Below are positions 1 to 64,000 of a stretch of DNA of 64,000 bases, in pieces; within the stretch, counting starts at the first letter, position 1; each line of letters opens with the position of its first letter. The stretch is taken from positions 1 to 64,000 of the IMG/VR virus record IMGVR_UViG_3300044707_000321; one strand, given 5' to 3'. The notes under the pieces were generated by a model. The model was not told the DNA's origin and did not search any database. It saw only the letters and a list, made by a program, of their open reading frames with translations. The stretch is from a virus. A program made the position numbers and the translations under genes.

Positions 1-3000
1 CAAAAACTCCGGATTTGTTTGAGCCTCTTCAGTCATGAAGCCCAACACACGCTCATCCTTCTGGACAATCGCTCGTATGAACTCTTGCCCTATTTCATAA
101 TGTTCTAAATCGGTAAGCTCACCGGAGAATGCGCTATCAGAACTAATCTTGCCCTGTTTGCCGGCGGATTTTTCCGATGCGTAATAAGAATCAACAAATG
201 CTCTCCGGAGTTTCGGGGACATCGTTTTCGAGATATTTTGTGATTCCTCCCTTGAAACAACTTGAACCCCAACCGAATGAGTAACTTCCTCGACAAACTT
301 CCCAAGAAGTACCTGATCGGGGTTTTCGGCTCCTTGAAGCTCCCTTTGCAGTCCGGTAAGGCTAATCGCCAGCTTTCTTGTCTTTCCGTCAGGTGAGAAT
401 CGGATCTGTACGCCACCGGAGATATTGTCCTGTGCGGTGAAGTCCACCGAGTCGAACATGCTCTTGTAGTTTTCAACCAGTCCACCGACGGACTCGGAAA
501 TCTTCTGTAAAGCCTTTCTACGCTCAGGCGGGGCGTCCAGAATGGATCTTACCAAGGATGTTTTCTCCTTGCCTGTAATGGGCATCCTAAACGCATTTTG
601 AGGTATTGTTGTCGATTTGACGACATTTGCACCCTGCTTATTGTCACCCGCACCCACGGGGATCGCTTCCCCTACCCTAATTCCACCATCAAATCCGTAG
701 TCCTTGGGACTTCCGGCAATCGTTAATCTAGCCCTTTCGGGGGATTCCGAGCGAACATCCACCTCCCGATCCTGCATCGTGGCCGTGTCCGTAACCCGCA
801 CCCTGAATAGGTTGCCGGCCTCCTCCTTGGTGTCTTTTGCAACAACCGGTGCGGTCTTTACTTTTTCCTTATCCTGCTTCTGCTCAAGCATTGACCGAGC
901 GTTCACTACGCTCCTACCTTGAGCTAGAGCAGAGATCGTCGAGGCAGTATTTCGATATTGGTCGATTGCCCTTTGCGATACGACGACGGCCCCGTTCTTG
1001 TCTTTACCAAATACCGGAGATCCATCTGGAAGCTCTTCTGCCATTTCGTCAAACGAAAGTTCTCCTCCTGAGGCATACTTAGCCAATGCCCGTACTGGGC
1101 CTAGCTTTGCTTCTGATACAACTTTGCCCTTTTCGTCTGTTACGGTCTGAGCCGGAAACCTAGAAAGCTCTTCCTGAATCTGGTTCTGCATTTCTGCACC
1201 AACCGTAACCGCAGGAATAATCTGCCTCCGTTGAGCGTATAATTGCGCCCCTTCATTGAGTAAATCCCGCTTCCTATCTCCTTTTGCCTTGGGTAGCTCA
1301 AGTTCGATAGAAGCAATCCGTGTGTCGATAGAGTTTAACCGAGTCTCCTGCTTGCTTATCTCTTTGGGGGTATATTCAGAAAGATCAGGATTTGTTACCC
1401 TTTGCCCAATAGGTAGCGCATTGAGCGACTCCTCTTTGGCCTTTCCAAAATCTGCCATCAGCTTGCGAATATCGGTAGATCTCTTGTTTTGCGATTGAGC
1501 CGTTTGAGCCAAGGCAACCATAGCCGGCACAAATGCCTCTACTGCTCCACCAATCTTGAAGCTCTGCCATACATCTTCAGTGAGATCGACATTCGGCATG
1601 TTGTCGAAGTACTTCTTGGTGCGGTTTAACATGTATTGCTGGTATCCTTCAGCACTACCACCAAGAAGTCCGGAAACTGCCGTTGCGCCGAGCGCATCCC
1701 CAAGTGCCTTTGTAGTGATCTTGTTAAATAATGGCTTAACCAACTTGAAAAGTTTTATCTCTAATAGATTTGATACGATTTCTGCCGGTGCGCCTTTTGC
1801 TATGTAATTCAATGCACCTTGATGGGCCGAGAGCCTGTCAAACTCAGAACCGTTCTTAATAGCGGTTTGTTCCGCATCCTGCATGTACTCGTCGTACATC
1901 CCTGCGGAAACTGCGCCTCCCATTAGATAAGGGCCAACGAAAGGTATGAGGGCCGGCCCGATTTGTGCCGGAAGCTCGGATAAACCTTTAGCAAACTGTC
2001 CGACATCCGTTGATAGGAACTGCTCGGAAACCGGTAAAGCCTCCTCGACGTTTTTAGCTTCTTTACGTAGGTACTCCGATGCCATCCGGAGGCTGTTCAC
2101 GAAATAGTTGGTAGTTCCAATATCGTAGGTCTTTCCGCCAATCATTACCTGATTGTAAGGATCCGGAACTGCGCTCTTATCGTATTTACCGGTCTTAGCT
2201 TTTTGTGCTTCCCTTAGAAGCTCACCAAAACTGACTTCTCTTGCCCCGTCTCCCATGCCTATTGAGACGGATCCGGCCTTTACGTCCGGTGACAATGTTT
2301 CTGCACCTACCCCACCAAACGAGGATAGTCTTGCTTGTCTCTGTTCGTAAGTTTCACCAAAGATAAACTGAGTTCTAGGATCGTTCTCACCGGCAACAAT
2401 ATCCGCCATCGCCCCAATCATACGCATGCCCATGGCCGGCGAACTGCGGAGCATTAGGTTGAAAACATCCATGTCCCAAAAGTCTGCGTCGCTCCCGTTA
2501 TACTTCTTTTTGGCTTGCTGATAGTACATCCGGAGGGATTCGGAAACTTCCTTATCCATTCCAAGGTCATTTGCCTCTTTCATTGAAGCCTCGAATGCCT
2601 TGTCGTCCATCGCTCTTACCGCATTGTCGATCTTGGGCATTACGACCGTTTTGAATGTGTCCTGTTTAACTTTCTCTTGTTGCTCAACCTTTGCCTGTAA
2701 GGACTCGTAAGAAGATCGCCTCTCTTGATCTGCCGTTTTTGCTTCATTCTCAAGATTGCGCTGGGCGTCAAACATCGCTCCCATGCGTGTACCAATCGAC
2801 TTAAACCCGCCTTTTTCGTCGAATGTTCCTACTTCCTTATCGAATACCCCTTTTGATTCCTCGTACTTGGAAACATGACCCTGCCTCTGTTGGTTAAGGT
2901 TTTCTGCTTGTTGAGCCAAGGCATTGATTCGACCGGCAACCTCAGGAGTTATCTTCCCACCCGTCATCGCCTTGAGTTCCGTCATCCGATCTTGTAGCCC

Positions 3001-4443
3001 TTTGAGTTGGTTATCGATTGAAGTAACCGCATCGGCACTAGCGTTTAGATTCGAATACAATGCCCGTACTTTTTCGTTCTCCTTCGTGGCAACTTCGTTC
3101 GCTAGAATCTTTGCATCAGTAACCCGTTTTTCGTACTTATCGTCAGCTTCTCTTAGCGTTGCCGTCTCCTGCATCGGCAAGGCAGGACTCTTTTTGGATG
3201 ATTCGGGTTGCTCTCCCCCGTCAATCATCGTGTTTCCGACTAGCTGGGTTCTATCTTCAGTTTTTTTTTGAGACTGCTCTAGGGTTTTTCTGCCTTGTTC
3301 GTTCAGCTTATTGCGAATGTCGATTAAAACTTGATCCTTTTCAGGATTATCAATCCCCTTGCGCTTCAAGTATTCTGCGCCTCTATCACTACTCAAGAAG
3401 TCTAGTCTTGCTCTCTCAGCATTTGACCAAGCAGATAGACTCTGACTTGCCTCGAAATCCTCACGCTGGACTTTAGCTTCTAGCATTGATTCGCTGAAGG
3501 CTTGCGCTTTTTTCGCCCCGTCCTCGATTGCCTTATCAATTTCAGCCTTCTTCGCTAGCTTCTCAGGCGAATCCGGAAGCATGTCGTTTTCCTGCGACGC
3601 CTTGGCAAGTTGGGCCATCTGAAGTTTATGATCGTCAAGATCTGCCTTAACCTTGAGTTCTTGGCGTACAAACGAGTTCCTTGTTTCCTTAAGAAGATTG
3701 TCGTTCTGCTTCTCTCTTGCTTGTTCTGCCACACCTCGGATCGTTTCGTCACCAGAGGTAAGACCTTCATCGACTGTTCCAACGAATTGATCCTCTGATA
3801 GCTTGTTTTTCCGGAAGAGTTGGTTTGGCTTGATCTTGGATTCTGCGATAGGCGCATCTTTATCCGGATCCTCTGTCTCTACTTCGCCAAGTTCGTTCCT
3901 GCGGGTTTTTACGTTTCGACCGTCTAACCCCTTTTGGATCTTCCAAGGGGTAGCATCAAACATCGGCTTGTTCTCTTCATTGACCTGAGCCTGAACATCA
4001 CCAAAAGCATCAGTATAAAACTTTTGTCCCGCCTTCCTGAATTGCCCCTCCTTTTCACTATTCTGTCCCTTCTTAAAATCTGCTTCCTGTTGCTTCTGAG
4101 CCTTGGCATCTGCTACTTGCTTTGCCCTCTCCTCCCTAGCCTTCAACTGGGCTTGGGCGGAGTCGATCCTAGTATTGAATTGATCCGCTTTGTTTGCGTA
4201 ATCAATCTCGCTCTTGAAGTTTTTCCTAGCGTAAGGATCCTTGATATACCTGAAATCTATTCCGGAAGGGTTCGGATTTACCGGACTAGCATAAGCCATG
4301 GCAGAACCAGTTGGTTCTACCGGATCCGCCTCTTTTGGGTCGAAATCAACATCCTCAAGTTTAACTGGATCGATCCCGACGCCTTTTGAGTCAGGTAGGC
4401 GACTAGCTCCCTTTGAGTCGTCAAAGATGTTTTCTAGGCTCAC
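1..4443 (-). CDS. N-terminal part of a giant virion/polyvalent protein (partial, runs off the left edge)
   Basis: An uninterrupted minus-strand frame of 1,481 codons begins at GTG 4443, six bases after the stop of the preceding gene, and is still open at base 1. The first ~600 residues are charged and coiled-coil-like (K/E/Q-rich). A more hydrophobic Gly/Ala-rich stretch around residues 655-790 (containing IPFVGPYLMGGAVSAGM and ATAVSGLLGGSAEGY) could be membrane-active. Near the left edge FVEEVTHSV looks like a degenerate zincin helix whose first His is replaced by Glu. Size, charge and position after the terminase and virion genes resemble internal virion/ejection proteins and phage polyvalent proteins. 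The GTG lacks a good Shine-Dalgarno sequence, so an internal start is possible. If the genome is circular, this frame may continue into the giant frame at the right edge. Function is inferred from architecture, not from a recognised catalytic domain. Confidence 0.75.
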   Translation of the reverse strand, partial: MSLENIFDDSKGASRLPDSKGVGIDPVKLEDVDFDPKEADPVEPTGSAMAYASPVNPNPSGIDFRYIKDPYARKNFKSEIDYANKADQFNTRIDSAQAQLKAREERAKQVADAKAQKQQEADFKKGQNSEKEGQFRKAGQKFYTDAFGDVQAQVNEENKPMFDATPWKIQKGLDGRNVKTRRNELGEVETEDPDKDAPIAESKIKPNQLFRKNKLSEDQFVGTVDEGLTSGDETIRGVAEQAREKQNDNLLKETRNSFVRQELKVKADLDDHKLQMAQLAKASQENDMLPDSPEKLAKKAEIDKAIEDGAKKAQAFSESMLEAKVQREDFEASQSLSAWSNAERARLDFLSSDRGAEYLKRKGIDNPEKDQVLIDIRNKLNEQGRKTLEQSQKKTEDRTQLVGNTMIDGGEQPESSKKSPALPMQETATLREADDKYEKRVTDAKILANEVATKENEKVRALYSNLNASADAVTSIDNQLKGLQDRMTELKAMTGGKITPEVAGRINALAQQAENLNQQRQGHVSKYEESKGVFDKEVGTFDEKGGFKSIGTRMGAMFDAQRNLENEAKTADQERRSSYESLQAKVEQQEKVKQDTFKTVVMPKIDNAVRAMDDKAFEASMKEANDLGMDKEVSESLRMYYQQAKKKYNGSDADFWDMDVFNLMLRSSPAMGMRMIGAMADIVAGENDPRTQFIFGETYEQRQARLSSFGGVGAETLSPDVKAGSVSIGMGDGAREVSFGELLREAQKAKTGKYDKSAVPDPYNQVMIGGKTYDIGTTNYFVNSLRMASEYLRKEAKNVEEALPVSEQFLSTDVGQFAKGLSELPAQIGPALIPFVGPYLMGGAVSAGMYDEYMQDAEQTAIKNGSEFDRLSAHQGALNYIAKGAPAEIVSNLLEIKLFKLVKPLFNKITTKALGDALGATAVSGLLGGSAEGYQQYMLNRTKKYFDNMPNVDLTEDVWQSFKIGGAVEAFVPAMVALAQTAQSQNKRSTDIRKLMADFGKAKEESLNALPIGQRVTNPDLSEYTPKEISKQETRLNSIDTRIASIELELPKAKGDRKRDLLNEGAQLYAQRRQIIPAVTVGAEMQNQIQEELSRFPAQTVTDEKGKVVSEAKLGPVRALAKYASGGELSFDEMAEELPDGSPVFGKDKNGAVVVSQRAIDQYRNTASTISALAQGRSVVNARSMLEQKQDKEKVKTAPVVAKDTKEEAGNLFRVRVTDTATMQDREVDVRSESPERARLTIAGSPKDYGFDGGIRVGEAIPVGAGDNKQGANVVKSTTIPQNAFRMPITGKEKTSLVRSILDAPPERRKALQKISESVGGLVENYKSMFDSVDFTAQDNISGGVQIRFSPDGKTRKLAISLTGLQRELQGAENPDQVLLGKFVEEVTHSVGVQVVSREESQNISKTMSPKLRRAFVDSYYASEKSAGKQGKISSDSAFSGELTDLEHYEIGQEFIRAIVQKDERVLGFMTEEAQTNPEFL

Positions 4444-4446
4444 GGA

Positions 4447-4674
4447 TTAAAGACTTACACGTTTCTGTGCTGATTCTCTATTTGCCTGTTTATTTGCTTC
4501 CATCTTTGCCTGTTTCTCCGATTTTCTGCCCTCGCTCTTCATCTTGTCATCCCAATCCCCGCCTTGGTTATTGGCTTCTGAGACAGATAGTCTCTTTTTC
4601 CACTTCTTTGGTTTCCATTCATCTGGAAAGTCTGTTTGCATCGGCACTGCAAACATTTGAGAGTCGTTTTCCAT
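4447..4674 (-). CDS. Small highly charged protein
   Basis: A 75-residue Lys/Glu/Gln/Asn-rich protein with no hydrophobic segment. It sits between the 590-residue charged virion protein and the giant frame, 5 bases downstream of the former. The C-terminal half (KSEKQAKMEANKQANRES) should be helical and disordered. Its place among probable virion genes suggests a small virion or assembly component, but no family is recognised. Confidence 0.6.
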   Translation of the reverse strand: MENDSQMFAVPMQTDFPDEWKPKKWKKRLSVSEANNQGGDWDDKMKSEGRKSEKQAKMEANKQANRESAQKRVSL

Positions 4675-4679
4675 ATTAT

Positions 4680-6452
4680 TTAAGCAACCATCGGCCCTTC
4701 GTTTGGATTTTTCTTCTTCTTTCTAGCTAAATCGTTTGCGTCGGCAGTTTCACCGGATGCCGGAGGCCCATTGTAGCCGACGTCTCCTTCATATTTAGGA
4801 GTGCTTGGTTTCGAGTCTTTTGCAGGAGCGTTGTCTTTATAGGGAACTTCTAGGGGCTTATCGCTAACACGGGCAAATGCGCTTTTGTCCACGGAACCAT
4901 CTTGCTTAAAGAAGTCGTAAGGTTTTGCTACTTCTGGTTTTGCGCTCGCCATCTCCATCTTTTGCTTATCGAAGTCCTTCGACATGTCTTGCACCTTCTT
5001 GTCGCCACTTCGTTGCGCTAATACAGATTGGTACTGCTTATCGGAGTCTAGCTTCGACGCATCATAGTTATTGCGAGCTAGCGCAGAAATCCGATCCTTG
5101 TCGTCCAGAGCATTGTAATCCGCTTTCTTGGTAGGGGATCTGCCATTTGTTGTGTTGTAATCATCGATATTGCCGGCCATGTAAATCTGCTGAATGTCCT
5201 TAGTTGATTGATTCCTAGCACTTTTTTCGTCCATGCCACCAGCAACTAGCTCTTTGTATCTATTGGATTTTAATCCATCAATCTTGTCGTCGGTTGATTG
5301 TGACGTTGTTGCCATGGATCCTGCTGAACCATCTGCATTCTTAATCGTTGTCCTTGCCATGCCCCCCGACTGCTCTCTTCCGGTAACGATCTGAGGGGCT
5401 TCACCCATTCTTTTGTCGATGTCTGCAAAGGCAGTGCGATCAGCTACATACCCTTTTTCTGTACGTTCACGTTCCCTGTCAAAACCAAGTGTTCTTCCGC
5501 TTGCTAACTGTCTTGCGTCCTCGTCACGTCTTGCACTCGCCTGAATGCCCTTGTCATATTCCATTTTAATTTTTTCACGTTCATCTTGGTACTCGTTTCT
5601 TGCCCGTGCATCACCCATTTTCCTTTCGGCACTATTGTCAGTGTTGTATCTGCTATTTAGTGCCAAACCATCCTGAGCAGTCTGAATATCTCTTAATCTT
5701 GAACCCATCGGGCTTTTGTTGAATTGGGTATCGTAATCACTTACCGCAGAGGGACGTGTTTTCTTAAATGCGTTGTATGACTCGGAGTCAGTATAACCGT
5801 ACCCTTCTTTATCTTTGTCCTCCTTGGCCTTAAGCTCAGGCGAAGATCCTGCCGGCTGGGAGGATTGGGTTGGCTTAGTCGATCCTGCCGGTTGAGATCC
5901 GCCAACCTTGCCCTCTGCGTTTGCTACCCCTGCCACCTGAACTTCCCCGTTATTGGACGAAGGCTCAGGTACGGGTTTCGCATTGTTTCCAGTTGTCGGA
6001 TTTTTCTTTGCGTATGTATCAATAATATCCTGATTATACCTTGGATCCACAACACGCTTCCCGTCCTTATTCGTAATCATTACACCACCACTTGTCCCAA
6101 CATTCTGATCGTATTGCTTCCACTGTTGTTGCGGGGATGGAGTCTTGCTTTGACGTCCCGACAAGTCGTAGCTCTGACTTAATTCTGCTTTGAATGCTTC
6201 TTTTTCTGCATCCGTAGCGGTTGCACCTTTTTCAGCCTCGAATCTATAACGTGCTTTATCCCTATCAGGGAGATCTTTGTACCAACTCAAGGATTTAGAG
6301 GCTATGTCGCTTTCTTCTGCTTCGCTCAGTCTCCTACGACGCTCACTTGTGCTGTTTCTACGCTTCGCTATCTCATTTGCCCTATTTTTTTCGTAATATG
6401 CCCCATAACCGGTATCCGCAATAGGCGCAGAGAAGTTGCTGTTTTCAGCCAT
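4680..6452 (-). CDS. Hydrophilic, repetitive-charge putative internal virion protein (590 aa)
   Basis: A long protein rich in Asp, Lys, Ser, Asn and Gln, almost without hydrophobic core segments, predicted largely disordered or coiled-coil. Short echoes such as YNTDNSAERK, DDYNTTNGRSPTK and YNALDDKDRISALARNNYDAS give it a quasi-repetitive look. The C-terminus is strongly basic then acidic (RKKKKNPNEGP). It lies in a probable structural run: beta-rich protein, 117-aa protein, this gene, 75-aa protein, giant frame. The start ATG is preceded not by a Shine-Dalgarno sequence but by an inverted repeat (6456-6476). Internal virion protein or scaffold-like filler is the most reasonable guess; no family is recognised. 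Confidence 0.7.
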   Translation of the reverse strand: MAENSNFSAPIADTGYGAYYEKNRANEIAKRRNSTSERRRRLSEAEESDIASKSLSWYKDLPDRDKARYRFEAEKGATATDAEKEAFKAELSQSYDLSGRQSKTPSPQQQWKQYDQNVGTSGGVMITNKDGKRVVDPRYNQDIIDTYAKKNPTTGNNAKPVPEPSSNNGEVQVAGVANAEGKVGGSQPAGSTKPTQSSQPAGSSPELKAKEDKDKEGYGYTDSESYNAFKKTRPSAVSDYDTQFNKSPMGSRLRDIQTAQDGLALNSRYNTDNSAERKMGDARARNEYQDEREKIKMEYDKGIQASARRDEDARQLASGRTLGFDRERERTEKGYVADRTAFADIDKRMGEAPQIVTGREQSGGMARTTIKNADGSAGSMATTSQSTDDKIDGLKSNRYKELVAGGMDEKSARNQSTKDIQQIYMAGNIDDYNTTNGRSPTKKADYNALDDKDRISALARNNYDASKLDSDKQYQSVLAQRSGDKKVQDMSKDFDKQKMEMASAKPEVAKPYDFFKQDGSVDKSAFARVSDKPLEVPYKDNAPAKDSKPSTPKYEGDVGYNGPPASGETADANDLARKKKKNPNEGPMVA

Positions 6453-6455
6453 ACA

Positions 6456-6476
6456 ATGTTGTTAGATTGGCAACAA
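6456..6476. promoter_or_regulatory. Dyad motif copy A (TTGTTG-N9-CAACAA family)
   Basis: ATGTTG, nine bases, CAACAA: one mismatch to the family consensus, and locally extended to the 7-bp arms TGTTGTT/AACAACA. It lies 3 bases upstream of the start codon of the 590-residue gene, where a ribosome binding site would be expected. A bound repressor or an RNA hairpin here could control that gene. It belongs to a set of near-identical dyads listed separately. Confidence 0.6.
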
Positions 6477-6489
6477 CACATGTCAAGCA

Positions 6490-6843
6490 TCACTCTGCCG
6501 TTACATCGTAGGGCGACGAGTTGCTTCGATAGAATGTTACTACGAATGTCTTAAGCAATCCTCCTATTGAGCCTCGACTGCTACCACTCCTAGATGATGA
6601 AGCAATCGTCATTTTTGTGGGTTTATTGATCCCAAGCTCTTCAATCCTTTGATTCATGAACATCATTATAGCGTAAGCCAGCTTTCTTACATCGCCCGTG
6701 CTTTGATTTGCCTCTGCATTTGTAAGCTCGTTTAGCTTGATTGCATGCGTAGAATTGTTTGTACTGAGCGTGATCTTCTTGTTCGATGATGAATACGAAT
6801 ATCCTGCTCCAAAAAATGTCGTCGGTGATTTATCGTATGGCAT
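6490..6843 (-). CDS. Small virion-associated protein, paralogous to the C-terminus of the neighbouring 631-aa protein
   Basis: 117 residues, starting 2 bases after the stop of the 631-residue structural gene. Its middle (LTNAEANQSTGDVRKLAYAI) aligns with the last ~70 residues of that neighbour (LSEANANPTTGDFRVICHAL). The tail continues the similarity with a beta strand pair (GLLKTFVVTFY against GVIERYTFIFDI). This indicates duplication of a C-terminal module within the operon. No enzymatic motif is visible; a structural role such as fibre or tail accessory protein is likely. Confidence 0.65.
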   Translation of the reverse strand: MPYDKSPTTFFGAGYSYSSSNKKITLSTNNSTHAIKLNELTNAEANQSTGDVRKLAYAIMMFMNQRIEELGINKPTKMTIASSSRSGSSRGSIGGLLKTFVVTFYRSNSSPYDVTAE

Positions 6844-6844
6844 A

Positions 6845-8740
6845 TTAAGGCTCCGGATCCATTACCAGTTCTCCGGATTCAGGAGATATGTCAAAGATAA
6901 ATGTGTACCTTTCTATGACCCCTGTAAAACTGGGTTGTAGGGATGTTTCGAATGTTGTTCTAACAGAATTGGTGTCTATTCCTTCAATCAACTCGCAAAG
7001 TGCATGGCATATCACACGAAAGTCTCCGGTTGTCGGATTTGCATTTGCTTCAGATAGATCGGGTAAGGAGATAGCTGGGTTTTCAGATAGTGCCGTAGTT
7101 CCGGTAGCATTTGTACCCCCTGAAGAAACGCTCCCAGTAAAGGATACCGATGGGCTTGTCAGATAGTCCAACCCAGTATTTGTTATAGCTACATTATCAG
7201 CTTTGTAGATAATAGTCTTTACCACGTTTGAGTTGCTTATCCCTCCACCACTAACTGTTATTGTTGGTGCTGACGCATAAATACCTCCATTACCCTGAAT
7301 GGAAGAGTCTTTCAGGAGAAGTTTCTGATCAAAGTTTCCCGACTGCACATTATTTGTAAGATCTGCCTCTGTTTTAAGGTTTGTGCTTTGCACTTGCAAT
7401 AGTTCAGTATATCCGTTTCCTGCACTAGTTACACTAATTCTGCTTGAGGCTGTCCCGACCGGCATCTTGAGTGCTTTGATTGCAAAAGATGAAGTACTTA
7501 TTTGAGCCGTTGTTGAGCTAACAACAGAATAACTGAAGCTACTGTTAGTAGCGAGAGTCTCACACGACGGATCTGTATGTATATTGTTTATAGCGAATTC
7601 AATACCTTGGGTGTCATATCTTCCTCTGTTATTCCAAGTTATTTCAGGAGATGCAGTTGATTTAACAGTTCTGATTCGAAGCTCATATAGCGCAGGAGCA
7701 GTCGGAGTAGCTACTGATATTGCCTCATAGATAGAATTATCACTGGCAGTTTGCCATGTCATTGTGCTTCCCAGCCATGTAAATGTTGATTGACCATTAG
7801 CGACAGTGGCAACAGTTGGTTGATTGTTCCCAGAATGTTGCCTACGAATAGTTACATTCTCATCAGGAATAAATAATAATCCATTGTAAAGGTCTGTGAA
7901 TGTTGCGGGAACACACGAAGTCAAAGGGATAGTGAACGTTGCTCCTCCATTGTAATACGGAGTTTGGTTTGTTATTGAGAGCGACGGGGCCGATGTTCCA
8001 TCTGTTTTGAAGTAATAGCTTGTATTGGTAGGCTTAGTAAATGAAGTAAGTTCAAACGATGGCTCAATCGACTTAAGTTTTAAGGAATAACCTTGTAGCG
8101 TGCTTTTGGCTTGTCCGGTAGCCCAGCTATTAAGGATTACAATATCGTCAGATAATTGTCCCTCGTTGTCTGCGTTTATTGTAGCAGTTCCAAGAACTAC
8201 GCTTGTATTTGCTGAATCTACGATTTGAACGGATGATTCGTCTGATCGCTTGTAATTGCCCGATCCTGTTGCCGGAGTGACGAGGCTTGCAACATGCAGA
8301 CCTGACGAGCTATCCAGTGAAGATATTACTGCATCGGAATATGTTCCGTTCGGGCCTGAAACTGAGACTGTTGGAGTTGTGCTTATGTCGTAGAACATAT
8401 CTACGTTTGGAGATACACTTGCTAATCCAAAAAGAGGGTTTGCTCCGCTTGCTCCACTTACTTGTATTGACACTGACTCTGGTGAAGCTGTTTCTACTAA
8501 GCCAGACGCTCCGGTGGATGAAAAAGTTATGCCCTTTAGGGCCATATTTACAGTTGCAGAAGCCCCGCTACCAGATCCTCCGGAGAATGCAACTGAAGCG
8601 GTTGGCGTCGTGTAGGATCCGCCATCAGTCACCGTTACGCTCGCAACCTTCTTGCCCGTGTTTCCCGCAATCGTGAAAGATATAGTATTCCCCGTTGCAC
8701 TATAACCTTGAATATACTGGGCTGGGGGAAACTCGGCCAT
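6845..8740 (-). CDS. Beta-rich phage structural protein with G-x-Y-x-x-P repeats
   Basis: 631 residues, rich in Ser, Thr, Gly and Val. It contains several copies of a motif common in phage tail and fibre proteins: a Gly-Tyr turn, Ala/Pro-Thr-Val, Gly/Ser-rich loop and Ala-Thr strand. Examples are VTDGGSYTTPTASVAFSGGS near residue 36 and TNTGLDYLTSPSVSFTGS near residue 520. The C-terminal module, from about residue 560 (LSEANANPTTGDF), recurs in the next gene. It sits just downstream of the terminase in transcription order. Fibre, spike or decoration protein is inferred from composition; cysteine is scarce and no enzymatic motif is seen. Confidence 0.75.
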   Translation of the reverse strand: MAEFPPAQYIQGYSATGNTISFTIAGNTGKKVASVTVTDGGSYTTPTASVAFSGGSGSGASATVNMALKGITFSSTGASGLVETASPESVSIQVSGASGANPLFGLASVSPNVDMFYDISTTPTVSVSGPNGTYSDAVISSLDSSSGLHVASLVTPATGSGNYKRSDESSVQIVDSANTSVVLGTATINADNEGQLSDDIVILNSWATGQAKSTLQGYSLKLKSIEPSFELTSFTKPTNTSYYFKTDGTSAPSLSITNQTPYYNGGATFTIPLTSCVPATFTDLYNGLLFIPDENVTIRRQHSGNNQPTVATVANGQSTFTWLGSTMTWQTASDNSIYEAISVATPTAPALYELRIRTVKSTASPEITWNNRGRYDTQGIEFAINNIHTDPSCETLATNSSFSYSVVSSTTAQISTSSFAIKALKMPVGTASSRISVTSAGNGYTELLQVQSTNLKTEADLTNNVQSGNFDQKLLLKDSSIQGNGGIYASAPTITVSGGGISNSNVVKTIIYKADNVAITNTGLDYLTSPSVSFTGSVSSGGTNATGTTALSENPAISLPDLSEANANPTTGDFRVICHALCELIEGIDTNSVRTTFETSLQPSFTGVIERYTFIFDISPESGELVMDPEP

Positions 8741-8773
8741 TTTGTCTATGAATTAGGTTCGTGTGTTAGTGCG

Positions 8774-10534
8774 TCAAGCATAGCTTCTGCGGTTTGCCTG
8801 TAAGGATTTCTCTGCGGTTAGCAAATCCCTCGGAAGTCCTCTTGTGGATGAAGGCGCAAGATATGGAGTTGCACCGTCGATTGTCGCTACTGCGATTGAT
8901 AGTGCCAAAACATCGTCATCATGGTTTCCACTCATCGCCTCGGCCTTGCCTGAATCCGTAATCACAAACGTCTTAAGCTCTGAAAGGATGTTCGGGCAAT
9001 AGATATTGATTCCACCACCATCCATATCCCCGTCCCTGATTGCCGTGGCTAGTGTTTCAATCGCCAGTGTCCTTGTCTTTTCGGTTGTTTGCCATCCAAG
9101 TGCCTTCGCCTTCTTGGATTCCCGTAAATTGAAGATTTCCCGCTGATAGATCGGCGTTTGAGCGTCCTTTAGCAATTCAATTAAGGCCAATCCGGAGTTA
9201 TTTACCTCAGGAACGACCATGCAACCACCAAAGAACCTCGAAAGCCTGTCCACGAAGAGGGCAAGAACGTCAATATCAACCCTGCAAGGAGGCTTGAGCC
9301 TACCCACCACGGAAGGCGGGATCCATTTACCGGATACAAAAGCACCGGACGCTAGCACGACCACTGAATGACAGTCCGGCTCCCTTGTAGATCCTGCCAC
9401 CTGACTTGCGCCAGTCATCGTATCGACCCCAATCAGATACCGGCGACCGTACTCCGGCCTTTCCCATAGCCACAACCATGCCTCGGAGGATCCGGTGGGC
9501 CGGAACACAACCGAATTGCCGGAAGGATCAAGCACACCCTCGGTTCTCTGCTTCTTTCTGGTCAGAACCTCGATTCTCTCAACCCCTGACCGGTCAAACC
9601 TTGGCCGGCCTGACGTTAAGAAGCATGAAACGTCGTCGGTGGGGTATTCCTGATTGAAAAGTTCAGCATCTCCACCGCATTTCTCCCCCACGATCCGGCG
9701 ACGCCAAGCAAGATTCGGTATCGTCGCACCCAAACCCATCAGATTTCTCTCTGAATCTGTGATAGACGCCTTAATTTCCTCTTCTTTCTCAGCCGGCAAC
9801 GTTTCGACTGAATCGGCAAAGCTATACCAAGGCCAAAAGACACGGATAAACCCGTTCCCCTTCTTTCCTTTTTTGAAGTCCTCGAACCAAACGGCTTTTT
9901 GCCACCTCTCGTAGAATGCACCGGACGCACCGTTAGGGGTAGATTCAACAATGACTAGAGTTTTAGGCTCATCAGGTACGCAGTTCAGAATCGAAAGGAG
10001 TACGCTTTCGGCATTCCGTTCGCCACGCTTCTTCCAGTGTGCGACCTCCGACGCCAAGACAACCTGAAACGTCGATGACATGCCGGCCCGTGGATCGTTT
10101 GCAGTTTCCTTGTGGCAACTTGAATCATTTGAAAATGCCAACTTTGTCTTAAACCATTCGTTGCTCCATGCATGATCGTCCATGTCTGCATATCGGCTGA
10201 AGATTTCCGCAAGATTGTTTGACGTATCCAACTCGTCCCCGATCAAAGCACACCTAGCACCTGAAAAACGACGCAAGAAGGTATAAACGCAAGCGCAGGA
10301 AACTGTTGAGGATCCCTTCTGACGAGGCTTAAGGATAACGATTCTAGGACGCTCGTTATTTTCAATACACCACTCAATCACTTCCGAAACGAACTTTTGA
10401 AAATCATTCGGTTTGGGCCTGACGAGATTACCGGCCTTGTTTTTAATGATTCCAGACGTTGCCATCCAGAGTGCCGGACTCGTTTCGATTACCGAATCCA
10501 GACTCATAAACCGAGAATCCTGTGAAACGGACAT
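8774..10534 (-). CDS. terL: Terminase large subunit (packaging ATPase-nuclease)
   Basis: 586 residues, normal for TerL. The ATPase domain carries a Walker A variant KPRQKGSST at residues 69-77, a strand ending in VVLASEVAHW at 158-167 as the Walker B equivalent, and a coupling motif VIVESTPNG near 194-202. The RNase H-like nuclease domain follows: IGVDTMTG with Asp371, VVPEVNNSG with Glu443, and HDDDVLALSIA with Asp539-541. It translocates DNA into the procapsid and cuts concatemers. The start at 10534 has a GGAAAGAG upstream; an ATG at 10507 overlapping the previous stop (ATGA) is an alternative. Its neighbour upstream overlaps it, consistent with coupling. Confidence 0.93.
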   Translation of the reverse strand: MSVSQDSRFMSLDSVIETSPALWMATSGIIKNKAGNLVRPKPNDFQKFVSEVIEWCIENNERPRIVILKPRQKGSSTVSCACVYTFLRRFSGARCALIGDELDTSNNLAEIFSRYADMDDHAWSNEWFKTKLAFSNDSSCHKETANDPRAGMSSTFQVVLASEVAHWKKRGERNAESVLLSILNCVPDEPKTLVIVESTPNGASGAFYERWQKAVWFEDFKKGKKGNGFIRVFWPWYSFADSVETLPAEKEEEIKASITDSERNLMGLGATIPNLAWRRRIVGEKCGGDAELFNQEYPTDDVSCFLTSGRPRFDRSGVERIEVLTRKKQRTEGVLDPSGNSVVFRPTGSSEAWLWLWERPEYGRRYLIGVDTMTGASQVAGSTREPDCHSVVVLASGAFVSGKWIPPSVVGRLKPPCRVDIDVLALFVDRLSRFFGGCMVVPEVNNSGLALIELLKDAQTPIYQREIFNLRESKKAKALGWQTTEKTRTLAIETLATAIRDGDMDGGGINIYCPNILSELKTFVITDSGKAEAMSGNHDDDVLALSIAVATIDGATPYLAPSSTRGLPRDLLTAEKSLQANRRSYA

Positions 10535-11238
10535 CGACTCTTTCCGTCTTTTTTCCAGACCTGATCCCTGTAATACGACTCATGGGCGTCCATCTTAAGT
10601 TTTGTTTTCTGGATCTCCGCAAGATCCTTCTTACTTAGCGTCCCGCAAGAATGTCTCCCGCCCATCTCTGACCGCTTAAAAGGGATAGCCTGAACCAACG
10701 GAGTTCCCTGCTCAATAATTCCGGAGAACTTCGGATCCTTTAGGACGAATGGGAAGTTAATCTGATTCTTAAACTTATCACATTCAACGATTGCGGAAAA
10801 ACATTCGAATCTAGGATCTGCCCTGTTTAGGGGAGGCACAAACAATACAGACCAACCGGCGGGAACATGGATATGCCAAAAGTTTGAAAACTTAAGGGGT
10901 TGCGCCGGATGGGTTGGATGGGCCTCGCCACCCAACTGCCAAGGTTGGTGCATCCCTATGATCTTCGATGGGAAGGCACTATCCGTTGTTACAATCGAAC
11001 CTTTCTCGGTTGAGACAAGCTCGACGTCACCGGCCAGAGGAATAATGAAGCCGGCGGAAAGAGAATCTAGGAATGGGGCGCACCTCTTGACAGTTCCCTT
11101 GTTTAACCCCTGATTGCCAGTGCGGTGATGAAGTTTCTTGTACCATTCCGGTAAAAACTGGCTAGCTGGGTAAGGCTCAGGGATAACCCCCCTGAATCGC
11201 TCCTCGCAAAGAAACCGGATCCTTGGGGAAAAGATCAT
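10504..11238 (-). CDS. Conserved phage protein of the PEWYK / CaPFlDslsaG family
   Basis: 244 residues. I recognise the pattern of a family widespread in tailed phages: FLPEWYKKL near residue 28, KRCAPFLDSLSAGFIIPLAGD near 51, WHIHVPAGWSVLFVPPLNR near 120, INFPFVL, and GIIEQGTPLVQAIPFKR near 172. The biochemical function is unknown. The hydrophobic beta-rich pattern suggests a cupin- or jelly-roll-like fold (inference). Its start overlaps the preceding stop by ATGA, and it overlaps the start of the terminase gene, so the three are probably co-translated. Confidence 0.75.
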   Translation of the reverse strand: MIFSPRIRFLCEERFRGVIPEPYPASQFLPEWYKKLHHRTGNQGLNKGTVKRCAPFLDSLSAGFIIPLAGDVELVSTEKGSIVTTDSAFPSKIIGMHQPWQLGGEAHPTHPAQPLKFSNFWHIHVPAGWSVLFVPPLNRADPRFECFSAIVECDKFKNQINFPFVLKDPKFSGIIEQGTPLVQAIPFKRSEMGGRHSCGTLSKKDLAEIQKTKLKMDAHESYYRDQVWKKDGKSRCPFHRILGL

Positions 11239-11630
11239 ATATAGAAAGCTCCGTCTGCCCCTTTATTCCTTGCTGATGCTGAGTAATAAGGCTTATCCAA
11301 TCTTTTACGTAGCGTAGATCCATCGATGGGCGAATGACACATCCGGAGTAGCAGATCTAGGTCAGGAGATTTTAGGAAGTTAAGAAGATCCACCACTTCC
11401 CCGTCATGACGCATCGTGGTTACTTTGCTGTCTTTACTGAAACCGTATTTTTTTAGGGATCCAACTTTTTTAAGTTTATCGACGATTCCTCCGGCCCGAA
11501 GATGGCGATATTCGTGAATCGCCTCGGCGACGACCGCTTCTATCAGTTTTACGCAGTTTTCGGCGATGTAGCCTTTTTTTGTGCGTTTTCGTTTTGTCTT
11601 TCGGCCAGAAGTAGAGGATGGACGTTTCAC
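11235..11630 (-). CDS. Hypothetical basic protein (131 aa)
   Basis: The first 20 residues are very basic (RKTKRKRTKKGY). They are followed by a helical region with EYRHLRAGGIVDKLKK and a C-terminal segment rich in charged and aromatic residues. The gene starts with GTG 15 bases after the previous stop and ends with an ATGA overlap into the next gene. The basic tail would suit nucleic-acid binding, but no family is recognised. Confidence 0.6.
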   Translation of the reverse strand: MKRPSSTSGRKTKRKRTKKGYIAENCVKLIEAVVAEAIHEYRHLRAGGIVDKLKKVGSLKKYGFSKDSKVTTMRHDGEVVDLLNFLKSPDLDLLLRMCHSPIDGSTLRKRLDKPYYSASARNKGADGAFYI

Positions 11631-11645
11631 CTTGGATAATTCCTT

Positions 11646-12107
11646 TTAGACTTGATGTAATCGTTCGCCCCATGATGTTGTCAGATTAACAACAACATCT
11701 ATCTTAGTAAAGCCTTGAATATCCATGACGACCATTGGCTCACGATCCTGCCAATCCCGAATCTGACCTCTTCCCCCAAAGACAATATCCGGAAACTCCC
11801 CTTCCTCGATTTTTCGGTAGCAGACGAGTTTAGGAAAAGAGAATATGAGGAAGAACGGGAGTCCTGACTTTTTGGAAAGCTCGATCCCTGACCAGTACTT
11901 TTGCGCTGAGATAAAAGGACATTCCCATACTTTCGAACGGCAACGAATCTCGGCCCACGCAACAACCTTTTCGTTACGGGTAAGCCCGTAATCGACAATG
12001 TACTTGATCGGCAACTTTTCGATACCGACCTTCCACTTCTCGGCAATCGCTTCGCCGACTTCCCTTTCCCGTGAAAGATCCTCTTTGGTTTCATATAATG
12101 GCCTCAT
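11646..12107 (-). CDS. Putative PD-(D/E)XK-like nuclease
   Basis: With the start at the ATG overlapping the previous stop (12107) the product has 153 residues. YIVDYGL (residues ~36-42) followed about 10 residues later by VVAWAEIRCRS resembles the D...ExK core of restriction-type nucleases, with Arg in place of the usual Lys. LPFFLIFSF is a further beta strand, as in that fold. It lies near replication and recombination genes. The changed Lys and short length mean it could be inactive or a related non-catalytic fold. Confidence 0.5.
   Translation of the reverse strand: MRPLYETKEDLSREREVGEAIAEKWKVGIEKLPIKYIVDYGLTRNEKVVAWAEIRCRSKVWECPFISAQKYWSGIELSKKSGLPFFLIFSFPKLVCYRKIEEGEFPDIVFGGRGQIRDWQDREPMVVMDIQGFTKIDVVVNLTTSWGERLHQV
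11675..11695. promoter_or_regulatory. Dyad motif copy B (TTGTTG-N9-CAACAA family)
   Basis: ATGTTG, nine bases, CAACAA, one mismatch to consensus. It is close to copy A: read on the minus strand both have TGTTGTTG, two variable bases, AATCT, one variable base, ACAACAT. It overlaps the last codons of the nuclease-like gene, about 45-65 bases before the next start at 11630, a plausible place for an operator or stoperator. Confidence 0.55.
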
Positions 12108-12616
12108 CTTGAATGCCATCCGGTACTAGCTTGCCAGTTTTTCGAACGGGCATAGGCGACTGAGCCATGATCGCAACCCCACATTTTCGCAATCTGAAGG
12201 ATCTTCATGCCCGACTCGTATTGCGCCTTCCAGATAGCCCACCGACGGGCAACCTTATCGGGCGTTTTATTAGCCGGCTTCTGAGTGTAGTTGGTGCGGT
12301 TGTACATTAGATCCTCAGGGATCTCGAACTTCGGCCCCTCCACCTTTTCAACCGGATCCGCATTCAAGCCGGCACTCAACCCCTTCATGTAGTCATCTCC
12401 CCAGCTACCGGCCATGTTTTTCTCCGCAGACATAAGCCTAGCCTCTAGGCCGGCGATCCTATGCGATAAAACGGTAATAGCCTCTAGCCCTCGTTCGACT
12501 AACTGGATCCGTGCCATGATTGCCTCATCCCGTGCAATCTCCATATTGATAACGTTACTGCGTTCCACTGTCCTGCCCTGCTCCACGCTACGATTGAATG
12601 CCTGATACAGACTCAT
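12104..12616 (-). CDS. Putative DNA-binding protein with C-terminal DnaA-domain-IV-like helix-turn-helix
   Basis: 170 residues. The N-terminal ~75 residues form a long helix or coiled coil (MARIQLVERGLEAITVLSHR, IAGLEARLMSAEKN). The C-terminal part ARRWAIWKAQYESGMKILQ, then IAKMWGCDHGSVAYARSKN, has the helix-turn-helix spacing and the DHxSV signature of DnaA domain IV and related origin-binding folds. DNA binding, perhaps as a regulator or small-terminase-like factor, is inferred. It lies two genes from the nuclease-like protein and three from TerL, so a packaging recognition role is a real alternative. Confidence 0.55.
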   Translation of the reverse strand: MSLYQAFNRSVEQGRTVERSNVINMEIARDEAIMARIQLVERGLEAITVLSHRIAGLEARLMSAEKNMAGSWGDDYMKGLSAGLNADPVEKVEGPKFEIPEDLMYNRTNYTQKPANKTPDKVARRWAIWKAQYESGMKILQIAKMWGCDHGSVAYARSKNWQASTGWHSR

Positions 12617-12634
12617 TACTAACCTACCTTTCTT

Positions 12635-12862
12635 TTATAGTTTGGGATCCCGACCACTACTCATGATCGGACGATCAATGTTGAATGTTTTGTTTTCCAA
12701 ACCCCGAATCTCTCTCATGTCAATGCACCGGTGTTCGCCACTCGACGCAACTTCCACTAGGTAGATCGGGTTATGAGAAATCCCGTAATCAATGGTTGCC
12801 ACCCATAGCGATTCCCCAAACGGAGTCAGAACCCAGCGGGGAGCCGGCAAGTAGGTAATCAT
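12635..12862 (-). CDS. Hypothetical protein (75 aa)
   Basis: The ATG at 12862 overlaps the stop of the DUF3431 gene (ATGA) and is preferred over an in-frame ATG 42 bases upstream that would sit inside that gene. The product is beta-rich (VATIDYGISHNPIYLVEV), has no transmembrane segment, and ends in SSGRDPKL. It is probably co-expressed with the DUF3431 gene. No family recognised. Confidence 0.55.
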   Translation of the reverse strand: MITYLPAPRWVLTPFGESLWVATIDYGISHNPIYLVEVASSGEHRCIDMREIRGLENKTFNIDRPIMSSGRDPKL

Positions 12863-13458
12863 TCTTTTGATGTTTTGTTGTATATCCCAAACACCGAATG
12901 CCATGTGGCTTCAAGAATGTGTGCAAAATGCCCCTCGTTCCTTTGGGCGTAGTACCTTTTGAAAACATCTTCAGGTACGGATAGAATTAGCTCTTTCTTC
13001 ACCCATATCTGCGCCCCGACCTGAAACGATCCGGCTCTTGGGGCATGATCTACCCATGCAGTTTTGTGGAACTTTTCGCCCATCCCGCCCTCATGATGAA
13101 TAATGCCTTCAATATGCTCGTTCTCCTTAGGGATATTTAGGTACGCCATTTGACGAGGATCCTCATCTGAGATGTTTTCAATCGTGGACATCTTTAGATG
13201 CCTCCAAAAATCCCCCTGCAAGAAAAGGGTTACATCTGCCAGTGATTCCCGCCGGTGAATGATGTGCCAAAGATACTGCCCCGCCTCTCTCCCACCGTTG
13301 GGGATCTTGATTACAGGAAGATCACCAAACATGGCCGGAGTCTCGTTGCTGACTCCATCCGTGGCCCTGTAAATTGTTCTTTCCCATTCTTGGGGTATTT
13401 CCTTAATCCAACTCAGATCAGGTTCTTTATATGTTGCTATTACTACTTCTTTTTTCAT
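12859..13458 (-). CDS. DUF3431-like protein, glycosyltransferase-like fold (copy 1)
   Basis: 199 residues. VVIATYKEPDLSWI near the N-terminus, NGGREAGQYLWHIIHR at about 54-69, LADVTLFLQGD near 74-84, and AGSFQVGAQIWVKKELIL near 141 follow the DUF3431 pattern. That family is related to GT-A glycosyltransferases and often found in sugar loci. A second copy lies at 24540-25361 with NRGREAGQWLHHIV and LADFTFFVQADLG. Substrate unknown. It may modify virion or host surface glycans together with the glycosyltransferase and RmlC-like proteins at 44.8-46.3 kb (inference). Confidence 0.72.
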   Translation of the reverse strand: MKKEVVIATYKEPDLSWIKEIPQEWERTIYRATDGVSNETPAMFGDLPVIKIPNGGREAGQYLWHIIHRRESLADVTLFLQGDFWRHLKMSTIENISDEDPRQMAYLNIPKENEHIEGIIHHEGGMGEKFHKTAWVDHAPRAGSFQVGAQIWVKKELILSVPEDVFKRYYAQRNEGHFAHILEATWHSVFGIYNKTSKE

Positions 13459-13676
13459 TTGCCTCCTGTTTTTGTTTTTGTTGCTTTCACCATGCGTTCA
13501 ATCGCTACTCGCACCATGTACGAAATCACTGCTTCCCTATCTTTCTTAAGTTCCTTTAGCCCTTGCTTATAAAGGTTATCCCCGCACTTCTTGTTAAAAG
13601 TAATATCCACCTCGACCATTTTAACTTTCCTAGATTTGCCAAACGTGATTTTTCCCAAGTCCTTGTTCTTTTTCAT
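13455..13676 (-). CDS. Small basic protein (73 aa), possible ribbon-helix-helix regulator
   Basis: MVEVDITFNKKCGDNLYKQG followed by ELKKDREAVISYMVRVAIERMV has the beta strand plus two helices expected of an Arc/CopG-like ribbon-helix-helix DNA-binding protein. Basic termini flank it. It overlaps the next gene by ATGA. Regulation of the phage or of the adjacent DUF3431 gene is possible; identity is not certain. Confidence 0.5.
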   Translation of the reverse strand: MKKNKDLGKITFGKSRKVKMVEVDITFNKKCGDNLYKQGLKELKKDREAVISYMVRVAIERMVKATKTKTGGK

Positions 13677-13687
13677 TTTTTCCTTTC

Positions 13688-13786
13688 TTAAAGAGATGCT
13701 GGGAACGACAAGTAACCAGCTTGTCTTTTCAGCCCCCGATACAGGGGAAAGGCCGAACCCGTATTAAGGTCTGCCCAGCTTCTCAT
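13688..13786 (-). CDS. Possible tiny ORF (32 aa)
   Basis: An ATG overlapping the stop of the 70-aa gene (ATGA) opens a 32-codon frame with the hydrophobic ending GYLSFPASL. It fills an otherwise empty 106-base gap. The same stretch can form a short hairpin with CCCC/GGGG arms, so it could instead be a noncoding structured spacer. Only the position and overlap support it. Confidence 0.25.
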   Translation of the reverse strand: MRSWADLNTGSAFPLYRGLKRQAGYLSFPASL

Positions 13787-13995
13787 TTCTTTTTTTTCTT
13801 TCCAAAAGGAGCAGTTTTCCATTTACCAAACTTCTTCTTTGAAGGACGGAATGCCCACACATCCCCGTTCTTATCCAGATCCACGGATATTTTCATTAGC
13901 CTCTGGTAAGCCCATCCGCCGAAACCAAACGAACCCAATAACCGATAAACGGAATCCCCCATCCAAAAAAAAATCCTAGAAAGTAGTACCTTCAT
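13783..13995 (-). CDS. Small protein with amphipathic N-terminus and poly-Lys tail
   Basis: 70 residues. The N-terminus MKVLLSRIFFWMGDSVYRLL is a hydrophobic or amphipathic helix that may associate with membrane. The C-terminus is strongly basic and ends in KKKKK. It overlaps the neighbouring genes on both sides by 4 bases. No family recognised. Confidence 0.5.
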   Translation of the reverse strand: MKVLLSRIFFWMGDSVYRLLGSFGFGGWAYQRLMKISVDLDKNGDVWAFRPSKKKFGKWKTAPFGKKKKK

Positions 13996-14282
13996 TTCGA
14001 CATCTCCTCGGCGTATTCAACCGCTTCTTCAACCGGCTCCTCAATCTCACGAAACCTTTCAATTCTAAATCCACGCTCAGGAAACGGAGGGACATTCGAA
14101 CACGGATTCTCTAGGCCGACTAAATAAACGGCAATCTCCCCCGCCTCACTTGTTGTCGAAACGCCGACGCTCATTCCACGAACGGTATAGGTTTTATCTT
14201 TTATGGGAAGCATTTTGTATAAGTTGATAATCCCCGTCTCAAAACTGTCATCGACGCATACCACTTTTGAACCCTCCCTCAT
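13992..14282 (-). CDS. Conserved small phage protein (KVVCVDDSF...YTVR family)
   Basis: With the start at the ATG overlapping the previous stop (14282) it has 96 residues. The order GSKVVCVDDSF, LPIKDKTYTVRGM, and RGFRIERFREIEE matches a family of unknown function common in phages and prophages. The fold is probably a small beta barrel. It ends in an acidic tail. It overlaps genes on both sides and is part of the continuous minus-strand operon. Confidence 0.62.
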   Translation of the reverse strand: MREGSKVVCVDDSFETGIINLYKMLPIKDKTYTVRGMSVGVSTTSEAGEIAVYLVGLENPCSNVPPFPERGFRIERFREIEEPVEEAVEYAEEMSK

Positions 14283-14866
14283 TTGACCTCCGCATATAAA
14301 CACTTCGAAGGAAGCGCATGCAGGAAGCGCATAGCCTCACGCTCGGTATTAAAGAAACAATCCACAACGGGAACCCCCCTATGCCCATTCGCCCTAGATG
14401 CCTTCCTAGAGATGACATCCGTACCGGTATCGACAACAACCCACTCTCTGTTCCCTACCACTAGCTTTGTTCCGTAATTAAACACCCGTGGATCCGACGC
14501 CATGCTTCGACCGCTAACCAGACGCCGGCCTGATGAGCTACGTAGCCTCGACGTATCGGGATCCTCACCCCGCCAGTAGCAAGTCACATAAACCTTTTTA
14601 AGAACCTTAGGCTTGGGAAACATGAAGGCGAAAGGGCAAGTAGTAGTTGAGAACGCAAAGTTGAGAAAAAATAAAATCGGAATTAGCCGTAGGAAAAACG
14701 GGCTTTTATTAAAGCGAAGGGGGGGGGTACGGGAACCCGACCTTTTTTTAATCGTATATATTGGGGAAAAAGGCCGGCCAAAAAGGGGGAACGGAGGGGG
14801 GTCAAACATTGATTTGTCGCACAATGAACAGTGTATGGTGCGCTTGCAGATCTCGTTGATTATCAT
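14279..14866 (-). CDS. 3D-domain protein, putative exported cell-wall hydrolase (lytic-transglycosylase-like)
   Basis: The C-terminal ~100 residues carry a 3D (double-psi beta-barrel) domain: MASDPRVFNYGTKLVV, then REWVVVDTGTDV with the catalytic-type DTG, then VPVVDCFF. This domain occurs in MltA-like and RlpA-like murein enzymes. A hydrophobic segment before it (FFLRLIPILFFLNFAFS) would serve as a signal peptide or anchor. The first ~50 codons are Pro/Phe-rich and cross G/C homopolymer runs, so the true start is doubtful. I place it at the ATG one base after the previous stop. A role in lysis or DNA entry is inferred. Confidence 0.6.
   Translation of the reverse strand: MIINEICKRTIHCSLCDKSMFDPPPFPLFGRPFSPIYTIKKRSGSRTPPLRFNKSPFFLRLIPILFFLNFAFSTTTCPFAFMFPKPKVLKKVYVTCYWRGEDPDTSRLRSSSGRRLVSGRSMASDPRVFNYGTKLVVGNREWVVVDTGTDVISRKASRANGHRGVPVVDCFFNTEREAMRFLHALPSKCLYAEVK
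14719..14801 (+). other. Cluster of G-runs and a GGCCGGCC palindrome (possible G-quadruplex or cis site)
   Basis: On the plus strand there are runs of nine G (14719-14727), four (14763-14766), five (14785-14789) and six (14796-14801), with the 8-bp palindrome GGCCGGCC between two A5 tracts at about 14771-14780. No other part of the window has such runs. They lie in the doubtful 5' part of the 3D-domain gene, next to the replication block. They could be a G-quadruplex, a phase-variable tract, or a replication or packaging site. Confidence 0.5.
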
Positions 14867-14867
14867 A

Positions 14868-15326
14868 CTACTTATGACTTTCAATTTCGGCCCGTGGAAC
14901 ATTCTCTATAACTGCTTGCGCTTGCCCATGCTTACGTAGCTTATCGGCCAAAAGCTCCAAGGCTTCAGGGGTCAAATCCTTGAGACGATCATCCTCAGTC
15001 TTGATGTGCTTAGTCGTCGTGAGGATTCGCTCGACTGGTTTCCCAACTGCATAACCTAGATATAGTTCCGCAGATCTTAAACGAGTTTTATGATCGGGCC
15101 TTTCGTCATACGTGTGCGTCTTGTTATTCCACAAGTATTCTTTAGCCTCAAGTGCTTCATTGATAGCGTTATAGCACTTCCTAAGAATCTCCGGATCTTG
15201 TAGCTCGGACTGGTTTAGGTTCATCACCCCCTCACGTATGTGCGCTCGGTGTGGGCCAAAACGGGTCAAACCCTTCTCTCGGCCCTTGCTCGCAATCTTC
15301 TCAGCTAACGTCGTGGGTTCACTCAC
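14868..15326 (-). CDS. Helical protein, possible small terminase or replication accessory (152 aa)
   Basis: GTG start overlapping the stop of the DnaC-like gene. Nearly all helical: LRKCYNAINEALEAKEYLWN, HKTRLRSAELYLGYAVGKPV, LTPEALELLADKLRKHGQAQ. SAELYLGYAVGKPVERILTT recalls the multimerisation part of some small terminase subunits, and no other clear TerS is seen. The neighbouring genes are for replication, so an accessory to the helicase loader is equally possible. Confidence 0.45.
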   Translation of the reverse strand: MSEPTTLAEKIASKGREKGLTRFGPHRAHIREGVMNLNQSELQDPEILRKCYNAINEALEAKEYLWNNKTHTYDERPDHKTRLRSAELYLGYAVGKPVERILTTTKHIKTEDDRLKDLTPEALELLADKLRKHGQAQAVIENVPRAEIESHK

Positions 15327-16144
15327 CAGACTACCTCTGCTTCCTTTGCTGGTGCTTTGACTGCTACCAGTTCATCCACTATGTCAGTTGTTGTCAGGTT
15401 GGCAACATCTTTCTCATTAGATGCCACGCAATCGAGCAACAATGCCGATTCCCGTGCGGTTTGTAGTTCGATAGGGGTAAGTATCGATTCGAGCCATATC
15501 CAACCATCCTCAGGCATTTTATTGCAAAGTAGGCTTATCGACCATCCGGAGTGACCTTTCTTCACGTCTGATGCGACTGCGATTGCATCGTAGTACCAGA
15601 GTGGTTGTTTGATTTCCCAGTTCCCTTCGAGTGCCTTCTTTGTTGCATCGACTGACTTGTACATGATCCACTTGGCATGCTCGTTGGATGGATCGAGTCG
15701 TGATAGTAGCCTTTGATCCACGTTCAAGCCGGTTAGATCCTCAAATGTGCAGTTGGTTGTGATGATCGTCGTCTTGCCGGCGTCCATGCGATTGCGGATC
15801 AGGTCTGAGATCCGGCCCCCGTTGTGATCCTTCAGGTGTCGATCATTGGCCCATAGGTCGTCCATGATGAGCAGATCTACCTTTGTGGGTAGGTCTAGGA
15901 CTGACTGGATTGGTTTGTTGTCATGGTAAGCCACTGAGATGTCCTTGAGCCAGTTTTCCATGTTCAGGAACAATGCTGTTGCTCTTGGTCTGTTTGAGAT
16001 CCATGCGTAGCCGGCGTCGGTTGCTCTGTGGGTCTTGCCTGTGTGTGGTTCGCCTGTGAGTACCGTGATCAGCTTCTCGACTCTCATAGGCTTATGCTTG
16101 ATTTGAGCCGAGTACTTCGATGGTGCGTTTAGAATGCGTCCCAT
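15323..16144 (-). CDS. DnaC/IstB-like AAA+ ATPase, replicative helicase loader
   Basis: 273 residues. Walker A GEPHTGKTH at 31-39, Walker B VDLLIMDDLW at 89-98, sensor-1-like TTIITTNCT near 125-133, and Arg-rich LLSRLDPSN near 147 as arginine-finger region. The size and arrangement are those of phage DnaC-like loaders that place the host DnaB helicase at the origin. It sits directly after the initiator gene (4-base gap), whose interior holds an iteron array, as expected of a lambda O/P-like pair. Confidence 0.8.
   Translation of the reverse strand: MGRILNAPSKYSAQIKHKPMRVEKLITVLTGEPHTGKTHRATDAGYAWISNRPRATALFLNMENWLKDISVAYHDNKPIQSVLDLPTKVDLLIMDDLWANDRHLKDHNGGRISDLIRNRMDAGKTTIITTNCTFEDLTGLNVDQRLLSRLDPSNEHAKWIMYKSVDATKKALEGNWEIKQPLWYYDAIAVASDVKKGHSGWSISLLCNKMPEDGWIWLESILTPIELQTARESALLLDCVASNEKDVANLTTTDIVDELVAVKAPAKEAEVVW
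15388..15408. promoter_or_regulatory. Dyad motif copy C with promoter-like spacing toward the minus strand
   Basis: TTGTTG, nine bases, CAACAT. Read on the minus strand, TTGCCA (15405-15400) is followed after 18 bases by TAGTGG (15381-15376), the same spacing as the accessory-region promoters. It lies in the last 90 bases of the DnaC-like gene and would drive the next gene. It may be a promoter/operator or an internal repressor site. Confidence 0.5.
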
Positions 16145-16148
16145 AGTT

Positions 16149-16835
16149 TTATGCCTCCTCGTATTGAATTGTTTTGGTTTGTGGTTTGATTGCTGTGAGT
16201 GACTTCACTTGCTTTGGTTTGTTGCGTAAGTGGCAAGTGCGTACACACGCTTTCCAATCTTTCATGGGATTCTTGCCAACCTTGAAACCGTTTGACTGAT
16301 ACCAGTTGTAAGTCTGTTCAGCGTTGCTTTCATCGAATCCGATTTCTTTTGAATAAGACAACCATTCTTCAAGCGATGGGATCCTATTCCTTTCCATTCC
16401 ATTCCCTTCCTTTCCCTTCCCTTCCGGCAGTGAGTCGTCAGTGAGTTGTGTGTGAGTCGTCACTGAGTCCTCACTGAACGCTCCGTGAGTTTGGGTATTA
16501 CTAGCTAAGTAGTAGCCTTTTATAGAACTGGCCGTCGGCCTATTGATTACCTGATGCTCCTTAAACTTACAGATCCGACCGATCTTCCCCATTTTGGGGT
16601 GAGTTACTATTTTAATAAACTCTATGTTAGCCAATTCATCTAGGCTTTTTTGTATGGTTTTGGTGTCCTTTGCGAAAGGATCCACCTCACCCCGTAGGTA
16701 GTACTCGTCGGCATGGAAGTAGCCTTCGTCGTCTGCCACGTTGAGCAGTGCGACCGCTAGCCACTTCGCATCCCCTGAAAGCCTCCCCGTTAGGGGGTGC
16801 TTCCAGAAGTACGGTTTGATGGTTCTAATACGCAT
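16149..16835 (-). CDS. Phage replication initiator (winged-helix, O-protein-like)
   Basis: 228 residues. The N-terminal domain MRIRTIKPYFWKHP, LSGDAKWLAVALLNVADDEG, and VDPFAKDTKTIQKSLDELAN is the winged-helix fold of phage replisome organisers. A disordered low-complexity linker (residues ~110-150) includes PEGKGKEGNGMERN. A C-terminal helical part, WLSYSKEIGFDESNAEQTYN, resembles DnaD/primosomal C-terminal domains with the W-Y-x-x-x-G pattern. The linker DNA contains the 11-bp iterons. It probably melts the origin and recruits the loader encoded next to it. Confidence 0.75.
   Translation of the reverse strand: MRIRTIKPYFWKHPLTGRLSGDAKWLAVALLNVADDEGYFHADEYYLRGEVDPFAKDTKTIQKSLDELANIEFIKIVTHPKMGKIGRICKFKEHQVINRPTASSIKGYYLASNTQTHGAFSEDSVTTHTQLTDDSLPEGKGKEGNGMERNRIPSLEEWLSYSKEIGFDESNAEQTYNWYQSNGFKVGKNPMKDWKACVRTCHLRNKPKQVKSLTAIKPQTKTIQYEEA
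16381..16496. other. Putative replication origin: six 11-bp iterons beside a polypyrimidine tract
   Basis: Six direct repeats begin exactly every 11 bases at 16431, 16442, 16453, 16464, 16475 and 16486. They read TGAGTCGTCAG, TGAGTTGTGTG, TGAGTCGTCAC, TGAGTCCTCAC, TGAACGCTCCG, TGAGTTTGGGT. The 11-bp period is out of phase with codons, so it is not a protein repeat. Immediately beside them (16381-16427) the plus strand is almost purely C/T with TTCC repeats, a strand-asymmetric tract suited to melting. Iterons plus an asymmetric tract inside the initiator gene is the arrangement known from lambda O and several lactococcal phages. Confidence 0.7.
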
Positions 16836-17299
16836 TAGAACGGTATTTCGTCGTTGTCCGGCTTGGGTTCCGCCTTGGGTTGGGCCTTTGCCTTGGGCTT
16901 GGCCGGCTCAGGATCCTTCTCAACCTTTGCCACTGTCTTGCTCAGGAACTCGCCGATGCGATTACGTTTCACACCATTGTATTCCTCGACGCCAATCAAT
17001 GCCTCGCCTTCCTTGCCCTTAATCTTGGTCAAGAATGCCTCGTCCAAGTCGAACTCTTCACCACGTTTCGGTGCTACCCCGAAACACTTGAGGAATGAGT
17101 CCGTTTTCCATGCGCTCTTCTCAGTGAAGAACAGGAAGTCGGTGATCTGCGTCCCGCTATCCACGTCCTCCATCGTGATCTTGAGCATTTCGTTCCCTGC
17201 TCTGGACACCATGAACTCGCCATCGACAAAGCGAAGTTTGTAGTCGCCCTCCGGTAGCAAGGTGTTTCCGCCTTTTCGATCCATGAACTGATATTTCAT
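16835..17299 (-). CDS. Single-stranded DNA-binding-like protein (DUF669-type)
   Basis: 154 residues. The start MKYQFMDRKGGNTLLPEGDY and LKITMEDVDSGTQITDFLFF match DUF669-type proteins of phage recombination blocks. The tail, rich in Lys-Pro-Ala, ends in DNDEIPF, the acidic tip through which SSB proteins contact partners. It probably coats single-stranded DNA during replication and RecT-mediated annealing. It overlaps the initiator start by one base. Confidence 0.75.
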   Translation of the reverse strand: MKYQFMDRKGGNTLLPEGDYKLRFVDGEFMVSRAGNEMLKITMEDVDSGTQITDFLFFTEKSAWKTDSFLKCFGVAPKRGEEFDLDEAFLTKIKGKEGEALIGVEEYNGVKRNRIGEFLSKTVAKVEKDPEPAKPKAKAQPKAEPKPDNDEIPF

Positions 17300-17505
17300 T
17301 TGTTTTGTAACTCCTTTTCTTTTCTGCGTTTCTTTTGTTCTATGATCTCTTTCAACATCAGGATTGATCCATCGACTCCCTGCTTAACTTCCTTAACGCT
17401 CGCTTGTAGTGGCGTTGGTGCGTGTGTGTGAAGTTTGGTCAAGGCTTCTGTATTCCTTGTGAGAATATCGATAACCCATCCAAGTTTTTCGCTACTTGGC
17501 CTCAC
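17296..17505 (-). CDS. Small helical protein (69 aa)
   Basis: Helical and strongly basic at the end (IIEQKKRRKEKELQNK). GWVIDILTRNTEALTKLH suggests a coiled coil. It overlaps the SSB-like gene by 4 bases and shares one base with the next gene upstream. No family recognised; it may be a partner of the SSB or of the 67-aa coiled-coil neighbour. Confidence 0.55.
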   Translation of the reverse strand: MRPSSEKLGWVIDILTRNTEALTKLHTHAPTPLQASVKEVKQGVDGSILMLKEIIEQKKRRKEKELQNK

Positions 17506-17708
17506 TATTTTTTAATGAGAGCAGTCAAAACAGTGATCTTGCTTTCCAACTCAATCACTTTGTCCCGTAGCCGATTGACCGTATCGACGATCTCTTTCTG
17601 TTGGCCGAATGGATTAAATCCTCCCATTCCTCCATTAATGTTTATTGATGGCGGATACTGCGGGATTGGTTGATTTGTTGCGTTTCCGGTTGTTTGCGTG
17701 TCGCTCAT
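17505..17708 (-). CDS. Small coiled-coil protein (67 aa)
   Basis: The N-terminal half is Pro/Asn/Gly-rich and disordered (QPIPQYPPSININGG). The C-terminal half EIVDTVNRLRDKVIELESKI shows a heptad pattern for a coiled coil. Its start overlaps the CWKGYE peptide gene. No family recognised. Confidence 0.55.
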   Translation of the reverse strand: MSDTQTTGNATNQPIPQYPPSININGGMGGFNPFGQQKEIVDTVNRLRDKVIELESKITVLTALIKK

Positions 17709-17833
17709 TTCTTTTTCTCCTTTGTGTTGGGTACGCAGTTAGGCACTGTCTTTGCGCCTTTCTTTTTTGTTCCTACCATTTCGTAGCCCTTCCAACATGG
17801 GCCTTGGTAGTTCTTGCTTTTTCCTTTGTTCAT
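17705..17833 (-). CDS. 42-aa CWKGYE...VPNCVP peptide
   Basis: A short frame (17833 to 17705) with 4-base overlaps on both sides, encoding GPCWKGYEMVGTKKKGAK followed by TVPNCVPN. The pattern C-W-x-G-Y-E-x-x-G-x-K-x-K-x-G-x-x-V-P-N-C-V-P is one I recognise as recurring in marine and freshwater phage proteins, either as a free peptide or at the end of larger virion or peptidase proteins. The paired cysteines and aromatic core suggest a tiny folded or metal-binding module. Function unknown. Confidence 0.7.
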   Translation of the reverse strand: MNKGKSKNYQGPCWKGYEMVGTKKKGAKTVPNCVPNTKEKKK

Positions 17834-18123
17834 TTCATTTGTCCTTTCAGTTTTGCCAATAGGAAAACGGCCCTGACGATGGCCCTTTCCGCATGGTCTA
17901 GTTTGTTTTCTCCGTCCACGTCCTTGGGGGCATTCCCGTCCTTCTGCATTAGGCAGATGGAGGCATGTTTAATGGCCCTAAGACCGTGATAATCGCAGTT
18001 GTTTTTCGTCCACCATTCGTTCAGTCCGGACTTGGTAGATCCGGTAATCATGACCTTCCGAACTACGTGTCCGGCTAGCTCGGCTAGATCCTCGATTGTC
18101 GGGGCCGGCTTGACTTCGCTCAT
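17830..18123 (-). CDS. Hypothetical protein (97 aa) with DGENKLDHAERA motif
   Basis: Helical. The second half, DYHGLRAIKHASICLMQKDG then DGENKLDHAERAIVRAVFLL, has two His-containing helices. They resemble the hydrophobic core of the small all-alpha phage proteins seen beside nucleotide-metabolism enzymes (DUF5664-like). That is only a resemblance. It overlaps the CWKGYE peptide by 4 bases. Confidence 0.55.
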   Translation of the reverse strand: MSEVKPAPTIEDLAELAGHVVRKVMITGSTKSGLNEWWTKNNCDYHGLRAIKHASICLMQKDGNAPKDVDGENKLDHAERAIVRAVFLLAKLKGQMK

Positions 18124-18124
18124 A

Positions 18125-18322
18125 TTAGTTCCTCCCTGCCTGTAAGCCTTGAGTATTTATGATGTAGTGAATCATCACCTTGGGCTTTTCCGGTGGTGGT
18201 TCGTTCGCAACGAGAATCTTTACCTTGGCGGGATCAATACCCTTCTTGCAGGAGTGGACGTAAGCCTTGTCCACTGCCCGTTTCAGCCTCTCTAGGGTGA
18301 TTACCTTGTGGGTTTTCTTCAT
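18125..18322 (-). CDS. Hypothetical protein (65 aa)
   Basis: MKKTHKVITLERLKRAVDKA is an amphipathic basic helix; the C-terminal KVMIHYIINTQGLQAGRN is beta-rich. It overlaps the VRR-NUC gene stop by 4 bases. No family recognised. Confidence 0.5.
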   Translation of the reverse strand: MKKTHKVITLERLKRAVDKAYVHSCKKGIDPAKVKILVANEPPPEKPKVMIHYIINTQGLQAGRN

Positions 18323-18672
18323 ACATTTTTAAGTGCTAGGTATTCGGCAACCTTGGCACGTCCTTCTTCTACCGAGCGCACGACTACGACCGCATAGCCT
18401 AAGCCCATAAAATTCTCGCCCATGACCTTCTGAGAAGCCGAAAGCACTCCCTTGTCCGTTTTAAGTTCTATGAATAGCCCGTGGAACTTCCCCCGTGCCA
18501 CTGGCAGGAATAGATCCGGTACGCCGGCCAGCACTCCCTCTTTCTTTAATCGAACAGCAGTACGAATGTTGCGTAGCCCACCATTCGGGATCGCAAAAAG
18601 ATTCCTGCACCGGTGATCCATTCGAAGCAGGGTAACGAGTGACTGTTGGAGTTGGCTTTCGAGGTGTCTCAT
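18319..18672 (-). CDS. VRR-NUC family nuclease
   Basis: The start at 18672 overlaps the previous stop and has GGAGG upstream, giving 117 residues. The VRR-NUC core is clear: FAIPNGGLRN at 26-35, GVLAGVPDLF with Asp53, GLFIELKTDKG with Glu69 and Lys71, and SASQKVMGENF with Gln81. It is a PD-(D/E)XK fold; free-standing phage members act on branched DNA such as Holliday junctions. Its place in the replication-recombination block fits resolution of intermediates before packaging. Confidence 0.85.
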   Translation of the reverse strand: MRHLESQLQQSLVTLLRMDHRCRNLFAIPNGGLRNIRTAVRLKKEGVLAGVPDLFLPVARGKFHGLFIELKTDKGVLSASQKVMGENFMGLGYAVVVVRSVEEGRAKVAEYLALKNV

Positions 18673-19010
18673 GCCGTCCTCCAATAGATCCGCCAGAATA
18701 AGTGCTTCCAGTTGCCGGACGTCTTGACGTTTGCCACGTCAAAGAAGCTGATGCCAAAACGACAACACCTCTTCCAAAAGAAGTAATCCTCGTTAAAGTT
18801 GTCCTCCACCACTTTGATTATCATGTTCCCGCTTGCATCGACCTGAGGGGCAATCTTCCCGTCGAATGCCACCATCCCCAGTACGTTCCTTGGGATGATT
18901 AGCCGGCCCCCGTTCTGCTTGGCTAGCGCACTCAGGGCCAGACCAAGCATTCCGGATCTCCTGCGTTCCGTTGCGATCTTTGCGTTTAAGGTTTCCATCA
19001 TTTTACTCAT
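18669..19010 (-). CDS. Hypothetical protein (113 aa)
   Basis: Starting at the ATG that overlaps the stop of the 58-aa membrane protein. MSKMMETLNAKIATERRRSG leads into LALSALAKQNGGRLIIPRNV, then beta strands (MVAFDGKIAPQVDASGN, MIIKVVEDNFNEDYFFW). The C-terminus is aromatic and basic (KHLFWRIYWRTA). No family recognised. Confidence 0.5.
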   Translation of the reverse strand: MSKMMETLNAKIATERRRSGMLGLALSALAKQNGGRLIIPRNVLGMVAFDGKIAPQVDASGNMIIKVVEDNFNEDYFFWKRCCRFGISFFDVANVKTSGNWKHLFWRIYWRTA

Positions 19011-19183
19011 AAGAACTCCCTCCATAACTTCCTGATAAACCAGAAAGCAACTGCGCCTCCGCTTGCTACACCGACGATTAAGATTCCCCATAGGATCGCC
19101 ACACCCAGCCAGAAGGCAGTTAGCTCGGCCATGGATACGACGACCTTCAAGACCTCGTATGCAAAGGGGGTTATGGTTTCCAT
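19007..19183 (-). CDS. Small membrane protein (58 aa)
   Basis: A short frame starting inside the last 13 bases of the methyltransferase gene and ending with an ATGA overlap into the next gene. Residues 22-50 (TAFWLGVAILWGILIVGVAS, then GGAVAFWF) are a long transmembrane segment followed by a basic tail (IRKLWREFL). A regulatory or lysis-related membrane peptide is possible, but its place amid recombination genes is unusual. Confidence 0.6.
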   Translation of the reverse strand: METITPFAYEVLKVVVSMAELTAFWLGVAILWGILIVGVASGGAVAFWFIRKLWREFL

Positions 19184-19725
19184 ATACTTAAAATTGATTT
19201 TGGATCGGTGATGCCGGCCATGGCATCTGTTCGCACAAACCGATCTTCATGAATGTCAAACGAGGCAATCAGGTTGCCCATACCCGTAAGACTATTAACC
19301 ACATGGGATCCCTTTGCGTATGACCTATAGTGATATTCGCTTTGTAGCCTTAAAGGGTTCGATATAACGGCATATCCACCGACCTCCACCAATCCTTTCA
19401 TGTCTCTTAAAAAGTTTAAGTAGCAAGGAACGTGTTCGATAACGTGGAATGCGCTTACTACTCCAAACTTGTGCGTCCGGATGGTGTGGAAGGGGATCGT
19501 TATATCGACCGGTTGATTCGGGGCCGGATCTTGGCTCATGTAGGTAAAGCCAAACCCAGCGATGCGTTGCTCGGCCCTAGCTTGGCCGGCCCCGATGTCT
19601 AGCCATGACCGGTTAGGCAGTGGCAATAGGCACAACAAGGATCCGGCTATGATCTGCTCAAGCCTCTGGTTGTCCGGACGGCATTCGTCACCGGACTCCT
19701 TGAGTGGATCTCGGTAAATGCTCAA
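19171..19725 (-). CDS. Class I SAM-dependent methyltransferase
   Basis: 184 residues, TTG start overlapping the previous stop. SWLDIGAGQARAEQ at ~39-52 is the SAM-binding glycine motif I. FTYMSQDPAP, VVSAFHVIEHVPCYLNFLRD and LVEVGGYAVISNPL follow the class I order (motifs II, IV, post-IV). The substrate is not evident; no DNA-target motif such as NPPY is seen, so a small molecule, glycan or protein substrate is likelier. Confidence 0.78.
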   Translation of the reverse strand: MSIYRDPLKESGDECRPDNQRLEQIIAGSLLCLLPLPNRSWLDIGAGQARAEQRIAGFGFTYMSQDPAPNQPVDITIPFHTIRTHKFGVVSAFHVIEHVPCYLNFLRDMKGLVEVGGYAVISNPLRLQSEYHYRSYAKGSHVVNSLTGMGNLIASFDIHEDRFVRTDAMAGITDPKSILSIWKP

Positions 19726-19907
19726 GCAGTCCTCCGGCCAAGCTCTTGTTTAAGATGCTTGAAATACTGACTTCCGGTTTCCCTGCCCTTCGGCAACTGA
19801 GTCCAATTTTTTTTGTCCTGCTCCTTGGTAAAGTTGCCGGAGATCATAGTTTCCAGTCGGGCAATCATCTCTTTGATCGCCTGAGTTTTCATTTTGTTAA
19901 TCTTCAT
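19722..19907 (-). CDS. Small helical protein (61 aa)
   Basis: MKTQAIKEMIARLETMISGN is an amphipathic helix. The rest is basic and polar. It overlaps the nuclease stop and the methyltransferase start by 4 bases each. No family recognised. Confidence 0.5.
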   Translation of the reverse strand: MKINKMKTQAIKEMIARLETMISGNFTKEQDKKNWTQLPKGRETGSQYFKHLKQELGRRTA

Positions 19908-20959
19908 TTTTTCATCAACCTCGGCTCGCTTTCAATCACCTCTAGTTCGTCACCCAACAGATTCGACAATGCCTCTTTTGAGTCTTTCACACCAAGTTGT
20001 TGTTTTTTTGCCAACAACTTCTGCAAATCGCCCACCTTTACGGAACAACAAGACGCAAACTCGGATCCGTTAAGGATGGTCGATAGCTTGGTAAAGGCAG
20101 TCTCAGGACTCTTAATCGCACGACGTTGAACCGGAGAACTCAATTTATAGCCCTTTATTGCTTCAGGATTAGCCCTTAAAAGAGTCTTAGCCTTCTCCTT
20201 GATACTTTCTATGATCTGCTCAACGATTTCGGCCCTAATGAGCAATTCCTCGAAAGGCATACCCAACTCGAACTTCGACTCTTGTGGAACGATTTGCATG
20301 CTTTCGCCTATGGCCGTTTCGCATACGCCGATTGCCTTGCAGTACTTACACCATGTCCCACTCTTTCGTGGGGCATTGTCCTGATCCAGTGCCTTTAGTC
20401 CGGTTAGAATGTTCTCACGGGATAGGCGTATATCACTTTTGGAATAAGCGCAAAGGGTCGTAGGTGAGCCAATCTGGATGATGCCTACGGTAATTTCTTC
20501 AAGGTTGGGATGCTCCTGAGCCATGAGTACGGCCAAGAAGCGGAGTTGAAGATTCTTGCCGGCTTTATCGACTTCGCCCCTGCCTGTCTTGTAATCGATA
20601 ATGATTCCCCGCTTACCGCATGCGGAGATCGCCATGAGATCCCCCTTGCCGGAGGCTAGTTCTTTGCCTTGTTCCACAAGGAACAACCGCTTTTCCCTAG
20701 TTACCAGAGGCTTCTCAGATTCCCAGCTAGCCACAACCAAGTCGCTTTCAGTGTTCAGCGTCTCGGCCATGTCACGTTCAGCGTCATTCAGGGTCGTCCA
20801 AGGTGCTTCGCCGGCTAGCACGTCATGGATCCTAGTACCGGCCTCAGACGCCGGATTGGACGTGTCCGGAAAGCCGGACTCTGCCCGAAAGGATCCTGCA
20901 CAGTTCAGGAAGCGTTTGGCGTTGCTTGCGCTGGGTAATCCTTTGCGCTCGTCGCTCAT
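19904..20959 (-). CDS. RecB/Cas4-like PD-(D/E)XK nuclease with probable Fe-S cluster (DUF2800-type), RecT partner
   Basis: 351 residues. AGTRIHDVLAGE with His45, GKGDLMA with Asp107, and IIIDYKTGRG with Asp122 and Lys124 form the nuclease core; QLRFLAVL is the conserved Q-motif helix. Cys20 together with CKYCKAIGVC (204, 207, 213) gives the four-cysteine pattern of Cas4/AddB-type iron-sulfur nucleases. It lies directly beside RecT and overlaps it by 4 bases, so it most likely resects ends to give the single strand RecT anneals, as RecE does. Confidence 0.85.
   Translation of the reverse strand: MSDERKGLPSASNAKRFLNCAGSFRAESGFPDTSNPASEAGTRIHDVLAGEAPWTTLNDAERDMAETLNTESDLVVASWESEKPLVTREKRLFLVEQGKELASGKGDLMAISACGKRGIIIDYKTGRGEVDKAGKNLQLRFLAVLMAQEHPNLEEITVGIIQIGSPTTLCAYSKSDIRLSRENILTGLKALDQDNAPRKSGTWCKYCKAIGVCETAIGESMQIVPQESKFELGMPFEELLIRAEIVEQIIESIKEKAKTLLRANPEAIKGYKLSSPVQRRAIKSPETAFTKLSTILNGSEFASCCSVKVGDLQKLLAKKQQLGVKDSKEALSNLLGDELEVIESEPRLMKK
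19997..20017. promoter_or_regulatory. Dyad motif copy D (perfect TTGTTG-N9-CAACAA)
   Basis: A perfect copy with arms extended to 9 bp (AAGTTGTTG / CAACAACTT, 19994-20020). It lies within the last ~110 bases of the nuclease gene, upstream of the 61-aa helical gene and methyltransferase. The amino-acid sequence there (LLAKKQQLGVK) does not require the symmetry. Confidence 0.6.
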
Positions 20960-21678
20960 TTTGCTTCCTCAAATATCGGGGTTGCAACAACCGGTATGCT
21001 CGACGCTTTGCCGGCAAACTGGTGGACGTCCTCACGCTCGATCTGATCCCGCACTTCGGGCGACAACGGAACCCACTTGGATGCCCGTCGAAATACCGTC
21101 TTTTTCGCCATCTCATTCCAGTCCGTAACCCAAGGGCCGGACTTACCGGCCTTGGAACGTGACCGGATCGATTCGACGTCGGCCTTTGTCATTACTTCAC
21201 ATTTGTTCGATCCGTCCTTCATGCGAATCATGCAATAGACCGCAATCACGGCCCCACGATCCTTCCGGAAGTCGATCTTGTGCTGTTTGATTTCGCCAAG
21301 GTCGTATTCGAAAACGTCACCCTCGCAAACGACGTCGGCATGGATCGATAGGACGTGGCCTGACCTCATGATCAGGTCAAGGATCCCCTTGTAGTCCACC
21401 ACCAGAGTAGCCACGTTGCCGTAGGGGATAAGGTGCGCCCGTCGCCCGTCCGGTTCTAGGCCCATGGCCCCCAAATCTACCAAGCACTGAAAGAGGCTCG
21501 GCTTCGAGCAGTTCAGCAGGGCCGGCGTCTTGTTGATTGCCATCAGTGCCACCCTTGCGAAACGTTCCGGCGTCAGGTGCTTTGGCAGGGCATCGGAAAT
21601 CTTCTTTTTGAACTCGTCGGATCCGATCAGTTCCCGAATCGTGTTCTCGCTCTTTACTGCAATTTCTTTGTCGCTCAT
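20956..21678 (-). CDS. recT: RecT-family single-strand annealing protein
   Basis: 240 residues, typical of RecT. FARVALMAINKTPALLNCSK then SLFQCLVDLGAMGLEPDGRR, AHLIPYGNVATLVVDYKGIL, and AVYCMIRMKDGSNKCEVMTK followed by ADVESIRSRSK match the RecT/Bet superfamily order. It anneals complementary single strands during phage recombination and replication with the neighbouring four-cysteine nuclease and the SSB-like protein. The short C-terminus after residue 225 is variable in this family. Confidence 0.92.
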   Translation of the reverse strand: MSDKEIAVKSENTIRELIGSDEFKKKISDALPKHLTPERFARVALMAINKTPALLNCSKPSLFQCLVDLGAMGLEPDGRRAHLIPYGNVATLVVDYKGILDLIMRSGHVLSIHADVVCEGDVFEYDLGEIKQHKIDFRKDRGAVIAVYCMIRMKDGSNKCEVMTKADVESIRSRSKAGKSGPWVTDWNEMAKKTVFRRASKWVPLSPEVRDQIEREDVHQFAGKASSIPVVATPIFEEAK

Positions 21679-21688
21679 GGTTGTCTCC

Positions 21689-21838
21689 TTATTGGTTGTG
21701 TAAGTATTCCCATCCCATGCCGTCCTCCCGTAATTGGGACTTCGTGCTGGTAGGGACGTTGATGAAGCTCATGTCTTTTTTGACGTCTAGTTCGTGGTCG
21801 CAACTCGGCTCATTACTATCCTGTTTAGGATTAGTCAT
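21689..21838 (-). CDS. Small hypothetical protein (49 aa)
   Basis: The ATG at 21838 has GAAAGGA upstream and overlaps the end of the 41-aa frame. The product is polar and acidic (SNEPSCDHELDVKKDMSF) with GMGWEYLHNQ at the end. It lies 10 bases before the RecT gene and is probably co-transcribed with it. No family recognised. Confidence 0.5.
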   Translation of the reverse strand: MTNPKQDSNEPSCDHELDVKKDMSFINVPTSTKSQLREDGMGWEYLHNQ

Positions 21839-21956
21839 GCTGGTTCGTCCTTTCGTAGAACTTGATCGCCAAGTCATCTGCTTTCCTTGCACCCCATTCG
21901 AGAACGTCTTTCACAAAGACAAACATTTCGAATAGGGCGTAGTTTATTTGATTCAT
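21831..21956 (-). CDS. Small hypothetical protein (41 aa), first gene of the replication operon
   Basis: ATG at 21956 preceded by AAAGG at suitable spacing. The product begins MNQINYALFEMFVFVKDVLE and forms one long amphipathic helix. Its stop overlaps the next start by 8 bases. It is the first minus-strand gene after the att region, so a promoter should lie in 21,957-22,080. Confidence 0.5.
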   Translation of the reverse strand: MNQINYALFEMFVFVKDVLEWGARKADDLAIKFYERTNQHD

Positions 21957-21976
21957 TTTATGCCTTTCAACGCACG

Positions 21977-22039
21977 GAATAGGCGCACAAGCCCCCGTGG
22001 TAATTATTTGTTTTTAGTGTGAATAGATGCGCCCGTGGG
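21977..22039. repeat. Direct repeats beside attP, possible integrase arm-type sites
   Basis: GAATAG, then GCGC, then CCCGTGG occurs twice in the same order and orientation (21977-21999 and 22021-22038), between the RecT operon and the tRNA-like att core. The region has no gene. Tyrosine-integrase phages commonly carry such arm-type repeats beside the core. They could also be promoter or operator elements for the minus-strand operon. Confidence 0.4.
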
Positions 22040-22084
22040 ACACTGCCACAATCGGCGCACTGTAAGTTACTGACTGAAAGCACT

Positions 22085-22115
22085 CGGACGGGGTGGGATT
22101 TGAACCCACGGTAGG
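22085..22115 (-). other. attP: attP core: 3' end of a tRNA gene (T-arm and acceptor half)
   Basis: On the minus strand GTGGG-TTCAAAT-CCCAC is a perfect T-stem and T-loop, followed by CCCGTCC (the 3' acceptor strand) and G as discriminator. No matching 5' half (GGACGGG), D-arm or anticodon arm lies within ~120 bases, so this is only the 3' fragment of a tRNA, Ser-like by its T-arm and acceptor. The integrase gene begins ~85 bases away. Integration here would restore a complete host tRNA gene. That phage genes lie on both sides indicates the unintegrated phage form. Confidence 0.8.
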
Positions 22116-22200
22116 ATACAAGGGTAAGATTTGTATGATAGTGACTTAATCCTTCACTTACTGATTTGATTTGATTGGGTTTGCGTGTGACACTTGTTAC

Positions 22201-23280
22201 ATGGCGAGTATCTATAAGAGAAAGCGTTCGAAGTTCTGGTACGTGAGAATTAAGCAGGGCAACCGCTGGGTTGCCAAAGCTACTCGCTACCTTGTTGCCG
22301 ATCCACTGGCAACGGCCCGTGCCAAGGTTTATGCGTCCACTCTTTCCGTTGGCGAGGTTTCCGTTCCCCAAAATAAAAGTACCGACTGGGTTGTTCCGAT
22401 GATTGAAAACATGCCGATTACGACTGGAACTTGTGAGCGTTATCTCTCGGCGTGGCGATCCCTTAATCAATTTATGACTCTGAAAAAAATTCGGTTGGAT
22501 GAGTTCGGGCCAATTCACGCAAACTTGTTTATAGGTTGGAGACATGACGTAAAGAAAAATCTTTCGAGAAAAAAACTTTCTAGGAATACCATGATTCAGG
22601 AGTTGAAAATCCTGAAGATAATCCAACGGCAGGGACGCCTTTTAGGAAAAATGGAAGGTCGCCCCATGGATGACTATAAATGCCAACAAACGGCAAAAAG
22701 AATCCGTCCAGAACTCACGGATGAGGAGATCCAAAAGTGCCGAATGGCACTTATGAATAAGCCCTCTTGGATGGGCGTAGCCTTTGAGATCAGCTTGGCG
22801 ACCGGATGCCGGCTAAGGGAGTGTTGCATTCCCACCTCCTGTATCGATCTGGAAAGGCGAACAGTCACCTTCCCCAACCCCAAGGGCGGGGAGACGAAAG
22901 CCTTCCTTATCCCCATCCCCGCATCGATCCTCCCTCTTCTGACTCATATCGTAGAAAGCGGGGCAAGGGTTACTTGCCTTATGCCACGTAAAGCCTCGTA
23001 CCGGTTCCGCCGGATGTTCGACCGAATTGGGATGCCTAACCACACTTTTCACAGCCTACGTATTACCCGTGTATCCCGAATGCGTAGGGCCGAAGTGCCA
23101 AGGGCATCTGCCATGAGGCTCGTCAATCATAGTTCTGAAATAGTTCACCGAATGTATGATCGTTTTGAGATGGGAGATCTAAGGAAGTACGTGGACGCCG
23201 GTAGTACACCTCTCGCCAACGGTCAAAATCAGACGGCACAACTACCCCTTCCAAAATTGGAAAGCCGGCGCATTCTCTGA
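22201..23280 (+). CDS. int: Tyrosine recombinase / phage integrase
   Basis: 359 residues from the ATG at 22201 (MASIYKRKRSKFWYVRI is the usual family start; an in-frame ATG 30 bases upstream is less likely). The catalytic domain has TGCRLREC with Arg204, GGETKAF with Lys233, HSLRITRV with His284 and Arg287, LVNHSSE with His310, and MYDRF with the nucleophile Tyr319. The usual Gly-His is Asn-His. It integrates the phage at the tRNA-derived attP lying immediately upstream. Its 3' end is overlapped antisense by the excisionase-like gene. Confidence 0.93.
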   Translation: MASIYKRKRSKFWYVRIKQGNRWVAKATRYLVADPLATARAKVYASTLSVGEVSVPQNKSTDWVVPMIENMPITTGTCERYLSAWRSLNQFMTLKKIRLDEFGPIHANLFIGWRHDVKKNLSRKKLSRNTMIQELKILKIIQRQGRLLGKMEGRPMDDYKCQQTAKRIRPELTDEEIQKCRMALMNKPSWMGVAFEISLATGCRLRECCIPTSCIDLERRTVTFPNPKGGETKAFLIPIPASILPLLTHIVESGARVTCLMPRKASYRFRRMFDRIGMPNHTFHSLRITRVSRMRRAEVPRASAMRLVNHSSEIVHRMYDRFEMGDLRKYVDAGSTPLANGQNQTAQLPLPKLESRRIL

Positions 23281-23407
23281 GTTTGCAGATACGGGCGTAG
23301 GTTAATCCGTAGGCAATCGAAAGTTCCCTGAGGCTCAGGGCCAGATCTAATTTTCTCTTTTCGTGAGCAGAAATTCGTCCCCTTCCATTCCCAGCAGTGA
23401 AATCCAT
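23123..23407 (-). CDS. Excisionase-like / MerR-type DNA-binding protein, antisense to the integrase 3' end
   Basis: 94 residues. LSLRELSIAYGLTYARICKL then FPILEGVVVPSDFDRWREVY is the winged helix-turn-helix of AlpA/Xis-like proteins (recognition helix, wing with V-V-P, then FDRWREVY). It probably directs excision or regulates integration. Its last 158 bases overlap the end of the integrase gene on the other strand, including the catalytic-Tyr codon, so transcription of one could interfere with the other. Its start lies next to the twin operators. Confidence 0.65.
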   Translation of the reverse strand: MDFTAGNGRGRISAHEKRKLDLALSLRELSIAYGLTYARICKLRECAGFPILEGVVVPSDFDRWREVYYRRPRTSLDLPSQNDHTFGELFQNYD

Positions 23408-23454
23408 TAAAGCTAATTACAAAATACGCTTTTTATTGTAAATGCTATTTATAA

Positions 23455-23490
23455 GGTGTTAAACACCATAAAGATGCGGTGTTTTACACC
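23455..23490. promoter_or_regulatory. Twin palindromic operators GGTGTTWWACACC
   Basis: Two 13-bp palindromes, GGTGTTAAACACC (23455-23467) and GGTGTTTTACACC (23478-23490), with centres 23 bp apart. They lie in an AT-rich stretch between the divergent excisionase-like and RHH-like genes, where both promoters must be (TATAAA on the minus side). Two in-phase dimer sites suggest cooperative binding by a phage regulator. Confidence 0.7.
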
Positions 23491-23535
23491 GGCTTAAATT
23501 ACTTGGATTCTACCGAGAAGCGGGTAGGTATCCGT

Positions 23536-23757
23536 ATGCCCAATAAGAGACATCCAACACGGACTTTCGTTGGATTATGGATTTCGCAAAGCAATAAACT
23601 GAGCCTACAAAGTTTGGCTAGTTTCGAAAAACTTAGTGTGTCTGCCTACTTGTCGAAGCTCGTCACTTCGAATCTCAAATCAAAAAGCAAAGTTCTCATA
23701 GCTTTGACCAGAAGTGCGCCGACCCAAACTGAAGTGAGTGTCGATGTAGCGTCGTAG
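23536..23757 (+). CDS. Putative ribbon-helix-helix regulator (73 aa)
   Basis: Starting at the ATG of MPNKRHPTRTFVGLWISQSN. A beta strand (RTFVGLWIS) followed by helices LSLQSLASFEKLSVSAYLSK and LVTSNLKS fits an Arc/CopG-type protein. It lies immediately downstream of the twin operators and could repress its own and the excisionase promoter. Its last 78 bases overlap the convergent 112-aa gene. Confidence 0.5.
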   Translation: MPNKRHPTRTFVGLWISQSNKLSLQSLASFEKLSVSAYLSKLVTSNLKSKSKVLIALTRSAPTQTEVSVDVAS

Positions 23758-24018
23758 TTTCTCTCGGTCGTACTCGGTTGCGTTGAGTCCGTACTTATCC
23801 ATCCACTCCCAGTAGAACTTCCGTTCGTCTGTTAGGTCGCAGTAGTACCGGTAGCATCGCAATTCCATCGTCGCTATCCGCACGTTTCGCTCTTCCTCCG
23901 GCATCTTCGACGACATGACTTGAGGCAGTTGCCTGAGCAGGAAATCCCGCTTGTATGCCTCGTATCCGTCGGCGAAGGCTCCGGTGGCAGTCAGGAGGAG
24001 TAGGGTCAGGTACTTCAC
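23680..24018 (-). CDS. Small exported protein (112 aa)
   Basis: MKYLTLLLLTATGAFADGYE is a clear signal peptide with an A-x-A-type cleavage site. The mature part is charged and aromatic with CYRYYCDL (a possible disulfide). It overlaps the preceding gene by 4 bases and the convergent RHH-like gene by 78. A superinfection or host-envelope function is possible; no family recognised. Confidence 0.6.
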   Translation of the reverse strand: MKYLTLLLLTATGAFADGYEAYKRDFLLRQLPQVMSSKMPEEERNVRIATMELRCYRYYCDLTDERKFYWEWMDKYGLNATEYDREKLRRYIDTHFSLGRRTSGQSYENFAF

Positions 24019-24260
24019 AGAACCCCACTCACCTTCAACTGGTAGAAGGGCTTGAAGAACGTGTCGCCGATCAAGGCGATGTCCTCGGCGTTGCTGGGTT
24101 CCGTGTTCTTCAGGGTTTCGTATCCGATGGCGAGAGCATGACCCATCACGTACCGACCCCGTGGCGAACCGAGGAGAAGTTTTGCGACGTTCTCCCTGTC
24201 ATCGCCCTTGAGGTTGGCGTACTTGTTGAGTGCCGGCAGTTTCAGTTTCCGTGTTTTCAT
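24015..24260 (-). CDS. Hypothetical protein (81 aa)
   Basis: MKTRKLKLPALNKYANLKGD, then LLLGSPRGRYVMGHALAIGY; helical, basic N-terminus, with overlaps of 4 bases on both sides. The GSPRGRYVMGHALAIGYETL segment looks like a conserved helix of small phage proteins but I cannot assign a family. Confidence 0.55.
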   Translation of the reverse strand: MKTRKLKLPALNKYANLKGDDRENVAKLLLGSPRGRYVMGHALAIGYETLKNTEPSNAEDIALIGDTFFKPFYQLKVSGVL

Positions 24261-24463
24261 GTCTGTCCTCCTTTTTGGTTTTTTGTTTCTTGGTTGAAGA
24301 TTTCCAGTTTCCCATTTCCCTCATTTTCGATGCACCATTGTTTCGCTTCTTCCGCATCAGCAAGGTTATTGTAGTAGTGGCAAAACGTTTCGTCCCCGTC
24401 GCTGAAACTGACTTTGTACCTCGTCGGGGCGGGGCCGGTGGCGGGGAGGTTTTTTTCGTTCAC
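24257..24463 (-). CDS. Small protein, first gene after near-leaderless promoter J (68 aa)
   Basis: GTG start 4 bases after the -10 element of promoter J, so the transcript would be leaderless. The N-terminus NEKNLPATGPAP resembles KQRNLPAGPTT of the 26.4-kb gene, indicating that promoter plus start have been duplicated. The rest, YKVSFSDGDETFCHYYNNLA then DAEEAKQWCIENEGNGKLEI, has the alpha-beta pattern of small phage proteins such as DUF6018-like ones, without certainty. Confidence 0.55.
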   Translation of the reverse strand: MNEKNLPATGPAPTRYKVSFSDGDETFCHYYNNLADAEEAKQWCIENEGNGKLEIFNQETKNQKGGQT

Positions 24464-24467
24464 GATT

Positions 24468-24500
24468 CCAATAGTCGTGACGCAACGAAACTGACAACAA
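24468..24500 (-). promoter_or_regulatory. Promoter-like module J: TTGTTGTCA-N18-TATTGG
   Basis: On the minus strand TTGTTGTCA (24500-24492) is followed after 18 bases by TATTGG (24473-24468), then 4 bases and GTGAA, the start of the 68-aa gene. The same order and exact spacing recur at K, L and on the plus strand at 27564. The 75-base gap upstream holds no gene. Confidence 0.6.
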
Positions 24501-24539
24501 AAGTATTTCGCTATTTAGCAGTTACTTAGAAAGTATTGC

Positions 24540-25361
24540 TCAATCTACATGCGAACCAACTCTAATAGCTTCACGTCTTTCAATCTCTGTCAGCTTGCAC
24601 CTTGCCATAATAGCGTCCCCTGCTTCGCCTACAGGCATTAAAGCACAAAGCATCTCTGGTTTGCCGTATATTTCACTTATAGAATCGCACCCTTTCGGCA
24701 TAGTTACCCATCGATGAGTACTCCCCTTTTCTGAAAGTGGGCCTTGCTTGAAAAGATCGTAAATAACTGCCGGCCATTTGCCGTACTCTGCCCACCATGC
24801 AAAATTATTATCAGCATTATTTAACACACCCATGTAATAGCTTCGGGGAAGAGCATGAATTATATCTTTTGAAACGACATGCTGTGCGCCTACAAAAGCC
24901 ATCGAGAATATATCGGCCCACCTAAACTCAATAGGCTCAAAACCCCATAGAAAACTTATGATTTTACAATCAAGTGGAGTAAAGAAATGTCCTCTTGGAT
25001 TTGCGGGGCCGGCATTCTTTACTTCTACTAAGGAGGGCCATATAAAAAAACCATTGTTAGGGAGTGGTCTGAATCCCCTCAGTGCGTTTAAGTCGAGGGG
25101 CCAATCTTTGTCTGTTTTGCCATAAGCCGGCCCCAAGTCTGCTTGCACAAAGAATGTGAAATCGGCCAAGTTTTCGTAGTTCGCAACAATATGGTGCAAC
25201 CATTGTCCAGCTTCTCTGCCCCTGTTTCTTACGTTCTGCCCTGCCCGATAGACCGTTATTTTAGTATCCGGAAGTATATTTACTGCGTCATTACCGGCTT
25301 TCCAGAAGTCCAGCCATGTAAGGTTTTCAAGGTAAGAAGCCACCACTATTTCGTGTGTCAT
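24540..25361 (-). CDS. DUF3431-like protein, glycosyltransferase-like (copy 2)
   Basis: 273 residues from the ATG at 25361 (MTHEIVVASYLENLTWLDFW). NRGREAGQWLHHIVANYENL and LADFTFFVQADLG match the copy at 12859-13458 (NGGREAGQYLWHII, LADVTLFLQGD). FRWADIFSMAFVGAQHVVSK and LPRSYYMGVLNN complete the DUF3431 pattern. It is longer than copy 1, with an extra C-terminal ~70 residues. Substrate unknown. It may act with other sugar genes of this phage, but its place in the accessory block suggests a lysogenic or early role. Confidence 0.72.
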   Translation of the reverse strand: MTHEIVVASYLENLTWLDFWKAGNDAVNILPDTKITVYRAGQNVRNRGREAGQWLHHIVANYENLADFTFFVQADLGPAYGKTDKDWPLDLNALRGFRPLPNNGFFIWPSLVEVKNAGPANPRGHFFTPLDCKIISFLWGFEPIEFRWADIFSMAFVGAQHVVSKDIIHALPRSYYMGVLNNADNNFAWWAEYGKWPAVIYDLFKQGPLSEKGSTHRWVTMPKGCDSISEIYGKPEMLCALMPVGEAGDAIMARCKLTEIERREAIRVGSHVD

Positions 25362-25398
25362 TATACATAACGACACCAACCGTTTTTTGCGTGTCGAG

Positions 25399-25731
25399 CT
25401 AGACTTTGCTCAAGACCGTCACCAACTGGGAGGCTTTTAGTAGGTTTAGCGACGTGTCAGTGTTGCCGGATCCCTTGATTCCGACGATCAATCCCCTGCC
25501 TCCGATTGTGAACTTGCCGTATTTTTCTGCGCCTATTTCAAAGGATCCTGAGAAACGTTTTTTGGGATCCTTATTGTTCCAATCCTCATCTATGAAAATA
25601 GCGTCCTTGGCCCCTAGCCGGATCATTTCGATGTAGCCCCCGACTAGCTTTTGAGCCTCTGCCAGTTCCCCGCCGATCTCGACTTCTTGTACTGCCGGCG
25701 TAGCTGATGGGTTAATTAGAATGGCTTTCAT
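25399..25731 (-). CDS. DUF3846-like protein (110 aa)
   Basis: ATG at 25731 overlaps the previous stop (ATGA). MKAILINPSATPAVQEVEIG then LVGGYIEMIRLGAKDAIFID EDWNN, and FTIGGRGLIVGIKGSGNTD are the typical DUF3846 order (N-terminal strand, GGYIE, DE, and GxxxVVG). The family is frequent in phages and plasmids; function unknown. It is the last of a run of four coupled small genes. Confidence 0.7.
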   Translation of the reverse strand: MKAILINPSATPAVQEVEIGGELAEAQKLVGGYIEMIRLGAKDAIFIDEDWNNKDPKKRFSGSFEIGAEKYGKFTIGGRGLIVGIKGSGNTDTSLNLLKASQLVTVLSKV

Positions 25732-25952
25732 TCGTCTCCGCAACATTCTGCACTTCTCGCATGCTTATTCAACCATTCGCACAATTCAGAAGGATTCTTG
25801 AACGATACCTTTGTCACAATGAAATAGTCCCGTGGGGTTTCATTACTCTGGTTGGCTTTTGCCTTTATTTCCTCAACTCCGGCTAGGGTAGTCGCAAATT
25901 GTCGAATGCTTCCGGCTAATCCTTCACTCCATTGTACTTCGTAAAACTTCAT
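25728..25952 (-). CDS. Hypothetical protein (74 aa)
   Basis: MKFYEVQWSEGLAGSIRQFA then YFIVTKVSFKNPSELCEWLN is a small alpha-beta protein of the size and pattern seen in other small phage proteins with aspartate/aromatic loops. ATGA overlaps on both sides. No family recognised. Confidence 0.55.
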   Translation of the reverse strand: MKFYEVQWSEGLAGSIRQFATTLAGVEEIKAKANQSNETPRDYFIVTKVSFKNPSELCEWLNKHARSAECCGDE

Positions 25953-26134
25953 TTCGCCTCCTCCTGCTTCCGTAGCCATTCGACCGGCACGGACATTTGC
26001 AGTCCTTTTGGGGTGGGGATAACGACTGCCTTTGCACCATTCCGGCCCCGATAATTCACAAGCACGTCCTCCTCGGTAAATGGACTGTGCATGATCACAA
26101 TTTCATCGACTTGGAATGGTGCGTTGTCGCTCAT
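25949..26134 (-). CDS. Small SH3-like protein (61 aa)
   Basis: Starting at the ATG overlapping the previous stop. FQVDEIVIMHSPFTEEDVLV, NYRGRNGAKAVVIPTP and LQMSVPVEWLRK form a string of beta strands like a small KOW/SH3-type barrel. The end VEWLRKQEEAK resembles the end of the neighbouring 96-aa protein (GKWLRKQGTK); the DNA there (GCTACGGAAGCAGG) is repeated, indicating local duplication. Confidence 0.5.
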   Translation of the reverse strand: MSDNAPFQVDEIVIMHSPFTEEDVLVNYRGRNGAKAVVIPTPKGLQMSVPVEWLRKQEEAK

Positions 26135-26421
26135 TTTGTCCCCTGCTTCCGTAGCCATTTCCCCATTTCCTCATAGGAGAGATCGGCCCCCATAGGTAGG
26201 TTCATCCAAGGTTGGTAGTCGCTGGGCCTCCAACCTTCCATGATTTCGACGTCCACGGCCCCTTGTGCGTCACTGGTGGTCAATCCCTCCTCTTCAAGCT
26301 CGTTCACCCGTTCCTGCCAAGTTTTGTTGGCAGTGGTGGGGCCGGCGGGGAGGTTTCTTTGTTTCACGCCTTCTATAGTGCCGGCACTTGGATTCTGACA
26401 ACAACTATTTTCAGTACTCAT
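26131..26421 (-). CDS. Hypothetical protein (96 aa) with internal promoter module K
   Basis: ATG at 26421 overlaps the previous stop. The N-terminal part spans promoter-like module K, so a shorter form from GTG 26367 (KQRNLPAGPTT) could be made from its own near-leaderless transcript. The middle WQERVNELEEEGLTTSDAQG then AVDVEIMEGWRP has the UBA-like helix pattern of a ubiquitin-associated-type fold. Function unknown. Confidence 0.55.
   Translation of the reverse strand: MSTENSCCQNPSAGTIEGVKQRNLPAGPTTANKTWQERVNELEEEGLTTSDAQGAVDVEIMEGWRPSDYQPWMNLPMGADLSYEEMGKWLRKQGTK
26372..26404 (-). promoter_or_regulatory. Promoter-like module K: TTGTTGTCA-N18-TATAGA
   Basis: TTGTTGTCA (26404-26396) then 18 bases and TATAGA (26377-26372), followed by 4 bases and GTGAA. 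It lies inside the N-terminal coding part of the 96-aa gene. The downstream start region matches that after module J (NLPA, GP), so the module and start were copied together. Confidence 0.6.
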
Positions 26422-27275
26422 AATTCCTCGTTGCTCCCCTCTAGGCGGGTGGGCCATTGGTTGTAGGGGTTGCCCAGCTTGGAGAAGTTCAGGATGACTT
26501 TCGTATTCCAGACATACTTTCCGTTAGTCGTCGTCACGATCACTTTCCCGCCGGCCCAAGGATCGACTGCTCCGACGTAGGCAGTCTCGGTGATTTTCTC
26601 GGTTGTCCCAAGTCGTCCGTCTTTGATTACTTCCTCAGTCCGGCGAACGATTTTGCAAGCGAAGGCGTCACAAGCTGACTTGGCGTAGTCTTTGGAGTCT
26701 GTCTCAATCTTCTCCTCAATCCCCTCCTTTTTGGAGACTGTTGCACTGCCCCTATTTCCGTAGGAATCATCGTAGTCATACTCAAAAAGATCCCCGTAGC
26801 ATTCCCTGAACTGGGAGTATTGGAAAAGACCTTTATCAAAGTCAAAAGCATCACGAAAACCAACAATCTTGATCTTGTTTTTGAGTTTCTTGAAGAACTT
26901 AATCCCGTCCTTTAGATCCACGTTTTTCCGTTTGATGATCGACTGGGCTAGGGCTTTTTCGACCGGTATCAGATTTATCCGTAGCGAGGAGGCTAGCTCT
27001 TTGATCCTCTGCTCCTCTGCCATCTTGGAGTTTTTCTTTTCCTCACGGGCCTTGGCCCTGCTCGCTTTTTCGAACCTCTCAAGCGCACTTCGGTAGGGAT
27101 CCAGTGTTTGACCAATATCCCAGTTTGCATCGCTCATACCCCTAGTTTTCCTGTAAGCCACGGTAAGTTCATCAACGATGGCCCGTACTTCCGGTTCGCT
27201 TAGGTGCTTTAGTTCTCGGTACGTGTTAGCGTCGCCATTGGGTTTCCGGTACTGGGGAAATAACATTGTTCTCAT
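26418..27275 (-). CDS. Hypothetical charged protein (285 aa)
   Basis: Start overlaps the previous stop. Central region strongly helical and charged (RFEKASRAKAREEKKNSKMA). The second half has a beta-rich domain with CDAFACKIVRRTEEVIKDGR and VIVTTTNGKYVWNTKVILNF, perhaps a YaaC- or lipoprotein-like fold. A region rich in Asp/Tyr (LFEYDYDDSYGNRG) links them. No recognised catalytic motif; a host-interaction role is possible. Coupled to genes on both sides. Confidence 0.55.
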   Translation of the reverse strand: MRTMLFPQYRKPNGDANTYRELKHLSEPEVRAIVDELTVAYRKTRGMSDANWDIGQTLDPYRSALERFEKASRAKAREEKKNSKMAEEQRIKELASSLRINLIPVEKALAQSIIKRKNVDLKDGIKFFKKLKNKIKIVGFRDAFDFDKGLFQYSQFRECYGDLFEYDYDDSYGNRGSATVSKKEGIEEKIETDSKDYAKSACDAFACKIVRRTEEVIKDGRLGTTEKITETAYVGAVDPWAGGKVIVTTTNGKYVWNTKVILNFSKLGNPYNQWPTRLEGSNEEL

Positions 27276-27493
27276 GATCCTCCTTCTAGTTTAATTGTCC
27301 CGAAGAAAACGCTATTTCCAGAGAGGAGAGCGTAGAGAGTAGTGCCGGATACTTCAGTCGTGTATTCGATCTCAGGAAGATCAGGCACTTCCCCTACATC
27401 CGCCACAGACCGGAAAGCAGACCGGAGCGCAGTCACGGCCTCCCGCCGATTCCCGAAGTTTCTTTTGCCGATGGGAAAGTTCACGCATTCCAT
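27272..27493 (-). CDS. Small protein (73 aa), first gene of the accessory minus operon
   Basis: VNFPIGKRNFGNRREAVTAL then AFRSVADVGEVPDLPEIEYT is a small alpha-beta protein. The ATG at 27493 lies within the -10 element of module L, so transcripts from that promoter would use the GTG at 27484 as a near-leaderless start, 3 codons shorter. No family recognised. Confidence 0.55.
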   Translation of the reverse strand: MECVNFPIGKRNFGNRREAVTALRSAFRSVADVGEVPDLPEIEYTTEVSGTTLYALLSGNSVFFGTIKLEGGS

Positions 27494-27521
27494 AGCCGGC
27501 CCTAATGCAAAGTGACAACAA
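27489..27521 (-). promoter_or_regulatory. Promoter-like module L: TTGTTGTCA-N18-TATGGA
   Basis: TTGTTGTCA (27521-27513), 18 bases, TATGGA (27494-27489), then 4 bases and GTGAA. It is the leftward promoter of the divergent region 27,494-27,629; its plus-strand counterpart is module N. Confidence 0.65.
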
Positions 27522-27563
27522 CTTTTTTAATCTTTTATTTCGTTGATAGTCAGTGAAATGTTT

Positions 27564-27596
27564 TTGTTGTCAAAAATACTTTGTTTGTACTATTGA
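27564..27596 (+). promoter_or_regulatory. Promoter-like module N: TTGTTGTCA-N18-TATTGA
   Basis: TTGTTGTCA (27564-27572), 18 bases, TATTGA (27591-27596), then 4 bases and GTGAA (27601). The GTG opens a 10-codon frame (NEKMRKEKR after the start) that ends overlapping the ATG of the peptidase gene at 27630, so a leader peptide is possible. AT-rich spacer, with GGAAA before the peptidase ATG. Confidence 0.65.
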
Positions 27597-27629
27597 ATGT
27601 GTGAATGAGAAAATGAGAAAGGAAAAAAG

Positions 27630-28085
27630 ATGAGAGTGAAAAACTTCACCACGATTCCGGATGAGATGGTTAGGGAGATAATCCGGCACACAGTTCCCTC
27701 CGGAGTGAAGAACTTCGACGTGAGAGTGTCCAATCTTGGGCGGGACTACGGAGATAACACAAAAAGCGCAGGAGTCGCCGGTCGTGCCTATTCTCGCAGT
27801 CGATACCATGACCGGAGTTGCCCTTTCGTTGTCTGTCGGATCGATAAACTGGAAGATCCTAGCTACTACGAGCCTTACCAGTTGGGCCAACACAAAGGGA
27901 AAAGATACTGGTTGTACAACCGAGCCGAGAAGCTGGTTGTCATCATGGCTCACGAACTGCGCCACCTCTGGCAGTACAAACAGAAAAACAAACGAGGCTA
28001 CTGCTGGGGATCCCGTGGACGCTCCTCTGAGGTGGACACCGAGGCTTACGCAATCAATCGCCTCAGAGCATGGAGGAAGCGATGA
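27630..28085 (+). CDS. HExxH zinc metallopeptidase-like protein (151 aa)
   Basis: VVIMAHELRHLWQYKQKNKR carries the HExxH zinc-binding pattern (His-Glu-Leu-Arg-His); RSSEVDTEAYAINRLRAWRK supplies the third-ligand Glu region (E-x-x-T-E-A). This resembles phage and SprT-like zincins. It is the first gene of the plus-strand operon, after module N. Possible target is a host regulator or anti-phage protein (inference only). The next gene starts in its stop codon (ATGA). Confidence 0.65.
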   Translation: MRVKNFTTIPDEMVREIIRHTVPSGVKNFDVRVSNLGRDYGDNTKSAGVAGRAYSRSRYHDRSCPFVVCRIDKLEDPSYYEPYQLGQHKGKRYWLYNRAEKLVVIMAHELRHLWQYKQKNKRGYCWGSRGRSSEVDTEAYAINRLRAWRKR

Positions 28086-28369
28086 ATAAAACCTTAACCG
28101 TCGGAAGCGTGACATTCGGTAATGGAGAATGGAGGAAATACAAAAACAAGGTTCAGTTTTACGACCAAAAAAAGAATCCTTGGTTTGCCCTCATAAAGAA
28201 TAGATTCGGCTCATTGTTTTTCGTTGAAACGGCATACACTCCGGAAGGAAAAATGTGGTACTTCCAATCAACATGCTCCACCACCGATGAAAAGATTGGG
28301 CTTACATTCAAAATGAAATCGGAAATAGCGGAAACATTGTGGGATGAGGCAGGAGGTAAATTGCGTTGA
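28082..28369 (+). CDS. Hypothetical protein (95 aa)
   Basis: ATG at 28082 overlaps the previous stop and follows GGAGGAAGCG. VGSVTFGNGEWRKYKNKVQF then FGSLFFVETAYTPEGKMWYF is beta-rich. A C-terminal helix (KSEIAETLWDEAGG) follows. No family recognised. Confidence 0.5.
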   Translation: MNKTLTVGSVTFGNGEWRKYKNKVQFYDQKKNPWFALIKNRFGSLFFVETAYTPEGKMWYFQSTCSTTDEKIGLTFKMKSEIAETLWDEAGGKLR

Positions 28370-28402
28370 AATCCTTAACCCCTGTCATTCAACGTGATTT
28401 AC

Positions 28403-28435
28403 TTGTTGTCAATTCAGCAACAACTGGGGTAATGA
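28403..28435 (+). promoter_or_regulatory. Module E: promoter TTGTTGTCA-N18-TAATGA overlapping a perfect dyad
   Basis: Both signals coincide. The dyad TTGTTG-N9-CAACAA (28403-28423) is perfect, and TTGTCA (28406-28411) is 18 bases from TAATGA (28430-28435). The small membrane gene starts at 28443, 7 bases after the -10 element. A protein bound to the dyad would cover the -35 and spacer, a typical repressible promoter. Confidence 0.65.
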
Positions 28436-28442
28436 AGTTGTC

Positions 28443-28592
28443 ATGAAAATCTTCCTCCCCCCTCTCTCTCCGGCTGGGAAAACGAGATTGTTCGTGTTCG
28501 CCTTCTGCTGGGTTCTGGCCTCCATCGCCTTGTTTGCCATCCCCCTGCTCTTCCCTGCACCAAAAACCCAAACCAAGGAGGCACGAACATGA
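28443..28592 (+). CDS. Small membrane protein (49 aa)
   Basis: A short frame with GKTRLFVFAFCWVLASIALF then AIPLLFPAP: one transmembrane helix preceded by a basic residue. Its TGA overlaps the ATG of the next gene; AAGGAGG inside its end serves as that gene's ribosome site. Its start is near-leaderless after module E. A membrane-acting early protein is possible. Confidence 0.6.
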   Translation: MKIFLPPLSPAGKTRLFVFAFCWVLASIALFAIPLLFPAPKTQTKEART

Positions 28593-28822
28593 GAGCAAAT
28601 AGAATGACAAACCGGCAAATCTTCATGAAGTTTGCCAAAGAGACTGATGAAATGTCTCTGGTGGTACTTCGTGAGAGGATTCTGGCAGTCGCCGACTGGA
28701 CTCTGGCGGATCCGGAGTTAGTCCGAAAGAAGATGGAGAAGAGCTTCATGAGTCCTGACCTCTTCTTGTCCTCCATGCAGAAGATCAAGGACGCCTTCCA
28801 GTTCGAGGGGGCAACGGTATGA
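28589..28822 (+). CDS. Hypothetical helical protein (77 aa)
   Basis: All-helical (TNRQIFMKFAKETDEMSLVV, LRERILAVADWTLADPELVR). Overlaps its neighbours by 4 bases each. AVADWTLADPE faintly echoes the IADW-x-x-P of the next two paralogues, suggesting a shared origin. No family recognised. Confidence 0.5.
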   Translation: MRANRMTNRQIFMKFAKETDEMSLVVLRERILAVADWTLADPELVRKKMEKSFMSPDLFLSSMQKIKDAFQFEGATV

Positions 28823-29109
28823 GGGAGGGCCAAAAACTGAGGCTTCTGAGTCAAAAACTGGCTCTCATCCAGCGTGGAATTGCTGATTGGACGGTTCCAC
28901 AAAAGCAACGAGCCATGGAGAGGTGTCGGTATAACTACGTAAGCGAAGCTAGGCCGTATGTTGAGGGTTGGAAAAATATCGATGAAATGATTGTCGATAT
29001 TAGGAAATGCGTGAGCCAACTCGAAGAAACCGATTCACTGCTTACAAGCTACAAACAAAATGCCGACTCCATCCCTAGCGGGGTCTGGAACAACTTCGGA
29101 AGAGGATGA
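28819..29109 (+). CDS. IADW-family small protein, paralogue 1 (96 aa)
   Basis: GIADWTVPQKQRAMERCRYN and GWKNIDEMIVDIRKCVSQLE align with EIADWATPEKQQAMEQYRYD and GWKNIDEMEVDLRGAMSELR in the next gene. The helical pattern and paired conserved blocks show a tandem duplication. Function unknown. Confidence 0.55.
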   Translation: MREGQKLRLLSQKLALIQRGIADWTVPQKQRAMERCRYNYVSEARPYVEGWKNIDEMIVDIRKCVSQLEETDSLLTSYKQNADSIPSGVWNNFGRG

Positions 29110-29137
29110 AAAACAACCAACAAAAGGAGGCACGAAC

Positions 29138-29392
29138 ATGAAAATAGGCATAACGCTGAAGTCACTGAGGAAGCAACTACTCCTCAACTCTCAAGAGATT
29201 GCTGACTGGGCGACTCCGGAGAAGCAACAAGCCATGGAGCAGTACCGGTATGACTATGAGTACACCAACGGCCCATGTCGGGTTAAGGGGTGGAAGAACA
29301 TCGACGAAATGGAAGTCGATCTCAGGGGGGCCATGAGTGAACTCCGGAGAATCCAGAAACTCCTCAAGGGCTACGTAAAGGAGGAATCATGA
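29138..29392 (+). CDS. IADW-family small protein, paralogue 2 (84 aa)
   Basis: ATG at 29138 follows AAAGGAGG and is preferred over an in-frame ATG 78 bases upstream inside the previous gene. Paralogous to the preceding gene (IADW, AMEQYRYD, GWKNIDEM). Its Shine-Dalgarno/ start block (AAGGAGGCACGAACATG) is identical to that before the 77-aa gene, so the whole unit was duplicated. Confidence 0.6.
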   Translation: MKIGITLKSLRKQLLLNSQEIADWATPEKQQAMEQYRYDYEYTNGPCRVKGWKNIDEMEVDLRGAMSELRRIQKLLKGYVKEES

Positions 29393-29631
29393 AAATCGTT
29401 AGCTTCACCACTCAGAAAGGACGGGCCTTATCGGTTCTCACCATGATCGACAAGCTGGAAAGCGAGATCAAGTACTACCGAGAACAGGCAAGGAGGATCC
29501 GGAGTTACGACAAGAAGTACGGCACTAATCTCTATGCCGATAGCACCTACGCTAACGGAGCAGAGATTATGAATCGCCGACGGGCCATCGAGTTCCTGAA
29601 AAGCCTCATCGTTGTAGAAGAAACAAAATAA
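29389..29631 (+). CDS. Hypothetical helical protein (80 aa)
   Basis: MIDKLESEIKYYREQARRIR is a basic coiled coil; the end MNRRRAIEFLKSLIVVEETK is helical. Overlaps the previous stop by ATGA. No family recognised. Confidence 0.5.
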   Translation: MKIVSFTTQKGRALSVLTMIDKLESEIKYYREQARRIRSYDKKYGTNLYADSTYANGAEIMNRRRAIEFLKSLIVVEETK

Positions 29632-29654
29632 CAAACCAAAGAAAGGACACATAC

Positions 29655-30458
29655 ATGCTAACAACCGAACAAATCGCAACTAAGGCTCCGGCAGTATTCG
29701 CCGAGACGCCAAGTTCGCACTTATCGAACCGGTACGGATTCGTCCCTACCCGTGAGATTGTGACGAGTTTGGCTCAAACCGGCTGGGGAGTCGCAAGCGC
29801 ACGTCAGGTAGGACGTCGTAACGCCAGTGTGTTTAGCAAACACAAATTGACGTTCCGGCGGGAAAATGCACCGGTGATATTGAATGAGGTTTCACCTTCA
29901 GTGGATCTCTTCAATTCCCACGATGGAACGAGTGGCTTTCTCGTTTCTCTCGGCCTGACCCGATTGATATGCACGAACGGATTGAGCGTTCCGGCCTTTG
30001 CCGGCTCCTCGTTCTCGTACCGTGTGCGTCACTCGATCAAAGCAGTGGAAGGGATTCAAGAGGCTATCGCTAAGATCATGGATAACCTACCCCTGCTTGA
30101 GAATGGCATTCAGAACTGGATGAAAACCCCCTGCGGTTTAGATGGGGCCATCCGGCTTGCTGAAACGGGATTGACTGCCCGTTATGGTGAGGATCGGACG
30201 AAATGGCCTACTCAGCCTAGCCGAGTGGTCGATATTGTCCGTCGTGAAGAGGATCGGGGCGACAACCTTTGGGTTGTTCTGAACCGAGTTCAGGAAAACG
30301 TGATTCGAGGTGATTATGGCTCCCCTGTCAGGGTTGCCAATGCAGTGACTCCCAAAAACAGAATGCGCCGGATGGGGTCAGTGCGTTCCATTGTGGCAGA
30401 TCACCGGATTAATTCGGCACTATGGAGAACCGCTGACGAGTTGGCCCTCGCCAGTTAA
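29655..30458 (+). CDS. DUF932-family protein
   Basis: 267 residues with the DUF932 (DUF945-like) hallmarks: FVPTREIVTSLAQTGWGVAS, SLGLTRLICTNGLSVP and NLWVVLNRVQENVIRGDY. The family is frequent in plasmids and phages and is usually near DNA-metabolism genes; function unknown. GAAAGGACACATAC precedes the ATG. It ends the main part of the plus-strand operon. Confidence 0.75.
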   Translation: MLTTEQIATKAPAVFAETPSSHLSNRYGFVPTREIVTSLAQTGWGVASARQVGRRNASVFSKHKLTFRRENAPVILNEVSPSVDLFNSHDGTSGFLVSLGLTRLICTNGLSVPAFAGSSFSYRVRHSIKAVEGIQEAIAKIMDNLPLLENGIQNWMKTPCGLDGAIRLAETGLTARYGEDRTKWPTQPSRVVDIVRREEDRGDNLWVVLNRVQENVIRGDYGSPVRVANAVTPKNRMRRMGSVRSIVADHRINSALWRTADELALAS

Positions 30459-30464
30459 ACATGA

Positions 30465-30650
30465 ATGAAATATCAAATTATCCAAATTACCGGAAAGGAA
30501 CGCAAGGTAATCGATACAGTCCCTACGAGGGGGGATGCCCGACGAGTGTTGGGCGTCCTTCAACTCACAAAAGGCAAGGCGGATCGGTTTATCGCCGAGG
30601 CAGGGGGAAAACCCCTGCCGGCCCTTTGGGTGAAAAGGTTGGCCTTGTGA
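30465..30650 (+). CDS. Small basic protein (61 aa)
   Basis: MKYQIIQITGKERKVIDTVP then RGDARRVLGVLQLTKGKADR is a normal alpha-beta composition. An alternative frame from ATG 30461 gives an 85-aa Gly/Arg-rich product of unnatural composition, which I reject. The stop TGA overlaps the GTG of the 23-aa membrane peptide. Confidence 0.5.
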   Translation: MKYQIIQITGKERKVIDTVPTRGDARRVLGVLQLTKGKADRFIAEAGGKPLPALWVKRLAL

Positions 30651-30718
30651 TCGTATCGGTATTATTCGGCATACTGATTGGCATGGGGATTTTGAGTTGG
30701 CTCGACTTCCTCATTTAG
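30647..30718 (+). CDS. Tiny transmembrane peptide (23 aa)
   Basis: GTG at 30647 overlaps the previous TGA (GTGA). The product begins VIVSVLFGILIGMGI and ends LSWLDFLI: a single short transmembrane helix. Size and coupling resemble phage membrane peptides, but only the overlap and hydrophobicity support it. Confidence 0.4.
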   Translation: MIVSVLFGILIGMGILSWLDFLI

Positions 30719-30797
30719 TTGTTTTTCTATAAACACCTATCAATCAGTCGAATAAAATGCTAGTACGCCCTGTACTTGTTGCCATATCATAACCACT

Positions 30798-31145
30798 ATG
30801 AAAATAAACCAATGGTTTGCATGGAAGCGTTCCGAGAAGCGAATGACCATGGGCGAGATCGCCAAAAAGTGCGGTCTGCACCGTTCGACAATCTGGAAGA
30901 TTGAGAAGGGCCGTCCGGTCAAAGGCGAAATCCTTAGACTGGTTGTTCGTGCCATGGGCCTGACAAAGCAGGAGTCAAACGAACTTCAGGCATTGTGGGC
31001 AAAGCAACGTCTAGGTACTGAGGATCCGGTATGGATGGATCAAATTGAGCCTCCAAAGGGTCTTAATAAAGAGGAGTTGCGTTTGGTGCGTCGCCTACTT
31101 GCCAACAAGAAGGCACTCCTAGAATCGGCTTATAAGCTCAAATAA
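30798..31145 (+). CDS. XRE-type helix-turn-helix regulator (115 aa), candidate phage repressor
   Basis: MTMGEIAKKCGLHRSTIWKI then EKGRPVKGEILRLVVRAMGL is a clear HTH_3 domain (residues ~16-55). The C-terminal part NELQALWAKQRLG, then LNKEELRLVRRLLANKKALL, is helical and probably mediates dimerisation. It has its own upstream gap (30719-30797). As the only classic XRE protein it is the best candidate for binding the scattered dyads, though this is unproven. Confidence 0.75.
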   Translation: MKINQWFAWKRSEKRMTMGEIAKKCGLHRSTIWKIEKGRPVKGEILRLVVRAMGLTKQESNELQALWAKQRLGTEDPVWMDQIEPPKGLNKEELRLVRRLLANKKALLESAYKLK

Positions 31146-31147
31146 GG

Positions 31148-31360
31148 CTATTCTAGTATATCCTCGACTCCATCCTCATCCTTGTCTTTGAAGGATTCCG
31201 GATCCCTAGAGAAGATCCGGTTGGCGATCATGTACTTGGATGATGCCTCATCCTCCTCAAACATCTTCTTTTGATCTTCGTCCACCTTGCCGGCTTTCCA
31301 TACTACGAAAGCGAATGCGTAGCCTGAGAAGCAAACAAGGAAGGCTAGGAGTACTATCAT
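31148..31360 (-). CDS. Membrane-anchored protein with a Ca-binding-like tail (70 aa)
   Basis: MIVLLAFLVCFSGYAFAFVV is a signal anchor. The end DPESFKDKDEDGVEDILE resembles a thrombospondin type-3/EF-hand-like calcium loop (DKDEDGVED). It converges with the XRE gene with a 2-base gap and overlaps the 93-aa gene. Probably the last gene of the lysis-side operon. Confidence 0.55.
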   Translation of the reverse strand: MIVLLAFLVCFSGYAFAFVVWKAGKVDEDQKKMFEEDEASSKYMIANRIFSRDPESFKDKDEDGVEDILE

Positions 31361-31638
31361 ATAAGCCTGAACATGGGTAATCTTCGGTAGTAAGGTGGAT
31401 CGGCAACAACCAACTGTGCGAACTTCTTGCGTTCCGCCTTCCCCGCATTGATAAGTTCGGATAAGTAGCGGGAGGTGTACTCTTTGTTATGCCCTATTTG
31501 CTTTGAGATCTGATCTGCCGTGTACCACCCTTTCGGAATCTCCTCTTTGTATCGCACTTTGATATGATCCCGAATGGCATCTTTCCATGCGGTATCTGCG
31601 CTTTCCTCTAGCTGTTTTCTGGTGGGTGTTTTTTTCAT
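31357..31638 (-). CDS. Winged-helix DNA-binding protein (93 aa)
   Basis: GWYTADQISKQIGHNKEYTS then RYLSELINAGKAERKKF is a winged helix (turn between IGHN and KEYT, wing to KKFAQLVV). N-terminus basic and helical. Probably a transcription regulator; it overlaps the phosphoesterase gene and the membrane protein by 4 bases each. Confidence 0.6.
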   Translation of the reverse strand: MKKTPTRKQLEESADTAWKDAIRDHIKVRYKEEIPKGWYTADQISKQIGHNKEYTSRYLSELINAGKAERKKFAQLVVADPPYYRRLPMFRLI

Positions 31639-32441
31639 AGAACGTCAATGTCTCCTTGTGGTGATGGGAAGCTGATCTCGTTCACCACCGGCAGGGATCC
31701 GTCCGGAACGTTGCGCCAATCCAGAACAAGGGCAGATGGGCGGGGTACACTGGACGGAACAACCTTGCGCCCGTATCTGGTTAGAAACTGCCATCCTCCG
31801 GTGATCCCCATAAGACCGGCCCCGTCCGAATACCATCCCCCGACGTGCCTATGGCCCCTCAAGAAAACTGTTGGGATCTCATGGCCGGATCGGGCCGACT
31901 GCAAACGGGCATTCCCTAGCTCGGCCCCTAATGCGCTACTTTCGCTCACTGCCCGTCCTGCGGTAGAGATATGATGCGTTGCCGAAACCAGTGTGCCGGC
32001 AATCTTGAAAAGCCACTGGGGTAATGCCTTACCGGATCTGGCCTTTAGTTTTTTGGCAATATACGACTCTATATTGTGGGTATGACACTCTGTTCCCTGC
32101 GTCACCAAGACCTGACAAGCCTTGTTTGCCAGAGGCTCAAGGCATTCCACGGCCATGTTTGCGTGATCCTCGATTAACTGGGTTAGATTCTCGATTGAGT
32201 TATGATGCACTCCCTCGGTCAGATCCCCGTTTAAGAGCATCGCATACGGACTCTTTCCCCTGATCTTTGCAAACCGCTTCTGCATATCTAGCCACTTGTC
32301 CCATAGCCACGCATGATGAATGTTCCTGCCGAAACCTATCTTGTTGCCCGTGACAGTCTCAGTCTCCGGAGGCATAAGTCCTACGACCGATCCACAATGG
32401 ATGTCGGATAAAACCAGTAATAATCTTGGACGATCACTCAT
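31635..32441 (-). CDS. Calcineurin-like metallophosphoesterase
   Basis: 268 residues. LVLSDIHCG (Asp13, His15), LLNGDLTEGVHH (Asp73), VLVTQGTECH (116-120, a degenerate GNHE), ATHHIST (156-157) and LRGHRHVGG (His197, His199) give the metallophosphoesterase motif order. Phage members may dephosphorylate DNA ends or nucleotides. The GNHE variant lacks the usual Asn/Glu, so activity could be altered. It overlaps the CHAP gene and the winged-helix gene. Confidence 0.8.
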   Translation of the reverse strand: MSDRPRLLLVLSDIHCGSVVGLMPPETETVTGNKIGFGRNIHHAWLWDKWLDMQKRFAKIRGKSPYAMLLNGDLTEGVHHNSIENLTQLIEDHANMAVECLEPLANKACQVLVTQGTECHTHNIESYIAKKLKARSGKALPQWLFKIAGTLVSATHHISTAGRAVSESSALGAELGNARLQSARSGHEIPTVFLRGHRHVGGWYSDGAGLMGITGGWQFLTRYGRKVVPSSVPRPSALVLDWRNVPDGSLPVVNEISFPSPQGDIDVL

Positions 32442-32937
32442 GGAGGTAGTCCTTCACTTTGTAGATCTGCTTAACTAGGCGTCGTCTCCGATAGCATCCG
32501 TTCCCGTCCCTGCTTCCTTCTGGTGACGTATTCCCTTCGATGGTGAATACCCATTGACCTTCGTTTTTTTCGATAAGTCCCACATGTGCCACTCGTCGTA
32601 GGCTTTCGAACCAGATTCCAAACACTCCGGCAACCGGAACGACTCCGGCAACTGGCCGTTTGCCTCCGGATACCCAACTAGGCGACCAACCAGACCTCGG
32701 TACAACCGCAGTACTGCTCTTGGAAAAAACGTAATACAGGAATGAAGCGCACCAAGGATCCCCTTTAGAAAGCCCAACGGACTCAAGGAATGCTTCGACC
32801 TCAGGGCCATCATTCTTTCCTGTCGCTTCTTTAACCCCAAGAAACGAACGTGCGAAATTAAGGACGTCCTCCCTTTCTCCTGCCCAACACGATCCACAGA
32901 GGGCCGTGACCACCATGATCCGGAGGAGTAATCCCAT
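32434..32937 (-). CDS. CHAP-domain endolysin-like amidase/peptidase
   Basis: From the ATG at 32937 (overlapping the holin-like stop region, with GGAG upstream) 167 residues. MGLLLRIMVVTALCGSCWAG is a signal peptide or signal anchor. The CHAP domain follows: GKNDGPEVEAFLESVGLSKG, then DPWCASF (Cys63), VAHVGLIE (His118), and FTIEGNTSP (Glu133/Asn135). It degrades peptidoglycan for lysis. It lies next to holin-like and spanin-like genes. An in-frame start 48 bases upstream is less likely. Confidence 0.75.
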   Translation of the reverse strand: MGLLLRIMVVTALCGSCWAGEREDVLNFARSFLGVKEATGKNDGPEVEAFLESVGLSKGDPWCASFLYYVFSKSSTAVVPRSGWSPSWVSGGKRPVAGVVPVAGVFGIWFESLRRVAHVGLIEKNEGQWVFTIEGNTSPEGSRDGNGCYRRRRLVKQIYKVKDYLHE

Positions 32938-32938
32938 G

Positions 32939-33283
32939 TCATAACCCACTCCGGATTGAGAGAATTGCCCCAAAGAAGAGGGCAAATATAACGCAAACCG
33001 TCACAATTACCCGTGTGAGGGAGTTAATTGCTCTCCAATCCTGCAAGAACCGGCCTGAGTCCATGTGTTCGTCAATCGTCGGGAACTCCGAGCTAACGAC
33101 GAAAAAGGCTAAGGCGATGGAAAGCAGAAATACGCATACTCCGAAAACAAGGGCATGGAGTACCCCGAAATCCGTAGATCCGGCACTCGGATCTAGGTTC
33201 TGGATAACCGGCCTTGAAACGACGAAGAGCGTTAGGGCCGATACCAATGCCCAAAACCCCTGAATCTTCCTTAGAAATCTCAC
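32939..33283 (-). CDS. Holin-like membrane protein (114 aa)
   Basis: GTG at 33283 overlaps the previous TGA and is preferred over a TTG at 33316. Three hydrophobic segments (GFWALVSALTLFVV, ALVFGVCVFLLSIALAFFVV, and VIVTVCVIFALFFGAILS) suit a class I holin. It lies immediately before the CHAP endolysin, as holins do. Confidence 0.6.
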   Translation of the reverse strand: MRFLRKIQGFWALVSALTLFVVSRPVIQNLDPSAGSTDFGVLHALVFGVCVFLLSIALAFFVVSSEFPTIDEHMDSGRFLQDWRAINSLTRVIVTVCVIFALFFGAILSIRSGL

Positions 33284-33882
33284 CAAGGGATCCCCACGAA
33301 TTTGCGGATTACCCAAAAGATCGGCCCCTTCATGGCAAATAAGCCAACGACAATCAAAGCACCCCGCCAGAACCAGAGTTCTTTTAGTGCCTTCCTCTGC
33401 TTCCCCTTCCAGTAATCCACATTCTTATTCGCATCGTTTAGCTCTTTAGTAACACGATCCAGTTCTTCAGTATTTGAGGCGCATACTTCCTTTGCCGATA
33501 CAAGCTGGGCCTTAGCCTTATCAGCTAGCTTTTTGGCATCTTCTACTGTCTTTGCTTCCCCTACTTGTTCCAGATAAAAGTCCACACGGTTAAAGTCACC
33601 GGAAGATCTCTTGCTACTTGTTGTCGAACAGCCGACAATGCATATCACAAAAAGGATGGCGACGGGCGGAAAGGTCTTAAACCTTGCAGTGTAGAACTTT
33701 TCAAGACGTTTGAGGGATGCGGTAAGTTTATTTACGTGTACTTCACCTACTTCATCCGACGCACCGGCTTCTGCGTCTCTTAGCATCCTATGGAGGTGCA
33801 TAATCACTGACCGAAGAAGTGTGTTTTCCTTGAGAACAAACGTCACAAGAGAGTTTAGATCCTGCTTCTTTTTGGCTTTCAA
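33280..33882 (-). CDS. Spanin-like protein with internal lipobox-like segment and C-terminal TM
   Basis: TTG at 33882 with GGGGAG upstream and overlap of the previous stop is preferred. Residues ~70-85 form a hydrophobic segment ending in the lipobox-like IVGC (VAILFVICIVGCSTTSS). A long coiled coil follows (VEDAKKLADKAKAQLVSAKE, LDRVTKELNDANKN), then a C-terminal transmembrane segment (WRGALIVVGLFAMKG). This suggests a unimolecular spanin or an internal restart. A lipoprotein starting internally is an alternative. Confidence 0.5.
   Translation of the reverse strand: MKAKKKQDLNSLVTFVLKENTLLRSVIMHLHRMLRDAEAGASDEVGEVHVNKLTASLKRLEKFYTARFKTFPPVAILFVICIVGCSTTSSKRSSGDFNRVDFYLEQVGEAKTVEDAKKLADKAKAQLVSAKEVCASNTEELDRVTKELNDANKNVDYWKGKQRKALKELWFWRGALIVVGLFAMKGPIFWVIRKFVGIPW
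33618..33638. promoter_or_regulatory. Dyad motif copy M (TTGTTG-N9-CGACAA)
   Basis: Nine-base spacing with one mismatch. It lies inside the spanin-like gene, beside the lipobox-like codons, far from any start, like several other copies within coding sequence. Confidence 0.45.
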
Positions 33883-34136
33883 GGTTGTACTCCCCAAAAC
33901 TTAGCCTTCACCCATTCATAGGTGAAGCTCAAGGCAAGCGAAGCAAAGGCAATAAAGCCAAGGGCATACGACTTGAGACGTTCTAGGGTGTCGATCCGGC
34001 CAGATATTCTTGACGACCATTCAGCCAATTCGGAGGTGTTCTTTTCAAGAACGGATTGAATCGTGATGATTCGCTCCTCTAAACGGGCCAACCTCTCACG
34101 AACGTCCGATATGCTCTTTCTATCGGTCGTACTCAT
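33879..34136 (-). CDS. XhlA-like membrane-anchored coiled-coil protein (85 aa)
   Basis: ATG at 34136 lies one base after the fibre-gene stop. ERLARLEERIITIQSVLEKN then LAEWSSRISGRIDTLERLKS is a coiled coil, and YALGFIAFASLALSFTYEWV is a C-terminal transmembrane helix, as in XhlA/haemolysin-type lysis accessory proteins. Starts the lysis cassette. Confidence 0.55.
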   Translation of the reverse strand: MSTTDRKSISDVRERLARLEERIITIQSVLEKNTSELAEWSSRISGRIDTLERLKSYALGFIAFASLALSFTYEWVKAKFWGVQP

Positions 34137-34137
34137 A

Positions 34138-35238
34138 TTAGTTTGTCGCAAGCGTTACGCCTCTTGTGACTAATGCCTTCGCACTTGCCCCAGCCTTAAC
34201 AATAGTTGCCGTTCCAGCACCAGTAAGGCTTGCAGGACTGCTCATCGTATAGGTAAATTGATTTTCGTTAGTAACTGTGATTACGGCATATCTATTTGCA
34301 AATGTTAGGGTTGTTATTCCTGATATACGAAGAACATCACCAGTTGAATATCCGTGACTAGCCAGACTTACAGTACAGGTTGTTCCTGACCCAACAAAGT
34401 TCGAGCCAGCAGTTGTGGTTGAACCTAGATTTGATGGAGCAGATGAGGTTCCTGTTATAGTAACTGTTTTTCCAGTCGAATATGCAATAGTGTTGTTTGC
34501 TCCATCCATGTATGCTAGTGCCGAAAGAAGATTATCAACGGAGGATTGGTTAAGTGCGATGCTTGTTAGACTTATATTTCCAAAGCAAGCCTTCCATGTT
34601 CCCAAGGTTGGCATTGTCAGCGTAGTCATCAATGGGGCAGTTATATTGATTGAACCTCCAACATAGATCAAAGAAGAAAAGTTTAATGAAGTTAATACAC
34701 TAAAGGTAGCACTAAAACTAGCTAGTATAAATTGCAGTTTTGAGAGATCAAAGACAGTAAGGACTGAAAATGTTACGGCAGTGTTGAATTGCACAAACGC
34801 CATTAAAGATCCGATATTTATAGTAGTTAGCGATGAAAAGTTCCCACCAAAAGAACCGATCTGATTTGTGTATTTTAGATTTGGGACATTAAGTGTTGTT
34901 AATGAAGATGTTGGAGATTGAAGAAGATTTCCACCAATATAAACTAAATTTGGTGCTGAAATGCTTGTTATTGTGGATGGGATGGACGTAAAGAAATTTC
35001 CAATAATTCCTTCTAAATCAGAAAAAGTAAATGAGGTTGGGCTCAAGCCAGCAAGAGACCCATAGTAATCGATTGCATTTACCCACTTGCCACGACCAGT
35101 TCCAACCAGTTCTCCGTTAATTTGAAGATTTTGTGCAGGGATAATAAGAGTGGGTGGGAACGGAACAAGATTTGTCCCGCCAATTTCAACACTGATGGGT
35201 GATTGAGATATAAATGCTGATTGCTTAGTAAGAGGCAT
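34138..35238 (-). CDS. Beta-solenoid / leucine-rich-like fibre protein (366 aa)
   Basis: Residues ~90-230 repeat a solenoid-like unit with LTTLNVPNLKYTNQIG, LTTINIGSLMAFVQ, LTVFDLSKLQFIL, LTSLNFSSLIYVGG and MTTLTMPTLGTW, each ~22-24 residues. This is like BspA-type or leucine-rich solenoid repeats of some phage tail tips. The C-terminal domain, GYSTGDVLRISGITTLTF then ITVTNENQFTYTMSSPAS, has a short Ig-like repeat. It is probably a receptor-binding or tail-accessory protein, next to other fibre genes. Confidence 0.65.
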   Translation of the reverse strand: MPLTKQSAFISQSPISVEIGGTNLVPFPPTLIIPAQNLQINGELVGTGRGKWVNAIDYYGSLAGLSPTSFTFSDLEGIIGNFFTSIPSTITSISAPNLVYIGGNLLQSPTSSLTTLNVPNLKYTNQIGSFGGNFSSLTTINIGSLMAFVQFNTAVTFSVLTVFDLSKLQFILASFSATFSVLTSLNFSSLIYVGGSINITAPLMTTLTMPTLGTWKACFGNISLTSIALNQSSVDNLLSALAYMDGANNTIAYSTGKTVTITGTSSAPSNLGSTTTAGSNFVGSGTTCTVSLASHGYSTGDVLRISGITTLTFANRYAVITVTNENQFTYTMSSPASLTGAGTATIVKAGASAKALVTRGVTLATN

Positions 35239-35248
35239 CGCCTACTCC

Positions 35249-36721
35249 CTAACTAATTGCAGTTATCCTTGCCGTACCTGCGCTACTGAAGATTCCGCTA
35301 TGCTGAAGGGATTGTTGACCCGCTGGGGCTTCCCAATAATCTCCCGCCAGTAACCGCACCTGATACGATGTGGTGCTACAACTTGCACCAACATTTATAA
35401 AGAGTGTTCCCGCCCCTTCGTTAAATACTGTTAGAACTTCCCTGCCAGCAACGGCTGTAACTAAAGTAGCCGAAGTTGTGCTTGTGAAGTTAGAGTTTGT
35501 CGTTGTGAACCCTTGCTGGGGATATGTATTTACTGTTCCGCTAACTGTGCATGGGAGCGAGCTTGTGCAACTGTTTATATCGACAACCCCTGCGATTGGC
35601 ACTCTATTAAGTATCCTGTGATCTCCACCACTTGTAGCATTAAGACCTAAGTTTCTGTATGAATTAAATACGCCAGACCAACTGCCTCCACCATTACCCG
35701 TTACATCTAATCTTACATATCTATACTTGGTACTTCCAGCCCACAAACTAAAGACATAGGTGCCTGTCGAGCCACCTGTTAGAGTTGAATTTGAGAATCG
35801 ATAGGCTATTGGATCGCCTTGAGAAGATGGATATCTGTCATTAAATACCGTTACCGAGCCATTGGAAGTTCCAGCACCCGTTGTAAAGGGGGAGTTGCCA
35901 ACAGATAAAGCAATGTTGTGAGTAAATCCTCCGCCTCCACCATTTACCCTAAACTCGACATAGTCAGCAGATCCCGCATCAAACAATCCGTAATTACCAG
36001 CAGTAGCATAGCTGAATATAGTCCCCGCATTAACTAGGGTGTTATTAAATGTTCCGACCGTGCCAGAGATGGGCTGGGTAGATGGCTGTTCATAGGAAAT
36101 AGCGATAGTTCCAGTTATTCCAGTTTCCAGATACCATCCAGTTTTGGGTGGAAATGGATCTCCATTGTCATTGCCAGCGTTTTGAGGAAGGATACTTGCA
36201 ACTACTCCCTGTATATCTGCATAAGAGCCAGTTGAATATAATCTCCATATTTTTTGCGAGGAGTCACTAGGAGTCTCTAATACTACTCTTAGATATGCTT
36301 CATCTTCATTCCCTTGATATCTAATGCTTTCATATTCGTATTCACCAATTCTTCTCAAATAAACATCTGACACTAAGGTGTCCGAAGTGGCATTGATTAC
36401 ATTTACATTAACCTTAATGTAGGGGAGTTCGTTGCTTCCCTGCGATTTGTCATCGTAATAAATAACCAAGCCATCGGAGTTTGAGTGGGTCGATGATGCT
36501 GAAACTACGGAACTATTTAACGTGATTGTAGCTGAATTTGCGTCATTGTGGGGCTTGGTGAAGGCTTGAAGCGTTGTCGCAGAATCGGCAAAGTTATAGT
36601 AAGTGACGTTCCTTGTTGTATTGACGATTAAAAGAACCTGATCCCTGTCTATGTTCACTCCTGTAAGAGTGATTACTCCGGTTGTTTTATTGTAAGTATA
36701 ATTAGGTGCAATTTGTTTCAT
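35249..36721 (-). CDS. Beta-rich tail/fibre protein (490 aa)
   Basis: The N-terminus IAPNYTYNKTTGVITLTGVN resembles the start of T7/phage tail collar or fibre domains (residues 1-45). The rest is rich in Ser, Thr and Asn with jelly-roll-like strands (GSADYVEFRVNGGGGGF, YRYVRLDVTGNGGGSW). Located between two fibre genes. Receptor-binding or baseplate component inferred. No enzymatic motif seen. Confidence 0.65.
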   Translation of the reverse strand: MKQIAPNYTYNKTTGVITLTGVNIDRDQVLLIVNTTRNVTYYNFADSATTLQAFTKPHNDANSATITLNSSVVSASSTHSNSDGLVIYYDDKSQGSNELPYIKVNVNVINATSDTLVSDVYLRRIGEYEYESIRYQGNEDEAYLRVVLETPSDSSQKIWRLYSTGSYADIQGVVASILPQNAGNDNGDPFPPKTGWYLETGITGTIAISYEQPSTQPISGTVGTFNNTLVNAGTIFSYATAGNYGLFDAGSADYVEFRVNGGGGGFTHNIALSVGNSPFTTGAGTSNGSVTVFNDRYPSSQGDPIAYRFSNSTLTGGSTGTYVFSLWAGSTKYRYVRLDVTGNGGGSWSGVFNSYRNLGLNATSGGDHRILNRVPIAGVVDINSCTSSLPCTVSGTVNTYPQQGFTTTNSNFTSTTSATLVTAVAGREVLTVFNEGAGTLFINVGASCSTTSYQVRLLAGDYWEAPAGQQSLQHSGIFSSAGTARITAIS

Positions 36722-36726
36722 TTTAA

Positions 36727-38676
36727 TTATCCTAAGGCTATGCTGAAAGCTATAACTTCAGCGTCAAGGGCGTTTTGGGTTGGCAGTTGTGAAAGAGGAA
36801 TAACTCCATTAACAAGGGTAGCGTAAGAACCTGATTGTTGTTTTCCATCTAGTGCAGTTTGAAGTCCGGTAACATTAGAGATTGAGTGTGTGTGTGATGA
36901 TAGTGCCTTTCCGTCTAAAGCTGTTTGTAGGCTTGTTACTTCGGAAATTGCATGACTATGGGCAGTTGGTGTTCGGGGATCTGAAAGCCTTGAATCATTC
37001 GTGACAACCGCAGTTCCAGTAATTGCCGACGGGGCTATGCCAGTTGCAGGAGCGTAGCTTCCAGATGCCTGTTTCCCATTCAAGGTGGTCTGCAAGTCCG
37101 TTACATCAGAAATTGTGTGAGAGTGAGAAGTCGGTGAAGCCCCAACATCCGAAGCAGTAAGCGTAACTGCACCAGTTTTTGTGTTTACTGAGGTTACTTC
37201 GCTGGGGCTTATTTCAATATACGCACTACCAGACCATCTAAATGTTTTGTTGGTTGCAAGTGATACATAAATCTTTCCGGCCTCACCAGTTGCGGGAAAA
37301 GCCGAATTATTTGCGTATTCTAAAACATCATCGACAAAGCTAGGGAGTTGGTCGGAAGGCACTTTTCCGCTAACTAGAGTTGCGTAAGCTCCAGAGGGTT
37401 GCGCTCCAATATCAGCTGGGGTTAAGGCATCCACTCCGCCAGTTGCGTGAGTGGATTTATGAGCCGTAGGTGTCCTTGGATCTGAAAGACGTGAATCGTT
37501 TGTGACAACGGCGGTACCAGTAATTTCGGAAGGAGCGTGGGTGTGTGCGGACGGAGTAAATGAATTGGGCTTGTTAAGGATTTGTGCATCGCCAGAGACG
37601 GCGTTCCAATCCGCATTAACGTTGACCTCGGCTCCGCTTGCGACTCCATCTAGTTTTGCTTTATCGCTCGATGACATGGAGCCATCTGAAGTCGAGGTAG
37701 CTGTATATTCATGATCCGATTTCCATATCATTCCAGCATCAGTAATCATGCTGTAACCAGACCAGCGGTATGGAGTTAGGGGCGGTACATTCAGAGAACC
37801 CGCTGGGGTGAGGTTAATTCTTGCCGTTACCCCTGCTGGCGTAGTGAATGCAAATCTCAGCCTATCGCCAGCCCTTACCCCTGAGCTTGGAAAATAAATA
37901 TTAATAGTTCCACTTCCGATGAACTCGACTGACCATCTTTTATTTCTGGATGCCGTGAACCTGTTTTGAGTGTTTTCGGGCGCATTAGCATAAAGGGTAT
38001 CTACCTGCTGGCCGAGAACCTCGCCAAGCTCGGGCAGATCAGCGTTGTTGTGTGTGTGAGTCGTTGGTTGCCTAGAATCTGAAAGCCTTGCATCGTTCGT
38101 GACAACTGCAGTACCAGTAATTGCCGATGGAGAAATGCCAGTTGAAGGGGCATAGCTTCCAGATGCTTGCTTGCCGTCGATTGCAGTTTGCAAGCCCGTG
38201 ACATCTGCGATTGCGTGGGCATGGGACAAAAGAGCTTTCCCATCTAAGGTAGTTTGCAGTCCTGTGACATCTGCTACGGCATGGGTATGCGTAAAGTCGG
38301 TTATATTCGACTTGGTGTGTGTGTGTGCCTTGGGATCTCTTGTGTCTGAAAGCCTTGCATCGTTTGTCAAAACCAGATTCGCCGTGTTCGCAATTCCGTG
38401 GACTGATGTGGTTACAGAGTTGTGCGTTGTGATTTTTCCGTCAACCTCTGCGTCTAGTGAGGCTTGGTCTGGGAGATTGGCTACTGGTACTTTTGCGTTT
38501 GCGTCTAGCGGAGCGTACCCGTTAGCTACTCCCTTGTTTGCTTTGTCCTCCTTGTTTGCGATATTCTCAAGGGGTAAAGATGGCACCGCATAGGTGTCGT
38601 TAATGCTTGTTGGTACGGATGTATTAAGACTCGTATTCACACTCGGATTGCTATTGCCAGTTGTATTTAGGCTCAT
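36727..38676 (-). CDS. Tail fibre with phage-tail repeats (649 aa)
   Basis: Carries several copies of the well-known fibre repeat: SHTHSISNVTGLQTALDGK, QASGSYAPSTGISPSAITGT, AVVTNDARLSDSRQPTTHTH and variants. The repeat VTSVNTKTGAVTLTASDVGA marks a conserved fibre module. The N-terminus is Thr/Asn-rich. It forms trimeric, mostly triple-helical shafts in known phages and binds the host surface. The DNA of the repeats is diverged, so they are old or under selection to vary. Confidence 0.8.
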   Translation of the reverse strand: MSLNTTGNSNPSVNTSLNTSVPTSINDTYAVPSLPLENIANKEDKANKGVANGYAPLDANAKVPVANLPDQASLDAEVDGKITTHNSVTTSVHGIANTANLVLTNDARLSDTRDPKAHTHTKSNITDFTHTHAVADVTGLQTTLDGKALLSHAHAIADVTGLQTAIDGKQASGSYAPSTGISPSAITGTAVVTNDARLSDSRQPTTHTHNNADLPELGEVLGQQVDTLYANAPENTQNRFTASRNKRWSVEFIGSGTINIYFPSSGVRAGDRLRFAFTTPAGVTARINLTPAGSLNVPPLTPYRWSGYSMITDAGMIWKSDHEYTATSTSDGSMSSSDKAKLDGVASGAEVNVNADWNAVSGDAQILNKPNSFTPSAHTHAPSEITGTAVVTNDSRLSDPRTPTAHKSTHATGGVDALTPADIGAQPSGAYATLVSGKVPSDQLPSFVDDVLEYANNSAFPATGEAGKIYVSLATNKTFRWSGSAYIEISPSEVTSVNTKTGAVTLTASDVGASPTSHSHTISDVTDLQTTLNGKQASGSYAPATGIAPSAITGTAVVTNDSRLSDPRTPTAHSHAISEVTSLQTALDGKALSSHTHSISNVTGLQTALDGKQQSGSYATLVNGVIPLSQLPTQNALDAEVIAFSIALG

Positions 38677-39410
38677 AATCCTCCTCTAATTCCTACCGAA
38701 AACTTGCATACGCAAGCGAGATTGGCCTTTTCTGACTCAGTAGCGTTCTCGTTCGAGTTTGAATTGCTGTTCTGAACACTGTTGTCGTTCTTGTTGGTTG
38801 TTGCGTTAGTATTGCTATTTCTGTTCTCGTTCTCATTCCGGTTCTCATTCCGGTTCTCATTCCTGTTCTCGTTCCGGTTCTCATTCCTGTTCTCGTTCCG
38901 GTTCTCATTCCTGTTCTCGTTCCGATTCTCATTCCTGTTCTCGTTCCGATTCTCATTCCTGTTCTCGTTCCGATTCTCATTCCTGTTCTCGTTCCGGTTC
39001 TCGTTCCGATTCTCGTTCTGATTCTCGTTCTTGTTTTCATTCCTGTTCTCGTTCCGGTTTTCATTCCTGTTCTCGTTCCGATTCTCATTCCTGTTCTCGT
39101 TCCGGTTTTCATTCCTGTTCTCGTTCCGATTCTCGTTCCGGTTCTCGTTCCGATTTTCATTTCTGTTCTCATTCTCGTTCCGGTTCTCATTCTTGTTCTC
39201 GTTCCGGTTCTCATTCTTGTTCTCGTTCCGGTTCTCATTCTTGTTCTCGTTCCGGTTCTCATTCCTGTTCTCGTTCCGGTTCTCATTCCTGTTCTCGTTC
39301 CGGTTCTCATTCCTGTTCTCGTTCCGGTTCTCATTCCTGTTCTCATTACGGTTCTCGTTCTGATTGGAATTAAGTGTCTCATCTTTTAGTACGTAGTCAT
39401 TGCCATCCAT
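38673..39410 (-). CDS. Asn/Glu/Arg 4-residue repeat protein (245 aa)
   Basis: Residues ~17-198 are an almost perfect repeat of N-E-N-R (with NENK, NENQ and NE insertions), encoded by 12-bp DNA repeats. The end has SNSNSNENATESEKANLACV then CKFSVGIRGGL, with two cysteines in CVC. It starts 11 bases after the GST-repeat gene and overlaps the fibre gene stop. A polar, mixed-charge disordered shaft or spacer on the virion is the likeliest role. No known family; the repeat itself is the evidence. Confidence 0.65.
   Translation of the reverse strand: MDGNDYVLKDETLNSNQNENRNENRNENRNENRNENRNENRNENRNENRNENRNENKNENRNENKNENRNENKNENRNENENRNENRNENRNENRNENRNENRNENRNENRNENRNENRNENRNENKNENQNENRNENRNENRNENRNENRNENRNENRNENRNENRNENRNENRNENRNENRNENRNENRNENENRNSNTNATTNKNDNSVQNSNSNSNENATESEKANLACVCKFSVGIRGGL
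38817..39362. repeat. 12-bp tandem repeat array (NENR)
   Basis: About 45 near-copies of a 12-base unit, in which codons AAC/AAT-GAG-AAC/AAT-CGG/CGC are variable mainly at third positions. The array creates long open frames on both strands (e.g. FSFLFSFRF on the plus strand), which are shadows. Length variation by slippage is expected. Confidence 0.85.
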
Positions 39411-39421
39411 ATATTTATCCT

Positions 39422-40282
39422 CTAGTTCCCCATTGTGTTGTCAGCTTGACCGTAGGTGTATTTGTTGCTTTGGCTTTCGCTCTTTGAACTAGAACTCGAA
39501 CCAGAACTCGAACCAGAACTTGAACCAGAACTTGAACCAGAGCTAGAGCTAGAACTCGAACCAGAACTCGAACCAGAACTTGAACCAGAACTTGAACCAG
39601 AGCTAGAGCCAGAACTTGAACCAGAGCTAGAGCCAGAACTAGAACCAGAGCTAGAGCCAGAACTAGAACTCGAACCAGAACTCGAACCAGTGGTTGAACC
39701 AGTGGTTGAACCAGTGGTCGAACCAGTAGTAGAACCAGTGGTTGAACCAGTGGTCGAACCAGTAGTAGAACCAGTAGTAGAACCGGTAGTAGAACCAGTG
39801 GTCGAACCAGTAGTAGAACCGGTGGTCGAACCAGTAGTAGAACCGGTGGTCGAGCCAGTAGTAGAGCCAGTGGTTGAACCAGTAGTAGAACCGGTGGTCG
39901 AGCCAGTAGTAGAGCCAGTGGTTGAACCAGTAGTAGAGCCAGTGGTTGAACCAGTAGTAGAACCGGTGGTCGAGCCAGTAGTAGAACCGGTGGTCGAGCC
40001 AGAATTAGATCTTACTGTACTTGCGCTTTCGGAACTTGCCTGACTTTGTGTTCCGCTAGTATTCCCGCTTTGACTTTGACTCCCAGCCCCTGTTTTAGAA
40101 GTTGTTTTCTGTATAGCATAAGACGAGTCTTGCCAGCCCCTTACTAGGTTCATCTCGAAATCTACCTTTTCGGGCAGTTCAGCGATTGCGTACTGCCTTG
40201 CCCCAACAATACCAACCTTAATCTGCTGAATCGTTTCAGTGATTAGGTTATCCAGTTCTGAAAGAGGGATAATGTTTTCCAT
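39422..40282 (-). CDS. Gly-Ser-Thr repeat protein with a globular N-terminus (286 aa)
   Basis: Residues 1-60 (IPLSELDNLITETIQQIKVG then ELPEKVDFEMNLVRGWQDSS) are globular and resemble small trypsin-co-occurring (trypco2-like) domains with a beta strand after a helix. Residues ~95-266 are GSTT repeats followed by GSSS repeats. The C-terminus is polar (SNKYTYGQADNTMGN). It lies between head-completion genes and the NENR protein. A virion-surface fibre or stalk linked through its N-terminus is inferred; glycosylation of Ser/Thr is possible. Confidence 0.65.
   Translation of the reverse strand: MENIIPLSELDNLITETIQQIKVGIVGARQYAIAELPEKVDFEMNLVRGWQDSSYAIQKTTSKTGAGSQSQSGNTSGTQSQASSESASTVRSNSGSTTGSTTGSTTGSTTGSTTGSTTGSTTGSTTGSTTGSTTGSTTGSTTGSTTGSTTGSTTGSTTGSTTGSTTGSTTGSTTGSTTGSTTGSTTGSTTGSTTGSTTGSSSGSSSSSGSSSGSSSGSSSGSSSGSSSGSSSGSSSGSSSGSSSSSSSGSSSGSSSGSSSGSSSSSKSESQSNKYTYGQADNTMGN
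39485..40000. repeat. 12-bp tandem repeat array (GSTT then GSSS)
   Basis: More than 20 units of GSTT and about 18 of GSSS, each a 12-base repeat with third-position variation. The antisense frame reads as VVEPVVEP and LEPELEPE, both shadows. The unit length equals that of the unrelated NENR array in the next gene. Confidence 0.85.
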
Positions 40283-40283
40283 T

Positions 40284-41135
40284 TTAGTAGCCCCTCGCAG
40301 ACTTCACCTTATTGGCCGGAGAAGCCATGTCATTAGACTCAAGTTGGCCTAGCCCGATTATTGCGTTTTCGTATCTTTTCATGACTCCATCTTTAGCAAT
40401 CTCAGAGTTCCATAGTTCGGACATGGCTAGTTCGCCTTCGCAAATAGGCAAAAGGAATGACGCAACATGACTATTCCGGACTGGAATCGTTGTTTGAGCC
40501 GAAAGATCGGTGATAACCAACTGGGAAGGCTCAAGTTCTACTGTGATTGAAACAATAAAAGATGTCTCCGGAAGCGGGTGAACACGCAGATAAAATGGAG
40601 GAAACGCCCCGCCAATAGATCCGACTGCTTCTAGTTTATAGGCTGAAGGCTTTCCGACTGCCGTTGGGCTAATCCAGATTTCAGCATCTTCCCTTTTTAA
40701 GACGTTTCCGGAGATTGTTGGGTGAGTGACAACCCTAGCAACACCGGATGGAAGTTGAATTGCATCCCCGTAAATCGTCCCATTAAATGTCCCAGTACCC
40801 CCGCCCCAGTTTGCTAGAAATTGGTTTGTGCTAACAATTTGCTGAGGATCGTTCTTTTCTGAAAACAAAACCGACGATCCCTCTTGGCTTGTGGTCGCAG
40901 TGTAACCGGTGAAGTTCTGACTTCCGTTTGTAAGTCCGAAGGAGGCAGTCATAGGGGCCGGAAGCGTCACACTTGCGCTAGCATGCCGATAGTTTGGAGG
41001 AGTCCTTAGGTGATAAGCCGAAAGGCCGGAGTTGATAATATCAACGAACCGGATCGCATCCTCGACCGTAAGCAAGGCCACGTCCTTAGCCGGCGTAAAT
41101 CGAACGAGACGCTGGGCTAGCTGGGCTGAGTTCAT
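40284..41135 (-). CDS. Putative tail/head-closure protein (283 aa)
   Basis: Beta-rich with helical N-terminus (MNSAQLAQRLVRFTPAKDVA, LLTVEDAIRFVDIINSGLSA). A segment SVLFSEKNDPQQIVSTNQF and the regular strands VARVVTHPTISGNVLKREDA resemble podovirus tail tubular or connector components. Its position directly after the 228-aa adaptor supports a head-tail closure or tail tube role. Family not certain. Confidence 0.55.
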   Translation of the reverse strand: MNSAQLAQRLVRFTPAKDVALLTVEDAIRFVDIINSGLSAYHLRTPPNYRHASASVTLPAPMTASFGLTNGSQNFTGYTATTSQEGSSVLFSEKNDPQQIVSTNQFLANWGGGTGTFNGTIYGDAIQLPSGVARVVTHPTISGNVLKREDAEIWISPTAVGKPSAYKLEAVGSIGGAFPPFYLRVHPLPETSFIVSITVELEPSQLVITDLSAQTTIPVRNSHVASFLLPICEGELAMSELWNSEIAKDGVMKRYENAIIGLGQLESNDMASPANKVKSARGY

Positions 41136-41818
41136 TTTGCCTTAGCCTCCATGGGCATAACCCTCGGTGATGTTCCGGAAAGCACTGCGAGAGCATTTTG
41201 GTAGTCCTGCTCCACGAACGATTCACGTCCTTTATCCACGAAGAACCTAGTGCCTAGACCCAGCTTACGGACTACCGGAAGGAGTATTGCCTCATAGTTA
41301 TGAGGCACTGCGATAACGGTTTGTGAGGCGTAATCAGAGTAATAGTACCGTGTAGGTTGCTTAATCACGTCCACTGAAATACTTGCGGTAGATGTCGGGG
41401 CCGGAACGGTCAGGATCCGTAGCCTTACCGAATCTGCCGTTGCCTGACGAAGCTCTTCCAAGAAGTAGAATTGCGGTGTTCCGGATAAAATCGTGGGAGA
41501 ATCCCCGAAAAGCAGTCCAAAACGTTCGTATGCTCCCCTGCTAGAAATCTGCAAAAGCGGTTGATTTGTCGAAGCTACCCTGACCGGCCCGATAACTGTT
41601 TGAATGTCATCATCCAGTGAGGCAACCCCTGAGCTATTTACAGTAACGGTAATAGTTTCACGGGCAAAATAGGACATCTCTTTTGCGTTTGACCAAATGA
41701 GTTGCATGGCCGAATTAAGGGTATTTACGGTACGATCCCTCAGGAAAGCCGTTACGTTTGTCTCAGCTTCGAATCCCCAGTTACCCCAAAGATCGTCAAA
41801 AACGGTTTTAACTGTCAT
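41132..41818 (-). CDS. Head-tail adaptor-like protein (228 aa)
   Basis: VKTVFDDLWGNWGFEAETNV, then TVNTLNSAMQLIWSNAKEMS, resembles the helical N-terminus of phage head-to-tail adaptor proteins (short helix, Asn-x-Ala, Trp), followed by beta strands YFARETITVTVNSSGVASLD and a later helix HNYEAILLPVVRKL. It lies after the MCP and a small protein and before the 283-aa protein, the usual place of an adaptor. Overlaps its neighbours. Confidence 0.6.
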   Translation of the reverse strand: MTVKTVFDDLWGNWGFEAETNVTAFLRDRTVNTLNSAMQLIWSNAKEMSYFARETITVTVNSSGVASLDDDIQTVIGPVRVASTNQPLLQISSRGAYERFGLLFGDSPTILSGTPQFYFLEELRQATADSVRLRILTVPAPTSTASISVDVIKQPTRYYYSDYASQTVIAVPHNYEAILLPVVRKLGLGTRFFVDKGRESFVEQDYQNALAVLSGTSPRVMPMEAKAK

Positions 41819-42095
41819 TTTTGACTACTTTCTTGCGCTTAGGAGCCTCTTCAACGGCCTCCTTGGGTTCGTCCAAGAGCATGACAACTGCCTTTTGATA
41901 AGTGTTTTCCTCTGAAGTGGTCAGATCTAGGATGATTGAATTATCCTCAATCCCGATCTCTTTTCCGTTCAAGATGTGTTTCTGGTAGGTATCAGACCAA
42001 GTAAATGTGTATTCCTTATGAGATTTTCCGTTTAGATACGTAATAGGCCCGTTAATGGAACGGGAAACTCCTGAGATGTAGAGAATTGCTTTCAT
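41808..42095 (-). CDS. Hypothetical protein after the capsid (95 aa)
   Basis: Beta-rich start (MKAILYISGVSRSINGPITY) with NGKSHKEYTFTWSDTYQKHI, then an acidic helix and a basic KRKKVVKNDS tail. Located after the terminator-like hairpin downstream of the MCP, so it is expressed at lower level. Perhaps a head-completion or decoration protein. Confidence 0.5.
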   Translation of the reverse strand: MKAILYISGVSRSINGPITYLNGKSHKEYTFTWSDTYQKHILNGKEIGIEDNSIILDLTTSEENTYQKAVVMLLDEPKEAVEEAPKRKKVVKNDS

Positions 42096-42108
42096 TATTA
42101 AAAGTTGC

Positions 42109-42138
42109 CCCCGCCTAGATTTTTAGGTCTAGGCGGGG
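42109..42138 (-). terminator. Strong hairpin after the major capsid gene
   Basis: Perfect 11-bp stem CCCCGCCTAGA/TCTAGGCGGGG with an 8-base loop. It is between the capsid stop and the next gene. On the minus transcript it is followed by CAACTTTTAA, a weak U tract, so partial termination or RNA stabilisation is likelier than full termination. Confidence 0.65.
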
Positions 42139-42163
42139 TACAACAATTCAGTTTTTCAGTCTA

Positions 42164-43654
42164 TTAGCTGATCACTGGGAGGTTCAGACCGGCATAGGCA
42201 ATCGCATGTTCTACGACTGCATAGTTCGGGTAACGCCCGTCGGGACGTTGGAACGGAGTCTGACCGAAGATCGAAGTGATATACACCTTGCGGATGAAAT
42301 CACCGTCGAACATTTCTTCAGTACGCTCGTTCGTGAATCGTCCGTAGCCACGAAGGGCCGAGGAAGCTCCGAGAACCACGGTACGACCAATCGGAACACC
42401 GGATGAGTTGGTTTCCACAATGAGGGAACCAACGGGGTGTTGCCGGCTCAGGTTGGCATTCGCCCAAACGCCAGTTGTGGCGTGAGCAGATACCGCACCG
42501 ATAGTGGCTTTCAAGTAAGATCCGGCAGTATCCGTAGTCTTAGCAAGTGCGCCAGTGATCGTGAGTTGGTTGCCGTTGTTCGAAGTGTAGGAGTAGAGGT
42601 TATATTTTCCGTCCGTCAAATTATAGATCAGGACGTATTTTTCGCTACTTCCGGCACTCAGAGCATCGTCTGGTGACCATTTATAGGCGTAGTTCGAGAA
42701 GAACTCGAAGTACTTAGGGGCAGTCTTATCCCCAGCCGAGGCCGATCCGCCACCCTTCAATGAGAAGGAAGCAGTCGGAGCAGTGGAGAGGTCAGCACCC
42801 AAGTAAGCCTTAGGATTCAGAGGAGAGCCAACCGGCCCCCATCCGTCGTGATCAATCGGGTCATAAGACCGGATTACGTGGCCGTTGATGTTCGAGAATC
42901 CACCCTTAAAGATGTAGTTCTCGTCACCACGGACGCCAGCATCACGTTGAGCCTGTTTGTAGTCGGAAGAGTTCTTCAACGACAACAATCCTTCGCCAGT
43001 CGATACGAATGTGAAGGCATTGACGGAGTTTTTGCCGACTTTGCCAACCAAAGCGGGTTTAGCACCACGGGTACGCATCTGCTGTCCGAAGGTAGTGATG
43101 GCATCCATTGTCAAAACGTCGGCAGAACGAAGATCGTTCGTCGTCGCTTTGTTGTTGGGGCGAACGGTGTTTTCACTGTTGCCTTTGTGGATGAACATCT
43201 TCAGGAGACGTTCGGTTTTTTTCCGTCCGAGCCAGTTACCCAACAAGTTGGGGATGCTGGACTTGAGTTCGGTCATCAAACCGGTTTGATCTTCTGTTCG
43301 GATGTTGTAGGAAACTGCGTGGCGAAGGTAATCGACCGAGAGTGTGTAGCTCCCAACCCGAAACTCTTCGACATTAGATCCTACGATCTCGTCGCCCTGA
43401 ACACCGTCACCGAACAACTGGGCCATTGTCCGGAATGTGATCTTCTGTCCCGCCCCCTTGGCAAGATCGGTTACGCTCATAATGGGGCTATTCTGAGAAC
43501 CACCTTCAAAATCATTGAAGTAATCCTCCTGAGCCTCACTAATCTGCACACCTTTCTTCCAAAGTTTAGGCAAGAAGTCACTGTTTGTCGTCTGAGCATT
43601 AAGCTCGGACGATAAGTTTACATTAGGTACGCTTAGGTTAAATGCTGTTGCCAT
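42164..43654 (-). CDS. Major capsid protein (N4 gp56/DUF4043-like HK97 fold)
   Basis: 496 residues. SDFLPKLWKKGVQISEAQED then YFNDFEGGSQNSPIMSV, FRVGSYTLSVDYLRHAVSYN, and LLGNWLGRKKTERLLKMFIH match the N4-type capsid family; NVEEFRVGSY and KVGKNSVNAFTFVSTGEGLL support this. It assembles with the 340-aa scaffold encoded just upstream. A structured leader with a strong GGAGG site precedes it and a hairpin follows. Confidence 0.85.
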   Translation of the reverse strand: MATAFNLSVPNVNLSSELNAQTTNSDFLPKLWKKGVQISEAQEDYFNDFEGGSQNSPIMSVTDLAKGAGQKITFRTMAQLFGDGVQGDEIVGSNVEEFRVGSYTLSVDYLRHAVSYNIRTEDQTGLMTELKSSIPNLLGNWLGRKKTERLLKMFIHKGNSENTVRPNNKATTNDLRSADVLTMDAITTFGQQMRTRGAKPALVGKVGKNSVNAFTFVSTGEGLLSLKNSSDYKQAQRDAGVRGDENYIFKGGFSNINGHVIRSYDPIDHDGWGPVGSPLNPKAYLGADLSTAPTASFSLKGGGSASAGDKTAPKYFEFFSNYAYKWSPDDALSAGSSEKYVLIYNLTDGKYNLYSYTSNNGNQLTITGALAKTTDTAGSYLKATIGAVSAHATTGVWANANLSRQHPVGSLIVETNSSGVPIGRTVVLGASSALRGYGRFTNERTEEMFDGDFIRKVYITSIFGQTPFQRPDGRYPNYAVVEHAIAYAGLNLPVIS

Positions 43655-43683
43655 AAGTGTATCCTCCTATTTCTTTTGGAGGG

Positions 43684-43721
43684 AGCAGTAGCCGGAGACT
43701 GCTGACTGGGGCTATCGCCCC
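43684..43721 (-). promoter_or_regulatory. Structured leader of the capsid gene
   Basis: Two hairpins stand side by side: AGCAGT/ACTGCT (43684-43703, 8-base loop) and GGGGC/GCCCC (43708-43721, 4-base loop). The capsid ribosome site GGAGG lies ~15 bases beyond. No U tract follows. Likely a 5' stabiliser or processing site raising capsid expression over scaffold. Confidence 0.5.
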
Positions 43722-43732
43722 GAATTAACAAC

Positions 43733-44755
43733 TTAGATCTTGCCGATCAAAGACCGGAAGGCTTCTTCGTCACTAATCCCGTCGAGTACAGTTTCCAACG
43801 ATTTGATACTGCTCCCGTTTGAGCGAGCGTTTCCACTCGCTATTGGGGTTTGTATCGCTTTGCGGGATGCACTTGATGGGGCTGGGGTGACGACCTTCTC
43901 AACCTTCCGGTTAGGATCCTTGGGAGCGATTCCCAAGTCGTTGCCGGCCATTTGAGCGATCTTGAAAGGCTTATCGGCGGAATAGTAAAGTGGGTTATCC
44001 TGCTCCTTAAGAGCATTATCGATTTCCACCATCCGGCGCACTAACTGACTTTGTTTATCGGTAGTGTCCGGATAAAAAGAGACTGCTTTACGCTTTGAAT
44101 CCTCGACTGACCTTTGGTAGCTTGCACGGGCCTCAACTTCTGCTTCTTTTGCAGATTCCCGAAGTTGCGCCTGTTTCTCCCTTAGTCCATCAAGAGTTTC
44201 GTCCAGATCCCCCAATTTTTCAAAGTCCAAGTCCTTAAGTGCCTGTTTGCGATCTGCTTTAACCTTTGCAACTTGAGCCTCCACTTCATCGAGTGAAGGT
44301 ACTGATTGCTTGGTTTCTTCAGCCTTTTCAGGCTCATTTCCCTTGATTTTGGCAAGTGCCTCGTCAAGTGACATGTCAGGGTTTCTCGCCCTGAGCGCAA
44401 TCGCCTTTCGTTCTACCTCTGACCAGTTTCCGACTCGCACCCGTTCGGGTAGCTTGTTGGGATCCTCGGTATCTTCGGTAGCTTCAGGCTCCTCTTCCTT
44501 GGTGGATTCTTCTTTTTTGGGTTCTTCCGGAACCGTCTCTTCTTTTACTTCTTCTGCTTCAGCCTTTACCTCGGCGGGTGGTTTTTCCTCCTTGGAGACG
44601 TCTAAATCTTTTAGGAGTTTTTCGTAGCCAACCGCATCAAGTGCATCCACGCTTAACGACGATTCAGCAGGATTCTCTTTAGGAGCCTCCCCTGAATTAG
44701 TTGTAGTGGCGTTAGGTTGCTCGGCTTGCGCCGGAGTCACTTCCGTTTCGTCCAT
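43733..44755 (-). CDS. Head scaffolding protein (340 aa)
   Basis: Acidic and coiled-coil-rich: VSKEEKPPAEVKAEAEEVKE, EKAEETKQSVPSLDEVEAQV, and AQLRESAKEAEVEARASYQR. A basic helical C-terminus follows (NRKVEKVVTPAPSSASRKAI). Location directly upstream of the major capsid gene and after the portal is that of a scaffold. No protease motif seen. Confidence 0.75.
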   Translation of the reverse strand: MDETEVTPAQAEQPNATTTNSGEAPKENPAESSLSVDALDAVGYEKLLKDLDVSKEEKPPAEVKAEAEEVKEETVPEEPKKEESTKEEEPEATEDTEDPNKLPERVRVGNWSEVERKAIALRARNPDMSLDEALAKIKGNEPEKAEETKQSVPSLDEVEAQVAKVKADRKQALKDLDFEKLGDLDETLDGLREKQAQLRESAKEAEVEARASYQRSVEDSKRKAVSFYPDTTDKQSQLVRRMVEIDNALKEQDNPLYYSADKPFKIAQMAGNDLGIAPKDPNRKVEKVVTPAPSSASRKAIQTPIASGNARSNGSSIKSLETVLDGISDEEAFRSLIGKI

Positions 44756-44760
44756 AAAGT

Positions 44761-44793
44761 GAAGTATGTGGGTTGTTGTCGTCCTGTCAACAC
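44761..44793 (-). promoter_or_regulatory. Candidate promoter H for the scaffold-capsid transcript, overlapping a dyad
   Basis: On the minus strand a consensus -35 TTGACA (44790-44785) lies 16-18 bases before CATACT / TACTTC. The dyad TTGTTG-N9-CAACAC (44773-44793) overlaps it on the plus strand (one mismatch). The scaffold gene starts at 44755. A late or repressible promoter for the capsid genes is inferred. Confidence 0.5.
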
Positions 44794-44798
44794 CTATC

Positions 44799-45236
44799 TT
44801 AAAAAGATTTTATTGCCCAATCGTAAGGGATGTTTTTATCGTCAAACGGCCTCCGGTACTCGTCCGGATTTGCGTAGTCGAATGGTTGATCAACGGTATT
44901 GATAACGACCGCTTCCTTCGTCCCGCATGCCATGAAACCATGCCATAGGTTAGGAGGTATTGTGATCCGGTATGGGCTATTCTCCCCAATGAAATACGTC
45001 TCTGTTTTGCCTGTTTTCTCGTCATAGATACCTACCTTTAGAGTCCCACTGACGCATACAAACTGATCCGTCTGCTTTTTATGGAAGTGCCACGCCTTCA
45101 CTATGTTGGGATTGCACGTAGTCATATATACTTGCCCGAAACTTGTGAATCCATGCTCATCGTTTCTGAGCATTTCCATGAGCCGGCCCCTGCCGTCCTC
45201 GATAACCTTAAGAGGCGTCTTTAGGCACAGGCTCAT
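44799..45236 (-). CDS. RmlC-like dTDP-4-dehydrorhamnose 3,5-epimerase / cupin
   Basis: 145 residues. VKAWHFHKKQTDQFVCVSG (His50, His52), KVGIYDEKTGKTETYFIG, and ITIPPNLWHGFMACG (His99) match the RmlC/FdtA-type cupins. VDQPFDYANPDEYRRPFDDK completes the family. It acts on nucleotide-sugar deoxyhexoses. Next to a glycosyltransferase-like gene, so it may make a sugar for capsid decoration. Confidence 0.82.
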   Translation of the reverse strand: MSLCLKTPLKVIEDGRGRLMEMLRNDEHGFTSFGQVYMTTCNPNIVKAWHFHKKQTDQFVCVSGTLKVGIYDEKTGKTETYFIGENSPYRITIPPNLWHGFMACGTKEAVVINTVDQPFDYANPDEYRRPFDDKNIPYDWAIKSF

Positions 45237-46272
45237 TGGCTTGAGGAATTGAGTTATACTTAATAAATGGTATCTGGCGTACCCTTAGATGTCCGGCAGT
45301 TTCCTCGCAATCCGGCACAAAATAAGGCTCCCAAGCAAACAAGTTGCCTTTGGGATCTTTTTTAACGTGATAGGCCGGAACACCTACAACTAAACCAATC
45401 TTAATCCCTGCCGGATACCATTTGTTCCAGCAAAGGAAAAGGTCTTGAGTGCCGTGTCCGGCATACCCAACAAAGTTACTCAACATCAGTGCCTTCTTTG
45501 AGAGAAGAGTGCAACCATGCCCACACCAGTCAGTAGGCAGAACCGCACCCTGAACGGCAGATCCGGCGTAAGCCTGATCCAACCACCCTCGCTTTCTCCA
45601 TTTTTTCGCATTCAAGGCAAATACGTTCGCTTTTGGTGGGGATTCCTTAAGTTTCTTATGCAAATCATCCATCTCCTTGATCATCTCCTTGGGCGGATTC
45701 TTTCTTTTTAAGGCGTAGGCATTCAACTTCTTAGACATCGCCTTAATCTTTTTGGATAACTCCAGTCCGCCCACTTTTTCGCTAGGCAAGTAATCTTCGG
45801 CAATCTGGTTATACGGAGTACCCCTGCCACATAAAAATGATCCGTTGAAGTATGTCGAACACGTTACCTCGTATCGTGGCGATGACGGATAATTAAGTGC
45901 CCATATCAGGGAATCTAACGAATCAGGATGAACAATTACGTCTGATTCAACAATCCAGCATAAGTCATAGTTTCCTTCTCTAGCCATCTCGAAGCCATTA
46001 CCTAGTAGCTGTGCAATAATTATTTGGGCTTTTTCCTTGTAAGGAATTGCTCCGGAATCGCATACATCAATAGCGACTTCCTTGACATTTAGATTTCCCA
46101 GTCTTGTTAGTGTCCTTATCTTTTCCATTACGGATGAGCTTTTATCAGTGCAAAGATATAGATCCGCACTCCTGCCTTTCAGGGCTACTGATATTGCCGT
46201 AATACATTCCTCGATGGCATACGAGTAGGAGGATGTGCATGGAAGAACAATGCAGATATTTCCGGTTGTCAT
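45208..46272 (-). CDS. GT-A-type glycosyltransferase-like protein (354 aa)
   Basis: CIVLPCTSSYSYAIEECITA near the N-terminus, VALKGRSADLYLCTD, and WIVESDVIVHPDSLDSLIW (a DxD-like ESDV metal motif) fit a GT-A fold. WCGHGCTLLSKKALMLS and YAGHGTQDLFLCWNKWY continue the pattern of acceptor-side loops. It probably transfers sugars to a virion protein. It overlaps the RmlC-like gene by 29 bases. Confidence 0.7.
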   Translation of the reverse strand: MTTGNICIVLPCTSSYSYAIEECITAISVALKGRSADLYLCTDKSSSVMEKIRTLTRLGNLNVKEVAIDVCDSGAIPYKEKAQIIIAQLLGNGFEMAREGNYDLCWIVESDVIVHPDSLDSLIWALNYPSSPRYEVTCSTYFNGSFLCGRGTPYNQIAEDYLPSEKVGGLELSKKIKAMSKKLNAYALKRKNPPKEMIKEMDDLHKKLKESPPKANVFALNAKKWRKRGWLDQAYAGSAVQGAVLPTDWCGHGCTLLSKKALMLSNFVGYAGHGTQDLFLCWNKWYPAGIKIGLVVGVPAYHVKKDPKGNLFAWEPYFVPDCEETAGHLRVRQIPFIKYNSIPQANEPVPKDAS

Positions 46273-48207
46273 TTAGAGGGCATTCCCTTTATAATGTGGT
46301 CTGCCAAACACAAGATATTCGCTTGCCGGTGCAACACCGATCGGGACATAGCTATTTTTAATGGTGATATTAAGATCTTTTGATCCGCTTATTTTGCCTT
46401 CTTGTTTGTATGTAGCCCTTTCTTGGCATGGCCCGATGGTTGGCAATGTTGCACCAAAGTTAGGATTTATTCCAAGGTATGTAGTGCCCGTATTCTCAAA
46501 GTTCTTTGTTTCCTGAAGTTTCAATTCAAGGGTACTCCTGCTTCCTTCCGGACTTCTCATCTTCGTTGTTACCGATACTTTGGTGTTGTTGATTGTACTC
46601 GCAGTTTGGAACTTTTGACGGTTAGCGAAGTTCAGGATATCAATGCACGTAGCATCCCAACATCTGAAAGTATTTGCATCAATTTCTTCTCGTAAGACTA
46701 GATTTGCGTCAAATGCTCTATTTTTGGGGTCTGTGAAATAATACCCGACTCTGTCATGTATATATTCTTGCGCTAGGTATCCAACAGGAGTTTTATAGGT
46801 ATTGTAATGATCAATCTGCTCGTTACCACCTCTTGTTTCGCCCAAGGTTTGTCCATTAAAGCCAGAATAGGAAGCTGTTTGCTTAAATTTTTGTGTTCCT
46901 CCAGCTATTTTATAACCATACGGATAAACAGATCCAGTCGTCTGCATGGTACCACCGTATGAGTTTGTCGTTGGCACTACACCCGTCACTGACAAATCTA
47001 TACAAGTACCCGATGCTGTAGTTGTTTTCCAATATCCACTTTCGTAAGTTTCTAATTTTGTTGTTATTGTTGGCTTCTCATCATCATAGTCCCGATAAGG
47101 ATAAGATCTCCTACCATTCCGAGTTGTGTAGGAAATACCTGTTAGCGTTATCTTTCTCGTTGCGTCCACAAGATTTGTGATTGATAACTGCCCCTGAACT
47201 GTCATAATTCGGCTTGTTTTTCTTGCAATCGGCGTATGGCTAATAACTGCAGTTCTTACGCTTGAATCGTCTTGAGTTATTGGATTTGTAACACCGAATA
47301 TATTGAATGGAACCCTGCCTCTATGTCCAATGAGGAAATCTTCTCTCATACTAAACTCAGCAACAGAGTATTCTAAAGTTTGAAACCCGTGAAAACCACC
47401 AGCAACAACTACAAAATTTTGTGGCTTAGTCTTGCAATTTGAGATATCTGGCGCAATTATAGTCGTATTAACTACAGCCGAAGTGCTTACCATTTTGTTA
47501 TTTTTTACCGTATATCCGTTGGCTTTTGTTGTTGTTGAATATGTGGGTATGCCACTGTAGTACCCCGTAACGTAATAAGTTCCAGAACCCGTGCTGGATT
47601 CAGTATTATAGTTCACTTGAGTACCCGCTTTTACAGAGTTAGTCGCTCCATAACTTCTCATATATTTTTCTTTCGGCCATTCAATCTGACTCCAGTTCTC
47701 ATTTTGCGTAGCCGTATTCCCGTATGCAATCATTCCACCTTCACTTTTGACTAAATCATTCGGTGCGTCCCATCTGTAGGAACTTAAGTACCTCGCTTGA
47801 TAGCGTAATTTTGAACCTTTTCCAACCGTAACTTCCCACTGTTGGCTGGTTTGACCATTTGCGCCAGCCTGATTATTCCGTGGACGGCTATCTGGTTCTT
47901 CAAGGAAAGGCCAAGGCATAAAATAAATGCCATTGCCTACCTCACTCATTGATACCGACTGTGCGTATCCTCCTGTTAGTTGTGCGCCCACCAATTTATC
48001 TACTTTTTGTGGAGGCATTTGAGACGATGCCCCACCTCCTCCTTCGCCACGGTTTGTTTGACCCCTATCGTAACCTTCGACCTTTATACCATTCCAATAA
48101 AAAACAATATCACCACTCTTATTCGATGAATTATTTATTTTATTATTTACATAATTTGTACTAACTTGATCATGATAAAACTTTATCGGCCAAATTGTGA
48201 ATGCCAT
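46273..48207 (-). CDS. Large tail/virion protein (644 aa)
   Basis: Beta-rich, with Tyr/Thr/Asn/Gly-rich repeats (TYYVTGYYSGIPTYSTTTKA, YSGFNGQTLGETRGGNEQI). VEFSMREDFLIGHRGRV-like segments and NVFGVTNP suggest a receptor-binding or adhesive domain. Located after the small 186-aa helical gene and upstream of sugar genes. Tail spike or decoration protein is inferred. Confidence 0.6.
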   Translation of the reverse strand: MAFTIWPIKFYHDQVSTNYVNNKINNSSNKSGDIVFYWNGIKVEGYDRGQTNRGEGGGGASSQMPPQKVDKLVGAQLTGGYAQSVSMSEVGNGIYFMPWPFLEEPDSRPRNNQAGANGQTSQQWEVTVGKGSKLRYQARYLSSYRWDAPNDLVKSEGGMIAYGNTATQNENWSQIEWPKEKYMRSYGATNSVKAGTQVNYNTESSTGSGTYYVTGYYSGIPTYSTTTKANGYTVKNNKMVSTSAVVNTTIIAPDISNCKTKPQNFVVVAGGFHGFQTLEYSVAEFSMREDFLIGHRGRVPFNIFGVTNPITQDDSSVRTAVISHTPIARKTSRIMTVQGQLSITNLVDATRKITLTGISYTTRNGRRSYPYRDYDDEKPTITTKLETYESGYWKTTTASGTCIDLSVTGVVPTTNSYGGTMQTTGSVYPYGYKIAGGTQKFKQTASYSGFNGQTLGETRGGNEQIDHYNTYKTPVGYLAQEYIHDRVGYYFTDPKNRAFDANLVLREEIDANTFRCWDATCIDILNFANRQKFQTASTINNTKVSVTTKMRSPEGSRSTLELKLQETKNFENTGTTYLGINPNFGATLPTIGPCQERATYKQEGKISGSKDLNITIKNSYVPIGVAPASEYLVFGRPHYKGNAL

Positions 48208-48209
48208 AC

Positions 48210-48770
48210 TTACCCTTCGTACCCCCAGCTAAAGATATATGATGGGGGGTAGGTCAGTCCACAATTTGTAAATGTTACATACGCAGTAATACTTCCTAGT
48301 ACTAATCGAGATGGGATTTTATTTTGTATTCTAACCAGTGATACATAGACCTTTGTTGGCGCACTTCCCGTGCTTGCCTCTTGCGACTTGCCAAGAGGCG
48401 GGCCTTCTATCAATTCTGCTGATGTCACTACACCATTTGAAGTGTTTCCTTGGCATATAATTGTGCAGTTCTCATTATTAGTCCCAAATTCAAATAGATT
48501 GCTAGGAATAATTCCATTTATAGCTCCTGCGGTAACACCTATGCCAGTTGATCTTGTTGTGATAGAAAACGGTGGCAATAAAGCACTGTCTGATCTGCCG
48601 AATGCAAACCTCTTGTTTGGAGACTTGTAAGATCCGTCCTCCCCTGAAAATACTCTCGGCCTAGTGTTCTTTAATAGGAACGCAGACCTCTCTACCTCTT
48701 GCCGTTGCCGTTGAAGATCTTGCCGTTGCCGTTGAAGATCATCTTGGATTCTCCGGATGTCATCCCTCAT
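48210..48770 (-). CDS. Virion protein with N-terminal coiled coil (186 aa)
   Basis: The start DDIRRIQDDLQRQRQDLQRQ is a short LQRQRQ repeat coiled coil. The rest is beta-rich with Pro/Gly loops (KSPNKRFAFGRSDSALLPPF). Probably forms the stem of the 644-aa protein, which follows by 2 bases. No family recognised. Confidence 0.55.
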   Translation of the reverse strand: MRDDIRRIQDDLQRQRQDLQRQRQEVERSAFLLKNTRPRVFSGEDGSYKSPNKRFAFGRSDSALLPPFSITTRSTGIGVTAGAINGIIPSNLFEFGTNNENCTIICQGNTSNGVVTSAELIEGPPLGKSQEASTGSAPTKVYVSLVRIQNKIPSRLVLGSITAYVTFTNCGLTYPPSYIFSWGYEG

Positions 48771-49048
48771 TTCTTTACCTCGGATTGAAGTACTCTCATC
48801 GCAGATGCCTCGTCCTCATCCATCATGCGAGACAATGCTTTAAGTTGCCGGTACTTCTCTAGGTTAATCATGACGGTGTTCTGGTCTTTTTCCTCGTCCA
48901 AAATCCCTTGTGCCAGTCCTGCCGTAATTCCACCTAGACGCCTTACCCAGTAACGTTGAAACGACTGGTTTTGTCGAAGTGCCTTAATGTCGGCTATCGT
49001 TTCCTGCGCTACTGTTATCGACCGATCCCGTGCCTCGTTCTTATCCAT
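48767..49048 (-). CDS. Small helical protein near the portal (93 aa)
   Basis: Helical: SITVAQETIADIKALRQNQS, FQRYWVRRLGGITAGLAQGI, and LEKYRQLKALSRMMDEDEAS. In podovirus genomes small helical proteins here are often adaptor or internal proteins. Overlaps the portal stop by 8 bases. No family recognised. Confidence 0.55.
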   Translation of the reverse strand: MDKNEARDRSITVAQETIADIKALRQNQSFQRYWVRRLGGITAGLAQGILDEEKDQNTVMINLEKYRQLKALSRMMDEDEASAMRVLQSEVKK

Positions 49049-51143
49049 TGGGAGTTTGTGGCACTTGGGAAGGATCTAAGGGGGTTATGATCGTTTCCGC
49101 ATCAGCAATTTGAAGGGCTTTTAGCATTTGAATGTAAAGGCTTGCTACCTTCTGCTGAATCACCGGCGGATATGCGTAGAATTGCTGAACTAAGTTAGCC
49201 CCTTGGGTGGAAGATTGTAGGATCTGCTCGCCACGATACCGTGTCAGAAGCAGTCGAACATCCATATCAAGGTTAGCAACCTCCTCCGGCGTAATGGATC
49301 CGATTTGAGCCTTGTCTCCTTCCAGATAAGTGAACACCTCTTTGGAGTCCATATTTCTGAAAATCAGTTTAACTAAGCGGTCTAAGACTAGCTGAACACC
49401 TTGTTCCAAGTGAGATAGGTACAAGGCAAACATCTCCTGACCTGATTTCTCAATGTTACGTATGCCAGTGGCTAGCTTGGCCGGCTCAAGTCCTGCAAAC
49501 TGCTGATCTCCGGCATTTACTACCCCTGATTCGAGTTGCACAACCTGAAGGAAGAACTCAACCATCTTAAATAGGTATTCGCTCTTAACTTCAGGAAGGG
49601 CCACGTACTCAAGGGCATCTTTAGGAGTTTTGCCGTGTGCCAGCGTGTAAGTACCACCATTGTTTAGAACAAGGTGGGGATTGGATCTTCCCTCAAGTGT
49701 GGCGTCTGGTTGCCAGAACGTAACACGTCCGGATCCTCCCTGTGCGAAAGAGATCCGGTTAATCGTCAAATCGACAAAGTTTTGGCTAGGCTCAAACATT
49801 TCAACTGACCCGATCCCATACCAACGACCGTCCACCGGATTGCACCGGATGATTGTAAATGGACGCCTACCATCAGGGGTAAGGTTTGCCGTATAGTCAT
49901 AGAACAATGCTCGACGATTCTTAACATCAACTAGAACCATGATTTCCTCAAGGATCCCGTCTCCGTCTGCGTCGTAAGTCATATAAACTTCAGCAACCTC
50001 AACCAGAGGATTCTCAGTGTTAGGGGCTTGGGTTGTCTCCCCACGCTCGGTCTTAGCCTGACTAATACCGGCTTTAGGTGTTCCGGATTCACCGGCAAGC
50101 GACCTGATTAGCTCAATAGCACTCTTTGTTGCTAGTACGCTTTGCTCTGTGGACATGTCCAATAGGTTTTTGCGTTGGTATAGATCCGATAGCGTTGCTA
50201 CCGGAACATCATAAAAGTGGGCTACAATATCTGCTTCATCTACTGATGGGGCATTCAAAGGACAGATAAAGTCCTTAAAATAAACAAGTCCGACATCAGG
50301 CCCACGCATAATAGTAGCCTTACGGGTAATAATCTTTTCCTCATAGATCGGTGTTGCCGGCATTTCTGTAACGCCGTCTCTGCGTAATACAGTCTGCATG
50401 CCCACCGGATTGCCGGCTTCATCTGAAATTATCTTTGTATCAAAAGCGTCAGTCTCAAGGATGTAATCACCGTCCTGAGCTAGAATATCTTTACCGGTTG
50501 GATCTACCAATACCTTAGCCAAACTCCTGTAAATCTGTTCCTTGGATGCGTGAGTGGTCTTTACAATACATTCACCCCGCATGAAGGCTAATTCTACGGC
50601 CATCTGAAGTTTTGTTGCCGTGTCGGATTTGTCTAGTTTCCAACGAACATAATGCTCAACGCCATGCGCCTTTTCTGCGTCGCTTGCTCCCTGCGGGTAG
50701 GCCGAGAACCACGGATCCGTGCTGAAGAAGTAGTTGTTTGCTCTAGCAACCATCTGACGGGCAATTCGGCGGGTGATCGGTACGGTCAAGTTACTATCCT
50801 CAAAGATCCCGCCCAGCGAGGCAGGACGCCAATCGACCTGATTGTGATACATGAGTTCGAATAGCTCCCTGCGCCCCATAAAAGAGGCAGATCCCCTCGC
50901 TACCTCACTTGTGCGATACCATCCGGTTCCTCGAACGATGTTTCGACCACTCTCCTGCTCAAGAGCAGTAAGTCGGTTTAGAATATGATTTACGAGTCGA
51001 TCTTCCTGCTCTGCCGACAACGAATAAGCCGTTGGGAAAGGCACTTTTTGAGCCTGACCGGATAGTGGTGACGCCGGATCTGCCCCAGCGACTTTAATTG
51101 ATTCGTCCGTTTTATCTAAGAATTGTTCGATTTGTTCTGCCAT
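49041..51143 (-). CDS. Portal / head-to-tail connector protein (700 aa)
   Basis: 700 residues. YHNQVDWRPASLGGIFEDSN, LTVPITRRIARQMVARANNY and WFSAYPQGASDAEKAHGVEH match P22/podovirus-type portal proteins; the C-terminal helical region (VRLLLTRYRGEQILQSSTQG) is the barrel. It forms the dodecameric ring through which TerL packages DNA and which is the start of head assembly. AGGAG lies upstream of the ATG. It follows the giant polyvalent gene in transcription. Confidence 0.85.
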   Translation of the reverse strand: MAEQIEQFLDKTDESIKVAGADPASPLSGQAQKVPFPTAYSLSAEQEDRLVNHILNRLTALEQESGRNIVRGTGWYRTSEVARGSASFMGRRELFELMYHNQVDWRPASLGGIFEDSNLTVPITRRIARQMVARANNYFFSTDPWFSAYPQGASDAEKAHGVEHYVRWKLDKSDTATKLQMAVELAFMRGECIVKTTHASKEQIYRSLAKVLVDPTGKDILAQDGDYILETDAFDTKIISDEAGNPVGMQTVLRRDGVTEMPATPIYEEKIITRKATIMRGPDVGLVYFKDFICPLNAPSVDEADIVAHFYDVPVATLSDLYQRKNLLDMSTEQSVLATKSAIELIRSLAGESGTPKAGISQAKTERGETTQAPNTENPLVEVAEVYMTYDADGDGILEEIMVLVDVKNRRALFYDYTANLTPDGRRPFTIIRCNPVDGRWYGIGSVEMFEPSQNFVDLTINRISFAQGGSGRVTFWQPDATLEGRSNPHLVLNNGGTYTLAHGKTPKDALEYVALPEVKSEYLFKMVEFFLQVVQLESGVVNAGDQQFAGLEPAKLATGIRNIEKSGQEMFALYLSHLEQGVQLVLDRLVKLIFRNMDSKEVFTYLEGDKAQIGSITPEEVANLDMDVRLLLTRYRGEQILQSSTQGANLVQQFYAYPPVIQQKVASLYIQMLKALQIADAETIITPLDPSQVPQTPNG

Positions 51144-51184
51144 AAAGATCTACTCCTATACCTTGTTGTTGTTTCGCCGACAAG

Positions 51185-54100
51185 CTATTCCTTCAGTAAA
51201 TCTTTTAACGGGATTCCGAACTGCTCTCTTCTTGCGTCGGTTCTAGCCTTCTGGATTGCGCTAGAGATTTTGTCCTTTGCCTCAGGGGTTTGTCCCATGC
51301 CTAACAATGGAGCTACGGCCATCTTCGCCTTTTCACCAGCAGACTTGGTAAATCTGCTATACTGTTCAGGAGTCATCTTCTTGTCGTTGCCTGTCAGCGT
51401 CTTGTACGATGCCGTTGGCCTAGATACATAGAACGGATCGGAAGGATTATTGCGGTTATACTTCATCATGAACTGGTCAAGTTTTGAAGGCTCAGGCGCA
51501 TCCTCGAAAGTAATTGGACTGATTGCCCTGATAAGTGCGTTTCCACGCTTCTTAATCTCGACTCCCTCAGGAGTCCTTAGCGGGGGAGGCGCAAGCATTG
51601 GAGCAGGGAGAACGGAGTAGGCTATCCCCTTTAGGGTGTCTTTTCCGGTCTTGGTGTCCCGCACGTAAGGATCCATCTCTCTGAGGGGTTGGCGAATAAG
51701 ATTGGGAACAAGTACTGTACCAAGTTGTCCTGCTGTCCATGTCCCAACGTTGTTCTGTCCGTTGAGGAGGTTGCCAAGATCATCCATCCCCCTCATGTAT
51801 GTCTTACTTTCAACCGCTTGCATTAAGTAGGACTGGAACATCGCCAATACTTCTGCCGGCGGGAGTCCTTGCTGGCCCTTCTTGATTGCCCGAATCATAT
51901 CCACGGTAGTACCTAGAGCAGTGGCAAGCGGATCGATGCGAGCGTAGCTAAACTGCTTGGATCCGACCCGAATCGTCATGGCTGGGAGAGTCCTGTTGGC
52001 TAGATCCCTCTCCCCTTGTCCGGTCAGCTTGGAAGGTTTAGATCCTGAGATTACGATGTATTTGTCATCGTCGTCATCGTCTCCCTCGACCATTCCCCAT
52101 ATCACGGCAGTCACCATGGATGAAACCAGTTGATTCGAGATGTTCTCAATTACTTCGGGTTTCATGTCTGAGGATAAGCTGATCCCATCCTTGTCGAACC
52201 TTATGCCTCTTCCGATAGAGATCAGGGTGTCCGGAAGTCCTAGTGGGCTTTTCTTAACTCCCTCTTTCAAGAGGTTAAATGGTGTCCGAATGAATGGGAA
52301 AATTAGCTGGAAGGGCCGGAGTAGCATGCGACCAACCTCTGACTCTGGACGGGCCTTCACGAACTTGTTGAGCGCACGGGCAGAAGCCCCGACAACATCC
52401 ATAACGTTCTTTGATTCCCCGATGGTTGGAAGCTCGGTTTGGAAGGTGTACGCATACGCTTTCTCCGATGCCTTAATCCAAGCATCGCTCCCTGCCGTAT
52501 TCACTTGCTCCCTAATAAACCTTTCCATCTCCTGACCGGTAAGCCCGTTTGCCTTGCCCATCCGGTAGGCTTGTGCGCCAACCTCCATTTGTGCCGTCAT
52601 TGTCTTTACAAAATCGTCAGTCGCCAAAAGAAGCCGGCTTGGGATTCGTATGAATCTGCCTTTTGCACCAGAAATACTTACTCCCCTTGTAGTAACGCCA
52701 CCCTGCCTATCAAGTTCACCCAAGAGTTTGATCGGTTGATCCAGAATGTCCTCTTCAAAGAAGCCTGATTCGGTGTACCAAGTGGCAACCGCATTTGACC
52801 ATGCCCTACTGATGGCCGGAGAGATACCCGCTACCAAGGGCTTGAACTCACCGAAAGAAGCAGATTTAGGATCGTTGAAAGCTAGGTTCACCATAGACTG
52901 AATGCCTCTTCCGACTGTCATTTCATAGACCGAAAACGGCCCTGAAGATAAGTTGGCGATGAATGTCTTGGCTCCCGATAGGATCGAATTAACCCACATT
53001 TCAACCAGAATGTCGTCCATTGATGATTCTACTGTCTGGATCGCTCTTGCCACACGCTTGACCTGAATTGCATCCGTAATATCGAAAGTGTATCCATCTT
53101 CAGTAAGTTCTGGACGTGGGAAGTTTGGCCCAGCGGGAGCGACCTTAGCCCTGCGACGCTTAAACATGTTGGGTTTGGTGTATGCGTCATCTAGCCCCAT
53201 GGCCGAAAGGATCCGGTCTGCTTGACGCAAGGCATCGGCCTCAGAAACGTTTTGATTCCCGTAGGATGCGCTTGCGCCTAGCTCTTCCGTTGCCAAGTCC
53301 TCGACTGTTGCCCCACGACGGGTCTTAGGCATGAGTTTTTGGCGAATCTCTTCCGCTACGGACTGCCTGAGTGCTTCGATTTCCTCGGCCTTGAGTCCGG
53401 TGATTCGCTTGATCTTCGAAACGTCGTTCCTCTGTTGGATCATCCGAATTGCCTTAACTTCCCTTGGGTTAAGCCCCTTTAAGGTGTTGTCAATCATGCT
53501 GGATGTCTTGAGTGAAACTTGAACTTCACCGGAGAAGAGATCGGCGAGCGTAACCCCCCATTTACCAAGGGCAGTTTCAATCTTGGCTAGCCTCTTGGCA
53601 GTTTCACTTTGGAGAATGTCGTTCGAATCTGGTTCTTTCCGAACCCTCTTTAGTTCCTCTTCCGTAGTCGGATTCGATTCGTTTAGGAGTTGGGCCTCAA
53701 GCTGTTGGATCCTCCGGCTTTTCTCGGCAGGAGAGATGGCATACTTAATCTTTCGCTCGATTTCTTTCGTCGGGTTAAAGATTAAGTCTGTCAGGAATGC
53801 TTTGTGTCGTTCTGCCGGTGTCTTGTAGTCGTCGATTCTGGCCCTGAGTGATCTTGCGACCTCTGATCCGGTCTGCCGGTAGGCGTAGGCCAAGATAGAA
53901 GCCTCTCGTTGAGCCTTCTCGTCGCCCGAAGTCATAGCCCTACGTGCCAGCTTTTCAACAAGCAACTTGGCGGATCGCACCTCTACGTCGGTAGGCAGTC
54001 CGGCTTGAGATGGATCCACTGCCCTTTCGAGCAACATGCGCTTTACGCCTTCCTCGTCGTTTGCGAGTAGCGCACGGGCCTCGGCCATCACGATAACGTC

Positions 54101-57100
54101 AGGCCGGCGTTGCAGGATGTCTTTTCGGGCCTCATCCACCGCATTCACTAGGTTACGCCCCATGCCCTTAGCGGGGTTGGCTAGCGTTGGGTTTCCTGTG
54201 ATTTTGAATCTGTTGCGTTCGTTATCTGCCTTGTTGATTAGCTCATTCGTTTCAGGCAACTCTTTACCTAGATAATCCATGTACTCTTCAACGGCATCCA
54301 TGTCAGGATTCCGAGTGGGTGAGAAAAGTGATTCCATGGGTTTGAACCCTTCGTGGATCTCTCTTTGGGGATTTCTTACGCCCATAGCACTCATAATCGC
54401 CTGAGTTTTGTTCGGGAAAACCGAATGCGAAGTGGGTGTTATGCTTTGGCCGTCGGGGGTAATTACGGTTGTTGGGGATACAATCGCACCAAGAATACCA
54501 TAACTGCTTGTGTATCTGGTTATCCGATATGCCGTGTTCCTGAAATCCGTAAGTGGAACTTGTTTGTAATTAAAATCATTTACTCCAACTTTATCTTCAG
54601 GATTTATAATTGCTTTCGATACAAGAAGTTTTTCGCCCTCATCGTTCTCAAATGCAATCACTCGATTATTCTCGTTCTGCTCAAGTACCTTGTAGGCTTC
54701 TTTAACTTTCTTGTTATTTTCTATCCTGATGTCCTCCATAATAGAATTGTTTTGGGCTATCTTACCAAACTTCTCAAACGACCACTTAAGATCGGGATAT
54801 TTATCTAGGCTTTTATCTGTTTGGATCTGCCCCTTAGCCACATTATCCAAGGACGTCTTAGACGCTAGATACTCGGCAAGTGCTTCTATTACAAACTTTT
54901 TGCCTTCCTCTGAAATATCTCCTTTTCCGGTTTGGTCTTTTTCCGCAACTTCCATCATCGATTTCATGAATCCTAATTCAAACTGCTCTGCCTCATATCT
55001 TTTGTTGTTCGGAAGTCTAAACTTTGACTTGGATTGTCTTGTTGAAGATCCAAGCATTTGCATCTCATCGTCCTGAATTGGATGAGCCTGTCTCCAAGCC
55101 TTTGCACTATCTAGGAACTCATCGATTCTTTCCGTAGCAAACTGATCTAAGGTCAATCCCCTGCTACGGGCCAATTCGGTAAGATACTCAGCCTGAGCCT
55201 GTTCCTCTTCCCTTGTAATTGCCCTAAGGGGAGAATTGAGCCTAGAGATAATCTCCCGTGTGGATCCTGAAATAAGATCCTTAGTTTCCTCGATCCCTAC
55301 CTTTGCCAACCTTTTCCGGAGTACTGAAAGGGCGTTGTTGAGCATCGTCAAAGCGTATTGTCGGGAAATCCCCATCTTTTCTGCGATTTGTGAGACTCCC
55401 TCCCCATTCATGTATGCCGATACAACCGTCCGTGGGCGAACCGGCAGTCCGTCAATCATGGTCTGCATGAGTCTTTGTGCGTCGTTTGTGATAGCGGATT
55501 GCGACGGCAAGCTCTGGTTTTCGTCCGGAATGATGCTACCCAACGGGGCCGTGCTTTCGCCGGACACCGGAGAGTCAATGTTCATGGATCTCATGGAGAT
55601 CTCACGGGCCGTTGCCTCGTTCCTAGAGTAGTTCTTTTTAAGTGCGTTCCGGACTACTGCCTTTGCATATTTATCAAAATCACCGGCATTCGGATCGAAT
55701 CCCTGCACTGCTTTGATGAGTGCGATCCGGCCAATCTGAATAGCCTCGTCTAGCGATGTCTGCGGGGAAACGAACGACCTAGCGATAGGCTCGATTAGGT
55801 TCATCGCATCTTTGGAGAGTAGGCTTGCCTTACTTGGCGTAAGGGCGGGAGCGTTCAACTGCATTTGCTCCGCTTCTACCCTCTTTGTCTTACCCTTGTC
55901 CGTGTAATCCTCCATGATCTTGGCGTATTTAGCCCTAAGACCATCTAGCTCTTCCTTCCTTGGGAATGCCTTGGAGGATGCGATTGTCGCTGAATCTGCC
56001 GTCTCTTGGGCAGATTCCATGCCGTTAATAAACTGTTTCTCGTAACTCTTGAGGTTCTTAACGAGATCCCTCAATGCGCTAACCACGTATCCTGCGCTCT
56101 TTACCTTCGAACCTAATTCACGTCCATTGACCATGACTCCGGTTTCAACCTTGAATGCCTTCTTGGGATCCGGTTCACCTAGAATCTCATCTACTGAAGC
56201 CGGCGAAAGTGTGATTTTTGTTCCGTTGTATGTGAACTCGCCAAGTGGTTTCTTTGCCTCTACGGATGCTGGGAATGATTTTCCGGTTTGGACGGCCTGA
56301 TCCCTACGCTTATCAAAGTACTGTTGGATAGCGTCACGGATGTCGTTTTCTTTAGTCAATGCTACGCCTTCGATCATGGCCGTAGGCTCAGGCGTCCAGT
56401 TTGATACTTCGCTTAGGAACTCCCTTGTCTGGTTAAGCCTGTTTTCGTATGCCTTGACCTGAAGCTCGGCATTCTTGCCGGCCTGAATTGCATCGAATGA
56501 GGATTGAACCCATGCCCGTTCCTGATTTTCTAGCTCACGGATCTTTGTCTCTGTGTTAAACTTCTCAAGCCCCATTGGGCCGGACAAGATGGCCTTTTGC
56601 TCTGCTAGGCTGAGAAGCCCCGAATCATCCTCAATGACACGACCGCTAATCTTTCCACTCAATGCCTGTTTAATGAATCTTTCCTTAAACTCTAGCTTCT
56701 GCCAAAGGGCCGAATCCAACGTATCCTTCATGCCGTACCGGTAGATTTCAACCGGTATGCCAAGCTCTGAGTGAATGTTGCCCTGACGGATTACCCGCCC
56801 GTCCCGTTGCTCCATCTCTGCCGGAGTCCAAGGCACGTCCAAGTTATGTCCGGCAATCATCCGGCCTTGCATGTTCACGCCAGTTCCCAGCTTTTGCGTC
56901 GATCCAATAATGATGCGAACCGTTCCGTTGTTCACCTTCTCAAATAACTGCTCTTTTGCTTGATCGGTCTTAAAATCGTTAATAACTGCAATCTCTTCAG
57001 GCTTTACTCCCTTTTTGATCAGCTTCTCTTTGATGTCTGTATAAAGGTTGAATCCGCCCATGAATTCCGCTTCACGCTCTTCTTTTTCTTCCTCTTTTAC

Positions 57101-60100
57101 ACCAGAAATAAGATCCATTCCCGAATCTTCACTGTCATCAGTTTCAACGCCCGAATCCAATCCATTGAATGACAAGGATTCCGTTTTCATGGGCCGGTAA
57201 CGATCAGAGAAGATTACTTGGGTTCCGTTGTAATCATTCGTTCTCTTGTAGAGTTCGAACACCTTTTCAATCATGGTGTTTGATTTGCTCCCAGCCTCAT
57301 CCTTTGCCTTGTCATCCACCAAACGCATGTCGATTGATGCAAGTTTGCAAGCATTGTAAGTAACTAGCGGAATATGACTGTTTTCCTTCTTTTCCCGTCC
57401 ATCCATGCTGTCAAAGTCGTCAATGATTCTATCGATAATCTTTTTGTATTCGATTACCTGAGGAGTTGCCTCGACCGCAATAAGGTCAGGTTTGCCGTCT
57501 TTGATTTCGGGCCGGTTCTTTACGACCATATCCCCGCCCATCTTGACGTCTGCTCTAGTCCGGAACATCTTGTTCCACTCAGGCAAGTTAGCCAATTTCG
57601 ATAGACGTTGGATGCTCTTATACTTTCCGTTGGCCCTTAGTTCTGCGCTTCTCTCTACCTCTGCGAATGTAGAAACAAACGAATCAAAGCTAGATGAACC
57701 AAACTCGGCCAATAGTTCGGGATCGATAAGGCGAACCTGATTCCAAACTTCACCAAGGGTATTTGTTACCGGTGTGCCAGTCATCGTGAACATATTCCGG
57801 CCCTTGTTCTTTTCCTGAATAAATCGTGCTTTGGTTAATAGGCTTGTTCCTGATTCGGTGGGCGAATTATCGATGCCGGCGATATTCTTCAGCTTTGTTA
57901 CGAAAGGCATCTTTTTGTAGATATGCGCCTCGTCCAGAATAATAGCGTCCACCCCTAGTTCTTGGAACGTAAGGACATCATCGACCTTGCGTTCTTGTAC
58001 TCGCTTGAGTCTTTCTTCGAGCCTCTTGATCTGCTTCTCCTTCTCCTTTACGGATGGATCCTTCTTTTTAGAGATCCTGCCGTAACGACTAACCTCGTTG
58101 CTTTCACTCATGGTTTGAGCGATAGCATCCCGAAGCTCATCTATAAGCTCATAGGTGATCTTTTTTACGTATTCCGGATCGTCCTTGATCTGGTTAAAGG
58201 TTGAGTGGGCCATCACGACCGCATCCCAGTCTCCTGAGGCTATTTTCGCCACAAACTCCTTGCGCTTGCTCTTTTCGAAGTCTTTCTTACGGGCAACAAG
58301 GACACGGGAAGTCGGGGCCATTCTTCCAATCGTTCCGGCAAACTGTTCCAAAGTAGCGTTGTGGACAACGATCATCGGCTTCTTGGCTAGTCCAAGGCGA
58401 CGAAGTTCCATGGTCAGAGCAGTGCCGATGACCGTTTTTCCTCCTCCAACCCCGTGAGCAATAAGCATTTTGCCGTCCTGAATAGCCCTCCAAACCACGT
58501 TCTTTTTGTCTGGATATAAGTCGTATCCCTTGGCAAGCCACGGGAATGTGAGGAATTGACCATCGTACTGACGTAACGCATGGGAGTTCCGCTTCTCGTT
58601 GTACTGTTTTGCAAGTTCTTCAGAGACTTCAGGCTTGGATGATGCGTATTGGGCGAAAGATTCCTTGATCTTCTCCATGGCAAGTTTTGCCTTTTCGGTT
58701 TCACCGGCATTCAAAACCTTCTTCTCGTCGATTGTGTCAAATACCATCGGCGTTTGCATGTTAAGTGCCATCTCAAGCAGTCGAACTCCCGACATTCTAT
58801 CGGTTCCGTAGATACTTGTGGCTACTGAGGGAAGGTCTGCCATTGATCTTGCGCCCTTGCCGTCGGATCCGTAAGTAACCGTGTACCTATCTGAAGAAAC
58901 ATCCCCAACCCCCTTGCTATACGTGACTGTAACCCGTGTCTTGAGTATGCTTCTCCCGAAGTCAGAGATGATGTCCGTCGGGATCCAGTTCGCCCCAAGG
59001 TTCATTGATATGTCGGAGAACGGCACATCTACCGGTTGCACTTTCTTTAGTGCCTCGATGTTTGCCTCGTAACTGTTGTCTTTTTTGGCCTTTTCTTCGG
59101 CTATCTTAAGTTTCTTTCTTACGTTGCCACTCAGGTATTCTTCCTTTGTGGACACAAGGCCGGTAGCTGGATCCCTAAACCCGATACCCTTGCTAAGAAT
59201 GTCGTTCTCGACCTCATCCTTTGACTTCCCAATCAATCCAGCGATGTAGTCGGTATCAAGAGTACCCTTCCAACCGAGGGATATGCCCATGGCATCCTCA
59301 ACGGATGAAGCAGAAGTCGGCTCCTGCCTTGGAGTGAGGATCCGCTTTGTGAAAATATCACCCTTCGTGTAGTTCTTTTTCCTAGTCAGGAACTTCTTAA
59401 CGTTCTCGGCCTTGCTATCAGACTTTACCTCATTTTCGGCTCCTATGATCCGGTAATAATCGGGATCAAAGTCTAGTAGCTTACTATTTGCATGGAATGA
59501 TCCATTCCGTGCCACAAAGTTGTCATAGGCAACATTCAGTGCCTTCCGTTGATCTTCAATCTCGGCGTCCTGAGATTCCGGATCCATTTCCATCCGATAC
59601 AATTCATTTAGGGCGTCCCTGACTTGAATGAATCCCGTGGCGATAGGCCGATTTTTGGGACTAAGGATTTCTTCATCTGAGTTCTCTACTCCGGCTATCC
59701 CAAGTTTCCCGTCCTCAAGCATCGCTAGAGTGCCAACCTTCTTGCCCCGCATCGCTTCTTCGTTTGTTATTGCCTCCCGATCAACCGGCTTACTCTGGCC
59801 CATCACGTCGCCGGATAGCTTCTCTAGGGATTTGCTAAGAAGGCTTTCTAGTGTTCTTCCGTCCTGAAAAGGACGTACTGTCATCTCTTCCTTGCCACCG
59901 TACATAGATCCGTCGTTGGCAAGTCGGCCAAGAATCATGTCTGGATTCCGGTCGAAGTACTCATTGATCTTCACTGTTCCACCGTTATCTAGTGACACTT
60001 CTTTTGTGCTTTTGAACGATTCCGGATTGAAGCTAGGCATCTTGCCGTCCGGTTTTCTGATGAAGATGATGTCCGTCGTGACCTCTGTATTGGCATTCTC

Positions 60101-63100
60101 GCTGAATGCAGTGTTTGGAAGTCTTACTGCTCCAATCAGTTCCCCGTGATCTGCAATCCATTTTCTCTGAACCACGTTGGCGTCCAGAGTGTTGCTTGTG
60201 GTGATAAAGGCTACAACCCCGCTGGGCCGAACCTTCTCAAGTGCCTTGGCGAAGAAATAGTTATGAAGCGACAACTTAGGCGCACCCTGAGCCTCAAGCC
60301 CTGAGTCGTACATTTGAACGTTGGCGAAAGGCACGTTAGATATTGCGAGATCGATGGAGTTGTCCGGAATGTCTGCATCTTCGAATCCTGTGATCTGAAC
60401 GTCGGTTTCGGGATAGAGTTTCCGCATGATCCTTCCGGATAGAGAGTCAAGCTCGACGGCCTTTGTGTAGGACGCATCGGCCATGTCCTTAGGCATTAGC
60501 CCAAAGAAGTGACCGATCCCACCGGCGGGTTCGAGTACTGTTCCACCATTGAATCCCAACTTCCTAACCGCATCCCACATGTAGTTAATGACTTTAGGCG
60601 ACGTATAGTGAGCATTAGTTGTACTTGCTTTTGCAGATCTAAACTCATCCTCGGAAAGAAGATCTTTTACTTCATTGTAATACTTCCCGTATTTCTTATT
60701 CCAGTTCTCTACGGATTTAATTTCCTCTTCGTCGTAATATCCATATCGACGCATTTCATCAATCCTGCTTGCTCGATCCGCCTTATCTTCATCCAAGGCT
60801 TGCGACAAACCACCCCAGCCAACGTATTGAGCTAGGATCTTCTTCTCTTCGGTTGTCGCATTCCTGTCCTCTGACTCAAGTTTTTTGAGTAGTTGAATTA
60901 CCGATATGTTTGTCTTGAGTCTTGTTACGTCACCCTTTGGGGCAAGTATGTCCTCAGGGGTGATTTCGTGATTTCTTTCCGGCGTACCCTCCGCAGGACG
61001 TTCTACGGTAGGTTTAACTCGAACGGGCAGATTTTCTCTAGCACTGTCTTGATTACTGCCAACGCTTCCGGATTCTCCTTCGATAAGATTAGTATCTTGC
61101 GTTCCGCTTTGTACACCGTCTCCTGATCTAATTCCGCCTGTTGGCTCGACTCCGCCTCGTTGTCCGACTGAATCCATTCCATCTCCGGATACCTCTCTAG
61201 GATAAACTTCTCTAGGAGTGCCGGATTCTTGGCTAGCTGGTTGAGTTGATCGGTTGGCGTATTCGCTAAAAAGCTCATCGCTCCCTCGTAGTCCGTCCTG
61301 AGTTCGGGCGGGTTCTTCGGTTGATTGTCTTGTTCTTGGTTGTCCATATTGTTCTCCACTTTCAATACCCCCTTGTTTGCTGTTTGACAACACCGAAGCA
61401 CTGCCGGTTTCGTCAAAAAGGCTTAATTGATTAGCGTCTTGAGTGTTACGACGGGGGGCTGAAAGGGCAAACTCCTTAACAACTCCAACCGCATTCTGCC
61501 ATCCTGCCAACATAAGTCCTTGGGAGGTAGCATTTCCGTCAATAATTGTGTAAGTGCCGTCCCCATTATCCGCAAGGTCAATGGGTTCTCTTGGTGTAAA
61601 TGTCTCTCCATTAAGGTTTGAAACCATGCGATTGATAGCTGTTTGCCGTGGATCCGCCTTCTTTCCTGCTACAAATCCCTCATCGTTAAGCTCATTTACC
61701 GGCGAAATCAGCTTATCTAGCTTAACGACGAATGATCCTGATGCCTTTGTATTGAAGATAATCCCAAGCGAAGCCTCGTTTTCTGACACGTTTGCCAACC
61801 TAGAACTATCGACCGTACCCCTAAAATCCTCAACATTTGCATAAACGATACTTTCAGGTTGCGGAACTGCGTATTTCTGGCTATTGATTGTTGTCATGCC
61901 AACAACACCTGATGATCCTTCCAGAGTTCCGGATCTCGACGAATTGATTTCTGATCCTAAAACCAAGCTGTTCGACGTTGATGATACCCCTGTCGCAGTA
62001 CTTGGAGTAAGGGCTTGGCGTTGCGATGATGTTCCGCTTACTCGATTTCCACTTGTCTCTACGTTCGAGGCTCCACGGGTAAGATCCTTGGATGCGTTTA
62101 AGCGTTTGGTGATCAAGTCCCGTGCGCCTCGCCAAACCTGATCTACTTTTCCTTGTAACTCTTCGATCTGACGTTCGATAGCTAGAACTTCTTCACTGTT
62201 TCGAATAGTTGTAGCCAAGGCTTCAAGGCTACGAATCTTTTCGTAGAAACGATGTCCAATATCCTTAGCCAACAACATTTCGGGTAAGTTAATCTGTACT
62301 TCTGCCTCCCAATTTAATCCGTCCCACTCAATAAGAATTAACCGGTGGGCATAGCCGGTGTTCTCGGTATCCAGATAAAGGTTCTTCTTGTCTTGTGTTA
62401 CTCTTGCGTATTTCTGGATTTCAGCAATCGCCTCATCCATTTCATCCAGCGTATTGACGGAAATCGTGGCCCGAAGAATGTCTTTTGCGTCATCTGCAAC
62501 TACGCCCTTCTTTTCGAAAATGATTTTCTCTGCAAGCCTCTTCATCTTTTTGGGAGATGCAACTAGCGCAATCCAGTCTCTTCCGGCAGTTACTTTTCCA
62601 ATAAGATCTCTAAAGTTATCCTGTTGCTTGCTTACGCCTTCCAAGAAACTCGCCAGTACCTTGCTTGCTCCTACTCCGTTCAGATTCACTTTATTCCCGT
62701 CCGGAAGCGTGATGTCGATGGCAGGATCACCAACTGAAAGGATCTTCTCAAGTCTCTCTTCAAATTGGTATGCCTGAGGAGGTAAGGATGCTCCGGATGG
62801 AACCGGCTCAAGCATCTTGTTAATTAGCCCGTATAAACCGTTTTTATGGTAGTTCGCAACGTATTGGGCGATTTTTTGCTTTTGTGGATTCTTGGAAAGA
62901 TCAAGGAATGCCGAAAGTTTTCCTGCCAATGTCTCTGCGGTATTCCTTGCAGGACTACTAAGCGTCTGCGTCGAATCACCCTTAGATACGATGGATGTTG
63001 CCATTTTAAGGACATCCATAACAGTCAATGGCAGTTCTGTTTCAGGGAACATTCCGCCCCCGTAGGCTTGCCGTTCCCGTTTCATGGCTTCTGCGGAAAC

Positions 63101-64000
63101 CGCATAGGTTCTCAGGAAGTCGCCAATCGCTCGGCCCGTGGGATTCTCTGCGATGGTTCTCATCATGAACTCAGTTTCGGGCGAAGCCTCAGACTCAATC
63201 CCTTGGAGTCTCCCTTGGCTTAGGAAGTCCTCCATCTTGCCATCGTTTTCCTTGTACTTAACAAACTCTTCAACGGCCATAGTCAGGGTTGGCTTAATGT
63301 CCAATTCCCCGTCACCAAGAACCGCTAGATCCGGCCCAGCCTGTACAAGTCCGGCACGGAGTCCGATAAGACCGAGATTTTCCGCATCTTCCGCAAGAGT
63401 CGTAATGAGAGTGTCGCTACCTTGACCAAAGTTAAGGGCCATAAGTGCGCCCATAACCCTGTTCTCCATAGCCTTGCTCCAAGTACCGTTCTTGTTTCTT
63501 AACTCTCTAGGAGATCCGATTGCGTTGTAGAAATCAGATAAAACCTTGTCGTTGCGCTTAAGAAGTATCTCTCCATTCGATCCGGCCCGTAGGTTGCTGA
63601 TCAGCTTGGGATTATCGATAAACTCAAGCGCATCGTATGATGCTTGTTCCGCCACACTCATTCCCTCGATGTTCGAATCCCTAACGAATTGCCGAATCTT
63701 GCTAGGATTCTCGTCACCCTGATACATACCCACGTAGTCGGGGCGTTTCATTGTATCGACCTTTGCTATCTCCGATTCCGGTTCGCCCATCTGTCGCATC
63801 GTGTTCTTGATCTCATCCCTAAGCCCTTGAGCGTTCTTTTGGCCTAATGCTTGATCTGCCGATGGTGTCTCGGCCATTTGATAAACAAGGTTTTTGGCGT
63901 TTGTCCTGCCGTGACCGCTATAAATACGACCATCCTTACCTACAATCGTAAGACCGGTATCGGAAGTAGAAGCCGGCCTAGCCCACATCGCATGATTCGG
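51185..64000 (-). CDS. Giant polyvalent protein (partial, >4,270 aa): ParB-like, RelA/SpoT-like, adenine methylase, SNF2 helicase, sigma-70-like, virion C-terminus
   Basis: The frame is open through the right edge and has no stop in window until 51185; the first in-window Met is at 63988. Numbering from it: DdrB/ParB-like IVGKDGRIYSGHGRTNA at 15-31; RelA/SpoT-like fold ~470-590; second ParB-like TYTIIDGNATSQG at 812-824; N6-adenine methylase ~1050-1320; SNF2 helicase ~1835-2460; sigma-70-like region 2 and 4 at 2744-2894; coiled coils; and ~3640-4250 a conserved virion-associated (LPD38-like) C-terminus with VNSILSGAKTFIANLSSGP. Such proteins are injected with phage DNA in known cases to defend it. 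Length compares with the largest known polyvalent proteins. The three-part transcription-replication-modification content is unusual. Confidence 0.85.
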   Translation of the reverse strand, partial: PNHAMWARPASTSDTGLTIVGKDGRIYSGHGRTNAKNLVYQMAETPSADQALGQKNAQGLRDEIKNTMRQMGEPESEIAKVDTMKRPDYVGMYQGDENPSKIRQFVRDSNIEGMSVAEQASYDALEFIDNPKLISNLRAGSNGEILLKRNDKVLSDFYNAIGSPRELRNKNGTWSKAMENRVMGALMALNFGQGSDTLITTLAEDAENLGLIGLRAGLVQAGPDLAVLGDGELDIKPTLTMAVEEFVKYKENDGKMEDFLSQGRLQGIESEASPETEFMMRTIAENPTGRAIGDFLRTYAVSAEAMKRERQAYGGGMFPETELPLTVMDVLKMATSIVSKGDSTQTLSSPARNTAETLAGKLSAFLDLSKNPQKQKIAQYVANYHKNGLYGLINKMLEPVPSGASLPPQAYQFEERLEKILSVGDPAIDITLPDGNKVNLNGVGASKVLASFLEGVSKQQDNFRDLIGKVTAGRDWIALVASPKKMKRLAEKIIFEKKGVVADDAKDILRATISVNTLDEMDEAIAEIQKYARVTQDKKNLYLDTENTGYAHRLILIEWDGLNWEAEVQINLPEMLLAKDIGHRFYEKIRSLEALATTIRNSEEVLAIERQIEELQGKVDQVWRGARDLITKRLNASKDLTRGASNVETSGNRVSGTSSQRQALTPSTATGVSSTSNSLVLGSEINSSRSGTLEGSSGVVGMTTINSQKYAVPQPESIVYANVEDFRGTVDSSRLANVSENEASLGIIFNTKASGSFVVKLDKLISPVNELNDEGFVAGKKADPRQTAINRMVSNLNGETFTPREPIDLADNGDGTYTIIDGNATSQGLMLAGWQNAVGVVKEFALSAPRRNTQDANQLSLFDETGSASVLSNSKQGGIESGEQYGQPRTRQSTEEPARTQDGLRGSDELFSEYANRSTQPASQESGTPREVYPREVSGDGMDSVGQRGGVEPTGGIRSGDGVQSGTQDTNLIEGESGSVGSNQDSARENLPVRVKPTVERPAEGTPERNHEITPEDILAPKGDVTRLKTNISVIQLLKKLESEDRNATTEEKKILAQYVGWGGLSQALDEDKADRASRIDEMRRYGYYDEEEIKSVENWNKKYGKYYNEVKDLLSEDEFRSAKASTTNAHYTSPKVINYMWDAVRKLGFNGGTVLEPAGGIGHFFGLMPKDMADASYTKAVELDSLSGRIMRKLYPETDVQITGFEDADIPDNSIDLAISNVPFANVQMYDSGLEAQGAPKLSLHNYFFAKALEKVRPSGVVAFITTSNTLDANVVQRKWIADHGELIGAVRLPNTAFSENANTEVTTDIIFIRKPDGKMPSFNPESFKSTKEVSLDNGGTVKINEYFDRNPDMILGRLANDGSMYGGKEEMTVRPFQDGRTLESLLSKSLEKLSGDVMGQSKPVDREAITNEEAMRGKKVGTLAMLEDGKLGIAGVENSDEEILSPKNRPIATGFIQVRDALNELYRMEMDPESQDAEIEDQRKALNVAYDNFVARNGSFHANSKLLDFDPDYYRIIGAENEVKSDSKAENVKKFLTRKKNYTKGDIFTKRILTPRQEPTSASSVEDAMGISLGWKGTLDTDYIAGLIGKSKDEVENDILSKGIGFRDPATGLVSTKEEYLSGNVRKKLKIAEEKAKKDNSYEANIEALKKVQPVDVPFSDISMNLGANWIPTDIISDFGRSILKTRVTVTYSKGVGDVSSDRYTVTYGSDGKGARSMADLPSVATSIYGTDRMSGVRLLEMALNMQTPMVFDTIDEKKVLNAGETEKAKLAMEKIKESFAQYASSKPEVSEELAKQYNEKRNSHALRQYDGQFLTFPWLAKGYDLYPDKKNVVWRAIQDGKMLIAHGVGGGKTVIGTALTMELRRLGLAKKPMIVVHNATLEQFAGTIGRMAPTSRVLVARKKDFEKSKRKEFVAKIASGDWDAVVMAHSTFNQIKDDPEYVKKITYELIDELRDAIAQTMSESNEVSRYGRISKKKDPSVKEKEKQIKRLEERLKRVQERKVDDVLTFQELGVDAIILDEAHIYKKMPFVTKLKNIAGIDNSPTESGTSLLTKARFIQEKNKGRNMFTMTGTPVTNTLGEVWNQVRLIDPELLAEFGSSSFDSFVSTFAEVERSAELRANGKYKSIQRLSKLANLPEWNKMFRTRADVKMGGDMVVKNRPEIKDGKPDLIAVEATPQVIEYKKIIDRIIDDFDSMDGREKKENSHIPLVTYNACKLASIDMRLVDDKAKDEAGSKSNTMIEKVFELYKRTNDYNGTQVIFSDRYRPMKTESLSFNGLDSGVETDDSEDSGMDLISGVKEEEKEEREAEFMGGFNLYTDIKEKLIKKGVKPEEIAVINDFKTDQAKEQLFEKVNNGTVRIIIGSTQKLGTGVNMQGRMIAGHNLDVPWTPAEMEQRDGRVIRQGNIHSELGIPVEIYRYGMKDTLDSALWQKLEFKERFIKQALSGKISGRVIEDDSGLLSLAEQKAILSGPMGLEKFNTETKIRELENQERAWVQSSFDAIQAGKNAELQVKAYENRLNQTREFLSEVSNWTPEPTAMIEGVALTKENDIRDAIQQYFDKRRDQAVQTGKSFPASVEAKKPLGEFTYNGTKITLSPASVDEILGEPDPKKAFKVETGVMVNGRELGSKVKSAGYVVSALRDLVKNLKSYEKQFINGMESAQETADSATIASSKAFPRKEELDGLRAKYAKIMEDYTDKGKTKRVEAEQMQLNAPALTPSKASLLSKDAMNLIEPIARSFVSPQTSLDEAIQIGRIALIKAVQGFDPNAGDFDKYAKAVVRNALKKNYSRNEATAREISMRSMNIDSPVSGESTAPLGSIIPDENQSLPSQSAITNDAQRLMQTMIDGLPVRPRTVVSAYMNGEGVSQIAEKMGISRQYALTMLNNALSVLRKRLAKVGIEETKDLISGSTREIISRLNSPLRAITREEEQAQAEYLTELARSRGLTLDQFATERIDEFLDSAKAWRQAHPIQDDEMQMLGSSTRQSKSKFRLPNNKRYEAEQFELGFMKSMMEVAEKDQTGKGDISEEGKKFVIEALAEYLASKTSLDNVAKGQIQTDKSLDKYPDLKWSFEKFGKIAQNNSIMEDIRIENNKKVKEAYKVLEQNENNRVIAFENDEGEKLLVSKAIINPEDKVGVNDFNYKQVPLTDFRNTAYRITRYTSSYGILGAIVSPTTVITPDGQSITPTSHSVFPNKTQAIMSAMGVRNPQREIHEGFKPMESLFSPTRNPDMDAVEEYMDYLGKELPETNELINKADNERNRFKITGNPTLANPAKGMGRNLVNAVDEARKDILQRRPDVIVMAEARALLANDEEGVKRMLLERAVDPSQAGLPTDVEVRSAKLLVEKLARRAMTSGDEKAQREASILAYAYRQTGSEVARSLRARIDDYKTPAERHKAFLTDLIFNPTKEIERKIKYAISPAEKSRRIQQLEAQLLNESNPTTEEELKRVRKEPDSNDILQSETAKRLAKIETALGKWGVTLADLFSGEVQVSLKTSSMIDNTLKGLNPREVKAIRMIQQRNDVSKIKRITGLKAEEIEALRQSVAEEIRQKLMPKTRRGATVEDLATEELGASASYGNQNVSEADALRQADRILSAMGLDDAYTKPNMFKRRRAKVAPAGPNFPRPELTEDGYTFDITDAIQVKRVARAIQTVESSMDDILVEMWVNSILSGAKTFIANLSSGPFSVYEMTVGRGIQSMVNLAFNDPKSASFGEFKPLVAGISPAISRAWSNAVATWYTESGFFEEDILDQPIKLLGELDRQGGVTTRGVSISGAKGRFIRIPSRLLLATDDFVKTMTAQMEVGAQAYRMGKANGLTGQEMERFIREQVNTAGSDAWIKASEKAYAYTFQTELPTIGESKNVMDVVGASARALNKFVKARPESEVGRMLLRPFQLIFPFIRTPFNLLKEGVKKSPLGLPDTLISIGRGIRFDKDGISLSSDMKPEVIENISNQLVSSMVTAVIWGMVEGDDDDDDKYIVISGSKPSKLTGQGERDLANRTLPAMTIRVGSKQFSYARIDPLATALGTTVDMIRAIKKGQQGLPPAEVLAMFQSYLMQAVESKTYMRGMDDLGNLLNGQNNVGTWTAGQLGTVLVPNLIRQPLREMDPYVRDTKTGKDTLKGIAYSVLPAPMLAPPPLRTPEGVEIKKRGNALIRAISPITFEDAPEPSKLDQFMMKYNRNNPSDPFYVSRPTASYKTLTGNDKKMTPEQYSRFTKSAGEKAKMAVAPLLGMGQTPEAKDKISSAIQKARTDARREQFGIPLKDLLKE
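55307..55759 (-). other. Sigma-70-like region 2 and region 4 within the giant protein
   Basis: Residues 2744-2894. TSLDEAIQIGRIALIKAVQG then FDPNAGDFDKYAKAVVRNAL is sigma region 2 (the D-x-x-Q-E-G-x-I-G-L-x-x-A-x-x-x-F-D-x-x-x-G-x-x-F pattern). RPRTVVSAYMNGEGVSQIAE then KMGISRQYALTMLNNALSVL is the region 4 helix-turn-helix, preceded by the LP linker (MIDGLPVRPRT). They are separated by a ~55-residue linker. It may bind host core RNA polymerase and direct it to phage promoters on entry. Confidence 0.72.
56609..58486 (-). other. SNF2/DEAH helicase domain within the giant protein
   Basis: Residues ~1835-2460. AHGVGGGKTVIG (Walker A), DAIILDEAHIYKK (DEAH, motif II), TMTGTPVTNTLGE (motif III), and RIIIGSTQKLGTGVNMQGRM then EQRDGRVIRQGN (motifs V-VI). 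It is a superfamily 2 translocase of the type fused to methylases in phage polyvalent proteins, likely moving along DNA during entry or modification. Confidence 0.85.
60029..60841 (-). other. N6-adenine DNA methylase domain within the giant protein
   Basis: Residues ~1050-1320. YVGWGGLSQALDED is typical of N12-class methylases; NAHYTSPKVI, then VLEPAGGIGHFFG (SAM motif I), and DLAISNVPFANVQ (motif IV NVPF instead of NPPY). FVTTSNTLDANV-like strands follow. The altered NVPF tetrad is common in phage megaproteins and may change activity. Confidence 0.75.
62219..62581 (-). other. RelA/SpoT-like nucleotidyltransferase domain within the giant protein
   Basis: Residues ~470-590. KKMKRLAEKII, DDAKDILRATISV (motif D...R), YLDTENTGYAHRLILI (GY motif), WEAEVQINLPEML (E-x-Q-I) and DIGHRFYEKIRS follow the RelA synthetase order (K, D/R, GYxxxH, ExQ, H). 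This fold makes (p)ppGpp or similar. Catalytic Gln-Ile-Asn in place of QIRT is a deviation, so activity is uncertain. Confidence 0.5.

Follow-up and report, generated by a model that had tools for sequence, protein, structure and literature searches.

Two adjacent genes, here named A and B, stand out in the window, i.e. the complete stretch of 64,000 nucleotides that was analysed and that belongs to a virus record of 64,634 bases. Each of them consists largely of 12-bp tandem repeats, and the two repeat sequences are unrelated. The locus raises the question whether such arrays are genetic junk or encode selected proteins, and why two different ones lie side by side.

Repeat arrays of genes A and B

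The two ORFs, already recognized in a preliminary description as adjacent extreme 12-bp-repeat genes, were found at the indicated place (Table 1). Their arrays are the strongest in the window, as all other rows reported by Tandem Repeats Finder score at most 88, and they are far beyond chance. The repeat of A had been described as GSTT/GSSS. Both units are indeed present, but they form two separate blocks, GSTT then GSSS. Open frames also run along the opposite strand, as a side effect of 12-bp units without stops.

Differences between repeat units were classified as synonymous or non-synonymous. In the window, 39 synonymous and 0 non-synonymous differences were counted among the GSTT units of A, and 38 and 2, respectively, among the NENR units of B; the arrays of relatives display a similar synonymous excess. 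To allow for the origin of units by duplication, every variant was in addition counted just once, which gave 51 synonymous and 11 non-synonymous differences for nine pooled arrays (p=2e-15 against an expectation of one-third). The overwhelmingly synonymous nature of the differences indicates that the peptide is selected and speaks against neutral slippage. A scan of both genes for promoters and terminators revealed nothing exceeding shuffled sequences. One further record (L003) matches the window without a difference over 4387 bp, the A array among them, but it was possibly derived from the same data, so this identity does not prove the assembly.

Table 1. Position of genes A and B, their segments and other genes of interest in the window
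Feature	Position	Strand	Basis or remark
PD-(D/E)XK nuclease/DUF2800	19904-20959		neighbour of RecT
RecT recombinase	20956..21678	-	
Fibre-like gene, PTR repeats	36727..38676	-	N-terminus conserved in relatives, remainder variable
Gene B, 245 aa	38673..39410	-	ORF; short N-terminus, NENR linker, C-terminal FSVGIRGGL
B C-terminal segment	38673..38753	-	ends SEKANLACVCKFSVGIRGGL plus stop; FSVxIRxGL match to divergent B homologues
B repeat array	38829..39360	-	NENR with occasional K/Q for R; Tandem Repeats Finder, 24-bp period (2 x 12), 22.4 copies, score 700
Gene A, 286 aa	39422..40282	-	ORF, homologues; N-terminal anchor, GSTT/GSSS linker, C-terminal YGQ-type motif
A C-terminal motif	39422..39460	-	TYGQADNTMGN plus stop; homologues end in TYGR, TWGEY, TYGQ, YAEY
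A repeat array	39498..40009	-	26 GSTT units, then GSSS units; Tandem Repeats Finder, 12/24-bp period, scores 360 and 453
A N-terminal anchor, residues 1-64	40091..40282	-	93-100% identical in close relatives
Connector/nozzle-like protein, 283 aa	40284..41135	-	adjoins A; 93-100% identical in close relatives
Adaptor-like protein	41132..41818	-	weak SU10_adaptor match (PF24175), E 5e-4, below curated Pfam cut-off
Major capsid protein	42164..43654	-	
Glycosyltransferase-like gene	45208..46272	-	weak, E 0.0035, below cut-off; alleles co-segregate with linker class
644-aa protein	46273..48207	-	24-36% identical between linker groups; neighbours 92-100%
Coiled-coil-start protein, 186 aa	48210..48770	-	alleles co-segregate with 644-aa gene

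Gene neighbourhood

In this SU10-like podovirus, genes A and B have connector-like genes on one side and a fibre gene on the other, in line with the earlier view that they lie among fibre and connector genes. Upstream, Pfam and PHROGs searches identified an SU10-type portal protein (PF23899, E 2e-29), a phage capsid protein, the weak SU10 adaptor match and the 283-aa connector-like protein, which shows distant similarity to the adaptor gene. The gene downstream of the pair is the fibre-like gene with PTR repeats, the start codon of which overlaps the stop codon of B. The DNA encoding IRGGL at the end of B holds AGAGGAGG, a stretch resembling a ribosome site ahead of the fibre gene. Because of this stretch and of the overlap with the fibre start, the conservation of the B tail in close relatives may partly reflect the next gene.

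Searches of the PDB with the 283-aa protein and with a profile of the A end gave no convincing match. In phage records searched by tblastn, the 283-aa gene had no match, and the relatives of capsid and portal proteins were only distant. Scans of genome contigs with the capsid profile and the A end yielded zero relatives, and hence no link to a host.

The A-B pair in related phages

Gene A was found in seven further IMG/VR records with a 283-aa protein 94-96% identical to that of the window and in one record with an identical (100%) one; B is also present in these records wherever the contig extends far enough. Both genes are readable in seven members of this close group, the window counted. 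A pattern scan with NENRNENR led to phages with a capsid protein about 40% identical, which harbour the same adjacent pair, A with GSSS and B with SNSN/NENR. Further carriers were obtained with the capsid profile, namely L103 and L107, in which the repeats are longer or imperfect, as well as L087 and L110, whose linkers are short and non-repetitive. The latter two show that the module can exist without the arrays. In the divergent carriers (L104, L108, L109, L103, L107, L087 and L110) the capsid protein is 28-40% identical. The pair is absent from several phages (the L090-L099 group).

The pair follows the capsid gene and a small gene in L103, L104, L108 and L109, where it lies ahead of the adaptor gene if the contig extends that far. 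In the window, L107, L087 and L110 it is placed after the 283-aa gene. Since the gene order around the pair differs among phages, the pair moves as a unit.

The ends of A are homologous between clades (tblastn E about 2e-5), the assignment in L087 and L110 relying on gene order and weak likeness. For B, homology across clades relies on FSVxIRxGL (hhalign E 2e-4, probability 50%, 13 columns) and on gene order. Sequence comparison across phages showed that the linkers join two conserved ends in both A and B, which bears out the defined ends noticed previously. In both proteins the ends are conserved, and the linker is variable in length and class. Judged by homology and gene order, A and B form one conserved two-gene module. 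Two other queries were discarded: a query made of the B end plus the start of the fibre gene retrieved mostly unrelated fibres with a NKGIANGYAPLD motif, without the pair, and the other matches of a GTST pattern scan were unrelated.

Exchange of linkers between A and B

The class of the linker is not tied to the gene. The window has GSTT/GSSS in A and NENR in B, and L010 has GTST and NENR, respectively. The opposite arrangement, with NENR in A and GTST in B, was found in L004, L005, L008 and L009, while L006 displays TETK/TDTK in A and GTST/GSSS in B. The imperfect flanks of the arrays follow the class, with alternate positions occupied by Asn in the NENR type and by Thr/Ser in the GTST type. 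The window is sister to L004 (support 98/98), yet its arrangement is opposite, and the class of A differs between L006 and L008 despite an identity of 98% upstream. These two contrasts indicate that linker replacement is recent.

It had been proposed that the number of repeats may vary by slippage. Numbers do differ between relatives, e.g. by 20 residues or five units between the A arrays of L005 and L008, of which the neighbouring 283-aa gene is 98% identical. Slippage alone is however insufficient, since entire classes of linker have been replaced. Each of the seven close phages (7/7) has one linker with a fraction of charged residues of 0.30-0.44 and a second one with only 0.02-0.07. In L104, L108 and L109 the contrast has the same direction as in the window and is weaker (0.06-0.09 in A, 0.21-0.24 in B).

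Dissimilarity of the two linkers within one phage

In each of the phages compared, A and B have different arrays. The longest stretch of DNA that is shared exactly by A and B of one phage measures 8-11 bp (13 phages), compared to up to 54 bp between A and B arrays of the same class from different phages. When partners were permuted among the seven close phages, which are few, share a small tree and are not fully independent, 32 of 5040 permutations did as well as the real pairing (p=0.006). This is a strong hint that the linkers of one phage are always dissimilar, beyond what chance pairing gives. This could be explained simply if identical arrays recombined and thereby deleted the interval; RecT and a PD-(D/E)XK nuclease are encoded in the window. 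A functional reason, namely that two different polymers are needed, is possible.

Co-variation with surface-like and glycosyltransferase-like genes

Three genes located between portal and scaffold, coding for the 186-aa, the 644-aa and the glycosyltransferase-like proteins, fall into the allele groups {window}, {L007, L010} and {L008, L009, with L015 and L016}. These groups match the class of the A linker in the five genomes where both are known, a small set in which shared ancestry may contribute, the tree of the adaptor and 283-aa genes agreeing in part (78/94). The grouping is not shared by the portal, scaffold and capsid genes that surround them. The glycosyltransferase-like protein is 99% identical between L008 and L009 for a capsid identity of 92%, and 80% identical between L008 and the window for a capsid identity of 98%. 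The type of fibre also varies with the arrangement, GGSI-type motifs being present in L006, L008 and L009 and none in the window and L010. Taken together, this suggests that the linkers belong to a co-varying surface set, in which glycosylation is possibly included. As a marker of repeats, the presence of the glycosyltransferase was not clean across phages.

Possible function of the pair

Pairing and swapping suggest that A and B have been selected as tethers or brushes and are not genetic junk. The most likely reading, about as probably right as wrong, is that the virion carries the two proteins as a pair of flexible tethers or brushes, with linkers that are exchanged by recombination and kept dissimilar. 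Each protein would dock to something through its two short conserved ends, and the disordered hydrophilic linker between them would set reach and solvation. The gene neighbourhood would place both on the virion near the neck or the fibre base. Recombination of the RecT type could swap the linkers, with the conserved ends serving as homology arms, and RecT is a plausible engine for this exchange. Selection would hold A and B dissimilar if matching arrays recombined and deleted or fused the genes; like linkers might perhaps also stick together, which would add to this selection. The class of the linker may be tuned jointly with the fibre, 644-aa and 186-aa genes and the glycosyltransferase-like enzyme.

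A more specific proposal can be made tentatively and is rather doubtful: a two-component tether system under a dissimilarity rule, with exchangeable cassettes, never two of the same class per genome, and a choice matched to the alleles of surface-protein and glycosyltransferase-like genes. If true, such tethers would represent a modular switching system for surface polymers. The locus offers a natural experiment in the design of disordered linkers, in which near-identical phages differ in tether chemistry with the ends kept. It would also show that the class of the linker, and not only its length, is under selection, and that two repeat arrays per genome are kept dissimilar.

Alternatively, A and B could act inside the infected cell, outside the virion, as a condensate, as a chaperone or as a scaffold for assembly. 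Condensates can be driven or tuned by S/T/G tracts and by polyampholytes of low complexity, but the pair always lies within the head-tail structural genes, directly before or near the fibre or adaptor gene, which makes this role unlikely.

Slightly less likely still is a mucin-like coat, in which the S/T-rich linker would be O-glycosylated by the phage's own glycosyltransferase and the charged partner would be bare. The structural cluster does contain glycosyltransferase-like and sugar-epimerase-like genes, and the alleles of the former group exactly as the linker classes in the five genomes, unlike those of portal, scaffold and capsid. The glycosyltransferase assignment is weak, however (E 0.0035), homologues occur in phages without A and B (L090, L092, L093, L097-L099), and the pair-carrying records of L104 and L107, both of which are fragments, yielded no homologue.

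The linkers could also be ordered beta structures, the arrays building a fibre or a sheet. NENR and TDTK alternate polar, acidic, polar and basic residues in the manner of ionic self-complementary peptides, and in TSTG every second residue is Thr; accordingly, the two-residue alternation in the NENR, TDTK and GTST arrays gives a lag-2 identity of 0.40-0.52 for a lag-1 identity near 0. Against such order, the alternation is not kept in GSTT and both faces would be polar. By charge-hydropathy, every linker except that of A in L087 is on the disordered side, the S/T/G linkers narrowly. The AlphaFold model of B has no strands or other secondary structure (pLDDT 45.6, a weak proof of disorder as it derives from a six-sequence alignment of repeats). 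In A, a helix (residues 7-30) followed by an extended segment was predicted for the N-terminal anchor (mean pLDDT 66.8). Ordered beta structure is improbable, and the linker or brush character that had been proposed agrees with the likely disorder.

Less probable again is a role at the DNA level, with the arrays as hot spots at which slippage or recombination would switch the fibre gene downstream or cause phase variation of expression. The 12-bp units preserve the frame and the fibre type differs between arrangements, but unit variation is synonymous, so that the peptide is what is preserved, and homologues without DNA repeats retain both proteins. Neutral, functionless slippage products, although simple repeats arise easily and GTST arrays occur in other phage proteins as well, are hardly credible and already contradicted by the synonymous excess in GSTT and elsewhere, the conserved ends and the pairing.

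Comparison with known systems

Searches of Pfam, PHROGs and NCBIfam with A, B and their homologues gave no family above the cut-off, and the matches to FliH and ClfA were attributed to composition. No fibre-type domain or PTR repeat was found in A or B above the Pfam and PHROGs cut-offs. No description of such a pair was found in the open-access literature; descriptions elsewhere are possible. The closest context of the paired tethers proposed here is the tail module of SU10-like (Kuravirus-type) podoviruses, with which relatives of portal and capsid and, by a weak match, of the adaptor are shared, and in which fibre genes follow the adaptor gene. The SU10 tail comprises the portal gp6, the adaptor gp11, the fibres gp12, gp13 and gp16, the nozzle gp17 and the needle gp18 (PMC9509320). 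No A/B-like pair is among the parts listed in that article, and the words 'linker' and 'disordered' do not occur in its text (PMC9509320).

In three other phages (L112, L114 and L127), a TSTG repeat forms a long linker like the A/B arrays of the GTST class, but inside one large protein (678-1454 aa); the comparison is based on that protein alone. Serine-aspartate repeat adhesins of the ClfA type have a similar low-complexity Ser-rich stalk (weak NCBIfam match, E 0.0026, far below the cut-off), while A and B are phage genes without adhesin or wall-anchor parts. Ionic self-complementary peptides such as RADA16 show the alternating X-acid-X-base pattern of NENR and TDTK, with hydrophobic Ala as X instead of Asn or Thr. 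Gly-Ser and polyampholyte entropic linkers resemble, in composition and expected behaviour, GSSS and well-mixed E/R polymers; in comparison, the arrays of A and B occur naturally, in tandem and as a pair, and they are exchanged between the two genes.

Recombination genes and variable regions

A recombination system is encoded by the phage, consisting of RecT and a PD-(D/E)XK/DUF2800 nuclease.

Features outside the window's own repeat-gene pair
Feature	Position	Strand	Remark
RecT and nuclease pair	window 19904-21678	minus	
Cupin / sugar-isomerase-like protein	window 44799-45236	minus	Polysacc_synt_C, FdtA, dTDP_sugar_isom matches
644-aa and 186-aa genes	window 46273-48770	minus	hypervariable
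Single open frame, ~4270 aa	window 51185-64000	minus	domain matches
A-B pair of L107	L107:11866-12908		longer repeat units

Between the allele groups, identity was 24-36% for the 644-aa gene, 62-69% for the 186-aa gene and 92-100% for their neighbours. Together, the two genes form a local recombination island. The structural cluster also includes the cupin-type gene, which adjoins a glycosyltransferase-like gene. Many GGSIN/GGSL motifs were observed in the fibre genes of three close relatives (L008, L009, L006), while none was detected in those of the window and L010; the first residues are conserved despite this difference.

Giant helicase-like protein

The ~4270-aa frame contains several domains of helicase-like type (ResIII, SNF2-related, Helicase_C) and, in addition, matches sigma-70 region 2. 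This is an unusual combination within one giant phage protein.

Repeat types in other phages

In the divergent phage L107, the repeat units are of TDTDATVRTGTQDTTNADAAA-type in A, with acidic net charge, and of TTSNKGARSGTSANATTDNST-type in B, which is slightly basic. Long GTST tandem arrays were found within large proteins of unrelated phage contigs (L112, L114, L127), and likewise in a partial frame of L125. The GTST repeat type has therefore had more than one origin.
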